Origin: Flavobacteriales bacterium
GTDB taxonomy: Bacteria > Bacteroidota > Bacteroidia > Flavobacteriales_E > Vicingaceae
Direction: 5' to 3'
Length of the DNA stretch: 48,831 bases
NCBI GenBank assembly: GCA_029262875.1
Contig: JAJCYO010000033.1
Location: 1 to 48,831 of the forward strand
Shown here: positions 1 to 48,831 of the stretch, piece after piece
How positions within the stretch are numbered: position 1 is the first letter of the stretch
Layout: the number at the start of each line of letters is the position of its first letter
Program-made: the position numbers and the translations under genes
The notes under the pieces: generated by a model
What the model was told of the DNA's origin: nothing
Databases searched by the model: none
Seen by the model: only the letters and a program-made list of their open reading frames with translations

Positions 1-495
1 AGAAATAGGTTTCTGATACTGGAAATTAGCCAATACTTCATCAATCGTAAAATCGTTTCCATCAGGGAACCACATCAAATCACCAGCTCCTAAACCAAGG
101 CCAGAACGGTGCGTTAATAAATCTTGAATGTTGTAATTTGCCGTAAGGTAAGGATCGTACATTTTAAACTCAGGCAAGTAATCTACTACTTTATCTGTCC
201 ATTTTAACTTCCCTTCATCTACCAATATACCCAATGCAGTTGCGGTAAAAGATTTACTGTTAGAAGCAATACAAAAGAGCGTATTTTCATCAACTTTTTC
301 TTTCGTTTCAACCGATGTCACTCCATAACCTTTAGAATGAACTACTTTTCCATCTTTAACAACAGCAACAGCTAATCCAGCCTGTGGCATTATCTTCATG
401 GATACTTTTACCAATGAATCTATTTGTTCAGAAGTAATGTTTTGTCCAAAAAGAACTTGAGTACTTAAAAAAAGAAGAACTACTAACTTTTTCAT
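1..495 (-). CDS. Serine beta-lactamase-family hydrolase, N-terminal part
   Basis: Open from an ATG at 495 to the left edge of the window, giving 165 residues; the C-terminal part is missing. Residues 1-18 are a signal peptide (MKKLVVLLFLSTQVLFGQ). The class C beta-lactamase / penicillin-binding-protein fold follows: A40-V45 strand, then the catalytic S78-N-S-K81 motif (SxxK, nucleophile Ser78 and general base Lys81), and the LLTHRSGL segment near 126-133 typical of this family. The YxN and HTG motifs are not both visible before the truncation. Proteins of this family in Bacteroidetes are usually periplasmic D-aminopeptidases, esterases or peptidases rather than true antibiotic-resistance enzymes, so the substrate is unknown. 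It is transcribed alone, with a good -7 element at 517-524. Confidence 0.9.
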   Translation of the reverse strand, partial: MKKLVVLLFLSTQVLFGQNITSEQIDSLVKVSMKIMPQAGLAVAVVKDGKVVHSKGYGVTSVETKEKVDENTLFCIASNSKSFTATALGILVDEGKLKWTDKVVDYLPEFKMYDPYLTANYNIQDLLTHRSGLGLGAGDLMWFPDGNDFTIDEVLANFQYQKPIS

Positions 496-516
496 AATGA
501 TAGGGTTTTAGTCTCG

Positions 517-524
517 CAAAAATA
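517..524 (-). promoter_or_regulatory. -7 promoter element for the beta-lactamase-family gene
   Basis: On the minus strand this reads TATTTTTG, a full match to the Bacteroidetes -7 consensus TAnnTTTG. It leaves a leader of roughly 20 bases before the ATG at 495, so this gene is not leaderless. Confidence 0.5.
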
Positions 525-548
525 AGGTTAAAATGGGAGAGGAGTATA

Positions 549-1571
549 CTATTTAACCTTCTTATTGAAATAGTTTTCAGCACTTTTATAACCGCTGCTT
601 ACCAACATTTCTTTTTGTTGTTTAGAGAGTTTTTTAATCTTTGGTGTAATGCCAACTGAAGAAACAGAAATGGTTCTATTCCAATCATCTTGGGTTAAAT
701 TGTTCCTGTTTAGGTTCTCAATTACCATAACATAAAAAGCAGAGATGTAGTCCATAAAATTTTCTATAGGATATTCTGCTAATCCCATATCATTATTGTC
801 TGCAGCAATTTGTGAATCTGAATCTATTCGTATACCAACTGTCTCATAATTTGGTATTCTAAGCTCCTGATTTAAAGAATCAACGGTAATACTATCAAAT
901 ATATGAATGGGAAAATTCCCAACAATTCCACCATCCACCATTAAATCCAAGTTGTTATTTTCGTTTTGCTCATAATATGTATTACCAATACTATCTATCA
1001 AAACTGCTTGAAAATAGAGTGGAATGGACATCGATATCCGAACAGCATCTTTTACTTTCATTTTTGGGTAGGTATGGCGTGACAAAACGATGAGTTTTTG
1101 TTTGTTTAGGCATGTTGCCGTAATGTACAAGTCTCTATATCCAGCCTGACGCAACTCTTCAAATGTGGTTTCGGTATTTCCTGTTTTTTGATGGATGAGC
1201 TCTCCTATCCATTTTGTAAACTCATCTCCTCTGTACCATCCGTACTTGTTGGTCGTTCGCGCAACACCACCAATAAAGAAGAACCTTCCATCATTAAATT
1301 TTTGAAATTTTGTGTTCGATATAATGGTATCCATTTCGTTAGCAGAATACCCTAAAGAAAACAACAGAGAAGTAATCGCTCCAGCAGATGTTCCACCTAC
1401 TTTTTCTATACCACTGGCAACTCCTTTCTCTTCAAATGATTTTAACACCCCTGCATATGCTATACCTCTAATGCCAGCTCCTTCAAAGACAACATTTTTT
1501 ACTCGTTTCTCTTGCCCGTAAACAGCTGATGTTAAAAGGATGAGTAATACGAGTATAGGCTTTACTTTCAT
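549..1571 (-). CDS. Patatin-like phospholipase, secreted or periplasmic
   Basis: A 340-residue protein with a signal peptide (about residues 1-20, ending VYGQ). It shows the full patatin core: the oxyanion-hole glycine loop G31-A-G-I-R-G36, the nucleophile elbow G60-T-S62-A-G64 and the D213-G-G dyad partner, so Ser62 and Asp213 should form the catalytic dyad. Known family members hydrolyse acyl esters of phospholipids. The surface-located patatin PlpD also has a beta-barrel, but here nothing resembling a barrel follows; the last 110 residues are unassigned. The gene begins 3 bases after the stop of the upstream TPR-SpoIIE phosphatase gene, with no promoter between, so the two are very likely co-transcribed. 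Confidence 0.93.
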   Translation of the reverse strand: MKVKPILVLLILLTSAVYGQEKRVKNVVFEGAGIRGIAYAGVLKSFEEKGVASGIEKVGGTSAGAITSLLFSLGYSANEMDTIISNTKFQKFNDGRFFFIGGVARTTNKYGWYRGDEFTKWIGELIHQKTGNTETTFEELRQAGYRDLYITATCLNKQKLIVLSRHTYPKMKVKDAVRISMSIPLYFQAVLIDSIGNTYYEQNENNNLDLMVDGGIVGNFPIHIFDSITVDSLNQELRIPNYETVGIRIDSDSQIAADNNDMGLAEYPIENFMDYISAFYVMVIENLNRNNLTQDDWNRTISVSSVGITPKIKKLSKQQKEMLVSSGYKSAENYFNKKVK

Positions 1572-1574
1572 AAA

Positions 1575-3542
1575 CTATATTTTCAATCCAATTACACAAA
1601 CATCATCTATCTGTTCAAGGTCTCCTTTCCATGATTCAAAGGTATTATTTAGGGTAGTCTTTTGTTCTTCCATAGTGTTGGCTTGAACAGTCAACAATAG
1701 TTCCCTAAATGCTTTTGCTTTAAACTTCTTGCCCTTTTCTCCACCAAACTGATCGACATAACCATCTGAAAAAATATAAATAGAATCTCCTTCTTGTAAC
1801 TCAAACGTGTGTGTAGTGTAAGGTAGAGGTTGGATAAATTTCCCGATAGGTTGTTTGTCGGCCTTGGTCTCAATAATTTCACCATTTCTAATTATCCACA
1901 ATGGATTATGTGCTCCGGCATATTTTAGTGTAGTTCCTTCCAAACTACACAATGCGATATCCATTCCATCCTTAACTTCTTCGTCAGATTTCTCAAATTC
2001 CTCTACTACAATCTCCCTTGTTTTGTCTAAAATCTGAGCAGGATCTGTTAAATTATGTTCTCTTACACAACGATTTAAAGCATTGTTACAAACAACGGAC
2101 ACCATAGCTCCAGGAACACCATGCCCAGTACAGTCTGCAGCTGCAAACAATACCTTTGCAGATTTGTTTTTGCTTGTTGGTGCTACCGACTCCATCCAAT
2201 AAAAATCACCTGCTACAATATCTTTAGGTTTATAAAGAATAAAAGATGATGGCAAATGTTCTTTTACTATCTTATCAGTAGGAAGGATTGCGTTTTGAAT
2301 TCGTTTAGCGTAAGTAATGGAATCCATAATCTCCTGGTTTTTTTCTCCGAGCTCATGATGTGCTTCTTCAATCACCAATTTCTGTTTTTTCGTTACCCTA
2401 AATCTATTGTACATAAAACCTAAAAAAATGATTAAAAATGCTACTCCAATGTAAAGCGAAAATCGTTGATTTTCTTCCTTCTCAAGTTGAAGGTTATGTT
2501 CAAACTCTCTCCGTTCTTTTTGTTTTTCATATTTATTCGTTAGTTGTTTTTTTAGCGCGAGTTTTTGTGTTTCATTGTTCTTAATCTTGTTATCCAATTC
2601 AACAAATTGTTTATGATAGTTAAAGGCTTTTTCATATTCTTTTTGATAAGCATACAGCACATATAGGTTCTTAAGTATATCACGCTTCGTTTCTGCTATT
2701 TTAAGGGTATTGGCTAATTCCAATCCTTGTTCTAAGTAATTCTTGGCTTCATTAATCTTGTGTTGATCTATGTAAAGCCCTCCAATAAGATTGAAAGTCC
2801 AAGCGATATCTTCATCATTTCCATATGCTTCAAATATTTTTAAGGCCTCAAAAAAGTTATTCAAAGCTGAATCACGGAGCCCCATATGATCTAAGTTCAC
2901 ACCAATGTTATTCAAAGAATAGGCTTTGTATATTGGCGACTCTAACTCTTCCCATAGTGCAATACTTTTGTCATGGTAGAAAAATGACTTTTTATAATTT
3001 TTTTCTAACTCATATTGGTATCCAAGGTTATTATAGGTTATTGCGACTCCCTCTTTATCGTTAATCTTTTTATAAATATCCAATGATTTTAAAAAGAAAT
3101 TTTTGGCCGATTCAGCATCTGATTGTTGTTGGTACGCTGATCCTAAATTATTATAGGTATTGGCCATTCCTGTAGAATCCTTTATCTGTTCACTTAAATC
3201 TATACTCAAGTATAAGTTCTCAATTGCTTTTGATGGAATCCCCTGTATTTTAAACATGTAACCTAAGTTGTTATAGGCTTCAGCTTTATCAGATTTTATG
3301 AGGTATATTTTATCAGGAGATTTTTCATCCTCTAACAGCTTATCACATAATTCTATTAATGGATTCGCGTACTTTTCAATGTCATTTACGTCACATCTAT
3401 TGGAAAGTTCTAACAGCCACACTGATTTTTCATAGTCATCATCACTGTTGGCGATAAGATTATTTAATGAATCTATTGCCGTTGAAGCATAACTATATTG
3501 GAATAGGATGCTAAGTAGTAATATTGAGAATATTTTCTTCAA
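1575..3542 (-). CDS. TPR-repeat membrane protein with SpoIIE/PP2C phosphatase domain
   Basis: 655 residues. Order: signal peptide (1-19), TPR repeats in the periplasm (about 85-320), coiled coil, one membrane helix (about 362-379), a second coiled coil, then a SpoIIE-type PP2C serine/threonine phosphatase (about 435-655). Metal-binding acidic residues are visible: D446 (GDFYW), D470 (AADCTGHG), D525/D528 (KDGMD) and D593 (FSDG). It carries the 12-residue SVAPT insertion after GDFYWME. The start is a TTG at 3542; no ATG precedes the signal peptide. A -7 element (TACCTTTA, 3559-3566) lies upstream, and four bases after it is an in-frame GTA AAA CAT, resembling the ATC AAA CAY of its paralogues; TTG is nevertheless the more conventional start. 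Likely reads an envelope signal and dephosphorylates a cytoplasmic antagonist. First gene of an operon with the patatin gene. Confidence 0.92.
   Translation of the reverse strand: MKKIFSILLLSILFQYSYASTAIDSLNNLIANSDDDYEKSVWLLELSNRCDVNDIEKYANPLIELCDKLLEDEKSPDKIYLIKSDKAEAYNNLGYMFKIQGIPSKAIENLYLSIDLSEQIKDSTGMANTYNNLGSAYQQQSDAESAKNFFLKSLDIYKKINDKEGVAITYNNLGYQYELEKNYKKSFFYHDKSIALWEELESPIYKAYSLNNIGVNLDHMGLRDSALNNFFEALKIFEAYGNDEDIAWTFNLIGGLYIDQHKINEAKNYLEQGLELANTLKIAETKRDILKNLYVLYAYQKEYEKAFNYHKQFVELDNKIKNNETQKLALKKQLTNKYEKQKERREFEHNLQLEKEENQRFSLYIGVAFLIIFLGFMYNRFRVTKKQKLVIEEAHHELGEKNQEIMDSITYAKRIQNAILPTDKIVKEHLPSSFILYKPKDIVAGDFYWMESVAPTSKNKSAKVLFAAADCTGHGVPGAMVSVVCNNALNRCVREHNLTDPAQILDKTREIVVEEFEKSDEEVKDGMDIALCSLEGTTLKYAGAHNPLWIIRNGEIIETKADKQPIGKFIQPLPYTTHTFELQEGDSIYIFSDGYVDQFGGEKGKKFKAKAFRELLLTVQANTMEEQKTTLNNTFESWKGDLEQIDDVCVIGLKI
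2154..2189 (-). repeat. SVAPT in-frame insertion, copy 1
   Basis: Twelve codons (SVAPTSKNKSAK) inserted between the GDFYWME and VLFAAADC strands of the phosphatase domain. Its start is an imperfect palindrome here (GTCGGT-AGC-ACCAAC; one mismatch compared with the other copies). Near-identical in DNA to copies at 36167, 38713 and 41040. Confidence 0.75.
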
Positions 3543-3599
3543 GAAATGTTTTACTTTCTAAAGGTAAGAAATAAAACAAAAGAGAAGCCTTCCATTTTT

Positions 3600-6233
3600 T
3601 TAATAAACAGTTACGTTTGGTAATTCCTCTTTCAGCAACTCAATTACATCTTCTTCTGTATTAAAAATGTATAAACTCTTCAATGATTTTATTTGTTTAA
3701 AGAACTTTACATCTTCTTTTTTGATAAACGACACCGATAAGGATTCTAATACCTTATAGTCTTTCAAACGTTTCCAATCCTTAATTCTACAACCAATAAG
3801 GTTTAAGGTTTGTAATTTATCGAGCGAATTAATGTGCTGTATGCTCTTTAAACCTGTATTGGAAAGATTAAGGTAGTTTAACAGGTTTAAATTAGACAAT
3901 ACCTCTATGTTCTTGATGTTGTTATTTGATACATCTAATTTGCTTAGTTGTGGCATCTCTTTCAAAAAGCCGATGCTCTTAATGTTGTTATTGGATAAAT
4001 AAAGTTCTTTTAGGTTAGGGATTTCTTCTAATCCACCAGTGTTGTAAATTTCATTATTGCTAAGATCTAAGAAGGTAAGCTGATTGAACTTATTGATATT
4101 ATACAAACCTCTTAATTTATTATTCCCAATAGACAAGGAAGTCAATACAGGAAATTTACTTTCATTTTCTCTATTTATTAATACTCCTATGTCTGTTAAT
4201 TGATTAGATGATACATTTAGAGTTTCTAAAGCTGGAAGGATTTCCATGTTATTAAAACTATAATTGACAATGTTCTTAGAATTACTTAATGATAGGTTCG
4301 TTACATTTTTTAAAACTGGAAATTTCCCCGTTCTTAACGTAATGTTATTTAGGCTTAATGTCTCCAACTTAGGAATTTTAGATAGTCTGACAATGTCATT
4401 TAGTAGGTTGCCATCCAAATGTAAACTTCTTAGTTTAGGTAGAACAGGTAGTGATGACAAGCTCTTCAATTGGTTGTTACTTAATACCAATGAATCAAGG
4501 TTTTTAAAGTTCTTTAAAAATGATAGTTTCTTCAATTCGTTAACAGATAAGTCTAAGTGTGTAAGATTGGCATTTGTAGTTAGCGTATCTAAATCATAAA
4601 TGTAATTGTCGTTAAGGTATAATTTTTCAATGTGGGTTAACTCGTTTAGCTCAGCTAATTTCTCTGGATAACTAAAGCTATTGCTACTAATATTTAGCTC
4701 TTTGATATTTGTTAACTCATAAATAGGTTCTAAAGAAGCAATGTAATGTCCTTGAAGGTTAAAGCTATTCAATTGCCCATCTTCATGCAGTTGGTTAATT
4801 TCATTTCGCACACGCTCTCTTCGTACAGAATAAGATCGCCAATCTCCTTCTGAGTCATCCAATAAAAAATCAAAAACTTTACTATCCAATCGATTTGTAT
4901 TTGAAATACGGTTATCCAAACTACTGTATGAATAGGAGTAAACCGAATCCACTTCAAACCCTTCCATATCTCTAATACTGTACATGCCAGCAATATTTCC
5001 TTCTGAAAGACTCAATAAATAAGTCTTATCGTAAGATGATATTTCATCTACTTGCCTTGCACGGTTTAAGTTGAAATCAGATATGATCATATCCCAATCG
5101 AACGCTGAACTTGCTAAGAATACAACAAACAATGAAGCAAAATTGTACCTCGCCAAAAACCATAGTGTTTTGTTTTTGTACAATTTAATAAAGAGAGTCA
5201 CCAAACCAATTAAGGCAAATAAAAGCCAGAAATAAACACCAATTCTTTTATAACTTAATAAGGCATCATCTACATAGATGTTGTTCCTGAGTGTTGTAGA
5301 AACTACCATAAATACATTTTGTACCACCCATAAAAAAGCAAGAATCTTAATCGCATTTTTATTTTTAGAAAAATTAAGTGATCCTCTAAAAAAGTACAAG
5401 AGTATTGAAATTCCTAAAAGGATAGATAGAATAAGCATCCCAACACCTTTGTGTAAAAACTGTTTATGTGTTATCCCTTCAGGCATTCCAGCATCCATAT
5501 AAAGGTAGTTAATGTCCATTACATTAACTAGTATTAGCATAAGGTTCAAGACTGCGAAAAGAAAAATAAAAGCAATGGTTTCATTCCATTTAGGGATTTT
5601 GACTGTTGATTGATTAATGTTAAATGACCAATTCCTTTCCCATTCATCAACCTCTTTAGATCGTTTCTGTTTGAAGATACTGTATGTCAGTATAAACCCA
5701 CCAAGCGTGAAGAATACCCACCCTATACTGATAATCTCTGCAATTTCTTTTGTAAAATTTTCAAACAAGGGATTCATTGCTCTATAGATAAAAAAGAAAG
5801 CAATAATGAATACAACAGGAACCAAGTATTTAAGCAAACGTAAAAAAACCTTTCCTTTACCTTTTTTTCCTGATTCTATCATTTCAATTACCATAAAAGT
5901 GGTCGAAGCTCCAATGTTTACCGCAGATGTTGCAAAATCGACCAGCACATTAGATCTTTTATTGGCGATTACTCCAGGTATAATCATTAAGGATATAATC
6001 GTTGCCCATAAGGATAAATTGGAACCATGAACAACAGCAAAAGAAGCTGTAAAAATAGCTGCAAAGCTCAACATTAAAACACTTTTGTTTTTAAAGACTG
6101 TTTTATCTTGAAAAAAGAAAAGCCCCAATATAGATAGGGTGAAAAGTAGAAAATTTATTCCTACATGTTGCTCATAAAAAAAAATAGTATAAAGTGCCGT
6201 AAGGCAAATAATGGAGACAGTTTTCTTGTTCAT
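3600..6233 (-). CDS. DUF4153/DUF4173-like polytopic membrane protein fused to leucine-rich repeats
   Basis: 877 residues in two halves. Residues 1 to about 395 contain about ten membrane helices and resemble the DUF4153/DUF4173 families, including the HKGVGMLILSILLG segment and the later YKRIGVYFWLLFALIGL segment. The C-terminal half (about 485-870) is a run of around fifteen leucine-rich repeats of the 22-residue bacterial type (LxxLxLSNNxI), closely resembling internalin-like LRRs, so it is probably an exposed binding surface. Between them is a 90-residue linker rich in Ser, Tyr and Asp. The gene is single, divergent from the ABC transporter operon, and starts at the first ATG. Function is unknown; LRR position outside the membrane is an inference. 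Confidence 0.88.
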   Translation of the reverse strand: MNKKTVSIICLTALYTIFFYEQHVGINFLLFTLSILGLFFFQDKTVFKNKSVLMLSFAAIFTASFAVVHGSNLSLWATIISLMIIPGVIANKRSNVLVDFATSAVNIGASTTFMVIEMIESGKKGKGKVFLRLLKYLVPVVFIIAFFFIYRAMNPLFENFTKEIAEIISIGWVFFTLGGFILTYSIFKQKRSKEVDEWERNWSFNINQSTVKIPKWNETIAFIFLFAVLNLMLILVNVMDINYLYMDAGMPEGITHKQFLHKGVGMLILSILLGISILLYFFRGSLNFSKNKNAIKILAFLWVVQNVFMVVSTTLRNNIYVDDALLSYKRIGVYFWLLFALIGLVTLFIKLYKNKTLWFLARYNFASLFVVFLASSAFDWDMIISDFNLNRARQVDEISSYDKTYLLSLSEGNIAGMYSIRDMEGFEVDSVYSYSYSSLDNRISNTNRLDSKVFDFLLDDSEGDWRSYSVRRERVRNEINQLHEDGQLNSFNLQGHYIASLEPIYELTNIKELNISSNSFSYPEKLAELNELTHIEKLYLNDNYIYDLDTLTTNANLTHLDLSVNELKKLSFLKNFKNLDSLVLSNNQLKSLSSLPVLPKLRSLHLDGNLLNDIVRLSKIPKLETLSLNNITLRTGKFPVLKNVTNLSLSNSKNIVNYSFNNMEILPALETLNVSSNQLTDIGVLINRENESKFPVLTSLSIGNNKLRGLYNINKFNQLTFLDLSNNEIYNTGGLEEIPNLKELYLSNNNIKSIGFLKEMPQLSKLDVSNNNIKNIEVLSNLNLLNYLNLSNTGLKSIQHINSLDKLQTLNLIGCRIKDWKRLKDYKVLESLSVSFIKKEDVKFFKQIKSLKSLYIFNTEEDVIELLKEELPNVTVY

Positions 6234-6365
6234 TTTTAACGTTTTGGGTGAGTAATTTGGTGGTATTAACGCATGAAAAAAAATGGTATTGTGCTCATTT
6301 ATAATTTTTTAACAAAAATTAATAACAAATCTTATTAAATGCATTATCAATCTATATGTGTTCTT

Positions 6366-6373
6366 TATATTTA
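6366..6373 (+). promoter_or_regulatory. -7 element of the ABC transporter operon
   Basis: TATATTTA, one mismatch to TAnnTTTG, ends five bases before the ATG at 6379. The transcript would have almost no leader. The position also argues against the upstream ATG at 6358. Confidence 0.45.
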
Positions 6374-6378
6374 ACATC

Positions 6379-7575
6379 ATGAAACAAAATATAGTTGCAG
6401 AAGTTGTCCATTATTTAAAGAATAACAACATTGAAAATGCAAGTAAAAGGTTACTTGATTTGTGTTGGTATTACTTAAGAGAAACGTTAGAGTACGAAGA
6501 GGCGCTACTCATTAGAAAAGAATATAACTTATCTAAAACACTTGGACAAAAAGAAATTGATAAAGCAGACATAGAACTCTTTAGGAATAAATTAGAAAAA
6601 CTACTGGATCAAATCTCTGCACTTGAAATAGAGGAAGAAAAGGTTGAAACAGAGCCATTAATTGTTGTTGATAATTTAGAAAAAACATTTAATCACATTT
6701 CTAAGAAATTTAAATTTGGGCCTGTATCCATTACTATAAACAAAGGAGAAATTGTTGGTGTAGTTGGAGAAAATGGTAATGGAAAAACGACTTTTTTAAG
6801 GTTGCTACAAGAAGAAATCTCTAAGGATGAGGGAGCGCTAACTCACTTCTACAATATAGAAAACTTACCAGCCTCTGAAATTTATAAAAGAAAAAATCGA
6901 ACAGCTTTTATTCCACAACGAATACCGCGGTGGAGGGGAACCTTAATGGAAAACCTGATCTATTTTGCATCTATTCATGGTTATAAAGGAAGTCTCAACG
7001 AAAAAATAGTAAACTACGTCATCCATAGAATGGGGCTTACGGCTTTTACAGGATTAACTTGGAATCAAATATCGACAGGCTATAAATTGAGGTTTGAATT
7101 GGCTAAAATGTTAGTTTGGGAGCCAGATGTGCTCATTCTTGACGAGCCTTTAGCAAATTTAGACATTCAAGCTACACAGAACTTATTAGATGATTTAAAG
7201 TTTTTCTCCAATAGCACCATCCATCCTATAGGCATATTGTTAACCTCTCAGCAATTACACGAGGTTGAACAAGTTTCAGATAAAGTTTTATTCTTAAGAA
7301 ACGGATTACCCGTTTTTTGTGGAAATAAAAAAGATTTTGAAGCAACAAGAAACCAGCGAATCATTGAAATCTCGGTAGATTCCAGGGCAGAAGAAATAGA
7401 TCAGATTTTAGATGGAATGGTAAACCAAATAAGTACGCTAAATAAAATCATTCGTATTTCTTTTCCTAAAGAAATGGCATCAAATAAAGTACTGTCAAAG
7501 CTTCTAAACGCTGGAATTGAATTGACTTATTTTAGGGACATAACAAACAGTACAGTACAACTTTTTAATGATTAG
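6379..7575 (+). CDS. ABC transporter ATP-binding protein with extra helical N-terminal domain
   Basis: 398 residues from the ATG at 6379; an in-frame ATG at 6358 is less likely because a -7 element lies between. Residues about 1-82 form a charged helical domain with no place in a normal ABC ATPase; its pattern (alternating AsxxLLDL, an EEALLIRKEYN helix and a final xLEKLLDQI helix) resembles the small effector-associated domain EAD11. The ABC domain runs from about 95: Walker A G130-ENGNGKTT138, Walker B LILDEP (D255, E256), and a degenerate signature I231-STGY instead of LSGGQ. A C-terminal tail of about 80 residues follows. The gene overlaps the next by 8 bases (ATGATTAG), so it is translationally coupled to the membrane partner. 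Exporter or regulator; substrate unknown. Confidence 0.9.
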   Translation: MKQNIVAEVVHYLKNNNIENASKRLLDLCWYYLRETLEYEEALLIRKEYNLSKTLGQKEIDKADIELFRNKLEKLLDQISALEIEEEKVETEPLIVVDNLEKTFNHISKKFKFGPVSITINKGEIVGVVGENGNGKTTFLRLLQEEISKDEGALTHFYNIENLPASEIYKRKNRTAFIPQRIPRWRGTLMENLIYFASIHGYKGSLNEKIVNYVIHRMGLTAFTGLTWNQISTGYKLRFELAKMLVWEPDVLILDEPLANLDIQATQNLLDDLKFFSNSTIHPIGILLTSQQLHEVEQVSDKVLFLRNGLPVFCGNKKDFEATRNQRIIEISVDSRAEEIDQILDGMVNQISTLNKIIRISFPKEMASNKVLSKLLNAGIELTYFRDITNSTVQLFND

Positions 7576-9268
7576 AAAGATGAAAGTATTAGAAAGCATA
7601 AAGCAATATTTTAATAAGAAGTCTGCGTATTGGGCTGCAAATTATCCTAAAGCATGGTCGTTGGGTTGGTTAACCCAGTTCTCTATTGCGGTAATTATTT
7701 ACCCCATTACATTTCTTGTTTCCATGTTAATTCCAATGAGCCTTGCCGACACTCCAGATGTAAACATGTGGTATAGCTTAGGATACATTCCGGCATCTTT
7801 TTGGGGAATATTCATTATTTACCGATTGATTAAGTACAATTCCGAAAAACTATTTGGAAATAGAAATTGGCTCCACAATTTCTTAGAACTACCAACATAC
7901 ATTCTTCAATTCATTATGCCTCTGGTAATTCCGTTCATCTTAGGCTTTGTAATCATGGTTAGGATCGGTCTATTAATAGATTCTCAGCAACTTAATGATA
8001 GTAAAATTGCGTTTGAAGAGGCACAACCTTTCTTCACTTTTGATTATAGTTCAGGTAATTATGCATTTAGAGATTATGAAAATGATTATTACTTCTACTA
8101 TGAAAATGAATACTCCTATTTACATGAAATGTATCGGTATCACGAGAACGATAAGGCGTATTACAATTACATCGTTTCTGGTTATAACGATAATTACAAT
8201 ATAGAAGAGAGTCAGTACATTTATGAAAACCTTACTGATGAAGATGTCAAAAGAGCAAATGACTCCATTCCACGATATAGAGTCATCATGAGAGATTCTA
8301 TAGGAGGGCATAAGGGTATATTTGAAAATTCCAGACCTAAATTGTATCCTTATTATTTTTATGAATTCCCACCTTATCGTGACCAATATGTTGGTTCCCA
8401 TTTTGAAGGGGAAGATATATTTAGTGTGGACTCGTTAAAGCAAATTTATTTTCATGACCGCTACAAAGATGTCAATTTTGTTAGACAGAAATATAGTAAG
8501 CTGTTGACGCATATGAACAATTTTAAAAAGGGCGACAAAGCAATCTTTAATATTGATGAATTAATGTCTCTCTACAACAATAATGTATACTCTGTAAAAA
8601 AAGAAAGTGCTCTTGCTGAAAAAGTGGGCACATTTGACAGGTTGGTCTCAAACTATAGAAACCAAATAAATTACATCCAAGAATGTAAAGATCGTGATTT
8701 CTTCTTCGTTTATGATGATGGGTTTTATGGCGTCCTTTTCGGCTTTATCTTTGGGTTAGTGCTCGTGTTTAGTTTGTTTAAAAACATGTCGTGGGTGGAG
8801 TTTTTAGTTGGATTGTTTGTCGTTTTCTTAATCCCAATCTTATTGGGAATATTTATGGCCATAACAAAATGGGATGAAGATCAGGTGTTCTTCGCTTTTT
8901 GGTTTTTATTTATTGGACTCACAATATGGTCTTTAATAGAGAGAAGAGGTAAAATTAGAAGAAAAAGAGGGGCTATATTATTTATGATTCCTCACTTATG
9001 CATGGCTTTTGTACCCATTGCTATATTAGTGACGTTGGATGAAATATACAACTTTTGGGAATGGAGTTATTTTGACAAGTACTTAGTTCATACTCCAACA
9101 AGTTATGACCCTAAAAACATGTCTTACAATTATGAGTATCGATATATGAAAGAAGCGTCTGTTAGTACGATGATAACTGTTGGTTATTTGCTGTACATCT
9201 TTATTCTATATCCATTATGGATTAAAGTGGAGTGGTTGAAGTTTTTAGCAAAACCAAAAAAATCATAA
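7568..9268 (+). CDS. Polytopic membrane protein, probable partner of the ABC ATPase
   Basis: 566 residues with about three membrane helices near the N-terminus (about 32-55, 72-88, 108-135), a long extracytoplasmic loop of about 245 residues very rich in Tyr, Asp and Asn, and five or six helices in the C-terminal 180 residues. The topology fits an ABC-2-like permease with a big external domain, but I recognise no family. The start overlaps the ATPase gene by 8 bases; an alternative ATG four codons downstream (7580) would remove the overlap. The tight coupling implies the two proteins form one complex. Confidence 0.85.
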   Translation: MIRKMKVLESIKQYFNKKSAYWAANYPKAWSLGWLTQFSIAVIIYPITFLVSMLIPMSLADTPDVNMWYSLGYIPASFWGIFIIYRLIKYNSEKLFGNRNWLHNFLELPTYILQFIMPLVIPFILGFVIMVRIGLLIDSQQLNDSKIAFEEAQPFFTFDYSSGNYAFRDYENDYYFYYENEYSYLHEMYRYHENDKAYYNYIVSGYNDNYNIEESQYIYENLTDEDVKRANDSIPRYRVIMRDSIGGHKGIFENSRPKLYPYYFYEFPPYRDQYVGSHFEGEDIFSVDSLKQIYFHDRYKDVNFVRQKYSKLLTHMNNFKKGDKAIFNIDELMSLYNNNVYSVKKESALAEKVGTFDRLVSNYRNQINYIQECKDRDFFFVYDDGFYGVLFGFIFGLVLVFSLFKNMSWVEFLVGLFVVFLIPILLGIFMAITKWDEDQVFFAFWFLFIGLTIWSLIERRGKIRRKRGAILFMIPHLCMAFVPIAILVTLDEIYNFWEWSYFDKYLVHTPTSYDPKNMSYNYEYRYMKEASVSTMITVGYLLYIFILYPLWIKVEWLKFLAKPKKS

Positions 9269-9274
9269 CATAAC

Positions 9275-9730
9275 TTACCGATTAATACTCCTGAGCCCTT
9301 CGTAAACAGCAACGCTTACTGCATTGGCCAAATTTAGGCTACGCACATGGCTACTGTATAGTGGAATTTTATATGTATCATCTTTATGCTGTTCCACTAT
9401 ACTTTGCGGCAAACCAACGGATTCTTTTCCAAATATTAAAAAGAGTCCATCCTCATAATCAATTTCCCAATGCAGTTTTTCCCCATGGCTAGAGAAGTAA
9501 ACCATTTTCTGCTCCTTGTTCTTTGCATAGAAATCAGCGATACTCTCGTAAATAAACAAATTAATGTGTTTCCAATAATCCAATCCAGCTCGTTTTAAGC
9601 GCGTATCATCTATTTCAAATCCAAGAGGTTTTACCAAATGTAAATTACAGCCTGACGCCAAGCTTAACCTACCAATATTCCCAGTATTCATTGGAATTTC
9701 AGGTTCTATTAAAACGATGTTGAATGCCAT
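9275..9730 (-). CDS. trmL: tRNA (cytidine/uridine(34)-2'-O)-methyltransferase TrmL
   Basis: 151 residues from the ATG at 9730, the usual size for this SPOUT-class enzyme; an in-frame upstream start would add 18 residues and cross the promoter. Trefoil-knot motifs are complete: N15-TGNIGR near the N-terminus, F100-GKESVGLP, and R130-SLNLANAVSVAVYE for S-adenosylmethionine binding. Known members methylate the 2'-OH of the wobble base 34 in tRNA-Leu isoacceptors. Transcribed alone from a -7 element at 9745-9752, back to back with the lipoprotein gene. Confidence 0.93.
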   Translation of the reverse strand: MAFNIVLIEPEIPMNTGNIGRLSLASGCNLHLVKPLGFEIDDTRLKRAGLDYWKHINLFIYESIADFYAKNKEQKMVYFSSHGEKLHWEIDYEDGLFLIFGKESVGLPQSIVEQHKDDTYKIPLYSSHVRSLNLANAVSVAVYEGLRSINR

Positions 9731-9744
9731 GTAGTTCAAAAAAT

Positions 9745-9752
9745 CAAAAATA
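9745..9752 (-). promoter_or_regulatory. -7 element of trmL
   Basis: Reads TATTTTTG on the minus strand, a full consensus match, 14 bases before the ATG. It is divergent from, and 14 bases away from, the plus-strand element at 9767. Confidence 0.5.
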
Positions 9753-9766
9753 GTGATTAAATTAAC

Positions 9767-9774
9767 TATATTTG
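9767..9774 (+). promoter_or_regulatory. -7 element of the lipoprotein gene
   Basis: TATATTTG, a full consensus match, with a leader of about 20 bases before the ATG at 9800. Confidence 0.55.
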
Positions 9775-9799
9775 ATAAGCCCAATTAACATTCTAAATC

Positions 9800-10258
9800 A
9801 TGAAAAAGTTAAGGTATATTTTAATGTGTGCTTCTATTTTTTCGATCACATTTTTTGGCTGTTCCAAAGATGATGATGAAAGTAGTAATGGAACAGGTTC
9901 TGGTGGAGCAGGTAATTCAACGACTTCATGCAGTACCATTTCGGCTCAAAATACCATAACACATAATGCTGTCACTTATAAAATTAACGCCTTATCTGGT
10001 GCAAATAATTCTATAGGCATAGAGGTTGTCAATATGACAGGACCATTTGCACCAAGTTACTCTATGGTAATGCTACAAGTAAGTATTGGCAGTTCTTGCT
10101 ATGAAAGTACAAGCTCTACAGAGGGGTTACCTGGATTAGGAAAATTCTTTGAATTTCAAAATATGCCCGCTTGGTCAATTAGTACAAGTACAACTGCAAA
10201 AGTGCGAATTGAATTGGATGGAAGTACTTATTACATTCAAGATTTAAATCTAGATCAA
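9800..10258 (+). CDS. Small lipoprotein of unknown function
   Basis: 153 residues, followed by a TAA at 10259-10261. Residues 1-20 form a lipoprotein signal ending in the lipobox FFGC, so Cys21 should be acylated; the SKDDDE after the cysteine is the acidic stretch typical of surface-exposed Bacteroidetes lipoproteins (inference). A Gly/Ser/Thr linker follows, then a beta-rich domain of about 110 residues with two cysteines (CST and CYES) that may pair. I recognise no family. Convergent with the pseudouridine synthase gene, 10 bases from its stop. Confidence 0.8.
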
Positions 10259-10271
10259 TAAGAAATTACTG

Positions 10272-10856
10272 TTAAAGCGTTTTCATTTCTTTTACAGCTC
10301 CAACGTCCATTTCTCCTAATAGAATGTCTCCAACTCTTACTCTTACCAAACGTAGAGTAGGGAAGCCCACAGCCGAAGTCATTTTGCGAACCTGCCTAAA
10401 TTTTCCTTCGCGTAAGACCACACTTATCCATGTTGTTGGTCCATGCCTTTCATCTCTTATTTTTTTACTTCTAACGGGAAAGCTTGGCGTTTTATGAAGC
10501 AATTTTACCTCACATGGCTGAGTTGTATACTTTTTGCCCTCAAAACCAATTTCTACGCCTTGTTTTAACCTCTTAATCGCTTCATCCGTAATTACACCAT
10601 CTAACTGAGCATAATATTCCTTTTCTATTTTACTACTGCAAACATGGTTACTCATTTTTCCATCTGTAGTAAGCAATAATAAACCTTCTGATTTTTCGTC
10701 CAACCGTCCAATAGACATGATACCCTCAGGAAAACTATAGAGCTCTCCTAATAGTTTTTTGGAACCTTGTTTCGGCCCATTATTTACAAACTGGCTTAAA
10801 TACCCATAAGGTTTGTAAATTGCATAATGGCTATGGTTTTCTTTAGGTAGTTCCAT
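10272..10856 (-). CDS. rRNA large-subunit pseudouridine synthase, RluE-like
   Basis: 194 residues. The catalytic motif is G50-R-L-D53-E-K-S-E-G, with Asp53 as nucleophile, followed by LLLLTTDG. The short length, lack of an S4 domain and the KPYGYLSQF opening match the RluE/RsuA group; E. coli RluE modifies U2457 of 23S rRNA. RluF is an alternative. The start overlaps the end of topB by 14 bases, so the gene is the last of a four-gene minus-strand run. Confidence 0.85.
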   Translation of the reverse strand: MELPKENHSHYAIYKPYGYLSQFVNNGPKQGSKKLLGELYSFPEGIMSIGRLDEKSEGLLLLTTDGKMSNHVCSSKIEKEYYAQLDGVITDEAIKRLKQGVEIGFEGKKYTTQPCEVKLLHKTPSFPVRSKKIRDERHGPTTWISVVLREGKFRQVRKMTSAVGFPTLRLVRVRVGDILLGEMDVGAVKEMKTL

Positions 10857-13119
10857 TGATAATACTATGAACCAATTCTTTGGTGATTACCTGTTCACCT
10901 GCTTTTGTTCTAACTTCTTCAAAAAGAAACCTAAAATCACAGCCATTTTTATACTCGCTGCACCCATATGCCATTTTTCCTTTTATGATGCTTCCCTTTT
11001 TGCATTTAGGGCAAACCATAGCATCTGCCTGTTTTTTAGTTTTTATAATCTTCTCATTCAAAATTAAATCGAACTGTTCATTAAAAGAGATGGTCCCATC
11101 TACTTTACCATCAGCTGTTTTAAATCCTTTTAGATTAACCGTGCTTCCTTTTTTTATCAATCGAATAAACTGTTTTTCAGATACTTTTTTACCCATAAAA
11201 CTAAAAGCCATTCTGAAATCACAGCCTTCTTTAAACCGATTACACCCGTAGGCTTTCTTTCCTTTCAGTATATTTCCTTCTCGACATTTCGGACATTTCT
11301 GCGTGGTAATTCCTGAGTTACTTTTAATTGGTATTTTCTTTGCAGCAGTTACATGAGAGATATTGGCTCTATCCTCCATTCTTACCTCATAAACTAAAGC
11401 ATCAACCATTTGCTTCATATTTTTGATAAATGTTCCTGCTTTGTAAGTTCCTTGTTCTATTTCTTTCAATTGCTTTTCCCAAGTACCCGTCAATTCTGCC
11501 GAGGTCAACATTTTGTTTTGAATGGTATCTATTAATTGAATCCCTGTAGAAGTGGGTAGTAATTGTTTTTTCTTTCTAACAACATATTTTCGCCTAAACA
11601 ATGTTTCGATGATGTTGGCTCGTGTAGAAGGTCTTCCGATACCATTTTCCTTCATTAAATCTCTCAGTTCATCATCGTCCACTTGTTTCCCTGCAGTTTC
11701 CATTGCTCTTAATAAAGTTGCTTCGGTAAACATCTTTGGAGGTTTGGTTTCCTTCTCTAAAAAGGAAGGATTATGAGGTCCTTTTTCACCTTTTTCGAAA
11801 GAAGGGAGTAGCGCATCTTCTTTTTCTGGTGAATTAGAATTTTCAAAAACTACTCGCCAACCTTTTTCTTTAATCTCTTTTCCCGTAGTCTTAAACGTAA
11901 CATCATCAGCTTTTCCAATCACAGTAGTATTATCTACTTCACAGTCATCATAAAATACAGCAATAAAGCGCTTTACAATAATATCGTAAACCTTTTGATG
12001 ATGTGCATCTAAATAATTTTGTACTCCTGTTGGTATAATTGCATGGTGATCTGTTACTTTTTTATCATTAAACACCTTAGTCGACTTTCTGATGGTCTTA
12101 CCTAAAAGAGGCTGAGTTAATTGACTATATTCAGTCAATTTTTCCAAAACACCATGCACTTTAGGATAAATATCATTCGGTAAAAATGTAGTATCAACCC
12201 TAGGGTAAGTCACCACTTTTTGCTCGTATAGTTTTTGTACTGTTTTAAGTGTTTCATCCGCGGTGTAACCAAACTTAGTGTTACAATAAACCTGTAAACC
12301 TGTTAAATCAAAGAGTTTAGGAGCATATTCTTTTCCTTTTTTCTTGGCAACTGAAACAATTTCGAAATCACTTTCTTTTACTTTATTAGCAAACTTTTCT
12401 CCTGCTTCTTTTTTCAAAAACCGACCTTCTTCACAGTTAAATAAAGTTTCCCTGTAAAGCGTCTGTAATTCCCAAAAGGGTTGCGGCTTAAAATTTTCTA
12501 TCTCTTTAAATCTGTTAACGACCATCGCAAGGGTAGGCGTTTGGACTCTTCCAATAGACAATACCTGTTTATATCCACCATGCTTCAAGGTATACAGCCT
12601 TGTTGCATTCATTCCTAAGAGCCAATCACCAATAGCTCTTGAAAATCCCGCATAATAAAGATTGTCATAATCTTCAGATGGTTTTAAATTTTGAAATCCT
12701 TCTTTTATGGCTTCAGTAGTCAATGATGAAATCCATAAACGTTGGACCTCTCCTTTGTAGCCTGCTTGATCAATAACCCAACGTTGAATCAATTCTCCTT
12801 CTTGGCCCGCATCCCCACAGTTAATAATTAAGCTTGCTTTATCAAATAGGCCCTTAACAATTTTAAATTGCTTTTGGATGCCGCCATTCTTGGTTACTTT
12901 CGTTTTGAATTTTTCCGGAAGCATAGGAAGACTGTTCAGGTTCCAACTTTTCCAATGGGTTTTGTAATCATTAGGTTCCATTAATGTACATAGATGACCA
13001 AACGTGTATGTAACTGCATAACCATTGCCTTCATAATACCCATCACGCTTCGTTCCTGCTCCTAAAACAGTAGCAATTTCACGTGCAACACTTGGTTTTT
13101 CGGCTATACAAACTTTCAT
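10843..13119 (-). CDS. topB: DNA topoisomerase III (type IA)
   Basis: 758 residues. The TOPRIM domain is at the N-terminus (E7 in IAEKPS; D103-AGQEGE109, a variant of DxDxE that is common in Bacteroidetes TopB). The active-site tyrosine is Y305 in VTYPRVDT, and GIGRPSTR occurs at 493-500. Two C-terminal repeats with the spacing CxxC-x13-C-x6-C (C609-C633 and C703-C727) are zinc-ribbon-like topoisomerase repeats that likely bind DNA. It relaxes negatively supercoiled DNA and resolves recombination intermediates. The stop of the upstream GNAT gene is only one base before its ATG region, so it sits inside an operon. Confidence 0.95.
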   Translation of the reverse strand: MKVCIAEKPSVAREIATVLGAGTKRDGYYEGNGYAVTYTFGHLCTLMEPNDYKTHWKSWNLNSLPMLPEKFKTKVTKNGGIQKQFKIVKGLFDKASLIINCGDAGQEGELIQRWVIDQAGYKGEVQRLWISSLTTEAIKEGFQNLKPSEDYDNLYYAGFSRAIGDWLLGMNATRLYTLKHGGYKQVLSIGRVQTPTLAMVVNRFKEIENFKPQPFWELQTLYRETLFNCEEGRFLKKEAGEKFANKVKESDFEIVSVAKKKGKEYAPKLFDLTGLQVYCNTKFGYTADETLKTVQKLYEQKVVTYPRVDTTFLPNDIYPKVHGVLEKLTEYSQLTQPLLGKTIRKSTKVFNDKKVTDHHAIIPTGVQNYLDAHHQKVYDIIVKRFIAVFYDDCEVDNTTVIGKADDVTFKTTGKEIKEKGWRVVFENSNSPEKEDALLPSFEKGEKGPHNPSFLEKETKPPKMFTEATLLRAMETAGKQVDDDELRDLMKENGIGRPSTRANIIETLFRRKYVVRKKKQLLPTSTGIQLIDTIQNKMLTSAELTGTWEKQLKEIEQGTYKAGTFIKNMKQMVDALVYEVRMEDRANISHVTAAKKIPIKSNSGITTQKCPKCREGNILKGKKAYGCNRFKEGCDFRMAFSFMGKKVSEKQFIRLIKKGSTVNLKGFKTADGKVDGTISFNEQFDLILNEKIIKTKKQADAMVCPKCKKGSIIKGKMAYGCSEYKNGCDFRFLFEEVRTKAGEQVITKELVHSIINGTT

Positions 13120-13626
13120 TTACTTCAAATTTAACCCATAAATAAGGTGTCCATACTTATTCCCATCAAAATTACTATTCAAAGGCAAATTCCCCCATTC
13201 TCTAAATCCAAACTTCTTAAGTAACTTAATACTAGCCGTATTCACATCAAGTAAAATTGCCAGCAACGTTTCTTTATTCACACGATTACAATCATTTACG
13301 ACATGATTTACCAAAGCTGAACCTATGCCTTGTCCCAATGAATTATAATCCAGGTAAAAACTAATTTCAGCAACCTTGCTTAGTGCCTCTCGTCCGTTTC
13401 GATAAGGAGAAAGTGTAGCATACCCAACAATTTCATCATCAATTGTAGCAATGTATATGGGATAGTGGACTGCATCATATTTATTAAACCATTCTACGCG
13501 TTCTTTTACGGTAAAAGGAGTTAAGTCTGCTGTAGCTTTTTTTGCTGTTATAGCTTGATTGTATATCGCAACAATAGCTGGTAAATCATCAATGTTAGCG
13601 AGTCGTATTTGGGGAGTCTTACTCAA
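13120..13626 (-). CDS. GNAT N-acetyltransferase, phosphinothricin acetyltransferase-like
   Basis: 168 residues covering the whole GNAT fold: IRLANIDDLPAIVAIYNQAI at the start, the IVGYATLSPY strand, and the LGQGIGSAL acetyl-CoA-binding loop (Q/RxxGxG/A pattern), followed by the NTASIKLLKKFGF signature. The family resembles Pat/YwnH enzymes, which acetylate small amines such as phosphinothricin or methionine sulfone; the true substrate is unknown. Its stop abuts the topB start and it follows the secreted-protein gene by four bases. Confidence 0.87.
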   Translation of the reverse strand: MSKTPQIRLANIDDLPAIVAIYNQAITAKKATADLTPFTVKERVEWFNKYDAVHYPIYIATIDDEIVGYATLSPYRNGREALSKVAEISFYLDYNSLGQGIGSALVNHVVNDCNRVNKETLLAILLDVNTASIKLLKKFGFREWGNLPLNSNFDGNKYGHLIYGLNLK

Positions 13627-13630
13627 TTGA

Positions 13631-14203
13631 TTAGTCGAAACTTAATAAAAATTCTTTTTGTAAAAGTTTTGATTTTTGCAAAATGAGCTCTTTATATTTT
13701 TTGGCAGCTTCTTTTCCATCCATAGCATTACCACTCTCTATGTGCCTTATTAAGACCCCATTTTGATAATAGTAACGGTACTCTTCTTCTTGCTGTTTGG
13801 TAGAAATTTTGATGTAATAGAAAACAAGCTTGCCTTTATCGTATAAAAATTCTTTATAATATACTGCTGTTCCAGCCTGCTCAGAACTAATAACTTTTTT
13901 TAACACATTAACTCCGTCTTCACCGCATTCATCACAACTTTTAGGGCTGTCCGTGTACCAAAACTGTACTTCTTTTTTATAATTCCCTGATCCACGCCAC
14001 TGATTGTTGCCAGAATTAGTGAGGTTGGTATTGCAATATAACGCGCAAGCTGCATTTTCTTTTGTGTTTTTACAAGCTGTTATTTGTTTTCCAATGTTTT
14101 TGTAGTGAGAGCGAATGCTCTTAATTGCATCTTCTTGAGCATATGCATCAAAAAAGAGCAACATAATAGCTGCACAGCAGCATGTTTTAAATAACTTATT
14201 CAT
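13631..14203 (-). CDS. Secreted protein of unknown function
   Basis: 190 residues with a signal peptide (about 1-22, ending in AYAQ). The mature part contains six cysteines in two clusters (ACKNTKENAACALYC and SCDECG), a basic/aromatic middle segment resembling an antiparallel sheet (YYKEFLYDKGKLVFYYIK), and a charged helical tail. I recognise no family. It is the first gene of the run leading to the GNAT, topB and rluE-like genes. Confidence 0.75.
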   Translation of the reverse strand: MNKLFKTCCCAAIMLLFFDAYAQEDAIKSIRSHYKNIGKQITACKNTKENAACALYCNTNLTNSGNNQWRGSGNYKKEVQFWYTDSPKSCDECGEDGVNVLKKVISSEQAGTAVYYKEFLYDKGKLVFYYIKISTKQQEEEYRYYYQNGVLIRHIESGNAMDGKEAAKKYKELILQKSKLLQKEFLLSFD

Positions 14204-14253
14204 AGTTATGCAATATCCGAAATTATTGACAATTATCTATTGGTGTTTTTTAT

Positions 14254-14261
14254 TAAGTTTG
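14254..14261 (+). promoter_or_regulatory. -7 element four bases from the start of the MBL-fold gene
   Basis: TAAGTTTG is a full consensus match. It is followed by AACT and then the ATG at 14266, which predicts a leaderless transcript. Confidence 0.6.
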
Positions 14262-14265
14262 AACT

Positions 14266-15405
14266 ATGAATTTAAAAGGGAACTGTTTTTGGTTTTTAGT
14301 TGCAACCTTCTTGTTAATAACAAGTTGTGGTCGGCCTGTAAACTCGTTATTTAAAGATGGGGTTGTAAAGCATACTGATGTTGATTCGTCCGTTTATAAA
14401 AACAGTAACGTTCCACATTCCTTTAAATATGATTCTCTTAAAGGTGAGGACTTTCGAATTAAGTATTTAGGTTGTGGTGGGTTTAACATTGAAAGAGGTC
14501 ATAGATCAATATTAATAGATCCTTACTTTTCAAACCAACCTATATTATTGAGACTATCACTTTCCTTTCTTGGGTTTAGAACTGTAAAATCCGACACAAA
14601 AACCATCGATAATGAATTAGAAGGATTGAAAAAAAGTGAGCTCAGTTCCATATGGGTAAGCCACTCTCACTATGATCATTTATTGGATGTCCCATATGTA
14701 TATGAACAATATGGAAATGACAGTTCAAAAATATTCTGCTCCCAATCAGGTTCTAACATTATAAGAGGAGTCAAAAAAATAAAATCGAAGAATATTGTTA
14801 CGTTAGATAAGTACGCTACTTCGCATAAAGAACTGAGAAAACAATATTACACAGCTGATAGCACTGTTCGGGTAACACCAATCACATCAGAACATGCTCC
14901 ACATCTTTTTTGGAACATTAAGTTTTACAAAGGAGAAGCGGAAGGAACTAAGAATTATAACGAATCAACAAATCATTCAAGAGCAGAGTGGTGGAAAGAA
15001 GGAATGCCCTTTTCTTTTTTTTTTGACTATTTAGAGACTAATGGCTACATAGAATTTAGAATCTTCATACAACCTTCTGCAGCCGCACCGTTTAAAGGAT
15101 TTATTCCAGAAGAAGTAAGGGATCAACACCCTATTAACTTAGCCATGCTTGGAGCAGCTTCTTTTGATTATGTAGATAATTACCCTGAGCATCTTATTGA
15201 GTACTTAAATCCAGAGAGGCTAATTATATGCCATTGGGAAGACTTTTTTGTGAAATACAATCGTAAGAATAAAAGAAAAGTCAGGGGGACAAATGTTAAA
15301 GAGTTTATACGAAGGGTTAATTTAATTTACCCATGGAAAGTAAATGAAGTAGAAAAATTTATACTTCCTAAACCAGGTACGATTATTAAGGTAGAACAAA
15401 ATTAA
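14266..15405 (+). CDS. Metallo-beta-lactamase-fold lipoprotein, UlaG/NAPE-PLD-like
   Basis: 379 residues. A lipoprotein signal ends in LITSC, making Cys21 the acylation site. The MBL metal motif is H133-S-H135-Y-D137-H138. The strand IKYLGCGGFNIERGHRSILIDPYF and the later ICHWEDFF place it near the UlaG/NAPE-PLD branch rather than with true beta-lactamases. Likely a periplasm-facing or surface-anchored metal hydrolase; substrate unknown. It is a single gene with a leaderless-type promoter. Confidence 0.9.
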   Translation: MNLKGNCFWFLVATFLLITSCGRPVNSLFKDGVVKHTDVDSSVYKNSNVPHSFKYDSLKGEDFRIKYLGCGGFNIERGHRSILIDPYFSNQPILLRLSLSFLGFRTVKSDTKTIDNELEGLKKSELSSIWVSHSHYDHLLDVPYVYEQYGNDSSKIFCSQSGSNIIRGVKKIKSKNIVTLDKYATSHKELRKQYYTADSTVRVTPITSEHAPHLFWNIKFYKGEAEGTKNYNESTNHSRAEWWKEGMPFSFFFDYLETNGYIEFRIFIQPSAAAPFKGFIPEEVRDQHPINLAMLGAASFDYVDNYPEHLIEYLNPERLIICHWEDFFVKYNRKNKRKVRGTNVKEFIRRVNLIYPWKVNEVEKFILPKPGTIIKVEQN

Positions 15406-15439
15406 TCGAAGGAGATTTCGTTAACTGATGAAGGAATAT

Positions 15440-15447
15440 TACTTTTG
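15440..15447 (+). promoter_or_regulatory. -7 element of the cold-shock gene
   Basis: TACTTTTG matches TAnnTTTG. It leaves a leader of about 23 bases before the ATG at 15476. Confidence 0.45.
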
Positions 15448-15475
15448 CATCAAATCAAAACATCATTGAGTAAAT

Positions 15476-15928
15476 ATGGCTAAGTCACAACAATCATTCA
15501 ACAAGAAAGAAAAAGAGAAAAAACGTTTGAAAAAACGTGAGGATAAAAAGAAAAAAGCGGAAGAAAGAAGAGAGAATTCTTCTGGTGGTGGCTTAGAAAA
15601 CATGATGGCTTACGTTGATGAATTTGGTAACATAAGTGATACTCCACCAGATCCAAATAAGAAGAAAGAAAAGATTAAAGCAAGTGATATTGAAATCGGT
15701 ATCCCTAAAAAAGAAGCTGAAGAGGCATTTGACGGTGATCTAGAAGGAAAAGTTGATTTCTTTGATACTTCTAAAGGTTTTGGATTCATAATCAATACCA
15801 GAAACCAAGAAAAATACTTTGTGCATGTGAGTCAGTTAATTGATGAAATCGCAGAAGGGGACAAAGTAACTTTTGAATTGGAGCAAGGATTAAAAGGAAT
15901 GAATGCTGTTAAGGTTAAGAAGATTTAA
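15476..15928 (+). CDS. Cold-shock-domain protein with long basic N-terminal extension
   Basis: 150 residues, against about 65 for a classic Csp. The cold-shock domain is C-terminal (about 90-150), with both RNA-binding motifs: RNP1 K100-GFGFI and RNP2 Y114-FVHV. The first 35 residues are a Lys/Arg/Glu-rich helix (KKEKEKKRLKKREDKKKK), which should add nucleic-acid affinity; an acidic linker follows. This extended architecture is common in Bacteroidetes. It binds single-stranded RNA or DNA and probably acts with the DEAD-box helicase encoded two genes downstream. Confidence 0.93.
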   Translation: MAKSQQSFNKKEKEKKRLKKREDKKKKAEERRENSSGGGLENMMAYVDEFGNISDTPPDPNKKKEKIKASDIEIGIPKKEAEEAFDGDLEGKVDFFDTSKGFGFIINTRNQEKYFVHVSQLIDEIAEGDKVTFELEQGLKGMNAVKVKKI

Positions 15929-15971
15929 CCTATTTCCTTAAGTTTTTCTCGCATTACATAATTAGATCATA

Positions 15972-16370
15972 ATGGTATTTTACGTTGGTGTAATATTAAT
16001 TGGAGTAGCTCTAATTATGCTGTTTCGCTTAATCAGAAATTCCAATCGACCCAAGTTAAAAGCTCGGATTGAGGAAATTACACTCCAGTATGCTAAAAAT
16101 GACAAACATCAAATCAAAAAACATAAGCATGCAAGGGTTTCTTACATTTATCAAGGAGATACATGTGAGGATACCATCCTTTTAAAGCGAAAAGCTGCTA
16201 AAGAATTAGATACCATTACCGTTTCGTACAAGCAATCTAATATTTCTAAAATGGAGCACTATGAACCTAAACCTGAGATTATAGCCATTATTGTGGTATT
16301 TATAATTGGAATTTCTATATTAGGTTTTAGCTTTTTTGTAATGGATTATTTTAACTTGTGGGATCAATAA
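15972..16370 (+). CDS. Small membrane protein, DUF3592-like
   Basis: 132 residues with one membrane helix at each end (about 3-18 and 101-124) and an extramembrane beta-rich segment between them (ARVSYIYQGDTCEDTILL). This layout matches the DUF3592 family, though the assignment is by overall pattern only. It lies between the cold-shock gene (43 bases downstream of its stop) and the helicase gene (12 bases upstream of its ATG), all on the plus strand. Confidence 0.75.
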   Translation: MVFYVGVILIGVALIMLFRLIRNSNRPKLKARIEEITLQYAKNDKHQIKKHKHARVSYIYQGDTCEDTILLKRKAAKELDTITVSYKQSNISKMEHYEPKPEIIAIIVVFIIGISILGFSFFVMDYFNLWDQ

Positions 16371-16382
16371 TTTTAGTTGGAT

Positions 16383-17735
16383 ATGAGTAATTCCTTTAAA
16401 AAATTTAACCTGTCAAAACAATTGAATTATGCAATTGATGATTTAGGTTTTGAGCACCCCACACCAATTCAGGAAGCTTCGTTTTCTGTTATTCTTTCTG
16501 GCAAGGATGTAGTAGGGATAGCACAAACAGGTACTGGGAAGACTTTTGCCTACATGCTGCCGATCCTGGAGGAGCTTAAATTTTCCAAGCAAGACACCCC
16601 TAGAATACTTGTATTAGTTCCCACCCGAGAATTGGTTTTACAAGTAGTTGAAAACATTAAAAGTTATACTGCTTATAAGGATGTTAGAGTAGTTGGCGTA
16701 TACGGAGGCGCTAATATAAACACTCAAAAACAAGCCGTAGCTCAAGGTTGTGATATCGTTGTTGCTACACCAGGTAGGCTGTACGATTTGGCATTGAGTA
16801 GAGCCTTAAAGCTAAAAGGAATTAAAAAGTTAGTGATAGATGAAGTTGACGTTATGCTCGATCTTGGGTTTCGTTTTCAACTTACAAACATTTTTGAGTT
16901 GTTACCTGAGCGTAGACAAAACATTATGTTTTCAGCCACTATGACTGAAGAAATTGATGCACTAATAGATGATTTCTTCGTTGTTCCTGAAAAGATTGCA
17001 ATAGCGGTAAGTGGGACACCTTTAGATAATATTGCACAACAATGCTACCAGGTAAAAAACTTTTACACGAAAGTAAATTTATTGGCTTACCTTTTAAAAG
17101 ACAAAGATGAATTTAGAAAGGTCTTGGTGTTTGTTGCCAATAAAAAGAGCGCTGACAGACTATTTGAGGCCCTAGAAGAAGAGTTTGATACAGAAATGGG
17201 GGTTATACACTCCAATAAGTCTCAGAATTACCGAATCCGTTCGATTGAACAATTCGATAATGGAAAAAATAGAATATTAGTCTCTACAGATGTCATGGCA
17301 CGTGGGTTAGATTTAGATAAAATTTCACACGTTATCAATTTTGATACACCAACTTTTCCAGAAAATTACATGCATAGAATTGGCCGAACTGGTAGAGCTG
17401 AAGAGGAGGGAAGGACTATTTTATTTTATACGAAAGCAGAAAAAGAATTTAAAGAGGGGATCGAAAAGCTAATGGATTATGAAATTCCTAAAATAGAATT
17501 TCCTAAAGAAGTTGAATATTCTAAAGAGTTAACTCCTGACGAACGTCCAAAGGAAGGAGAAACAAAAAACCACAATCGAAACCTGAAAACTGAGGAACGT
17601 GGGCCAAGTTTTCACGAAAAGAAAGAAAAGAACAAGAAGACTAATCAAGGCGGTTCTTACAAGAGAGAAATCAAAAAGAAATACAAAAAGAATAAGACTA
17701 GAGGAGATAAAAACTTTAACAGACGTAATAAATAG
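16383..17735 (+). CDS. DEAD-box ATP-dependent RNA helicase
   Basis: 450 residues from the ATG at 16383; a TTG six bases upstream is possible. Motifs in order: Q30 in PTPIQ, motif I A47-QTGTGKT, motif Ia PTRELV, motif II as D153-EVD156 in place of DEAD, SAT (FSATM), and HRIGRTGR near residue 338. The C-terminal 75 residues are highly basic (Lys/Arg/Asn) and disordered, as in RhlE/CsdA-like helicases. It unwinds short RNA duplexes in ribosome assembly or mRNA decay. The next gene starts two bases after its stop. Confidence 0.94.
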   Translation: MSNSFKKFNLSKQLNYAIDDLGFEHPTPIQEASFSVILSGKDVVGIAQTGTGKTFAYMLPILEELKFSKQDTPRILVLVPTRELVLQVVENIKSYTAYKDVRVVGVYGGANINTQKQAVAQGCDIVVATPGRLYDLALSRALKLKGIKKLVIDEVDVMLDLGFRFQLTNIFELLPERRQNIMFSATMTEEIDALIDDFFVVPEKIAIAVSGTPLDNIAQQCYQVKNFYTKVNLLAYLLKDKDEFRKVLVFVANKKSADRLFEALEEEFDTEMGVIHSNKSQNYRIRSIEQFDNGKNRILVSTDVMARGLDLDKISHVINFDTPTFPENYMHRIGRTGRAEEEGRTILFYTKAEKEFKEGIEKLMDYEIPKIEFPKEVEYSKELTPDERPKEGETKNHNRNLKTEERGPSFHEKKEKNKKTNQGGSYKREIKKKYKKNKTRGDKNFNRRNK

Positions 17736-17737
17736 CA

Positions 17738-18235
17738 TTGAGTAAAAGGGAATTAAAAATATACCTAAACGATCTTAGCAAAGCCCAGTTGCAAGAGCAA
17801 GTGCTTGATCTATACACACGCTTTAAGCCTGTAAAAACGTATTATAACTTTGTCTTCAACCCCAAAGAAGAAAAATTACTGGACGAAGCAAAATTTAAAA
17901 TCGGGAAAGAATATTTTCCGTTAAATAATAGAAAGCCAAAAACGAGACGTTCAGTTGCCCAGAAAATCATAAAACATTATCTTCAATTGGGAGTAGACGC
18001 ATATATCATTGCTGATATTATGCTGTTTAACATCGAAATAGCTCAAAAGTATACTCAGGAAAAGACTATAAAACAAAGTTCTTTTTACAACAGTATGCTA
18101 AAGAGTTTCCAAGATCTACTAAAGTTTATAGCCGAGAAAGGGGTAAGTCAGGATTTTACTGAACGTGTTAATGATATCATTAAAGCGTGTAAAGATCAAG
18201 ACTGGCCAAATTATTATGCATTTGAAGATGCATAG
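17738..18235 (+). CDS. DUF6155-like cytoplasmic protein
   Basis: 165 residues starting at a TTG two bases after the helicase stop; no ATG precedes the conserved opening (SKRELKIYLNDLSKAQLQEQ). It is mostly helical, with no signal peptide or membrane segment, and resembles the DUF6155 family found in Bacteroidetes and Firmicutes. Function unknown. It overlaps the following phosphotransferase gene by eight bases, so the three genes are probably coupled. Confidence 0.8.
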   Translation: MSKRELKIYLNDLSKAQLQEQVLDLYTRFKPVKTYYNFVFNPKEEKLLDEAKFKIGKEYFPLNNRKPKTRRSVAQKIIKHYLQLGVDAYIIADIMLFNIEIAQKYTQEKTIKQSSFYNSMLKSFQDLLKFIAEKGVSQDFTERVNDIIKACKDQDWPNYYAFEDA

Positions 18236-19199
18236 TAACCTGAACCAAACCATTTTAAAAGCGACTAATGCAAGCGATGCTAAAGAGGTTGAAGAGATTC
18301 AAACGCTATGGAGTGGTTATGGTAAAATCATAAGGGTAGCACTAACTGGAGGTTCTGTAAATACGGTTATCGTTAAAAACATTGTATTTCCCAATCAAAC
18401 CAATCATCCAAGAGGCTGGAACACGAATACATCTCATGAACGCAAAGTAAAATCATATCAGGTTGAAGTCGAATGGTATAAGAATTATAGCAAGGCTTGT
18501 GATGAAAATTGTAAGGTACCATTATGTTATGGAGCTGAAAGTAGAGGAGAAGATCAAGTTATTGTTTTAGAAGATTTAGACGCTGCTGGCTTCCCTATTC
18601 GTAAATCACACCTTTCAAAAGAAGAAGTAAAAGTTTGTTTAAAATGGTTAGCTAATTTTCATGCTACTTTTATGGCTGTAAAACCAGAAGGATTATGGAT
18701 TAATGGAAGCTATTGGCATTTAGCAACCCGGCCAGATGAGTTAGCTGCAATGGATGAGGGTGATTTGAAACGATCAGCATCAACCATTGATAAACAATTA
18801 AACAATTGTCGCTATCAAACATTAATACACGGAGATGCTAAAGTGGCTAATTTTTGTTTTAATGAAAATTTAGATAAAGTTGCTGCAGTTGACTTTCAAT
18901 ATGTTGGTGGCGGATGTGGGATGAAAGATGTATCCTATCTCATGGGGAGTTGCTTAACCGAAGTTGAGTGTGGAAGACACGAAGAAGAACTGCTCAATTT
19001 TTACTTTTCAGCATTAGAAATGGCTTTAGTTAAAAAAGAAAAAGCATTGGAATTTAAGGATTTAGAAATGGAATGGAGAAAACTCTACCCAATTGCTTGG
19101 GCAGATTTTACTCGATTTTTAATGGGCTGGATGCCAGCTCATCAAAAGATTAATGGTTATAGTAAAAAAATGGTGAATAAAGTTTTAGCAACTATTTAA
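18228..19199 (+). CDS. Choline/aminoglycoside kinase-like phosphotransferase (EcKL type)
   Basis: 323 residues from the ATG at 18228, chosen because it overlaps the upstream stop by only eight bases; longer in-frame starts (from 18165) run deep into the previous gene. The kinase core is visible: catalytic loop H201-GDAKVANF with D203 and N208, and metal motif D222-FQ (replacing DFG/DFE). The LEDLDAAGFP segment and the length fit the ecdysteroid-kinase-like / DUF1679 group of small-molecule kinases. The substrate is unknown. Confidence 0.87.
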   Translation: MHSNLNQTILKATNASDAKEVEEIQTLWSGYGKIIRVALTGGSVNTVIVKNIVFPNQTNHPRGWNTNTSHERKVKSYQVEVEWYKNYSKACDENCKVPLCYGAESRGEDQVIVLEDLDAAGFPIRKSHLSKEEVKVCLKWLANFHATFMAVKPEGLWINGSYWHLATRPDELAAMDEGDLKRSASTIDKQLNNCRYQTLIHGDAKVANFCFNENLDKVAAVDFQYVGGGCGMKDVSYLMGSCLTEVECGRHEEELLNFYFSALEMALVKKEKALEFKDLEMEWRKLYPIAWADFTRFLMGWMPAHQKINGYSKKMVNKVLATI

Positions 19200-19211
19200 T
19201 ATTATACATAT

Positions 19212-20525
19212 CTAAAAACTAAGCAACTCAGAAACAGCACTCTTAAACCTTGTTTTAGTTAAATTGTTTAATGTAATGTCTTCGATATCATTCTCCCCGA
19301 TGGTGATTTCTTTATATCCAAGTACCGCATTATCATCCTTAACAGAATAAGCCAATAGCATCACTTTTTCTCCCTTAGGTATTCCAGATGCCGTGTACTG
19401 GTTTTTATTATTAGAATTCGAATAACAAGGCATAACAGAATTGATGTCTTTAAAAACGATACGCACTACCATTGATTTATCACTATCTATGCGAACAGCT
19501 AAGGTTGTTTTATCTTCTACTTCGTAAAAACGATCGCAATTAATCCAACCTAACTTTCCTGCAGACATTTCATAAAAATCTACTGCTTGAGCACTTTCAA
19601 CGTATTCTTCATCTATTTCTCCATATTCATTATCTCTCCATGCGTCATAGTTAACATTGTTAAACTCTAATCCTTCGCTTTGTATTTGCTGTATGATTTC
19701 TTGTGGTTCTTCTGATATACTTGCCAAGGCACTGTTAAATGTAGCAGGCTCATCCTTGTTTACTGCCCAGTCAATTAACCCATCTTTAGTTCCTCCATAG
19801 TAAGTGAACATATCAGGAAAAGATTTTGGAGACTTCATCTCTACCGTATAACTTTCTCCCTGGCTTAACTTTAGTTCTTCTCCATTTAATTTAGCTTCTA
19901 TAAAAAAGGAACCAGCCGTTTCTAGCATTTTTCCATTGGCATCAGTAGTTAATCCTGAGTATATCAATGACTTTTTATCTACAAATTCCCATACACATAC
20001 ATCGATGTTTTGATTAACGATCGTTTTTCCATTGAGTGTTTCAAAAGCATTTGGTGGAAAGAAAAATCGATTTCCGTTCTTAGATGTAATTACATTGTCG
20101 GTTGAAGGATTGAAAGGAAAACATTGCCTTTCATTATCATCTAATACAATGTTGCCACTTGCAGCCAGTTGAGAAACCGGCTTATGTAACCATAAAGTAG
20201 GGTATTGTCCGCTGTATTTAATGAATAAGTTTTGTACTTCAACACCCTGATTACTTTGATAATAGGCCATTACACTTAAAGCTCGAGCCTTAATCAACCT
20301 TAGCAGTTTTGCTTGTTGATACAATTGCTTTTCTTCTTTACTTACCAAAGTAAAAAAATGATAATTCAAATCGCTCATGTTATAGTAAACACTATCTAAG
20401 GCTTGTTGATGGATGTCATTTAGTCCTTTAACATGGTTAAAAGAGATGGTGGATTTAGTTGCGTTTTGAGCATTAACGCTAAGCATTGTGCAAAAAAATG
20501 CACCAAGTAAAAGATAGGTTTTCAT
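19212..20525 (-). CDS. Secreted protein with an FFFPPNAF-type beta domain
   Basis: 437 residues from the ATG at 20525, which begins a clear signal peptide ending in VNAQ; upstream in-frame starts would bury that signal. A domain at about 145-260 has a layout I know from many Bacteroidetes surface proteins without a name: FFFPPNAF, a VNQNIDVCVWEF strand, then IYSGLTT-GKMLETAGSFFIEA and an LSQGESYTVEM strand. The rest is beta-rich. No T9SS sorting domain is visible. It is divergent from the CotH gene, with the direct-repeat pair at 20679-20720 between them. Confidence 0.75.
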   Translation of the reverse strand: MKTYLLLGAFFCTMLSVNAQNATKSTISFNHVKGLNDIHQQALDSVYYNMSDLNYHFFTLVSKEEKQLYQQAKLLRLIKARALSVMAYYQSNQGVEVQNLFIKYSGQYPTLWLHKPVSQLAASGNIVLDDNERQCFPFNPSTDNVITSKNGNRFFFPPNAFETLNGKTIVNQNIDVCVWEFVDKKSLIYSGLTTDANGKMLETAGSFFIEAKLNGEELKLSQGESYTVEMKSPKSFPDMFTYYGGTKDGLIDWAVNKDEPATFNSALASISEEPQEIIQQIQSEGLEFNNVNYDAWRDNEYGEIDEEYVESAQAVDFYEMSAGKLGWINCDRFYEVEDKTTLAVRIDSDKSMVVRIVFKDINSVMPCYSNSNNKNQYTASGIPKGEKVMLLAYSVKDDNAVLGYKEITIGENDIEDITLNNLTKTRFKSAVSELLSF

Positions 20526-20678
20526 AGTACTGCGTTTTAAAGTTAAAGATGGCCTTGAATACATATGCAACGGTAAGTTACTGAATATTATTGTCTTAAG
20601 GTTTTGGAATACACTCATAATTTTAGCTTTAGTAATTTTCAACTAAACTAATTGAGCATATAAGATTCTACAAGGTGA

Positions 20679-20720
20679 AATGAGTAAACGGGTCATTTCA
20701 ATGAGTTAACCAGTCATTTT
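20679..20720. repeat. Tandem pair of 21-bp semi-palindromic repeats
   Basis: Two directly abutting 21-bp units (20679-20699 and 20700-20720) agree at 17 of 21 positions. Their shared core is AATGAGTWAACSRGTCATTT. Each unit begins AATGA and ends TCATT, so each is itself a partial inverted repeat. The pair lies between two divergent genes, where an operator for a dimeric regulator would sit. A partial third half-site (AAATGA) occurs near 20734. Confidence 0.6.
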
Positions 20721-20816
20721 TTTTAGTTTATGAAAAATGACTTATAGAGCAGAGGATGGATAGGCATTTTCTCCCTAAAATTTACTAATTTCGTTGTGTT
20801 CTCAACCTTAGTAACA

Positions 20817-22391
20817 ATGAAAAAACTAATTCCTTTTCTTTTCTCCCTGTTAGCTTTTAACTTGAGCTATGCGCAAGTCTTTACTGACTCCAACCTACCT
20901 ATAGTGGTTATCAATACCAATAGTCAAACGATTGTCGATGACCCCAAAATAAACTGTGATATGGGAATTATATGGAATGGTGCTGGAAACAGAAATTTCA
21001 TGACTGACCCTTTCAATAACTATGATGGTATCATTGGAATAGAAATACGTGGTTCCACATCACAGCAGTATCCTAAAAAAAGTTATGGGTTAGAAACTCG
21101 AGATGTATTGGGGAATAATAACAATGTTTCTTTATTAGGGATGCCAGTAGAAAACGATTGGATTCTCTACGGTGCATATCCGGATAAATCACTCATGCGA
21201 AACGAAATTACCTATTCATTATTTGAACAAATGCAGCCTTATTCACCAAGGTATGTTTATTGTGAATTGGTTATTAATGGCCAATACATGGGGGTTTACA
21301 CCTTAATGGAAAGAATTAAGAGAGATAACGATCGTGTTGACATTGCAAAATTGGATTTTGATGATAATGCTGGAGATTCGCTAACAGGAGGTTACATTAT
21401 TAAGGTAGATAAATTAACAGGAAGTAGTAATACTCCATGGACATCAACGTATCAACCTAAAGTAAAATTCTTATACCATGATCCGGAATACGATGAACTT
21501 ACACAGCCTCAAAAAGATTACATTAAGGATTATGTAACGGCTTTTGAAGATGCGGTTTATGGTCCAAACTTTACAGATTCTGTTTTAGGGTATAGACCAT
21601 TTATTAATGCAGGTTCTTTTGTTGATTTTATGTTGATGCAAGAATTGGGTAGAACCGTAGATGGCTATCGCTCAAGTAGTTTTATGTATAAGGATAAAGA
21701 CAGTAAAGGTGGAAAACTCTCCTGTGGCCCCATGTGGGATTTTAACCTTTCTTTTGGTAATGCTGATTATTGCGCTTCTTATGATACCACAGGATGGCAA
21801 TATAACTTTGCAAGTGTTTGTCCTACTTTCTCAACAGAACCACCAAATTGGTGGGCAAGAATGCTTCAAGACACTTCTTTTGCAAACCAATTGCAATGCC
21901 ATTGGCAATATTTACGTTCAACAATATTAAAAACCAGTTACATTAACAATTGGATAGATTCTACAGCCTTATATTTAAACGAATCTCAACAACGTAATTT
22001 TCAAAGGTGGCCTATTTTAGGCGTTTATGTTAATTGGAACTACTTCGTTGGTAACTCTTATCAGGAAGAAATTGACTATCTAAAATGGTGGTTTGAATCT
22101 AGGTCGTTATACATGGATGCAACACTACCTGGAAACATTAACAACTGCTCATTTCCGACTGATGTTGCCGAGAGTAGTTTAGAAAATGATCAAATTTCCG
22201 TTTATCCGAATCCAACTCAAGGAATTGTATTTATTACAGCTCCCAATGATGCAGCTATTAAACTCTATGGGATAGATGGTAAAGACATTCCAATTGTGAA
22301 ATCGGGGAATAAGATTGACATTAATCACCTAACAAATGGTTATTATGTACTTATCGTTAATCAACAAGCTTTTAAAATTATTAAACAATAG
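20817..22391 (+). CDS. CotH-kinase family protein with T9SS sorting domain
   Basis: 524 residues from the ATG at 20817, the start of a signal peptide ending in SYAQ. The CotH domain (about 45-400) shows IEIRGSTSQQYPKKSYGLE, the LLGMPVENDWILYGAYPDKSL block and the metal motif D-F-N-L-S-F-G-N near residue 307. Known CotH proteins are atypical protein kinases acting on spore-coat proteins; secreted Bacteroidetes forms are of unknown role. The last 70 residues form a type A sorting domain beginning VYPNPTQG and ending with a basic tail, marking it as T9SS cargo. Confidence 0.92.
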   Translation: MKKLIPFLFSLLAFNLSYAQVFTDSNLPIVVINTNSQTIVDDPKINCDMGIIWNGAGNRNFMTDPFNNYDGIIGIEIRGSTSQQYPKKSYGLETRDVLGNNNNVSLLGMPVENDWILYGAYPDKSLMRNEITYSLFEQMQPYSPRYVYCELVINGQYMGVYTLMERIKRDNDRVDIAKLDFDDNAGDSLTGGYIIKVDKLTGSSNTPWTSTYQPKVKFLYHDPEYDELTQPQKDYIKDYVTAFEDAVYGPNFTDSVLGYRPFINAGSFVDFMLMQELGRTVDGYRSSSFMYKDKDSKGGKLSCGPMWDFNLSFGNADYCASYDTTGWQYNFASVCPTFSTEPPNWWARMLQDTSFANQLQCHWQYLRSTILKTSYINNWIDSTALYLNESQQRNFQRWPILGVYVNWNYFVGNSYQEEIDYLKWWFESRSLYMDATLPGNINNCSFPTDVAESSLENDQISVYPNPTQGIVFITAPNDAAIKLYGIDGKDIPIVKSGNKIDINHLTNGYYVLIVNQQAFKIIKQ

Positions 22392-22403
22392 TATAGTTCA
22401 AAC

Positions 22404-22850
22404 ATGGGAAAAGTAGTAGAAATAGCAACACGCGACAAAAAAAGAGCCCCAATGGTGGTTTATGCATCCGCAAAGATTTCGTTCGAAAGAGGTGTAGGGG
22501 ATGATTCAAGAGGATTGATAAAAGGGGATAGGCAAGTTACTGTTATGACTCAAGAAGGTTGGAATGCTGCTACTGAAGAACTTGATCGTAATATACATTG
22601 GACTACTCGAAGAGCGAACATACTCGTTGAAGGAATCAATTTAGAAAATACGACTGGCGATTTACTGAAGGTTGGTAATTTTTTGTTGGAAATTACTGGA
22701 GAATTAAAACCTTGTAGTAGAATGGATGAACAAATTGTTGGTCTTACCAAAGCATTAACACCAGACTGGAGAGGGGGAGTAACCTGTAAGATACTAAGTG
22801 AAGGAATTGTTAATGAAGGTGATCAGGTTACTTTGGGAGAAAGAACATAA
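22404..22850 (+). CDS. MOSC-domain protein
   Basis: 148 residues, almost entirely one MOSC domain (the sulfur-carrier domain of molybdenum cofactor sulfurase). The key cysteine is C104 in LKPCSRMDE, expected to carry a persulfide or bind the molybdenum cofactor. The segment GDRQVTVMT and the final VNEGDQVTLG strand also fit stand-alone MOSC proteins of the YiiM type, which reduce N-hydroxylated compounds. It begins 12 bases after the CotH stop but is cytoplasmic and unrelated in function. Confidence 0.9.
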   Translation: MGKVVEIATRDKKRAPMVVYASAKISFERGVGDDSRGLIKGDRQVTVMTQEGWNAATEELDRNIHWTTRRANILVEGINLENTTGDLLKVGNFLLEITGELKPCSRMDEQIVGLTKALTPDWRGGVTCKILSEGIVNEGDQVTLGERT

Positions 22851-22902
22851 CATAAAACAGTAAGTTATTGATTCTCAACAAGCTTAATTTGTAAGTTTTA
22901 GC

Positions 22903-22910
22903 TATATTTG
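22903..22910 (+). promoter_or_regulatory. -7 element of the caspase-family gene
   Basis: TATATTTG, a full consensus match, gives a leader of about 15-20 bases before the ATG at 22931. Confidence 0.55.
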
Positions 22911-22930
22911 AATAAATCCATCAATTTATT

Positions 22931-24541
22931 ATGAAAACTAATATTAACTTCTTTCGTTTTTTAATATTGACAGCACTATTTGTTTCAAGCTCAATTGCAG
23001 CTTTTAGCCAAATAGAATCTTCTACTTTAAAAGATTTTGATCATTTACACCGCAATAATTTCTTTATTGAAGATTTCGACAATCAAGAGATTTTATTTAA
23101 TACTCCAAAATTGATTGGTCCAAGTGGCGATATGATGATTAATAGTGGCGAGATGAAACTTAGTCATAAGGAAAAAGGGGATGGATTAATGTTTATTGCG
23201 AAAACGACACCTGGTAGTTTAGATAAAGTAGCGTTAGAGTTTGAAATTCGGTTTAAGATGATTTCTAAAGATAGGCCTATCAGGATTATATTAGAATTAG
23301 GGCAAAAAAAGAGGGGACAAGCTCCATTAAAAATTGACATGAATGAAGATAGAGTGGTATGCCTTCATAATACAGATTTTGGTGAGGTTGTGATAAAAGA
23401 AAAACTAAATGAAATCTATAAGAAGGATGATTATAACAAAGTAACATTGATAAGGTTAGACAACAGAATCATGCTATTTATTAACAATACGATGGTTGGC
23501 CAATCAAAATACAGTAGTAAAAAGGAATATGCATTTGATCCAAAAACAGTTCTTGATGAAAGACATGATTTGCGAATAAGGTTTATTCATCCAAACGGAT
23601 CTGTTGATTATGTGAAAATTGCCGAACTAACCAATAAACCGGTTAGGGATGTTGCTCAAGTTGTTGAGAAAAAGCCAACAGCACCAGTGAGTCCTCCAGT
23701 GGCTAAGAAAGACCCTCCTGCAAAAATTAAAAAACAAGAAGACAGTTCAAGAGATTCTGGATTTGATTTCTCAAAATCAGTATCAACAGAAGATGCTAAA
23801 AAGGCTCAGCAGGAAGCTGATTTAGCTGTTCAAGGAAAATATTATGCCATCATTATTGGAAACAATGAATACCAAGATGCTTCTATTTCTACATTGGATC
23901 AACCCATTAAGGATGCTCAAAAACTATACAATGTGCTCACCACAGAGTACACTTTTGAAAAAAAGGATGTCTTATTTCTAAAAAATGCAACTAGAACTAA
24001 TATCATTGAAGCCTTTGATGCGCTGAGTAATAATTTAACCAGTAGCGATAACTTACTCATCTTTTATGCTGGTCATGGTTATTGGAATGAAAAGAAAGAA
24101 ACAGGTTATTGGTTACCTGTTGATGCTAAGAAGAGTAATACCGCTAACTGGTTACGAAACTCTACCATTCAAGGATACTTAGATGAAATACCAGCTAAGC
24201 ATACCTTATTAATTGCAGACGCCTGTTTTGGTGGTGGTATTTTTAAAACCCGCAAAGCATTTAGTGATGCTCCTCCATCTATTGAAAGTTTGTATAAATT
24301 AAAAAGTAGAAAAGGCATTACCAGTGGGATGTTAAATGAAGTCCCAGATAAGAGTGTTTTTATGGAGTACTTAACGAAAAGGTTAACCGAAAACGATTTA
24401 AAGTATGTTTCAACCTTAGACATTTTTACTCAGTTTAGGGTAGCTGTAATGAACAACAGCAACAATACACCTCAATATGGAACCATACACAATACTGGTG
24501 ATGAGGGTGGCGATTTCATTTTTATTAAAAAAATAAAATAA
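22931..24541 (+). CDS. Secreted caspase-family (C14) peptidase
   Basis: 536 residues. Signal peptide to about residue 26, then a jelly-roll-like domain (about 45-235: DNQEILFNTPKLIGPSGD and so on), a Pro/Lys-rich linker, and a C-terminal caspase domain (about 303-535). Catalytic residues are present: H382 in FYAGHG and C432 in IADACFGG. The caspase domain opens with YYAIIIGNNEYQ, typical of bacterial metacaspase-like proteins. No T9SS tail is seen, so it is probably periplasmic. Cleavage specificity cannot be told; the family cuts after Arg/Lys or Asp. Confidence 0.92.
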   Translation: MKTNINFFRFLILTALFVSSSIAAFSQIESSTLKDFDHLHRNNFFIEDFDNQEILFNTPKLIGPSGDMMINSGEMKLSHKEKGDGLMFIAKTTPGSLDKVALEFEIRFKMISKDRPIRIILELGQKKRGQAPLKIDMNEDRVVCLHNTDFGEVVIKEKLNEIYKKDDYNKVTLIRLDNRIMLFINNTMVGQSKYSSKKEYAFDPKTVLDERHDLRIRFIHPNGSVDYVKIAELTNKPVRDVAQVVEKKPTAPVSPPVAKKDPPAKIKKQEDSSRDSGFDFSKSVSTEDAKKAQQEADLAVQGKYYAIIIGNNEYQDASISTLDQPIKDAQKLYNVLTTEYTFEKKDVLFLKNATRTNIIEAFDALSNNLTSSDNLLIFYAGHGYWNEKKETGYWLPVDAKKSNTANWLRNSTIQGYLDEIPAKHTLLIADACFGGGIFKTRKAFSDAPPSIESLYKLKSRKGITSGMLNEVPDKSVFMEYLTKRLTENDLKYVSTLDIFTQFRVAVMNNSNNTPQYGTIHNTGDEGGDFIFIKKIK

Positions 24542-24552
24542 ATCTAAAGGTT

Positions 24553-26145
24553 TTACCTTACCACAATTTTTCTCGTTTCCATTTTATCATCTGAAAACAA
24601 CTGAATAAAGTAGAGTGCAGGTTTAAGGTTTATTTTTAACCTAACACCAACAAAGTTTGAAGTTTCAAAAACTGTTTTTCCAGTAATATCAATCACTACA
24701 ATCTTATTAAATGAAGATCCTGCATTAAAGTTGATGACATCATTTATAACAGGGTTTGTAATGGAAACAGACGTTAGCTCGTAATCCTCAATTCCAACAC
24801 CAAGTATACATGTATCAGAAACGGTATTGAGGTTTTCTATTAATCCTTGAGCTGTCAAACTTTGGCTTGAAAACCCGATATAATTACTCGGGTATTTTTC
24901 ACCTCTAAAGATTGAATTATCGGAAGAGACTATCACATCAAACTGATTATAAGTACTCGTTCCAACAGGGTTTCTATAAGTCCACAAATGAGTTCCAGTT
25001 TTGGTAATTTCTGAGATTCTTCCAGTAGAGGTCTCACATATTATAAAGTTTCCGTTGGGTAAACTATGTGTTCCACTTTTTTTACTTTCATTTACCGTTG
25101 TACCTAAAAGTGACCCATTCCATGACCATTCAAAATTAAGAGGGGTAAACTTATTGCTTATTTTAGTATATACACCTCCAACAATTTGAGGTGTTATTAA
25201 ATGAATGGAGCTATATGAACTTACACCATTACCACCATTATTAAAAACCGTGATCTTTCCATCATCCAAATACCCGCTTTCTACCCATTTAGCATCATGT
25301 TGTTTAAATAGCTGCTGATCCAAACTATTCCCTTGATCATACACTTGTGGATTTCCCCACCTCCATAAAAGATCCCCTCCCATGGTCGAGTTTCCACCTG
25401 TATGACCAGAAGCTTCTAATGTAGTAGTGCTATGGTCTATAATGTATATTTCACTAAAATTTCTAGAGGAAAGTATAATTTGATCTAATCCCGGATTATA
25501 ATCTATCGCATTACAGTGTGTCATATCAGAAGTAAACGTACTATCGAAGTTGATGTCAATAAGCTCTGGGGCATTTACAACTACTCCGAAATTTTGCTTG
25601 CTATTGTCAAAATCTTGAATAAAATGATCGCTAAACTTCCATTCCCAAACAATGTTTGCTCCATTTGATCCGATTGGTTGCAATTCTACCACTTTATCGA
25701 GTTTAACATTTACATCAGTTATAGCTGGATCTCTCCCCATTGCTATCATCTGAGTATTGGTGTAGTTGTCGGTCAATAAACACAACACATTACCATTTGG
25801 AAGAGGTTCAATATCGTGATGTTGTAAAAGTCCATTTGCAGATGTTGCATAGGTCCAAATGATGTTGTTATTCCAATCTCTAATTTGAAGCGTATCCCTA
25901 CCAGCTCTTAACAATGTTCCATTCTCTAAAAGATAACAAGTAGAACCCGGCTTCTCAGAAAAACTCCATTCGTTAATTTTTTCACCACAATTATTAACCA
26001 AGTAAACATTTTTACTTTGATCTGGAGTAAACAGGGTGTAACCATCAGTGACACCAGCACCAGTTTTAAGAAGCCCAACAGTAGGGGGTTGAGCATAAAT
26101 TAAACTAGAAAAGATAAGAAGACATAGTAGTGCTAATTGCTTCAT
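24553..26145 (-). CDS. Arylsulfotransferase-like beta-propeller protein with T9SS sorting domain
   Basis: 530 residues with a signal peptide ending in IYAQ. The body (about 25-440) has the repeated blades of the Arylsulfotransferase (ASST) superfamily: LLENGTLLRAG, HHDIEPLPNGNVLCLL, LPNGNFIICE and WEWKFSDHF. ASST enzymes move sulfate between phenols, but many T9SS-borne members are annotated by fold only, and I cannot assign the catalytic histidine. The last 75 residues form a sorting domain ending in RKIVVR. The ATG at 26145 lies four bases from a -7 element. Confidence 0.85.
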   Translation of the reverse strand: MKQLALLCLLIFSSLIYAQPPTVGLLKTGAGVTDGYTLFTPDQSKNVYLVNNCGEKINEWSFSEKPGSTCYLLENGTLLRAGRDTLQIRDWNNNIIWTYATSANGLLQHHDIEPLPNGNVLCLLTDNYTNTQMIAMGRDPAITDVNVKLDKVVELQPIGSNGANIVWEWKFSDHFIQDFDNSKQNFGVVVNAPELIDINFDSTFTSDMTHCNAIDYNPGLDQIILSSRNFSEIYIIDHSTTTLEASGHTGGNSTMGGDLLWRWGNPQVYDQGNSLDQQLFKQHDAKWVESGYLDDGKITVFNNGGNGVSSYSSIHLITPQIVGGVYTKISNKFTPLNFEWSWNGSLLGTTVNESKKSGTHSLPNGNFIICETSTGRISEITKTGTHLWTYRNPVGTSTYNQFDVIVSSDNSIFRGEKYPSNYIGFSSQSLTAQGLIENLNTVSDTCILGVGIEDYELTSVSITNPVINDVINFNAGSSFNKIVVIDITGKTVFETSNFVGVRLKINLKPALYFIQLFSDDKMETRKIVVR

Positions 26146-26149
26146 TTTT

Positions 26150-26157
26150 TAAAGGTA
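26150..26157 (-). promoter_or_regulatory. -7 element four bases from the start of the arylsulfotransferase-like gene
   Basis: The minus strand reads TACCTTTA, then AAAA, then ATG at 26145. One mismatch to TAnnTTTG; a leaderless layout. Confidence 0.5.
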
Positions 26158-26262
26158 AGAAAGTCTTTATTATTTTTCTCAATGCTGGTATTATTCTTGC
26201 AAGCAATATTTATGGAAATCTTTGATTCCCAACATCTAAGTATCAAACAAAACAAGTTAACT

Positions 26263-27372
26263 ATGAAATTCTTGACATTACCTTTAACAGCGCTACTTCT
26301 GTTTTTATTTATAAACCCTACATTAAGCCAAACATGTACTTCATCTGGAGGGGATTATGACCCTGATTTAGACTTAGAACCCTACAGATTTCGATGTGGT
26401 ACTGCCATGATGCATGGGATGAAAAAAGTTTCGAAGGATTATAAAATTATAAAGGGATGCAGCAACTATTATTCAGATGGAAATTATTACCGCAATAAAG
26501 GGAAAATATATTACAGTAAGGAATATGGTGTGTTTGATCCTATTGCCATTGCTGATGAAAAATCATTCAGGTGTGAGGATGGAACAGTGAGAGATAATGA
26601 CAACATCTATTTTAGAGGTGAAGTTGTTGAAAATATTGACAAATCAAGTTTTAAATCAGTAGGTTATGCCTATTGTGCTGACAAGGAAGATGTTTATTAC
26701 AGAAATCGATATTCTAAATCAGAAGGACTCATGAAAATAGCTGGAGCTGATGCTACTTCATTTAAGTTGATTGGTGATTCGAACTCTTATTATGCAAAAG
26801 ATAATCAATCTGCTTACTTTAATGGAAAGGTTGTCCAATCATCAGACCCAAGCAGCTTTAAGGTATTGGAGTATGGTTATGCTCACGATAAAAACCATGC
26901 CTATTATAATGGGATAACTATAGAAGGAATGAACGGAGCCAATTTTAAGGTGCTAAAAAACTGTTTCTTAGGAAGTGATGGCGTAAACCTTAGTAATGGA
27001 GAAAATATACTTCAAAATAGTGATGCTAAAAGTTTTCGTGCCATAGAGTGTGGTTATTACAAAGACAACAATAATGTATATTTAAATGGGATGATTTTAG
27101 AAGGAGTTGACAGTGAAACCTTTCAAATATTATCCTGGGGATACACAAAGGATAAAGGAGCTGTTTATTGTGATACTAAAGTGATTACTGATGCAAAGCC
27201 TGAAACTTTTGAAGTGTTAGGTAGAAAACATTCCAAAGATGGTAAACATATCTTTTTCATGCAGCAGACTATAGATTGTGATTATGATAGTTTTGTTGTG
27301 GATACTAAAATTGATTACATGTCTCAGGACAAGAACCACAGTTATAAAAAAGGAATTCAGATTAACCTGTAG
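26263..27372 (+). CDS. DKNYY-repeat secreted protein
   Basis: 369 residues from the ATG at 26263, which starts a signal peptide ending in TLSQ; a 42-codon longer frame exists but would hide it. The mature protein is a series of DKNYY-type repeats of about 35 residues (for example YGYAHDKNHAYYNG and YGYYKDNNNVYLNG), each pairing a Tyr-rich strand with a SFKVL strand. The DKNYY family (PF13644-like) has unknown function and is found in envelope proteins. Its stop overlaps the convergent TPR gene by 11 bases. Confidence 0.88.
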   Translation: MKFLTLPLTALLLFLFINPTLSQTCTSSGGDYDPDLDLEPYRFRCGTAMMHGMKKVSKDYKIIKGCSNYYSDGNYYRNKGKIYYSKEYGVFDPIAIADEKSFRCEDGTVRDNDNIYFRGEVVENIDKSSFKSVGYAYCADKEDVYYRNRYSKSEGLMKIAGADATSFKLIGDSNSYYAKDNQSAYFNGKVVQSSDPSSFKVLEYGYAHDKNHAYYNGITIEGMNGANFKVLKNCFLGSDGVNLSNGENILQNSDAKSFRAIECGYYKDNNNVYLNGMILEGVDSETFQILSWGYTKDKGAVYCDTKVITDAKPETFEVLGRKHSKDGKHIFFMQQTIDCDYDSFVVDTKIDYMSQDKNHSYKKGIQINL

Positions 27373-28726
27373 TTTGATTTTTTTTATTTTCTAATTCAGC
27401 TTTTTGAGACTCAATAATTTCCTTTTGTTGCTTGTTCACTTTAAGCCTATGGTATATAAAACCTGCAAATAATAGCAACAAAATTACACCACCATAAAGT
27501 ATAAACCGCATGGTTTTTTCCTGATCTAACTGAGACTCTTGAGCAGCGATGTGGGCATCCGACATCTTTTTTTCTTCATGCATTTGTATACTGTCCGCAG
27601 CAACTTGCCGCTCGTATGCTAATTTGTATTCTTGTTTGATGATGGCCTGTTGGTTTTCTTCATCATTAATACTGTCATTCATTTTGTGGTACAATTCATA
27701 CATTTCCAATGACTGTTGATATTGGTTAACCTCCTTGTAACACCTGTAAAGTATTTTTGATGATGACCTTATTTCTCTAATAGAGCCGGCTTTTTGAGCA
27801 ACATTAAGAGCCTCATAACTATATATTATGGCGTTTTGATAATCATTTTTCATTTCGTAAGTACTTGCAATGTTGGTATAAGAAACAGCTATCCCTATTT
27901 GATTCTCTAATTCTTTAGAAAGAGCTAAGCTTCGTTCAAAATATTCTTTTGCTTTGTCGTAATCTTCCAACACCATTTGGATGTCACCAATATGATCCAA
28001 ACAGGATGCAATTCCTTTCTTATTTTCTAAACCTTCAAGTAACTTTAAGCTTTTAGTATAGTAGGTCATCGCTCTATGCAAGTCCCCCTGCTTTCCATAG
28101 ATTGCACCTTTTTTCTTGAGAGAACTGGCTATTCCTTTGGTATTATTAATCTCTTTGCTGAGTTTTAAGCTTTTTGAAAAATAGGTTTCAGCTTTATCAT
28201 ATTCTTCCATGATAAAGTGAATGTTGCCAATGTTGTTAAAAGAAGAAGCTATTCTTCTTTTATCACCCATCTCTTCTTTTATTTTTAAGCTCTTTAAGTA
28301 ATACTCGATGGATTTAACATATTCACCGCGTTCTTTGTAAATGTTCCCTATATTATTTAAGGCACCAGAAATCCCTCGTTTATCACCTAATTCTGTTTTA
28401 AGTTTTAAACTCTCATTATAATAATCAACTGCCTTATAATAATTCCCTCTAATGTACCATGAGGTTCCTTGCGTATTTAGGGCATAGGCCATAAACCGTT
28501 TAAGCCCTTTTTCTACTGCATAATCATACTCTACTTGAGCATAATAGTAGCAACTATCAGGTTGAGAATAGAGGTGAGCATCCCATGCATATTTATTGAG
28601 CGCTTTTAATCGAATGGTATCGTGTTCAGCTTCATCAGACCAAACAGACCACAAACTATCTGTATAGTTATTGGCACAAACAATTGTGCTAATCAACAAA
28701 AAAAATATGATAAAAAAATGTTTGAT
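27362..28726 (-). CDS. TPR protein with membrane anchor but no phosphatase domain
   Basis: 454 residues if read from the ATC at 28726, or 445 from a TTG at 28699. The longer reading restores a full signal peptide (IKHFFIIFFLLISTIVCA), while the TTG start keeps only half of the hydrophobic core. Eight or more TPRs (about 55-330) contain the repeated SLNNIGNIY motif of the SpoIIE paralogues; a membrane helix (about 408-425) and a short cytoplasmic tail (KVNKQQKEIIESQKAELENK) follow, then a stop exactly where the paralogues continue into the SpoIIE domain. It may be a truncated relative or a decoy sensor. It probably shares a transcript with the Lys-rich gene 12 bases upstream. Confidence 0.82.
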   Translation of the reverse strand: MKHFFIIFFLLISTIVCANNYTDSLWSVWSDEAEHDTIRLKALNKYAWDAHLYSQPDSCYYYAQVEYDYAVEKGLKRFMAYALNTQGTSWYIRGNYYKAVDYYNESLKLKTELGDKRGISGALNNIGNIYKERGEYVKSIEYYLKSLKIKEEMGDKRRIASSFNNIGNIHFIMEEYDKAETYFSKSLKLSKEINNTKGIASSLKKKGAIYGKQGDLHRAMTYYTKSLKLLEGLENKKGIASCLDHIGDIQMVLEDYDKAKEYFERSLALSKELENQIGIAVSYTNIASTYEMKNDYQNAIIYSYEALNVAQKAGSIREIRSSSKILYRCYKEVNQYQQSLEMYELYHKMNDSINDEENQQAIIKQEYKLAYERQVAADSIQMHEEKKMSDAHIAAQESQLDQEKTMRFILYGGVILLLLFAGFIYHRLKVNKQQKEIIESQKAELENKKNQTTG

Positions 28727-28737
28727 AGTACTGGCGT

Positions 28738-28998
28738 TTAGAGTTCCTTTTTTACCGATTTACCAACCTTTTTAAACTCCTTCCTCATATGCTTAACAGG
28801 TTTAGATTTAACCACTTTCTTAACTGGTTTTGACTTAGTTGTTTTCTTAACAGGCTTAGATTTGGCTACCTTTTTCACTACTTTATTCGTTTTTGCTTTT
28901 ACTTTATCACTCTTTTTTTGGGCATGTGAATTCGAGGCAAAAGCAGTTCCGAATATTATGATTAGTGGTATTATTAATTGTGGGGTTTTAAGTTTCAT
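28738..28998 (-). CDS. Small exported Lys-rich repeat protein
   Basis: 86 residues: a signal peptide (about 1-26, ending SHAQ), then a strongly basic mature part built of KSKPVKK units repeated three times at nine-residue spacing, with Thr, Val and Lys between them. The composition resembles DNA-binding histone-like tails, but the signal peptide points to the envelope. Function unknown. It precedes the TPR gene by 12 bases. Confidence 0.7.
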   Translation of the reverse strand: MKLKTPQLIIPLIIIFGTAFASNSHAQKKSDKVKAKTNKVVKKVAKSKPVKKTTKSKPVKKVVKSKPVKHMRKEFKKVGKSVKKEL

Positions 28999-29022
28999 AA
29001 TAACAGGGTTAAAGGATTACGA

Positions 29023-29030
29023 TAAATATA
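29023..29030 (-). promoter_or_regulatory. -7 element of the Lys-rich gene
   Basis: The minus strand reads TATATTTA, one mismatch to consensus, with a leader of about 20 bases before the ATG at 28998. Confidence 0.4.
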
Positions 29031-29144
29031 CATAATAATTTTTAGCCATCAGGTAATGGATATCATGCAAAAATTTAGCATAAAATTCATTCATTAAACC
29101 TTTCTTAACGATGTCTTTATCTTTAGTGAAGATTACTTATCTTG

Positions 29145-29152
29145 TATCCTTA
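29145..29152 (+). promoter_or_regulatory. Weak -7-like element four bases from a GTG start
   Basis: TATCCTTA is a poor match to TAnnTTTG (two mismatches) but ends exactly four bases (AATC) before the GTG at 29157, the spacing seen at many other starts here. Confidence 0.35.
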
Positions 29153-29156
29153 AATC

Positions 29157-31349
29157 GTGAGATCTTTTTATTACATATTTATTTGTTGCTTCCTAGGGTT
29201 ATCTTTTCAGGGAATCGCTCAAGAATTTGCAGACAAGGACTATTATTTAGTGGATAGTTTAGTGTTAGCCGAACTTCCAGAAGCAGATTTAGTACTATTA
29301 GAAAGCTCATTAAAAACATATCATTCAACAAAAGATAAAAAAAGTAAGATCAATGCCCTGACTGGTATTTGTGAGAATATGATGCACGAAGATTGGAGTA
29401 AGTACCAGTTCTTTCAGTATCAATTGATTGAAGAAGCCATTGCTTCCAACCCCAACGATAAGCTACTAAAGTCACAAGCGGATGCGCTAAACAACCTGAG
29501 CGGCATTTATAAAAATCAAGGAAACAGTAGGAAAGCCATGGCATACAGTAACGAAAGCCTGGCCATTTACAAGGAACTTGGAGATCAAAAAGGAGAAGCC
29601 CTTTGCTTGAATAATATTGGGTTTATCTATAACAACCAAGGAGACATCCCAAAGGCATTGGAATACTACCATAAAAGCTTATCCATTCAAGAGGATATAG
29701 GAGATCAAAAAGGAATAGCCTATAGCTTAAATAACATTGGAGCTGTTTATGACAATCAAGGAGATATCGAAAAGGCATTAGAGTATTACAAGAAAAGTTT
29801 GTCTATTCAGAAGAAAATTAACGATGAGGCTGGAATGGCTGCTAGCCTAAATAACATTGGCTATATCTATGACAATCAAAAAGATTTTATACAAGCATTG
29901 ACGTATTATCATAGGAGTTTAACCATCTATAAAGATGTTGGTGAAAAATCAAAAATTGCTATACTTCTAAGCAATATTGGAATGGTTCATGACGCTCAAG
30001 GAGAAACAGCTAAAGCCTTAGAATTTTACAATGAAAGTTTAACCATTCATGAAAGCATAGGTGATAAAGAAGGAGTAGGCCTTTGCTTAAATAATATGGG
30101 CTACATTCAATTGGAGGAAGGAAAATTGTCTCTTGCTCAAGAAAGTGCTTTAAAAAGTTTAACCATTGCTCAAGAATTAGGTTTCCCAAGCGATGTTAGA
30201 GGTGCAGCCAAACTATTGAGTGAAGTTTATGAAAAACAAGGCAAAGGGATAAAAGCGCTGAAAATGTACAAGCTCTTCATTACCATGAGTGATAGCATAA
30301 ACAACACCGCTACCCAAAAAGCAACAGCTCATCAACAGGCTAAATACGAATATGAAAAACAGAAGGTAATTGATGATGCTGAACACGATAAGCTATTGGC
30401 CATAGAACAAGAAGAAAAGGAGCAGCAGCGTATATTGGCTATAGCTACTGGCATTGGGTTAGGGTTGGTCATCATCTTTCTGTTATTTGCTTTTAATAGA
30501 TTGAGGATTACTAAAAAACAAAAATTGGTCATAGAGGCACAAAAACAAGAAGTAGAACAGCAGAAAGTGGTAGTAGAATTGGCCCACCATGAATTAGAAG
30601 AAAAGAATCGAGAAATCTTAGATTCCATTACTTATGCCAAGCGAATACAGTCTGCCATACTTCCTCCTGTAAAGGTGGTAAAGGAATACCTTCAGGACTC
30701 TTTCATCCTTTATAAACCTAAAGACATTGTAGCAGGTGATTTTTATTGGATGGAACACATAGATGGTAAGGTTTTGTTTGCAGCAGCAGATTGTACTGGA
30801 CATGGCGTTCCAGGCGCCATGGTTTCTGTGGTGTGCAACAATGCATTAAATAGGAGTGTTAGAGAATATGGATTAACAGACCCAGGTCAACTATTAGATA
30901 AAGCCCGTGAGATTATTATTCAAGAATTTGACAAGTCAGACGAAGATGTAAAAGACGGGATGGACATTGCTTTATGTACGCTGGAAGGGAACACCTTACA
31001 CTATGCTGGCGCAAACAATCCATTGTGGTTGATTCGTAATGGAGAACTTATTGAGACAAGAGGAAATAAACAGCCTGTCGGCCAGTTTTTCAGAAATGAT
31101 CCTTACACCACTCACAATTTTGAATTAGAAAAAGGAGATACATTTTACATTTTCTCTGATGGTTATGTGGATCAATTTGGTGGAGAAAAGGGTAAGAAGT
31201 TTAAAGCTAAAGCCTTTAGAGAATTATTATTGTCGGTCCAAGGAAAAACAATGAAAGAACAAAAGACAATCATAGATGAAACATTTGAAACCTGGAAAGG
31301 TGCTCTAGATCAAATTGATGACGTTTGTGTAATGGGTATTAGAGTATGA
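29157..31349 (+). CDS. TPR-repeat membrane protein with SpoIIE/PP2C phosphatase domain
   Basis: 730 residues from a GTG at 29157; the signal peptide (to about residue 21, SFQGIAQ) begins directly, so no longer start is needed. Eight TPRs fill about residues 100-380, each with the consensus SLNNIGxIYxNQGDxxKALEYYxKSL. A membrane helix lies near 425-445, followed by a coiled coil and the SpoIIE domain (about 505-730). The acidic metal residues are present in GDFYW, AADCTGHG, KDGMD and FSDG. It lacks the SVAPT insertion: the loop reads WMEHIDGKVLF. The stop overlaps the next paralogue's ATG (ATGA), so the two are translationally coupled. Confidence 0.93.
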   Translation: MRSFYYIFICCFLGLSFQGIAQEFADKDYYLVDSLVLAELPEADLVLLESSLKTYHSTKDKKSKINALTGICENMMHEDWSKYQFFQYQLIEEAIASNPNDKLLKSQADALNNLSGIYKNQGNSRKAMAYSNESLAIYKELGDQKGEALCLNNIGFIYNNQGDIPKALEYYHKSLSIQEDIGDQKGIAYSLNNIGAVYDNQGDIEKALEYYKKSLSIQKKINDEAGMAASLNNIGYIYDNQKDFIQALTYYHRSLTIYKDVGEKSKIAILLSNIGMVHDAQGETAKALEFYNESLTIHESIGDKEGVGLCLNNMGYIQLEEGKLSLAQESALKSLTIAQELGFPSDVRGAAKLLSEVYEKQGKGIKALKMYKLFITMSDSINNTATQKATAHQQAKYEYEKQKVIDDAEHDKLLAIEQEEKEQQRILAIATGIGLGLVIIFLLFAFNRLRITKKQKLVIEAQKQEVEQQKVVVELAHHELEEKNREILDSITYAKRIQSAILPPVKVVKEYLQDSFILYKPKDIVAGDFYWMEHIDGKVLFAAADCTGHGVPGAMVSVVCNNALNRSVREYGLTDPGQLLDKAREIIIQEFDKSDEDVKDGMDIALCTLEGNTLHYAGANNPLWLIRNGELIETRGNKQPVGQFFRNDPYTTHNFELEKGDTFYIFSDGYVDQFGGEKGKKFKAKAFRELLLSVQGKTMKEQKTIIDETFETWKGALDQIDDVCVMGIRV

Positions 31350-33544
31350 GAAAATTAACCTACATATTATTTTTTCTGACTTCCTTACAGGGTATTACTC
31401 AAGAAGTCGCTGATAAAGAATACTATCTAATTGATGGGTTGATATTAGACGAATTGGCCGAAGCAGACAAAAAATTAATTGACAGCTGCCTCAAAGTATA
31501 CCACAAATCCAATGAAGATACTGTTGGGCTTAATGCAATAAATGTGCTAATTGAACAATGCTGGAATGAAGAAGTTTGGCCGAAGTACAACGATTATTTA
31601 TTTCAACGGGTTAAAACTCAATTAGAACATACTTCTTCTGAAGCCGAAGAAAGAGCATTGACGATTATTTTAGGTGGCTGCCTGAATAATTCTGGATACC
31701 TAAAGAAACTTCAAGGCGATTATTCTGGAGCCATTAAAGATTTTACTGCAAGTTGGAAAATACATGAGGAATTGAAGCTAATGATGGGTATTGCTACAAC
31801 ATTAAATAATATTGGAAGCATCTACAATAAGCAAGGAGACATTCCTTTGGCTCTTGAGTATTACCATAAAAGTTTAAAAGCTTCTGAAGAAATTAAAGAT
31901 AAGAATGGGGTAGCGGTATCATTGAATAACATTGGGCTGATTTACAAGAAACAAGGTGATATTGAATTGGCCATCACGTACTATTCAAAAAGTTTAACGA
32001 TTTTAAAAGAAGACAATGATAAATTAGGAACAGCAATGGTTCTAAATAATATTGCCAGTATATATGATGAAAATGGAGCGTTAGATACCGCTTTAAACTA
32101 TTATTCAGAGAGTTTGAAAATTCGCCAAGAAATCAACGATGTTAATGGTATAGCAATGTCTCTAAGTAACATTGGGTATATCTATAGACTTCAAGGCAAG
32201 CACAATCAAGCCCTTGAAAATTTCAACCAAAGTTTAGCAATTAGAGAGCGTAGTGGCGATCAGCATGGAATAACGCGATCCTTATACAACATTGGCTATT
32301 TGGAATTATTAAAAGGTAATAAGGCTATTGCCATGAAGTCATTAAATCGTTCTTTAGAAATTTCCAAAGAAATTGGCTTTCCAGAAGGTGTTCGTGATGC
32401 AAGTAAGTTATTGAGCGAGCTCTATGAAGAAAATGGGAGCGGAACTCAAGCGTTGTTGATGTACAAACTTCACATTTTAATGAAAGACAGCGTAAACAAT
32501 GAAACTACCCAAAAAGCGGCTGCACGACAACAGGCTAAATATGAATATGAGAAACAAAAAGCAATTGATGATGCAGAACACGATAAACTGTTGGCCATAG
32601 AACAAGAAGAAAAGAGCAAGCAACGCCTATTAACAGTGTCTACAGGTATTGGATTAGGATTGGTCATCATCTTTTTACTATTTGTATTTAATAGGTTGAG
32701 AGTTACTAAAAAACAAAAATTAGTCATAGAGACACAAAAACAAGAAGTAGAACAACAAAAAGAGGTAGTAGAATTGGCCCACCATGAAGTAGAAGAAAAG
32801 AATCGAGAAATCTTAGATTCGATTACTTATGCCAAACGAATACAGTCTGCCATACTTCCTCCAGCAAAGGTGGTAAAGGAATATCTTCAGGACTCTTTCA
32901 TCCTTTACAAACCTAAAGACATTGTAGCAGGTGATTTTTATTGGATGGAACACATAGATGGCAAGGTTTTATTTGCTGCAGCAGATTGTACTGGACATGG
33001 TGTTCCAGGTGCGATGGTTTCTGTGGTATGTAACAATGCATTAAACAGAAGTGTTAGAGAACATGGATTAACCGATCCAGGGAAAATTTTGGATAAAACA
33101 AGAGAAATTGTCATTCAAGAATTTGAAAAATCTGATGAAGAAGTAAAAGACGGAATGGACATTGCTTTGTGCTTACTGAACGGTACCAAATTAGAGTATG
33201 CAGGTGCGCATAATCCGCTATGGATTATTAGAAAAGGTGAGCTTATAGAAACGAAAGCTAACAAGCAACCTATAGGACAATTTGATAATCCAGAACCATA
33301 TTTAACGCATAATTTTGATTTAGAGCAAGGAGATTCAATTTATATATTCTCAGATGGATATGTAGATCAATTTGGCGGAGAAAAAGGTAAAAAATTTAAA
33401 GCCAAAGCCTTCAGAGAACTATTATTGTCGGTCCAAGATAAATCCATGGAAGAACAAAAGGTTATTATAAATGATAATTTCGAACTGTGGAAAGGGAATT
33501 TAGAACAGGTAGATGATGTTTGCATCATTGGTATAAGAATTTAA
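31346..33544 (+). CDS. TPR-repeat membrane protein with SpoIIE/PP2C phosphatase domain
   Basis: 732 residues, the only complete member of this family here with an ATG start, which overlaps the upstream stop by four bases. It has the same architecture and the same insertion-free loop (WMEHIDGKVLF) as its neighbour, and the two phosphatase domains are almost identical. The signal peptide ends in GITQ. The TPR half is more divergent than the phosphatase half, as expected for proteins that sense different ligands but share an output. Followed after 10 bases by the DUF1801 gene. Confidence 0.93.
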   Translation: MRKLTYILFFLTSLQGITQEVADKEYYLIDGLILDELAEADKKLIDSCLKVYHKSNEDTVGLNAINVLIEQCWNEEVWPKYNDYLFQRVKTQLEHTSSEAEERALTIILGGCLNNSGYLKKLQGDYSGAIKDFTASWKIHEELKLMMGIATTLNNIGSIYNKQGDIPLALEYYHKSLKASEEIKDKNGVAVSLNNIGLIYKKQGDIELAITYYSKSLTILKEDNDKLGTAMVLNNIASIYDENGALDTALNYYSESLKIRQEINDVNGIAMSLSNIGYIYRLQGKHNQALENFNQSLAIRERSGDQHGITRSLYNIGYLELLKGNKAIAMKSLNRSLEISKEIGFPEGVRDASKLLSELYEENGSGTQALLMYKLHILMKDSVNNETTQKAAARQQAKYEYEKQKAIDDAEHDKLLAIEQEEKSKQRLLTVSTGIGLGLVIIFLLFVFNRLRVTKKQKLVIETQKQEVEQQKEVVELAHHEVEEKNREILDSITYAKRIQSAILPPAKVVKEYLQDSFILYKPKDIVAGDFYWMEHIDGKVLFAAADCTGHGVPGAMVSVVCNNALNRSVREHGLTDPGKILDKTREIVIQEFEKSDEEVKDGMDIALCLLNGTKLEYAGAHNPLWIIRKGELIETKANKQPIGQFDNPEPYLTHNFDLEQGDSIYIFSDGYVDQFGGEKGKKFKAKAFRELLLSVQDKSMEEQKVIINDNFELWKGNLEQVDDVCIIGIRI

Positions 33545-33554
33545 AAAAAGAACT

Positions 33555-33980
33555 ATGGCAGAAAATAAGACTAAACCAACTAAAGTTAATGTCCACGATT
33601 ACATTAATGCTATCCCTCATGAAAGAAAAAGAACCGATGGTTTTTATATCTTGGAAATGATGACTCGAATTTCGGGCGAAAAAGCAGTTATGTGGGGGCC
33701 CTCAGGAATTGGGTTCGGCCATTACCGCTATAAATATGAAAGTGGGAGAGAAGGTGATTCAACTTACTTAGGATTCTCACCCAGAAAGGCTCATTTAGTG
33801 CTATATGTACTTAATAATTTTAAAGGTCAAGATGATTTATTGAAAAAGTTGGGCAAATATAAAACAGGTAAAATTTGTCTTTACATCAACAAATTAGCCG
33901 ATGTGGACTTAGAGGTCTTAGAAAAAATTGTTGTCGCTTCATATAAACATGCTGTTAAATACGAAAATGCTTGCGGATAA
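33555..33980 (+). CDS. DUF1801-domain protein
   Basis: 141 residues, cytoplasmic. The fold opens with VHDYINAIPHERKRTDGFYILEMM and includes MWGPSGIGFGHYRYKYESGREGD, the DUF1801/YdhG-like core, and ends in a helical LEKIVVASYKHAV. This family is related to iron-chaperone frataxin-like YdhG but its function is not established. It begins 10 bases after the phosphatase gene and is probably the third gene of that operon. Confidence 0.9.
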   Translation: MAENKTKPTKVNVHDYINAIPHERKRTDGFYILEMMTRISGEKAVMWGPSGIGFGHYRYKYESGREGDSTYLGFSPRKAHLVLYVLNNFKGQDDLLKKLGKYKTGKICLYINKLADVDLEVLEKIVVASYKHAVKYENACG

Positions 33981-33992
33981 ACCATTCGATCC

Positions 33993-34514
33993 ATGAATCC
34001 ATGCTTCATGATGAAAACCACTACTAAAGTAACTTCCACATATAACTGTTCTTTAGAAAGAGCTTTTAAAAGTCCCATGTTATGCGATGTTAAGAAAGTA
34101 CATACGGGTTATGGTGTTATGCCTAAATTAACACATTGTACAGAAGATGAAAATTGGGGTAAAGTAGGGGGAAGTCGTAAAGTTTTTATGGACAAGAACC
34201 TATTTTTCAAAGGTGGAGAAGCAGCTCTGGATACCGTATTGATAAGAACCGAAAATAAGTATTGGAAAATTGAGATTAGTAATTTTAAGTATTGGGCGAT
34301 GGGCTTTAATAAGTTTCAAGGCGAGTGGTTTACAGAAGATAATAACAATGGAACTGTAAATGTAAACTATAAATACACCTTGTTTTCCAAGCATATTTTA
34401 GCCTATCCTTTTCATTGGCTTGTTACCAAAACTATTTGGAGAAATTACATGAAGCATGCCATGGAAAACATTAAGATAATGGCTAAAAACAATGAGCCAT
34501 ATGTTCACAAATAA
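33993..34514 (+). CDS. SRPBCC/START-like protein
   Basis: 173 residues from the ATG at 33993; an ATG at 34011 (MKTTTKVTSTYN) is an equally good start and removes an odd Cys-Met-rich opening. The pattern of a first strand (KVTSTYNCSLERAFKSP), a long helix at the C-terminus (HAMENIKIMAK), and a beta sheet between fits the SRPBCC ligand-binding fold. No ligand is evident. It lies 12 bases downstream of the DUF1801 gene. Confidence 0.8.
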   Translation: MNPCFMMKTTTKVTSTYNCSLERAFKSPMLCDVKKVHTGYGVMPKLTHCTEDENWGKVGGSRKVFMDKNLFFKGGEAALDTVLIRTENKYWKIEISNFKYWAMGFNKFQGEWFTEDNNNGTVNVNYKYTLFSKHILAYPFHWLVTKTIWRNYMKHAMENIKIMAKNNEPYVHK

Positions 34515-34540
34515 TATGGTAATCTATAATGAATAAGTAC

Positions 34541-34729
34541 TTAAGCGGCCTGTTGTTCTTCCCTTTCCAGTCTTTTACATGTTGCACATATCATCTGAAA
34601 ACCCAAGGGTAAGCGTAGTTTTTTAACTACATACCCATAAATTCGAGGAAACTTGCCACAATCCTCTCTGAAATGCCAAATCAGGCCTTCCTTTGCTCTT
34701 CTAAATATTTTTTTTGAAAATTTTTCCAT
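34541..34729 (-). CDS. Small basic protein
   Basis: 62 residues from an ATG at 34729 (MEKFSKKIFRRAKEGLIWHF); an in-frame ATG nine codons upstream is possible. It has two cysteine pairs in a distant arrangement (CGKF and CATCKRL) and no signal peptide. It is on the opposite strand between two plus-strand genes. No known family is recognised. Confidence 0.45.
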   Translation of the reverse strand: MEKFSKKIFRRAKEGLIWHFREDCGKFPRIYGYVVKKLRLPLGFQMICATCKRLEREEQQAA

Positions 34730-34831
34730 AACGTCACCTTTTCTTTCTGCATACATTAGTTGTACGAATATTACTTGAAATAAGTTTCTTAAGTAACAAA
34801 AAGGCAGTGGGTTAGACTATGTTAAGTTTTG

Positions 34832-34839
34832 TATATTAG
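34832..34839 (+). promoter_or_regulatory. -7-like element four bases from an ATC
   Basis: TATATTAG followed by CCCT and then ATC AAA at 34844. The element has one mismatch to TAnnTTTG (A for the third T). It recurs identically at 37141 and 39699. Confidence 0.45.
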
Positions 34840-34843
34840 CCCT

Positions 34844-36781
34844 ATCAAATTCATAGCCTATATATTATTGTTGATTATTCCTGGTACTGTCTATCTTCAG
34901 GTGACACCAGAAACCCAATTGACAATAGATTCACTTCAGAAAGAACTAAACATCGAACAAAGCGATTCGGTTAAACTTCGGTTAAGTGTTGCTATTTCAG
35001 AGTTGAAAATTGTGCTAAACCTTCCTTATTGGGATAGCATCCGCCAAGAAGCAAATCAACTTAACTGTCCTATTATTGAAGCCAACGCCTATAATCATAT
35101 GGGGGTTATTTTAAAGGAAAGGGGGGAGATCTTGAAGGCATTGAAATATTATCACGAAAGTCTAAAGCTGGAAGAAAAACACGGAAACCTTATGGGTTTG
35201 GGAACCTCATTGAATAATATCGGTGTGCTCTATCACAATATGGGAGAGAATGATAAAGCGATAACTTATTACAGAAGAAGCTTAAACATAGCCAAACAAT
35301 TAGAACTTCCAAACCTTGCGGATCGTTATTGGAATATTGCTACTTGGTTTGCTGAAAACAATGATTCTAGCACCTATTATTTAAGGTTAGCTGGTGATGA
35401 ATATTATAAGCTTGGAGGGGATTATGGCTTGGGATCTTACCACTATGTTTTAGGCACAATTCAGTCCAGAAGCAAGTTATATCAAATCTCAAGCGATCAT
35501 TTTAAACAAGCAATTTACCATTACAAAAAATTGAATCATTTGACTTACGTGATTCGAGCACATACTCTAATCGCTCAGAATGCCATTGAGACTGAAAATT
35601 TTCTAATGGCCGAAAAGCATGCAGACTTGGCAATGGACTTGTCTAATGACCTTGAGAATGTATTGGGAATTATGCAAGCATCAGATGTGTTGTATAAGGT
35701 TTATTTGAAAAGAGGCGATTATAAGAAAGCACTTAGTTCTTATAAATTATTCGTTACTATGAGCGATAGTGTTAAAAACATGGAGCTTGTTGCGGCAGCA
35801 ATTAGACAGAACATCTCCTACGAATATGAAAAAGAAAAGGTCATTCGAGAAACTGAATACAGCAAAGTATTAGAATTAAATAAGGAAAAGGAAAAACGTC
35901 AAAACCTAATTATAACTGCTTCTGTTATTGGCTTACTATTGGTTTTAGTATTTGCCTTTTTTATACAGAGCAAATTAAAGGTAACCCGAAAACAAAAGGA
36001 TATTATTGAAATACAAAAACAGGAAATGACGGATTCAATTCAATATGCCAAACGTATTCAGTCTGCGATTCTTCCTCAACAGGCTATTTGGTCTAACGGC
36101 ATACCGAATAGTTTTGTCTTATATAAACCAAAAGATGTTGTAGCCGGAGATTTTTATTGGATGGAGTCGGTAGCACCGACAGGCAAAAACAAATCTACAA
36201 AGGTATTGTTTGCAGCTGCAGACTGTACTGGACATGGAGTACCTGGCGCTATGGTCTCTGTGGTGTGTAATAATGCCTTAAACAGAAGTGTTAGAGAACA
36301 TGGATTGATAGACCCTGGACAAATATTGGATAAAACGAGAGAGATAGTAGTCCAAGAATTTGAAAAATCTGAAGAAGACGTTAAAGATGGAATGGACATC
36401 GCATTGTGTTCCTTAGAGGGAAATAAACTACAATATGCTGGAGCACACAACCCTCTATGGGTAATTAGAAATGGTGAGATTATTGAAACAAAAGCAAATA
36501 AACAACCTATAGGACAATTTGACAACCCAGAACCGTATACTACGCACAGTTTTGATTTAGAACCTGGAGATAGCATCTATATATTCTCAGATGGCTATGT
36601 AGATCAGTTTGGAGGCGAGAAAGGAAAGAAATTTAAGGCAAAAGCCTTTCGAGAATTACTATTAAGTATTCAGGGTAAATCCATGGAAGAACAAAAGACT
36701 ATTATCGATGATACTTTTGAAACCTGGAGAGGCTCATTGGAACAAATTGATGACGTCTGTGTTATAGGGGTTAAAGTTTGA
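34844..36781 (+). CDS. TPR-repeat membrane protein with SpoIIE/PP2C phosphatase domain, unusual start
   Basis: 645 residues if it starts at the ATC at 34844, four bases after a -7-like element; a TTG five codons upstream (34829) is the only conventional start before the signal peptide, but it sits upstream of the expected transcription start. The signal peptide reads IKFIAYILLLIIPGTVYLQ. Fewer TPRs are recognisable than in its relatives (about 75-170 and 270-320). The membrane helix (about 360-378) leads to a SpoIIE domain with the SVAPT insertion and all acidic motifs (GDFYW, AADCTGHG, KDGMD, FSDG). It is transcribed alone, ending in a hairpin. Confidence 0.9.
   Translation: MKFIAYILLLIIPGTVYLQVTPETQLTIDSLQKELNIEQSDSVKLRLSVAISELKIVLNLPYWDSIRQEANQLNCPIIEANAYNHMGVILKERGEILKALKYYHESLKLEEKHGNLMGLGTSLNNIGVLYHNMGENDKAITYYRRSLNIAKQLELPNLADRYWNIATWFAENNDSSTYYLRLAGDEYYKLGGDYGLGSYHYVLGTIQSRSKLYQISSDHFKQAIYHYKKLNHLTYVIRAHTLIAQNAIETENFLMAEKHADLAMDLSNDLENVLGIMQASDVLYKVYLKRGDYKKALSSYKLFVTMSDSVKNMELVAAAIRQNISYEYEKEKVIRETEYSKVLELNKEKEKRQNLIITASVIGLLLVLVFAFFIQSKLKVTRKQKDIIEIQKQEMTDSIQYAKRIQSAILPQQAIWSNGIPNSFVLYKPKDVVAGDFYWMESVAPTGKNKSTKVLFAAADCTGHGVPGAMVSVVCNNALNRSVREHGLIDPGQILDKTREIVVQEFEKSEEDVKDGMDIALCSLEGNKLQYAGAHNPLWVIRNGEIIETKANKQPIGQFDNPEPYTTHSFDLEPGDSIYIFSDGYVDQFGGEKGKKFKAKAFRELLLSIQGKSMEEQKTIIDDTFETWRGSLEQIDDVCVIGVKV
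36167..36202 (+). repeat. SVAPT in-frame insertion, copy 2
   Basis: Twelve codons (SVAPTGKNKSTK). They begin with the perfect palindrome GTCGGT-AGC-ACCGAC at 36166-36180, and the DNA differs from the copy at 41040 by only one base in 36. Confidence 0.8.
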
Positions 36782-36799
36782 GGCTATTTATCAATAGCC
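36782..36799. terminator. Hairpin between convergent stops
   Basis: GGCTATT-TATC-AATAGCC is a perfect 7-bp stem placed exactly between the stop of the phosphatase gene and the stop of the opposite-strand membrane protein. Neither side has a long T run, so termination is only suggested. Confidence 0.45.
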
Positions 36800-37069
36800 C
36801 TAAAAAATACCAACTGCCAACTCCACCCATACAAGAAGCAATAAAAGAATTGCACCTATAACAAGAACGACACGCACTTTTGGCTGTGCCACTATTCTAA
36901 GTAACAATTCAATAATAGAAACCGTACCAAATAGAATTGTCGCAGCTACTATAAAATCACCAATGGTCCAATTTACTTCTTGAGTAAATTGCATGGCAAC
37001 TAAAGGTGCTAAGAGTATTAAAAACACTGCACTAACCATGTAGAATAATCGTCTGTTTTTTGTAAGCAT
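36800..37069 (-). CDS. Small three-helix membrane protein
   Basis: 89 residues with three membrane helices (about 8-27, 35-57 and 66-87) and a basic N-terminus (MLTKNRRL). Small proteins with the same helix pattern and the MQFTQEVNW loop are widespread in Bacteroidetes as uncharacterised membrane proteins. Its stop sits directly beside the hairpin at 36782. Confidence 0.7.
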   Translation of the reverse strand: MLTKNRRLFYMVSAVFLILLAPLVAMQFTQEVNWTIGDFIVAATILFGTVSIIELLLRIVAQPKVRVVLVIGAILLLLLVWVELAVGIF

Positions 37070-37140
37070 AATCTTATTTTTTTATATAACGTTTGGAACA
37101 GGCAATAAGTATAATCGTCTGTTCATAAATAAGACTTTCT

Positions 37141-37148
37141 TATATTAG
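37141..37148 (+). promoter_or_regulatory. -7-like element four bases from an ATC
   Basis: TATATTAG, then CAAT, then ATC at 37153. No ATG, GTG or TTG lies in frame between the TAA at 37126 and the signal peptide, so this ATC, or the nearby ATT, must be the start unless the gene is silent. Confidence 0.5.
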
Positions 37149-37152
37149 CAAT

Positions 37153-39327
37153 ATCAAACACATCATTTACATAACCCTGTTTCTAATCTCTTTACAAGGG
37201 GTTGCGCAAGAGTTCGCCAATAAAAATTATTATTTAGTGGACAGTTTGGTTTTAGAAGAACTGACAGAAGGAGATAGGGAGTTATTAGAGAGTTCTTTAA
37301 AACGTTATTACAGTGCTGCAGATGACACCAGTAAAATAAATGCATTAGACCATATTTGCATGAACATGATGCATGATGATTGGTCAAAGTATCAATATGT
37401 ATTAAAAGATGTTGTTGAAGCAGCTTTGAAAAAAGAGAATTCAAAAAAAGTTGAACAAAGGTTATTGGTTTCTTTATCTGAATCTTACAATAATATAGGA
37501 TTCATTCAAATGGGGCTTGGAGAAATTGATAATGCTTTAGAGAACTATCACATTAGTTTAAAAATAAAGAAAAAAATAGGAAACAAAAAAGGAGTAGCTG
37601 CTGCTTACAATAATATAGGGGGCATTTATGATACGCAAGGAAACATCCCTAAAGCACTTAAATACTACCTTTCATCCTTAAAAATAAGGGAACAATTAGG
37701 TGATCCTAAAGATATTGCACATTCATTAAATAATATTGGTTATATCCACAATGCACAAGAAAACTTCCAAGATGCTTTAGTCTATTATAAAAAATCCCTA
37801 AAGAAATACCAAGAGGCGGGTGATAAGAAGGGAGCAGCTAATACTATTTACAATATTGGTGGCATCTATTTTTCATTAGGAGACTTTGACGAAGCGATAA
37901 TTAATTACGACAAATCTTTAGTTCTTAAAGAAGAAATAGGAGATAAGAAAGGTATAGCATACTCCTTAAATGCTGCTGGATTACTTTATTATAAGCAAGG
38001 AGATATAAATAAAGGAATAGATTATGGCAATAGAGCTTTAGCCATAAGATTGGAAAGAAAAGATAAAGAAGGAATTAGTCAGACTTCCTATTTGTTAGGG
38101 CTAATTCACTTCGAAAGTGGCGATTTGACCAAGGCTTATAAGCATTCAATGACAAGCATGGAGATGGCAAAAATGACCGGATTTCCTTCAGATATCAAAA
38201 AGGCAGCTTTATTGTTAAGCAAGATTTATGAAAAACAAGGCAACGGAATGAAAGCCTTACAGATGCATAAACTCCATGATCAAATGAAGGATAGCATAAA
38301 TAATGAAAACACCCAAAAAGCGTCCATCAGACAGCAGGCTAAGTATGAATATGAAAAAGCTCAAGCCGTAACAGATAAAGAACATGAAAAACAATTGGAA
38401 ATTGAAAAGGAAGCTAAGGCGAAGCAAAGGGTAATTATCTATGCGGCAAGTGGCGGTTTAGGATTGGTAGGTATCTTTTTGTTCTTTGTAATGAACAGGT
38501 TAAAAATAACTCGAAAACAGAAAGCCGTTATTGAACAACAAAAAGAGGAAGTAGAAGAAGCGCACCAAGAGATTAGGGATAGTATAAGCTATGCGAAAAG
38601 GATTCAATCGGCCATCTTACCACCAATAAAAATGGTAAAGGAATACTTAAATGAATCCTTCATCTTATACAAGCCAAAAGATGTAGTAGCTGGGGACTTT
38701 TATTGGATGGAGTCGGTAGCACCGACAAGCAAAAACAAATCTACAAAGGTATTGTTTGCTGCTGCTGATTGTACAGGACATGGAGTGCCAGGAGCTATGG
38801 TAAGTGTTGTTTGTAACAATGCCTTAAATCGTTCAGTTCGGGAGCACGGTTTAACCGAACCAGGAAAAATACTGGATAAGACCAGAGAGATTGTCATCAA
38901 GGAATTTGAAAAATCTGAGGAAGAAGTTAAAGATGGTATGGACATCGCAATCTGTTCTTTAGAAGGAAATAAACTAAAATATGCAGGAGCAAACAACCCT
39001 TTATGGATCATTAGAAATGGAGCCATTATAGAAACAAAAGCGAACAAACAGCCTATAGGTCAATTTGACAACCCTGAACCTTACACCACGCATAGTTTTG
39101 ATTTAGAGCCTGGAGATAGCATCTATATATTCTCCGATGGTTATGTCGACCAATTTGGTGGAGAAAAAGGAAAGAAATTCAAGGCAAAAGCCTTTAGAGA
39201 ATTACTACTATCCGTTCAGGACAAAGCTATGGAAGAACAAAATGTCATTATTGACGAAGCATTTGAAACCTGGAGAGGTTCATTGGAACAAATTGATGAC
39301 GTTTGTGTTATAGGTGTTAAGCTTTAA
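37153..39327 (+). CDS. TPR-repeat membrane protein with SpoIIE/PP2C phosphatase domain, ATC start
   Basis: 724 residues if read from the ATC at 37153. Automatic callers would begin at the GTG at 37237, which loses the whole signal peptide (IKHIIYITLFLISLQGVAQ). The frame is bounded by a TAA at 37126 and contains no conventional start before the signal peptide. Six to eight TPRs span about residues 110-330, then a membrane helix, coiled coil and SpoIIE domain with the SVAPT insertion and intact acidic motifs. The mature start (EFANKNYYLVDSLVLEEL) closely matches the neighbours at 29157 and at the right edge. Confidence 0.9.
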   Translation: MKHIIYITLFLISLQGVAQEFANKNYYLVDSLVLEELTEGDRELLESSLKRYYSAADDTSKINALDHICMNMMHDDWSKYQYVLKDVVEAALKKENSKKVEQRLLVSLSESYNNIGFIQMGLGEIDNALENYHISLKIKKKIGNKKGVAAAYNNIGGIYDTQGNIPKALKYYLSSLKIREQLGDPKDIAHSLNNIGYIHNAQENFQDALVYYKKSLKKYQEAGDKKGAANTIYNIGGIYFSLGDFDEAIINYDKSLVLKEEIGDKKGIAYSLNAAGLLYYKQGDINKGIDYGNRALAIRLERKDKEGISQTSYLLGLIHFESGDLTKAYKHSMTSMEMAKMTGFPSDIKKAALLLSKIYEKQGNGMKALQMHKLHDQMKDSINNENTQKASIRQQAKYEYEKAQAVTDKEHEKQLEIEKEAKAKQRVIIYAASGGLGLVGIFLFFVMNRLKITRKQKAVIEQQKEEVEEAHQEIRDSISYAKRIQSAILPPIKMVKEYLNESFILYKPKDVVAGDFYWMESVAPTSKNKSTKVLFAAADCTGHGVPGAMVSVVCNNALNRSVREHGLTEPGKILDKTREIVIKEFEKSEEEVKDGMDIAICSLEGNKLKYAGANNPLWIIRNGAIIETKANKQPIGQFDNPEPYTTHSFDLEPGDSIYIFSDGYVDQFGGEKGKKFKAKAFRELLLSVQDKAMEEQNVIIDEAFETWRGSLEQIDDVCVIGVKL
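38713..38748 (+). repeat. SVAPT in-frame insertion, copy 3
   Basis: Twelve codons (SVAPTSKNKSTK) with the perfect palindrome at 38712-38726. It differs from copy 2 by one base in the insertion, although the flanking phosphatase codons differ at many third positions. Confidence 0.8.
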
Positions 39328-39354
39328 GTTAACTCCCATAATTTATATGTTCTC

Positions 39355-39570
39355 CTAACCGTAACTTTTCGAATTGCTAAAGAACCCGAACAGCATAATA
39401 ATGTAAGAAACAGCAAAAATTCCCGCATACCAATACCAATCTAAGCCCAGCAATACTGGAAAAAATTTAACGAGAAGTAACACGGCCGATGCTACACCGA
39501 TTTTTAGTGCAGAGAAATGATACCATTTCATTTTTTTGGCACGCTTTTCAGCCCAGCTCAAAATGCTCAT
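39355..39570 (-). CDS. Small membrane protein
   Basis: 71 residues with a basic amphipathic N-terminus (AEKRAKKMKWYHF) and two membrane helices (about 20-40 and 46-63). No family recognised. It is isolated between two plus-strand phosphatase genes. The start is the ATG at 39570, with a weak -7-like TAAATTAT five bases upstream. Confidence 0.6.
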   Translation of the reverse strand: MSILSWAEKRAKKMKWYHFSALKIGVASAVLLLVKFFPVLLGLDWYWYAGIFAVSYIIMLFGFFSNSKSYG

Positions 39571-39666
39571 AGTTTATAATTTAATTGATTTTGCCACTAA
39601 ATTAAGATATCGTTTAACTGCTTCAAATGACCTGTATCAGTTTATAAATACTATAAGGGATTAATT

Positions 39667-39695
39667 ATTCCCCTTGAGAAAAAGTGAAGGGGAAT
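39667..39695 (+). other. Inverted repeat just upstream of a phosphatase promoter
   Basis: ATTCCCCTT (39667-39675) and AAGGGGAAT (39687-39695) form a perfect 9-bp stem with an 11-base loop. It ends four bases before the -7-like element at 39699, where an operator would block or recruit polymerase. Confidence 0.5.
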
Positions 39696-39698
39696 TAT

Positions 39699-39706
39699 TA
39701 TATTAG
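39699..39706 (+). promoter_or_regulatory. -7-like element four bases from an ATC
   Basis: TATATTAG, then CAAC, then ATC at 39711. The match includes the following ATCAAACAC, shared with the promoter at 37141 almost base for base. Confidence 0.5.
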
Positions 39707-39710
39707 CAAC

Positions 39711-41654
39711 ATCAAACACATTATCTACATAGTCTTTTTACTATTCTCCATTCAAGGTCTTGCACAAGAAAACCAAGCTGTTCGCAATGATATTTTGGCG
39801 TTAGAAGAAATGGGGAATCGCTACTATGAGGAAGGCAAATATTCTATATCAGAAAAATCCTTTTTAGCAGCAATAGAAAAGGCCCAAGAAATTGACGACC
39901 TTAATTTAGAAATTAAAATTACAGGAAATTATACAGGGAAGTTCATTAACATTCGATCATTGGCTAAAAGTATTGAAATGGTGTTAGAGTTGAAAGAACG
40001 TACTGTTGCCGAACACAATGACACCTTATTGTTCAAGGTTTATGGCATGATTGCACAGCAATACGGCACCTTAGGTGAAAATATTAGCACAAGAAAAGAG
40101 ATCGCTGACTCCATGTTAATTATTGCACAAAATATAGGTGACACGAATATGTTGAGGCGTGCCTATTTTAGTTTAGGAACGGCTACTGATGGAATGGAAG
40201 CAATAGAAAGTTATAAGGAATGCCTAAGCTATGCAGAATGGGAAAAGGATAAGAAATTCATCAGTTCTGTTTACAACAATATGAGCCTACGATATAGGGC
40301 CATCAACGAATTAGATAAAGCATTATCATATGCTGATAGTGCCTATATAGCATCTTTTGAAACAGATCGGTTAGAAGGTATGGCAGCTGCAAGATACAGA
40401 GCTGCAGAAGCCTATTATTTTAAAGGAGAATTTAAGAAGTCGGTTAAATATGGAAAAGAAGCCTTAGCTATATTTCAAAAAGCTGGTATTTTAAGAAGAC
40501 AAAACAGCAGTGCCCATGTGGTTTCTGCTGCCTACAAAGAATTAGGGAATTATAAAGAATCGCTAAAGTACTTCGAAATGAAATCTAATTTGACAGATAG
40601 CATGTTGAAGTTGAACCAAAATAGAGAAGCTGAATTTGTAGGAAGAAAATTTCAATATGAACTTACTCAGAAAAGAGACAGTACAGTACTCGCTCAAGAG
40701 AGGAGCTTGAATGCCTTAGAACTGGAAAATCTAAACAACAAACTATCGAAAGAACGGATGCAAAAATACTTGTTGTTTGGTGGAATTGCCATGGTTTTCG
40801 GTTTTGCCTTATTTATTTGGATAGGCTTTCAACGAAAAAGAAAAGCGAACTTACTCATTGCTCAGCAGAAACAATTGGTGGAAGAAAAGAATGAGGAAAT
40901 TATGGATTCCATTGCTTACGCAAAACGAATACAGTCAGCTATTTTGCCTCCAGCCAAATTGGTAAAGGAATACTTAAAAGAAAGCTTCATCTTATACAAA
41001 CCAAAAGACGTTGTTGCAGGAGATTTTTACTGGATGGAGTCGGTAGCACCGACAGGCAAAAACAAATCTACAAAAGTATTATTCGCAGCAGCAGATTGTA
41101 CTGGACACGGAGTACCTGGAGCCATGGTAAGTGTTGTGTGTAATAATGCTTTAAACAGAAGTGTTAGAGAACATGGTTTAACCGACCCAGGAAAAATTTT
41201 AGATAAGACGAGAGAAATTGTCATTCAAGAATTTGAGAAATCAGAAGAAGAAGTTAAAGATGGGATGGACATTGCAATATGTACGTTAGAAGGAAACAAA
41301 TTACAATATGCAGGAGCACATAATCCATTATGGATCATTAGAAATGGTGAAATCATAGAAACCAAAGCCAATAAGCAGCCTATAGGGCAGTTTGACCATC
41401 CAGAGCCTTACGTAACACATAGTTTTGAGCTGAAGAAAGGAGATGGCCTCTATATATTTTCGGATGGTTATGTTGATCAATTTGGAGGAGAAAAAGGAAA
41501 GAAGTTTAAGGCCAATGCTTTTAGAGAATTGCTACTATCCATTCAAGGCAAAACGATGGAAGATCAAAAAACAATCATGGACAATACTTTTGAAACTTGG
41601 AAAGGAGCCTTAGAGCAAATCGATGATGTTTGCGTGATTGGAGTAAGGGTGTAA
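39711..41654 (+). CDS. TPR-repeat membrane protein with SpoIIE/PP2C phosphatase domain, unusual start
   Basis: 647 residues if it starts at the ATC at 39711. A GTG nine codons upstream (39684) is in frame and open, but it lies inside the inverted repeat and upstream of the -7 element. The signal peptide is IKHIIYIVFLLFSIQGLAQ. The sensor half has only a few recognisable TPRs and is the most divergent of the set, with a longer helical region before the membrane helix (about 354-372). The SpoIIE domain carries the SVAPT insertion and all acidic motifs. It ends with the shared QIDDVCVIGVRV tail. Confidence 0.9.
   Translation: MKHIIYIVFLLFSIQGLAQENQAVRNDILALEEMGNRYYEEGKYSISEKSFLAAIEKAQEIDDLNLEIKITGNYTGKFINIRSLAKSIEMVLELKERTVAEHNDTLLFKVYGMIAQQYGTLGENISTRKEIADSMLIIAQNIGDTNMLRRAYFSLGTATDGMEAIESYKECLSYAEWEKDKKFISSVYNNMSLRYRAINELDKALSYADSAYIASFETDRLEGMAAARYRAAEAYYFKGEFKKSVKYGKEALAIFQKAGILRRQNSSAHVVSAAYKELGNYKESLKYFEMKSNLTDSMLKLNQNREAEFVGRKFQYELTQKRDSTVLAQERSLNALELENLNNKLSKERMQKYLLFGGIAMVFGFALFIWIGFQRKRKANLLIAQQKQLVEEKNEEIMDSIAYAKRIQSAILPPAKLVKEYLKESFILYKPKDVVAGDFYWMESVAPTGKNKSTKVLFAAADCTGHGVPGAMVSVVCNNALNRSVREHGLTDPGKILDKTREIVIQEFEKSEEEVKDGMDIAICTLEGNKLQYAGAHNPLWIIRNGEIIETKANKQPIGQFDHPEPYVTHSFELKKGDGLYIFSDGYVDQFGGEKGKKFKANAFRELLLSIQGKTMEDQKTIMDNTFETWKGALEQIDDVCVIGVRV
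41040..41075 (+). repeat. SVAPT in-frame insertion, copy 4
   Basis: Twelve codons (SVAPTGKNKSTK), with the perfect palindrome at 41039-41053. Nearly identical to copy 2 at the DNA level. Confidence 0.8.
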
Positions 41655-41670
41655 GAAAGTATCCGACAAC

Positions 41671-42819
41671 CTACTGAACTAAGTATTGAAAATTTCCTTT
41701 GAGTACAAAAGTACCCTGGCTGTTAAATAATTGACCAGGTATCTGAATAAATCCAGCATTCGCAGGAGTCCTTCCCTCAATTGTTCCATAAGTGTCTAAC
41801 ATTTCTGCAACGGCAGTTCCCTGTAAATCAGTAATGGCAGATGTAATGTTTGAAGCTACTGGTAAACTTATGGTGAATTGTGTTGGAGCACCAGCTGCCC
41901 CAACAGTAACTTGAACAGTAAAAGAAACATTAACAATGTTACCCGTTCTCATCCATAGGCCAGCAGCATTCACAGAAGAAACATAATTGGAAACATTGGC
42001 AAAAGTGGGGGTGTAGGTTCCAGAGGTTCCTCCTGCAGGTGGTGGTAACCATGAAGCATTTCCTGCCGCATCAGACGTCAATACATCTCCTGCTGCTTGT
42101 GTGCCGTCAACCAATTGAAAAGTTCCTACCACATCTAACTTAGCAGAAGGAGCATTCGTACCAACACCTACATCTCCACCTCCTGTAATAGTCATTCGGG
42201 TAAGGCTTTGGGTTTGAAAATGAATGTCGGCAAAAGCAGTAAGACTATATTTATTTACGATAAACAAATCTGAGGTTGTTCCAGGTTCATATCGAATTTC
42301 AGCTTCGTTATTAAGAAAGTTACCTCCGAAACGTAAAATCGCATCTGGTCCCACAAAGCCTTGAGTTGAAATATGAGTAATGACATCAGAACTACCATTG
42401 TGCACCATCAATTTAGTGCTTGGTGTTGTAATACCTATACCAACATTGCCCGACACTGCAGAATACTGATTGACTCCACTAATTGTCCAATCGGCATCAG
42501 CTGCTGCTCCTCCATCCAATAAACGTGCCCATACTGTTCCATCCCAATAGTAATAACCGGGTGTAACATCATTCACTGTAGCGGTATTATATACCAATAA
42601 ACTATTGGCTACTGTGGCTCCAATTGGAGCGTTTGAAGTTGTTATGGTTAAGCCAACCCTTGGAATCAAAAGTCCCTTATCAGTAGCTGAGATATCAAGC
42701 AAAGCGCTCACATTTGGTGCTGCGCCAGTAGCATTGATGCCCACATTTTGAGACATAGTTGTAGCGCTAATAAACAGTAGGATAATTAATTGGGGAAATT
42801 TAGGGAGCTTAAAAAGCAT
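41671..42819 (-). CDS. Secreted adhesin-like protein
   Basis: 382 residues from the ATG at 42819; a longer frame begins 18 codons upstream but crosses the promoter. Signal peptide to about residue 24. The start of the mature part (NVGINATGAAPNVSALLDIS) and the repeats VGIGITTPSTKLMV and VGVGTNAPSAKLDV are typical of large Bacteroidetes surface proteins that resemble phage tail fibres. The C-terminal 110 residues form a compact beta-rich domain (TYTPTFANVSNYV to the end). I see no T9SS sorting motif and cannot name a ligand. Confidence 0.75.
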   Translation of the reverse strand: MLFKLPKFPQLIILLFISATTMSQNVGINATGAAPNVSALLDISATDKGLLIPRVGLTITTSNAPIGATVANSLLVYNTATVNDVTPGYYYWDGTVWARLLDGGAAADADWTISGVNQYSAVSGNVGIGITTPSTKLMVHNGSSDVITHISTQGFVGPDAILRFGGNFLNNEAEIRYEPGTTSDLFIVNKYSLTAFADIHFQTQSLTRMTITGGGDVGVGTNAPSAKLDVVGTFQLVDGTQAAGDVLTSDAAGNASWLPPPAGGTSGTYTPTFANVSNYVSSVNAAGLWMRTGNIVNVSFTVQVTVGAAGAPTQFTISLPVASNITSAITDLQGTAVAEMLDTYGTIEGRTPANAGFIQIPGQLFNSQGTFVLKGNFQYLVQ

Positions 42820-42823
42820 CAAC

Positions 42824-42831
42824 CAAAAATA
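42824..42831 (-). promoter_or_regulatory. -7 element four bases from the start of the adhesin-like gene
   Basis: The minus strand reads TATTTTTG, then GTTG, then ATG at 42819. A full consensus match at exactly four-base spacing. Confidence 0.6.
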
Positions 42832-42978
42832 TGAAATAAATTTAACATTTTTTTTAAAGTTTAATTTTAGCAAACAAAAATTAACTTTTGTTAAAAAACA
42901 ATTTATAAGTTGACGGTCCTCATAATCCGAAAGACAATTTCACTCTAACTTAGCTGCATAATCTTTAAAACAAGTATT

Positions 42979-43179
42979 ATGAAAGCACTTATACAAATAA
43001 CAACTATTTTATGTGGAACAGTATTATTAACTAGTTTTCTGTATCATGATGATTCGGCCACAACAATCGGGAAAAATTCAATTCAATTAGTTGAGAGTGA
43101 AGACCTTTCAATTGCTCGAGGTACCGAAGCTTATGTAGAAGGTTACAGAATATTCAGAGGTATAAGATGTAATAATTGA
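42979..43179 (+). CDS. Small secreted protein
   Basis: 66 residues with a signal peptide (about 1-22). The mature peptide is short and has no clear motif (IARGTEAYVEGYRIFRGIRCNN), with one cysteine. No family recognised. It stands alone, divergent from the adhesin-like gene. Confidence 0.5.
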   Translation: MKALIQITTILCGTVLLTSFLYHDDSATTIGKNSIQLVESEDLSIARGTEAYVEGYRIFRGIRCNN

Positions 43180-43264
43180 TTGTTGCCGTATTCAGTTAGT
43201 TTAAGTCAAAAGGTTTTACTTGTTGGTGCTCTGTCAAATAAGTTTAACGGGAAGGGAGAATATT

Positions 43265-43510
43265 CTAATCTACTTTCAAAATGAATAGGAGAGAAACCGC
43301 CAATATTCCTGCTACAACAATGACCAACATTAACACCAACCTTTGTTTCTTTTCTTTCTCCTTCTTGAGTTTAAACGCCTCCAGAAATTGCTCCTTCTCA
43401 ACTTGGTTAACCTTACCATCTTGCATAGGAGTATCCATATCACTATAAAGAATTTTCTGTTTACCCATTAACTTTCTTCTTCTTGGTTTTATGGTACCCC
43501 AATATGACAT
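43265..43510 (-). CDS. Small C-terminally anchored membrane protein
   Basis: 81 residues from the ATG at 43510; an ATG 14 codons later (MGKQKILYSDMDTPMQDG) is as plausible. The N-terminal part is charged and helical and the C-terminal 25 residues are a membrane helix (LVLMLVIVVAGILAVSLLFIL). It starts 16 bases after the stop of the T9SS gene. No family recognised. Confidence 0.6.
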   Translation of the reverse strand: MSYWGTIKPRRRKLMGKQKILYSDMDTPMQDGKVNQVEKEQFLEAFKLKKEKEKKQRLVLMLVIVVAGILAVSLLFILKVD

Positions 43511-43525
43511 CTCTTCTGTTTTAGA

Positions 43526-44452
43526 TTAATCCTTCACTACCTTTTTAGTAATCACCTTACCATCCACTTCAAGTTGCAAGAAGTAAATACCAGTAGGATA
43601 GGAAGATAGGTCTAACACTAGCTGATTGGTTGGTGGTGCCTTAGTTAGTAATAGCTGTCCAAAGCTATTCCTTATAGTTACTGATGCAATGTTCCCTTCT
43701 TCTAAGGTGATGGATAGCATGCCTGATATTGGATTGGGATAGATGGATATGGAAGATGATGACGGCTCATCTATTCCAATGGTGGAAGTAACACTTACAT
43801 CATCAATCCAATAATATCCTCTACCTAATAATCCAGCTGGATTGGTTTGAATTGTATCAGTGTTAGCATCACTTAAAAAATTTCCTATGGTAATATGATC
43901 TTCACCACCTGAAGCAATATAAGTTCCAGATACTAATGTCCATGATGTTGTATCTGAAATTATGTTTCCAGTTGGATTGGCAACTTGTGGAATAAATGGC
44001 AGTAAATAACCTCCAACACCAGCAACTGATCCAGTAGAAATATACACTCCCATACCATCAACTGAATAATTATTAACTTCTGAAGGAGATACATAAACCT
44101 CTATGTTATAGGTCTCTCCAGCAGATAGAGGAGAGGTCAATTGCACCTGAATATATTCACGTACATCTGAAGAGCCATAAGTGTATATCCCTGCATATCC
44201 TTGCCCTGTACGCGCTAACTGGTAACCACTTAGGTTATTTGGAACACCAACAGTATTGGTATTACAAGCATTATAATAATCAGATGAGGCATTATTAGTA
44301 TTTGGGGGCATAAACCAAGGAGTTGCTAAAGACAACTGACTGGATACTGTAGGACAGCTTGAATAATTTTCAAAACTAGGATTAGGAACTAAGTTTTGTC
44401 CAACTAATGTAATAGAACAAAAGAAGATTAATATAATTAACAAGTGCTTCAC
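43526..44452 (-). CDS. T9SS cargo protein with carbohydrate-binding-like domain
   Basis: 308 residues from the GTG at 44452, which lies exactly four bases after a -7 element; a TTG at 44467 would place the start inside the promoter. Signal peptide (VKHLLIILIFFCSITLVGQ). The mature part opens with LVPNPSFENYSSCPT, the jelly-roll pattern (NPSFE) used by Bacteroidetes carbohydrate-binding or gliding-related surface proteins, with strands to about residue 215. The last 85 residues are a type A sorting domain. Its C-terminal segment matches those of the neighbours at 44492 and 46686. The role of the mature domain is unknown. Confidence 0.85.
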   Translation of the reverse strand: MKHLLIILIFFCSITLVGQNLVPNPSFENYSSCPTVSSQLSLATPWFMPPNTNNASSDYYNACNTNTVGVPNNLSGYQLARTGQGYAGIYTYGSSDVREYIQVQLTSPLSAGETYNIEVYVSPSEVNNYSVDGMGVYISTGSVAGVGGYLLPFIPQVANPTGNIISDTTSWTLVSGTYIASGGEDHITIGNFLSDANTDTIQTNPAGLLGRGYYWIDDVSVTSTIGIDEPSSSSISIYPNPISGMLSITLEEGNIASVTIRNSFGQLLLTKAPPTNQLVLDLSSYPTGIYFLQLEVDGKVITKKVVKD

Positions 44453-44456
44453 TGTA

Positions 44457-44464
44457 TAAATATA
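44457..44464 (-). promoter_or_regulatory. -7 element four bases from a GTG start
   Basis: The minus strand reads TATATTTA, then TACA, then GTG at 44452. One mismatch to consensus, at the recurring four-base spacing. Confidence 0.55.
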
Positions 44465-44491
44465 CAACTTTTAGGATTAGTTATTTATCAG

Positions 44492-45691
44492 TTATTCCTT
44501 TACTACCTTTTTAATAATCACCTGTCCATCCACTTCAAGCTGTAGGAAGTAAATCCCAGTAGGATAGGAGGATAGGTTTAATGCTGCTTGATTGGTTGCT
44601 TTTATCACATTAACCAACATTAGCTCTCCTAAAGCGTTTCTGATGGTTACAGATGCAATGGTTCTTTCTTTTATAGCTATGAATAGTTGGCCGGATGTCG
44701 GGTTGGGGAACACGCTTATATTAAACGATTGCTCAACATCTTCTATTCCAACACCACCTCCATTAGAAGTTTTAATAATAGAGCCATTCATACCAACTGC
44801 GTATCCAAGGTTTTCATCCACAAAAAAACAATCAAACAGCGGCTCGGAAACAGATGTGTTTTGGCTAATCCATGTTGTTCCACCATCAGGAGTATGCAGC
44901 ATTATGCTTGATGAAGAGAAACCGCCAACAGCATAACCCTTTTGTGGAGTAGGGAACTTCAAAGCGTAAAGTCCATCTGTTGCTAACGTATGGATAATGT
45001 TCCAATTTAATCCGCCATCTACTGTTTTTAAAATATTTTTATTGATCGCACCTGTACTACAGACATATCCAGTATCTGGGTGCGTAAAATAAACAGACCC
45101 AAACTCCGCAAATGCACTCGAATGAACATTGTTCCAATTTGCACCAGCATTAGTGGTCTTCATAATTGCGTCAGATTGGCCTAACCCCACAACATATCCT
45201 GTGTTTACATCATTAAAAAAAAGAGATACTGTTCCAGAAGCCCCTCCACTTAAGGCCAAGGGCACCCAATTAACTCCACCATTTGTGGTTTTCCAGCAAG
45301 TAGCCATCGAACCGGCAACATAACCCGTGTTCGCATCTAAAAAGTAGATTTCAGAAAGAGCAGCTCCAGAATTAGATTGAGATGACCACGTTATTCCAGC
45401 ATCGGAAGTAGTTATGATTAGCCCACTATCACCACATGCCCATCCTGTAGTAGGATTAATAAAGAAAACAGAATTCAGATCTTTACCAGTACCCGAAACC
45501 ATGTTCAACCAATTTAGACCACCATCAATGGTTCTAAGAATAGTTCCATTATATCCAACGACATATCCGGTATCTGCCGTTGGAAAATCAACCCCTCTAA
45601 GCCATTCAGTGCTACCAGAATTTAAGCTGGTCCATTGTCCAAAGCACATTGAAGAAGAGATAACAAGTATTGCGGTTAGTATTTTTTTCAT
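44492..45691 (-). CDS. YCF48/BNR-repeat beta-propeller protein with T9SS sorting domain
   Basis: 399 residues. Signal peptide to about residue 18 (CFGQ). The body has six or seven repeats of a BNR/YCF48-like propeller, each with TxDGGxNW or TTNAGANW and a following GYxxG strand, as in photosystem assembly factor Hcf136 and many secreted Bacteroidetes proteins. The C-terminal 85 residues are a type A sorting domain (SVFPNPTSGQLF and the shared tail). Partners are unknown. The ATG lies four bases from a full-consensus -7 element; GAGG between them is too close to be a Shine-Dalgarno site. Confidence 0.9.
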   Translation of the reverse strand: MKKILTAILVISSSMCFGQWTSLNSGSTEWLRGVDFPTADTGYVVGYNGTILRTIDGGLNWLNMVSGTGKDLNSVFFINPTTGWACGDSGLIITTSDAGITWSSQSNSGAALSEIYFLDANTGYVAGSMATCWKTTNGGVNWVPLALSGGASGTVSLFFNDVNTGYVVGLGQSDAIMKTTNAGANWNNVHSSAFAEFGSVYFTHPDTGYVCSTGAINKNILKTVDGGLNWNIIHTLATDGLYALKFPTPQKGYAVGGFSSSSIMLHTPDGGTTWISQNTSVSEPLFDCFFVDENLGYAVGMNGSIIKTSNGGGVGIEDVEQSFNISVFPNPTSGQLFIAIKERTIASVTIRNALGELMLVNVIKATNQAALNLSSYPTGIYFLQLEVDGQVIIKKVVKE

Positions 45692-45695
45692 CCTC

Positions 45696-45703
45696 CAAAT
45701 ATA
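45696..45703 (-). promoter_or_regulatory. -7 element four bases from the start of the propeller gene
   Basis: The minus strand reads TATATTTG, then GAGG, then ATG at 45691. A full consensus match. Confidence 0.6.
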
Positions 45704-45855
45704 TATATTAAGCGTATAGTTTAAAGAATTAATTGATGAAGTGATGAATTGACTTTATAAAAGGCATCAATAAGGTACCTTTTGGTGTAATCGAATTCTC
45801 AATTTTTATTTAGAAAAGCGTAAGAAAGGTATTGTAATTTGAATAAATGAATTCT

Positions 45856-45863
45856 TAAATTCG
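45856..45863 (+). promoter_or_regulatory. -7 element four bases from a GNAT start
   Basis: TAAATTCG, one mismatch to TAnnTTTG, then CAGC, then ATG at 45868. Confidence 0.5.
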
Positions 45864-45867
45864 CAGC

Positions 45868-46389
45868 ATGAAATTAAGCTTAACACAAACCACTGATATT
45901 CCTGCAATTATGTCTGTAGTAAAGGATGCACAGGAGTATTTATTTGAGCAGGGAATAGATCAATGGCAGGACGGGTATCCAGACAAGAAACAAATTGAGC
46001 TTGACATTACAAATGATGAGAGCTATGTGGTAAAAGACAGTTCAGCAGCAATTTTGGGAACAACCGTTTTGAGCACGAGAATTGAATCAACTTACAACAA
46101 AATTGAGGGAAATTGGATGACGTCTTCCAATGAAAAATATGGTGTAATTCATAGATTAGCTGTTGGGAAGCAATTTCGTAAGTTAGGTGTAGCCAAGTTC
46201 GTTTTCCAAGTATGTGAAGCTAAACTGCTAGAAGCAAACATTGAAAGCATGAGGATTGACACGCATGAAGAAAATAAAGGAATGCAAAAATTAATAACCG
46301 GATTAGGCTACAAGTATTGTGGTGTTATATACTTAGACAATGGAGATAAAAGGTTGGCTTATGAAAAGGTATTTAGCCAACCAGGTTAA
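45868..46389 (+). CDS. GNAT N-acetyltransferase
   Basis: 173 residues. The GNAT fold runs throughout: TTDIPAIMSVVKDAQEYLFEQGIDQWQDGYP helix, an IHRLAVGKQFRKLGVAKF acetyl-CoA loop (Q/RxxGxA pattern), and MRIDTHEENKGMQKLITGLGY near the end. A close match to GNATs of unknown substrate common in Bacteroidetes and Firmicutes. It is single and preceded by a leaderless-type promoter. Confidence 0.88.
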   Translation: MKLSLTQTTDIPAIMSVVKDAQEYLFEQGIDQWQDGYPDKKQIELDITNDESYVVKDSSAAILGTTVLSTRIESTYNKIEGNWMTSSNEKYGVIHRLAVGKQFRKLGVAKFVFQVCEAKLLEANIESMRIDTHEENKGMQKLITGLGYKYCGVIYLDNGDKRLAYEKVFSQPG

Positions 46390-46417
46390 CATCATACGGT
46401 TATTTACGAATAATGAC

Positions 46418-46425
46418 TATTTTTA
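46418..46425 (+). promoter_or_regulatory. -7 element of the small lipoprotein gene
   Basis: TATTTTTA, one mismatch to consensus, with a short leader to the ATG at 46448. Confidence 0.35.
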
Positions 46426-46447
46426 AGAACTGAATAAAAAATAGACT

Positions 46448-46672
46448 ATGAAATCACCAATTATAATAATTTTAATAGGGTTAATGGCTTTAACAACCGC
46501 TTGTTCTAAAAAGGAAAAATGTACATGTGTTACATCTGTAGAAGTGAGTGGACAAGTAAGTACTTCAACTTCAGAAACACGCGAACTTGAAAAAGATGAG
46601 AATTGCGAATTAAGTACTTCCGTTGGAGTTCCAGGAGTCACGACTACATCAGTTGTTTGTACCTTAGACTAA
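46448..46672 (+). CDS. Small lipoprotein
   Basis: 74 residues with a lipoprotein signal ending in TTAC, so Cys19 should be lipidated. The mature part is short, Ser/Thr/Val-rich and contains four further cysteines (CTC, C and C near the end) that may form disulfides. Function unknown. Confidence 0.65.
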   Translation: MKSPIIIILIGLMALTTACSKKEKCTCVTSVEVSGQVSTSTSETRELEKDENCELSTSVGVPGVTTTSVVCTLD

Positions 46673-46685
46673 ATGGCTTACAATC

Positions 46686-47372
46686 TCATTCCTTCACCAC
46701 TTTTTTAGTAACCACCTGACCATCCACTTCAAGTTGTAAGAAGTAAATCCCGGTAGGATAGGAGGACAGGTCTAATGCTACTTGATTAGTTGATAGTGTC
46801 TTATCAGCTAACAGAAGCTGCCCTAAGCTGTTTCTAAGAGTTACCGATGTAGCAGAGCCTTCTTCTAATGCGATAGATAGCAGTCCTGATGTTGGGTTAG
46901 GGTAGATGTTGATGTTACTTTTGAAGTTATTGGGTTCTGTGGCAGTTGGTCCCAATACAGTAACCGTGTATCCATTACATGGCCAATTCTCTAAAGCAAA
47001 AGCAAAACTACAGTGAATGCTTTCAACACATTCCATTGTATATATACCAGGTGTAACGAATGCTGGAGTTTTGACTGTAGTAATTAGATTAAATACGTTG
47101 GTAGATACTGGTAGAAGAACATCCATTGGAGAACCACCATTAAATTTAATGTCATGAGTTGTACCAACATAACCTTGAGGAGAAAACATGGATTCACAAG
47201 TAAATTGAATAGAATCGCCAACATTTATGGTTAAATGTTGTGGTGTAAAAATTGAAGAATCTCCAGAGCAAAATGTTCCGCTGATTGGAGAGATACACAC
47301 CTCATGTTCTGCTTGCCCAAAAGAAAGGATACTTAACATCATTCCTGCAAAAAAAAGTGATAACTTGTTCAT
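46686..47372 (-). CDS. T9SS cargo protein with cupredoxin-like domain
   Basis: 228 residues. Signal peptide to about residue 19 (SFGQ). The mature domain (about 22-140) has the strands INVGDSIQF and THDIKFNGG, and the PGIYTMECVESIHCSFAF segment resembles a cupredoxin metal-site loop, but the ligand spacing is not the canonical CxxxxHxxxM, so copper binding is uncertain. The last 85 residues form a type A sorting domain nearly identical to that of the genes at 43526 and 44492. Confidence 0.8.
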   Translation of the reverse strand: MNKLSLFFAGMMLSILSFGQAEHEVCISPISGTFCSGDSSIFTPQHLTINVGDSIQFTCESMFSPQGYVGTTHDIKFNGGSPMDVLLPVSTNVFNLITTVKTPAFVTPGIYTMECVESIHCSFAFALENWPCNGYTVTVLGPTATEPNNFKSNINIYPNPTSGLLSIALEEGSATSVTLRNSLGQLLLADKTLSTNQVALDLSSYPTGIYFLQLEVDGQVVTKKVVKE

Positions 47373-47556
47373 AGTATATATATTATGGTTTATAGGCTAA
47401 GTTAGTACCTAACCAATTAGCTAACAATGAGAATAATCATATTTTGGAGTTGCCGAATTTTGAAGTAAACCAACACTCTTATAGTGGAAATACTTGAAGC
47501 AAAGAAAAGGGGGTATCTTATAATGCCGAGCTTTTGACGGTAGGGGATGGAGGTAT

Positions 47557-48337
47557 CTATTCTACTTCCTTATATTTATAACAGACTACTTTAAAGCCAA
47601 CTTTTTCATTTTTTTCAGCATCTACTCCATAGGATTCAGTGATTAAGATTACTGGACTTCTAGATGGGGCAGCCTTTTTCTGCAACTTAATTAAAGCTTT
47701 TTGTTGAAGGTCATATAACACGGTACTTCTTGGCATTATGCTTGATTTTTTCTTAGCTGGACCTCCAGAATAAATCGTAAGCTCTTCTCCTTTATCCATT
47801 TCAGCTACGAATTCTTTATTTCGTACCACTAATACATTCCTAAAGTCTGTTGGACCCCTTATGATTATTTTCTTGTCCATTGGGTTTTGAAAGTATTTCT
47901 TAAGAATTGGGATAATACCCTCTGAGACACAATTATTAAGCGAGGCTTTTTTACCCTGATATCCATTAAAAGCAGTAGATGATGCATTAAACTTCCTTGT
48001 TTTGAGTATCAGCAATCCAGATTTAGAATCAAAAACAGAAGCTTCAACACCTCCAGTAACATTAAAATCAATGATCAATGAAGACTCATTTATTGATTTC
48101 ACTATCGTAAACTCATCAGTATTAGAAACAACCTCAATTATCCTTGGATCATCCGATTTCCAAACACTCTTATCTGTAGTTGAAACAAATACCTTATAAG
48201 ATGCTTCTTTTTTCTTTTCTTCAACAACCGTATGTATTAACACTGTCATTTTCCACAATGCTTTTAAACCTATCATCTTGTCCATAAGACAAGGCTATCA
48301 TAAAAAGAAAAGGAGTTATAAGTATTGCTTTTTTCAT
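47557..48337 (-). pseudogene. Secreted protein gene with frameshift after the signal peptide
   Basis: A signal peptide in one frame (from the ATG at 48337: MKKAILITPFLFMIALSYGQDD) continues as RFKSIVENDSVNTYGC to a TGA at 48221-48223. The rest of the protein lies in the +1 frame, open from about 48285 to the stop at 47557, reading EEKKKEASYKVFVSTTDKSVW onwards. The two pieces join only if one base is removed or skipped somewhere in 48222-48285. Either the gene is broken, the base call is wrong, or a frameshift is used. The mature sequence (about 220 residues, beta-rich, with YSGGPAKKKSS) matches no family I recognise. A -7 element (TACATTTA) is at 48362-48369. Confidence 0.65.
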
Positions 48338-48422
48338 CTGCATCATATGATTTTATAAGTTTAAATGTACAACTTTTATTCATTGCTGCATTGCTGAACT
48401 GAATAAAGTGTTCTCCAAATTA

Positions 48423-48600
48423 GTGATGCAATCACATTAGAGGTCTGTAAGCCGAAAGTAAATAGCGTATGCGAGGCTTACTACACAGCTTAGAAAAGCC
48501 AAATTCCCACCGATGGTTGGATGTGTAACCTACTAAGGAATTAGCTGCGAAGCTGAGGGAGAGAACAGCAAATACTGTTTGAGACTTCTATCAGATTTGT
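48423..48600 (+). ncRNA. Structured non-coding segment, possible group II intron 5' remnant
   Basis: No reading frame, but dense short inverted repeats: GTGAT-GCA-ATCAC (48423-48435), GTAAGCC with GGCTTAC (48447-48453 and 48475-48481), GGTT with AACC (48515-48518 and 48527-48530), TACACA with TGTGTA (48482-48487 and 48522-48527; this excludes the previous pair in part), and AGCT-GCGA-AGCT (48543-48554), a stem closed by a GNRA tetraloop. The run GCGAAGCTGAGGGAGAGAAC and the following CAGCAAATACTG resemble domain I of bacterial group II introns. No reverse-transcriptase gene and no domain V follow before the next gene at 48683, so at most a 5' remnant remains. Other structured RNAs are possible. 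The rest of 48347-48670 shows nothing else I can name. Confidence 0.4.
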
Positions 48601-48670
48601 ATATATTGCATTTCTGAACACCTGATAACCTTGAGAAGCAATGACAAGGATGGAAGTGGCAAGTAATTAT

Positions 48671-48678
48671 TAAATTAG
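48671..48678 (+). promoter_or_regulatory. -7-like element four bases from an ATC
   Basis: TAAATTAG, then CACC, then ATC at 48683. In the coding frame this element begins with TAA, so translation cannot come from upstream. A short open frame (ATG at 48641 to this TAA, ten codons) lies directly ahead. Confidence 0.5.
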
Positions 48679-48682
48679 CACC

Positions 48683-48831
48683 ATCAAATACACCATCTAC
48701 ATATTACTTTTTTTAATCTCATTTAATGGATTAGCTCAAGAGTTTGCTGATAAAGAGTATTACCTGGTGGATAGTCTGATTATTGAATACTTGTCTGAAT
48801 CAGATTTCCAACTCCTTGATAGCTGTTTAGC
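48683..48831 (+). CDS. TPR-SpoIIE family protein, N-terminal part, ATC start
   Basis: Open from the ATC at 48683 to the right edge. The signal peptide (IKYTIYILLFLISFNGLAQ) and mature start (EFADKEYYLVDSLIIEYL) match the genes at 29157, 31346 and 37153, so it is a further member of the family; the phosphatase part would lie beyond the window. The frame begins immediately after a TAA (48671-48673), and the only codons between that stop and the hydrophobic core are ATT AGC ACC ATC AAA TAC ACC ATC TAC ATA. No ATG, GTG or TTG is available. Confidence 0.8.
   Translation, partial: MKYTIYILLFLISFNGLAQEFADKEYYLVDSLIIEYLSESDFQLLDSCL

Follow-up and report, generated by a model that had tools for sequence, protein, structure and literature searches.

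The window analysed here, a stretch of 48,831 nucleotides from a Flavobacteriales bacterium, carries four paralogous genes (A to D) that appear to start at ATC. Genes A, B and C encode TPR repeats and a C-terminal PF07228 domain behind a signal-peptide-like N terminus; gene D is cut off by the contig end. The genes and elements under discussion are as follows.

1575..3542, minus strand: sister gene of the TPR-SpoIIE family, with a conventional TTG at 3542
27362..28726, minus strand: TPR protein without a SpoIIE domain, probable ATC AAA CAT start at 28726
29157..31349, plus strand: sister TPR-SpoIIE gene with a GTG start, used for comparison
31346..33544, plus strand: sister TPR-SpoIIE gene whose ATG start overlaps the preceding stop, used for comparison
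34832..34839, plus strand: -7-like promoter element TATATTAG of gene A, its spacing matching the F. johnsoniae promoters described in PMC6847099
34844..36781, plus strand: gene A, TPR-SpoIIE protein, proposed ATC start 34844-34846, alternative in-frame TTG at 34829
37126..37128, plus strand: in-frame TAA closing the frame 5' of gene B
37141..37148, plus strand: -7-like element TATATTAG of gene B
37153..39327, plus strand: gene B, TPR-SpoIIE protein, ATC start 37153-37155
39699..39706, plus strand: -7-like element TATATTAG of gene C
39711..41654, plus strand: gene C, TPR-SpoIIE protein, proposed ATC start 39711-39713, alternative in-frame GTG at 39684
48671..48678, plus strand: -7-like element TAAATTAG of gene D, which opens with TAA, an in-frame stop
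48683..48831, plus strand: gene D, paralogue with an ATC start, N terminus only (49 codons)

The first-pass annotation had described a -7-like element, four bases and ATC AAA at 34844, 37153, 39711 and 48683, and all four are present where claimed, with TATATTAG as the element three times and TAAATTAG once; the observed arrangement is thereby confirmed. The in-frame stops at 37126 and 48671 were also given correctly, and genes B and D have no ATG, GTG or TTG ahead of the signal peptide, the earliest conventional start in gene B being a GTG at 37237, beyond it. For the other two genes the window alone does not force an ATC start, as a TTG lies 5 codons 5' of 34844 and a GTG 9 codons 5' of 39711. 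The ATC had further been said to align "precisely" with residue 1 of the sister genes, which holds against the ATG gene at 31346 and only nearly against the GTG gene at 29157: 19, 19 and 22 codons lead to the Gln that ends the signal peptide in gene B, the ATG gene and the GTG gene, respectively. In the minus-strand sister gene, TACCTTTA-GAAA puts GTA (3554-3552) where other members carry ATC. The ATC at 28726 follows the stop of an upstream ORF by 11 nt and so is not leaderless; no conventional start precedes the hydrophobic core of that protein.

Whether ATC is kept at related loci was a check that the same annotation had proposed, and it is kept. The -7 box, four bases and ATC AAA recur in 12 gene groups, comprising the four window genes, six from five other genomes of the same genus (L089 and L150 in G002, L091 in G004, L088 in G008, L163 in G012 and L078 in G013), one from another genus (L389 in G042) and one shared by three Flavobacteriales MAGs (L215/L216/L218). 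The exact layout holds in 11 of the 12; L163 fits only with a box shortened to TATATTG, or else its ATC lies 3 nt after TATATTGG. L150 matches a MORN variant repeat but not TPR. Between L078 and L389, which belong to different genera and encode proteins 67% identical (dN 0.22, dS 1.15), TATATTAGCTG and ATCAAA are common to both, and ungapped identity over positions -13 to -100 is 35%. The position of the ATC, its recurrence and the lack of an upstream alternative in 10 of the 12 groups can be read directly from the DNA, and the earlier interpretation of these codons as AUC starts is supported.

The distance between box and codon was assessed in 237 family ORFs, by recording the in-frame codon at fixed distances after a -7-like box. 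A spacing of 4 nt (n = 70, with ATG 19, GTG 15, ATC 11, ATT 2 and TTG 2) exceeds spacings of 2, 3, 5 and 6 nt, and ATC counts elsewhere are 0 at 2 nt, 1 at 3, 0 at 5, 0 at 6 and 1 at 7. That ATG, GTG and ATC all occupy the 4-nt position in different family members fits a start codon. Non-AUG AUN codons at this position are ATC 11, ATT 2 and ATA 0 (ATC 9 of 11 if the MAG trio is counted once), and since ATC makes up 16% of Ile codons in a genome sample, the excess has P of about 3e-6. A tally of 14 ATC among 14 rows was discarded as circular, the rows having been selected for ATC; the unselected count is 11 ATC of 13 non-AUG AUN codons. F. johnsoniae transcripts start 4 or 5 nt past the -7 element, as reported in PMC6847099, so that mRNAs of the ATC genes should begin 5'-AUCAAA. 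The ATC members, 11 of the 70 cases, depart from the AUG or GUG start typical of leaderless genes.

An AUC start codon could also sit behind a leader of the usual kind, transcribed from a more distant upstream promoter, with the -7-like box incidental or a second promoter. Most Flavobacterium mRNAs are described as having leaders (PMC9723704, PMC6847099), leaderless mRNAs being a minority in the genus and 5.5% in F. psychrophilum (PMC9723704). A clear 4-nt peak is absent among 156 gene starts from a 400-kb genome sample and the window (6 loose boxes, equal to the number at 22 nt), and the 28726 gene seems to be ATC-started behind another ORF. Against this stand the 4-nt spacing that ATC genes have in common with ATG and GTG members, and a box that is kept across two genera when the rest of the upstream sequence is not. 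A distant promoter is on balance unlikely.

Far less probable is a start upstream at ATT, TTG or GTG, with ATC as an internal Ile codon. Besides the TTG of gene A and the GTG of gene C, the window genes have an ATT three codons upstream of the ATC, which had been offered as a second candidate. This suggestion fails in L078, L091 and L150, where a stop cuts the ATT off, and survives in L089 as a possible ATT directly before the ATC; in the window genes themselves the ATT falls within the -7 element. In-frame stops lie 0-1 codon before the ATC in four genes (L078, L089, L091 and L150), refuting an upstream start for all but L089, and in-frame ATG, GTG and TTG codons are absent upstream in 10 of the 12 groups; together these exclude upstream starts as a general explanation, and the frequency of ATC far exceeds what Ile codon use would predict.

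Just as improbable is initiation further downstream, at the first conventional codon, which would leave the proteins with no signal peptide. Such codons lie 28-71 codons on (8-9 in gene A and L389), and the open frame ahead of them is no longer than chance: 22 of the 226 family ORFs have open extensions of at least 25 codons, no excess over the 34 expected without constraint. A run of 346 stop-free codons from ATC to the next conventional start was likewise set aside as proof of translation, the frames having been chosen for openness. What argues against a downstream start is the nature of the preceding stretch, which consists of hydrophobic signal-peptide cores that align with those of ATG and GTG members and are alike across genera. 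Least probable of all are ATC copies that are unexpressed, as decaying genes or silent recombination cassettes with a lost start, since the frames are complete (562-786 codons), a dN/dS of about 0.1-0.2 across genes argues for expression if not for the start itself, and decay should yield varied codons rather than ATC repeatedly, even though the many paralogues per genome make some losses tolerable and ATC has been gained or lost at least 8 times on the family tree. Cassettes in particular had been raised by the repetition of the motif in tandem paralogues and were dropped because genes in other genomes keep it.

The motif by itself is not rare; what is rare is its coincidence with residue 1 in one gene family. 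Across the 3.94-Mb genome TANNTTWGNNNNATNAAA is matched 64 times and the reversed pattern 33 times, in a scan covering one spacing and second codon; by codon the 64 are 13 ATC, 35 ATA/ATT and 16 ATG. Four of the ATC matches are those of the window, heading TPR-SpoIIE genes, and the nine outside it head ORFs of only 2-67 codons, so that TANNTTWGNNNNATNAAA finds no ATC starts in other families of this genome. Among the 31 of 35 ATA/ATT matches fetched are seven ORFs of at least 96 codons, rejected as near-cognate starts for an ATG or TTG 2-9 codons downstream or an earlier in-frame start. An ATN pattern searched across 46 genomes gave mostly chance matches among those listed and served only for spotting candidates. 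The RTS pattern was derived from known ATC genes and is therefore biased; its 13 matches (ATC 9, ATG 2, GTG 2, GTC 0) yielded one new gene, that of G042.

A codon-usage scan of 220 ORFs (400 kb plus the window) ranked infC, which encodes IF3, first; the next two places went to what looks like an antisense ORF (L299) and to a short one (L309). Gene B ranked no higher than 17th, which marks the scan as weak for short N termini. A hydrophobic-core filter left 10 ORFs, gene B and the 28726 gene among them. In 10 readable genomes of the genus the apparent infC start is AUA in nine and AUC in one, and none of the loci read has a -7 box four bases before it. Near-cognate AUU, AUA or AUC starts are a known feature of infC, and in E. 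coli IF3 controls its own synthesis (works cited in PMC9845219); an infC that apparently starts at AUA or AUC lends indirect support to the proposed IF3-sensitivity of the ATC genes. Of seven loci read for an initiator tRNA, four, all from relatives, carry a tRNA-Met of the ordinary kind with CAT, and three contain no tRNA. Neither a 13-base anticodon-stem pattern nor a relative's initiator found an initiator tRNA in the window's assembly, where a tRNA search gave at least 29 matches (150 of 318 candidates scored); several common anticodons are missing from the 24 of 29 loci typed, which makes loss of the initiator in assembly or search likely. An altered initiator tRNA was considered as well: no GAU initiator turned up among the loci read and typed, and nothing firm follows.

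We consider it likely that these genes undergo genuine AUC initiation, probably leaderless, giving low and plausibly IF3-sensitive expression of probable sensor phosphatases in a group of uncultured Bacteroidota. RNA polymerase would use the adjacent -7 element and start the transcript 4-5 bases downstream, placing AUC at, or within one base of, the 5' end of a leaderless mRNA. An initiator tRNA with the ordinary CAU anticodon would pair with only the first two positions of AUC, and such weak starts, normally discriminated against by IF3, would keep levels of the phosphatases (signal peptide, TPR, SpoIIE-type phosphatase) low and could let them increase under IF3 limitation. What we infer from sequence is that transcription is leaderless, which tRNA is used, and that expression is low and IF3-sensitive. 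Weighing against this reading are the missing 4-nt peak among gene starts at large, the minority share of leaderless mRNAs in Flavobacterium, the probable ATC start at 28726 that is not leaderless, boxes that mostly carry TTAG or TTTA in place of the TTTG of the published consensus, and the laboratory use of 5'-terminal AUC as an inactive control. More tentative, and somewhat short of probable, is the broader proposal of a conserved gene class with mRNAs beginning exactly 5'-AUC, a family-specific low-expression device of repeated origin in Flavobacteriales TPR-SpoIIE sensor phosphatases, with IF3 control in common with infC.

Bacteroidota mRNAs are without Shine-Dalgarno sequences. On a leaderless transcript the ribosome has hardly more than the first codon to go by, and in the systems studied that codon is AUG or, in certain species, GUG. 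Conservation of 5'-AUC, if true, would break this rule and raise the question of what lets a Bacteroidota ribosome accept it. Gene finders restricted to ATG, GTG and TTG will clip the signal peptide from AUC-started proteins, and the ATC gene set provides a ready test of IF3 control in chosen genes beyond infC.

Like infC, the present genes apparently have a near-cognate AUN start, with no conventional start upstream in 10 of 12 groups; they differ in that infC here is mostly AUA and, in the loci read, has no -7 box four bases before its start, whereas they look leaderless and are nearly always AUC. In E. coli pcnB an AUU start probably limits expression of an enzyme, but this is a single gene with a leader, not AUC repeated in one family. 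Deinococcus deserti proteomics reportedly found non-canonical starts including ATC, natural AUC starts as proposed here, although said to be in isolated genes and not in a conserved family. With other Bacteroidota TPR-SpoIIE (PP2C-type) sensor phosphatases these proteins share the C-terminal PF07228 domain, TPR and a signal-peptide-like N terminus, and differ by the apparent AUC start in a subset. The leaderless mRNAs of mycobacteria, Deinococcus and others resemble them in having a promoter element directly 5' of the start and a predicted transcription start at the first codon base, but those described in PMC4633059 and PMC9031893 begin with AUG or GUG. A 5'-terminal AUC appears in PMC4965119 as a knock-out in E. 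coli, and ATC at the 5' end in PMC4633059 as a presumed negative control in mycobacteria. For ribosomal protein L12ae of Staphylothermus marinus an ATC start was proposed, as here, by alignment with relatives (PMC2678158); the case as presented there is a single archaeal gene with no promoter argument and no conserved family.

Initiation at AUC is well supported, on sequence comparison, as the predicted mode for a set of TPR-SpoIIE family genes. Four of these lie in the window (contig C33; 48,831 bases of a 3.94 Mb genome in 173 contigs), where the layout described in the first-pass annotation, a -7-like box (TATATTAG or TAAATTAG) followed by four bases and ATC AAA, is present in each case. 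Three are complete and the fourth is truncated by the contig end. These four and other features of note in the region are:

34844, forward strand: TPR-SpoIIE gene; in-frame TTG upstream
37153, forward strand: TPR-SpoIIE gene
39711, forward strand: TPR-SpoIIE gene; in-frame GTG upstream
48683, forward strand: truncated TPR-SpoIIE gene
27362-28726, reverse strand: TPR protein without the SpoIIE domain, which may be a shortened paralogue; probable start ATC AAA CAT, the ATC 11 nt past the stop of the upstream ORF
3552-3566, reverse strand: TACCTTTA-GAAA-GTA AAA CAT, with GTA in the position held by ATC elsewhere and TTG four codons after it
43526-47372, reverse strand: three proteins carrying a type IX secretion C-terminal tail (PF18962), of which one also has YCF48-like repeats; they lie among the TPR-SpoIIE genes

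As had been claimed, the genes at 37153 and 48683 have no conventional start ahead of the signal peptide, and ATC fits as residue 1: from the start to the Gln that ends the signal peptide there are 19 residues both at 37153 and in the ATG gene at 31346. Use of the TTG (34844) or GTG (39711) would place the -7 element within the gene. With one ATC gene as query, 53 matching stretches turned up in its own genome; they represent a few dozen related genes.

Relatives were surveyed in 14 genomes of the genus (30 loci and 80 further stretches, most but not all of the matches listed) and in a wider set of contigs (the best 78 loci of 410 candidates). A mechanical filter for frames lacking a conventional start ahead of the hydrophobic core passed 33 of 143 ORFs in a first set and 10 of 108 in a second; many of these are fragments, or false calls with a start just past the first hydrophobic stretch. 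A later pattern search of 46 genomes of the order, all of one family, added a gene from another genus (L389). ATC proved to be kept at related loci, giving a total of 12 gene groups (14 rows); L213 and L223 of the wider contig set, apparently the L088 and L078 genes (same N termini), add nothing to this total.

Table. Loci of relatives with the box, spacer and ATC AAA.
L089 (genome G002): TACATTTG AATT ATC AAA
L150 (G002): TATTTTTA ATTT ATC AAA
L091 (G004): TATTTTTA GTAC ATC AAA
L088 (G008): TAAATTAG CTTC ATC AAA
L163 (G012): TATATTG GGCT ATC AAA; reading the box as TATATTGG shortens the spacer to three bases
L078 (G013): TATATTAG CTGA ATC AAA
L215, L216 and L218 (MAGs C_MB131, AF_MB37 and K_MB401): TATATTTA CTGT ATC AAA
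L389 (G042, another genus; pattern search): TATATTAG CTGT ATC AAA

The genomes are drafts, and those ATC-gene genomes whose titles are known are MAGs. As the cause of one and the same codon in 12 gene groups, assembly error is not credible. Families are large, with 20 to 74 first-look TPR-SpoIIE candidates per genome in the 14 genomes of the genus. At L172 (G011) and L173 (G012), which have no conventional start ahead of the hydrophobic core, the likeliest start is ATT; L203 (G012) has ATT AAA four bases past TATATTTA, with TTG upstream.

An upstream start is constrained by the codons directly ahead of ATC, which are TGA in L078, TAG-TAC in L091, TAA-TTT in L150 and TGA-ATT in L089. The adjoining stops leave no usable upstream start in the first three, short of initiation at TAC or TTT; in L089 the ATT is a possible start. 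The stop-free stretch that follows ATC, up to the first conventional codon, does not exceed the length expected by chance and was set aside as an argument for translation.

Spacing favours ATC. For 237 family ORFs (11 running off the contig or locus end), a box was sought 2 to 7 bases upstream of every in-frame codon as far as the signal-peptide core. TAnnTT[TA][GA] lay exactly four bases upstream in 70 cases (ATG 19, GTG 15, ATC 11, ATT 2, TTG 2, the remainder scattered over 18 codon types), a count that excludes the truncated gene, L163 (box misfit) and L389 (found later) and includes the three near-identical MAG genes. There were 23 cases at spacing 2, 29 at 3, 23 at 5 and 29 at 6, which together include a single ATC, at spacing 3; spacing 7 gave 70, of which 33 were AAA, the second codon, and one ATC. 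Thus, ATC occupies the place of ATG and GTG. It makes up 11 of the 13 non-AUG AUN codons at four bases (9 of 11 if the three MAG genes count once) and 16% of Ile codons in a genome sample, an excess at the box position with P about 3e-6.

Between L078 and L389, which belong to two genera, identity is 67% over 507 residues (dN 0.22, dS 1.15); of the 91 four-fold sites in residues common to both, 48 differ. They have 11 of 12 bases of box and spacer in common, plus ATCAAA, and match at 35%, ungapped, from -13 to -100; the search pattern that yielded L389 required TTWR, RTS and ARA, so that the spacer and the other box positions alone are unselected. For L215 and L218, dN is 0.004 and dS 0.036-0.039. 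These values show purifying selection on the genes and do not establish where they start. In a FastTree phylogeny of 209 genes (L163 labelled by hand) the ATC state needs at least 8 changes; with 79 of 206 inner branches well supported, the tree is read solely as suggesting that ATC is not one inherited accident. At L216 and L218, near-identical family genes of two MAGs differ at the predicted leaderless position, one having GTG and the other ATG; start codons in the family can thus change quickly.

In Flavobacterium johnsoniae the -7 element reads TAHHTTTG, its G at -5, and transcription often starts 4 or 5 bases beyond it (PMC6847099). A gap of four bases would put +1 at the A of ATC, and leaderless initiation of the predicted AUC genes is likely. 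The boxes are usually one base off this consensus (L089 fits fully, L163 poorly). Among 156 gene starts (400 kb plus the window) there was no clear genome-wide peak at 4 nt, where a loose box occurred six times, as it did at 22 nt, with 0-3 at other spacings. This agrees with a leaderless minority in F. psychrophilum (5.5% of mRNAs; PMC9723704) and with leaders longer than 10 nt for 87% in F. johnsoniae (PMC6847099).

The family leans to weak starts. By an ATG-favouring guess, 209 members have ATG 129, TTG 32 and GTG 27, with 21 lacking a start (false calls included), versus ATG 196, TTG 15 and GTG 9 in a genome sample of 220. AUN starts also seem functional in the lineage: infC, the IF3 gene, apparently begins ATA GCT AAR in 9 and ATC GCT AAA in 1 of 10 readable genus genomes (L331-L340), the first conventional codon lying 14 to 150 codons further on; G013 has the 3' part only, and no match was found in G004, G005 and G009. 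Model leaderless mRNAs are inhibited at raised IF3 levels and enhanced in infC mutants whose codon choice is relaxed, although according to other work described in the same source IF3 stimulates at low dose or is needed (PMC9031893). The ATC family genes might respond to IF3, and their control by it is a testable idea. Initiator tRNA-Met was not found in the window's own assembly by anticodon-stem pattern or with a relative's tRNA; several other common tRNAs were likewise missing from the results, which makes loss during assembly or searching the likely cause.

Among known systems, pcnB starts at AUU, and Deinococcus deserti reportedly has a natural AUC start. A literature search, with subscription journals largely outside its range, showed no conserved bacterial family with an AUC start and nothing joining an AUC start to leaderless mRNA; of the papers listed on ATC start codons, most concern, by title, mitochondrial genomes or genes. 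In the archaeon Staphylothermus marinus an ATC start was proposed for the L12ae gene (PMC2678158), and in Neisseria a disrupted gene whose function is unclear is described with an ATG-to-ATC change (PMC10210955). Weighing against the proposed AUC starts, in E. coli a 5'-end AUC serves to knock out expression (PMC4965119), and it is the presumed negative control in mycobacteria, in which AUC with a Shine-Dalgarno sequence gives low but detectable initiation (PMC4633059).
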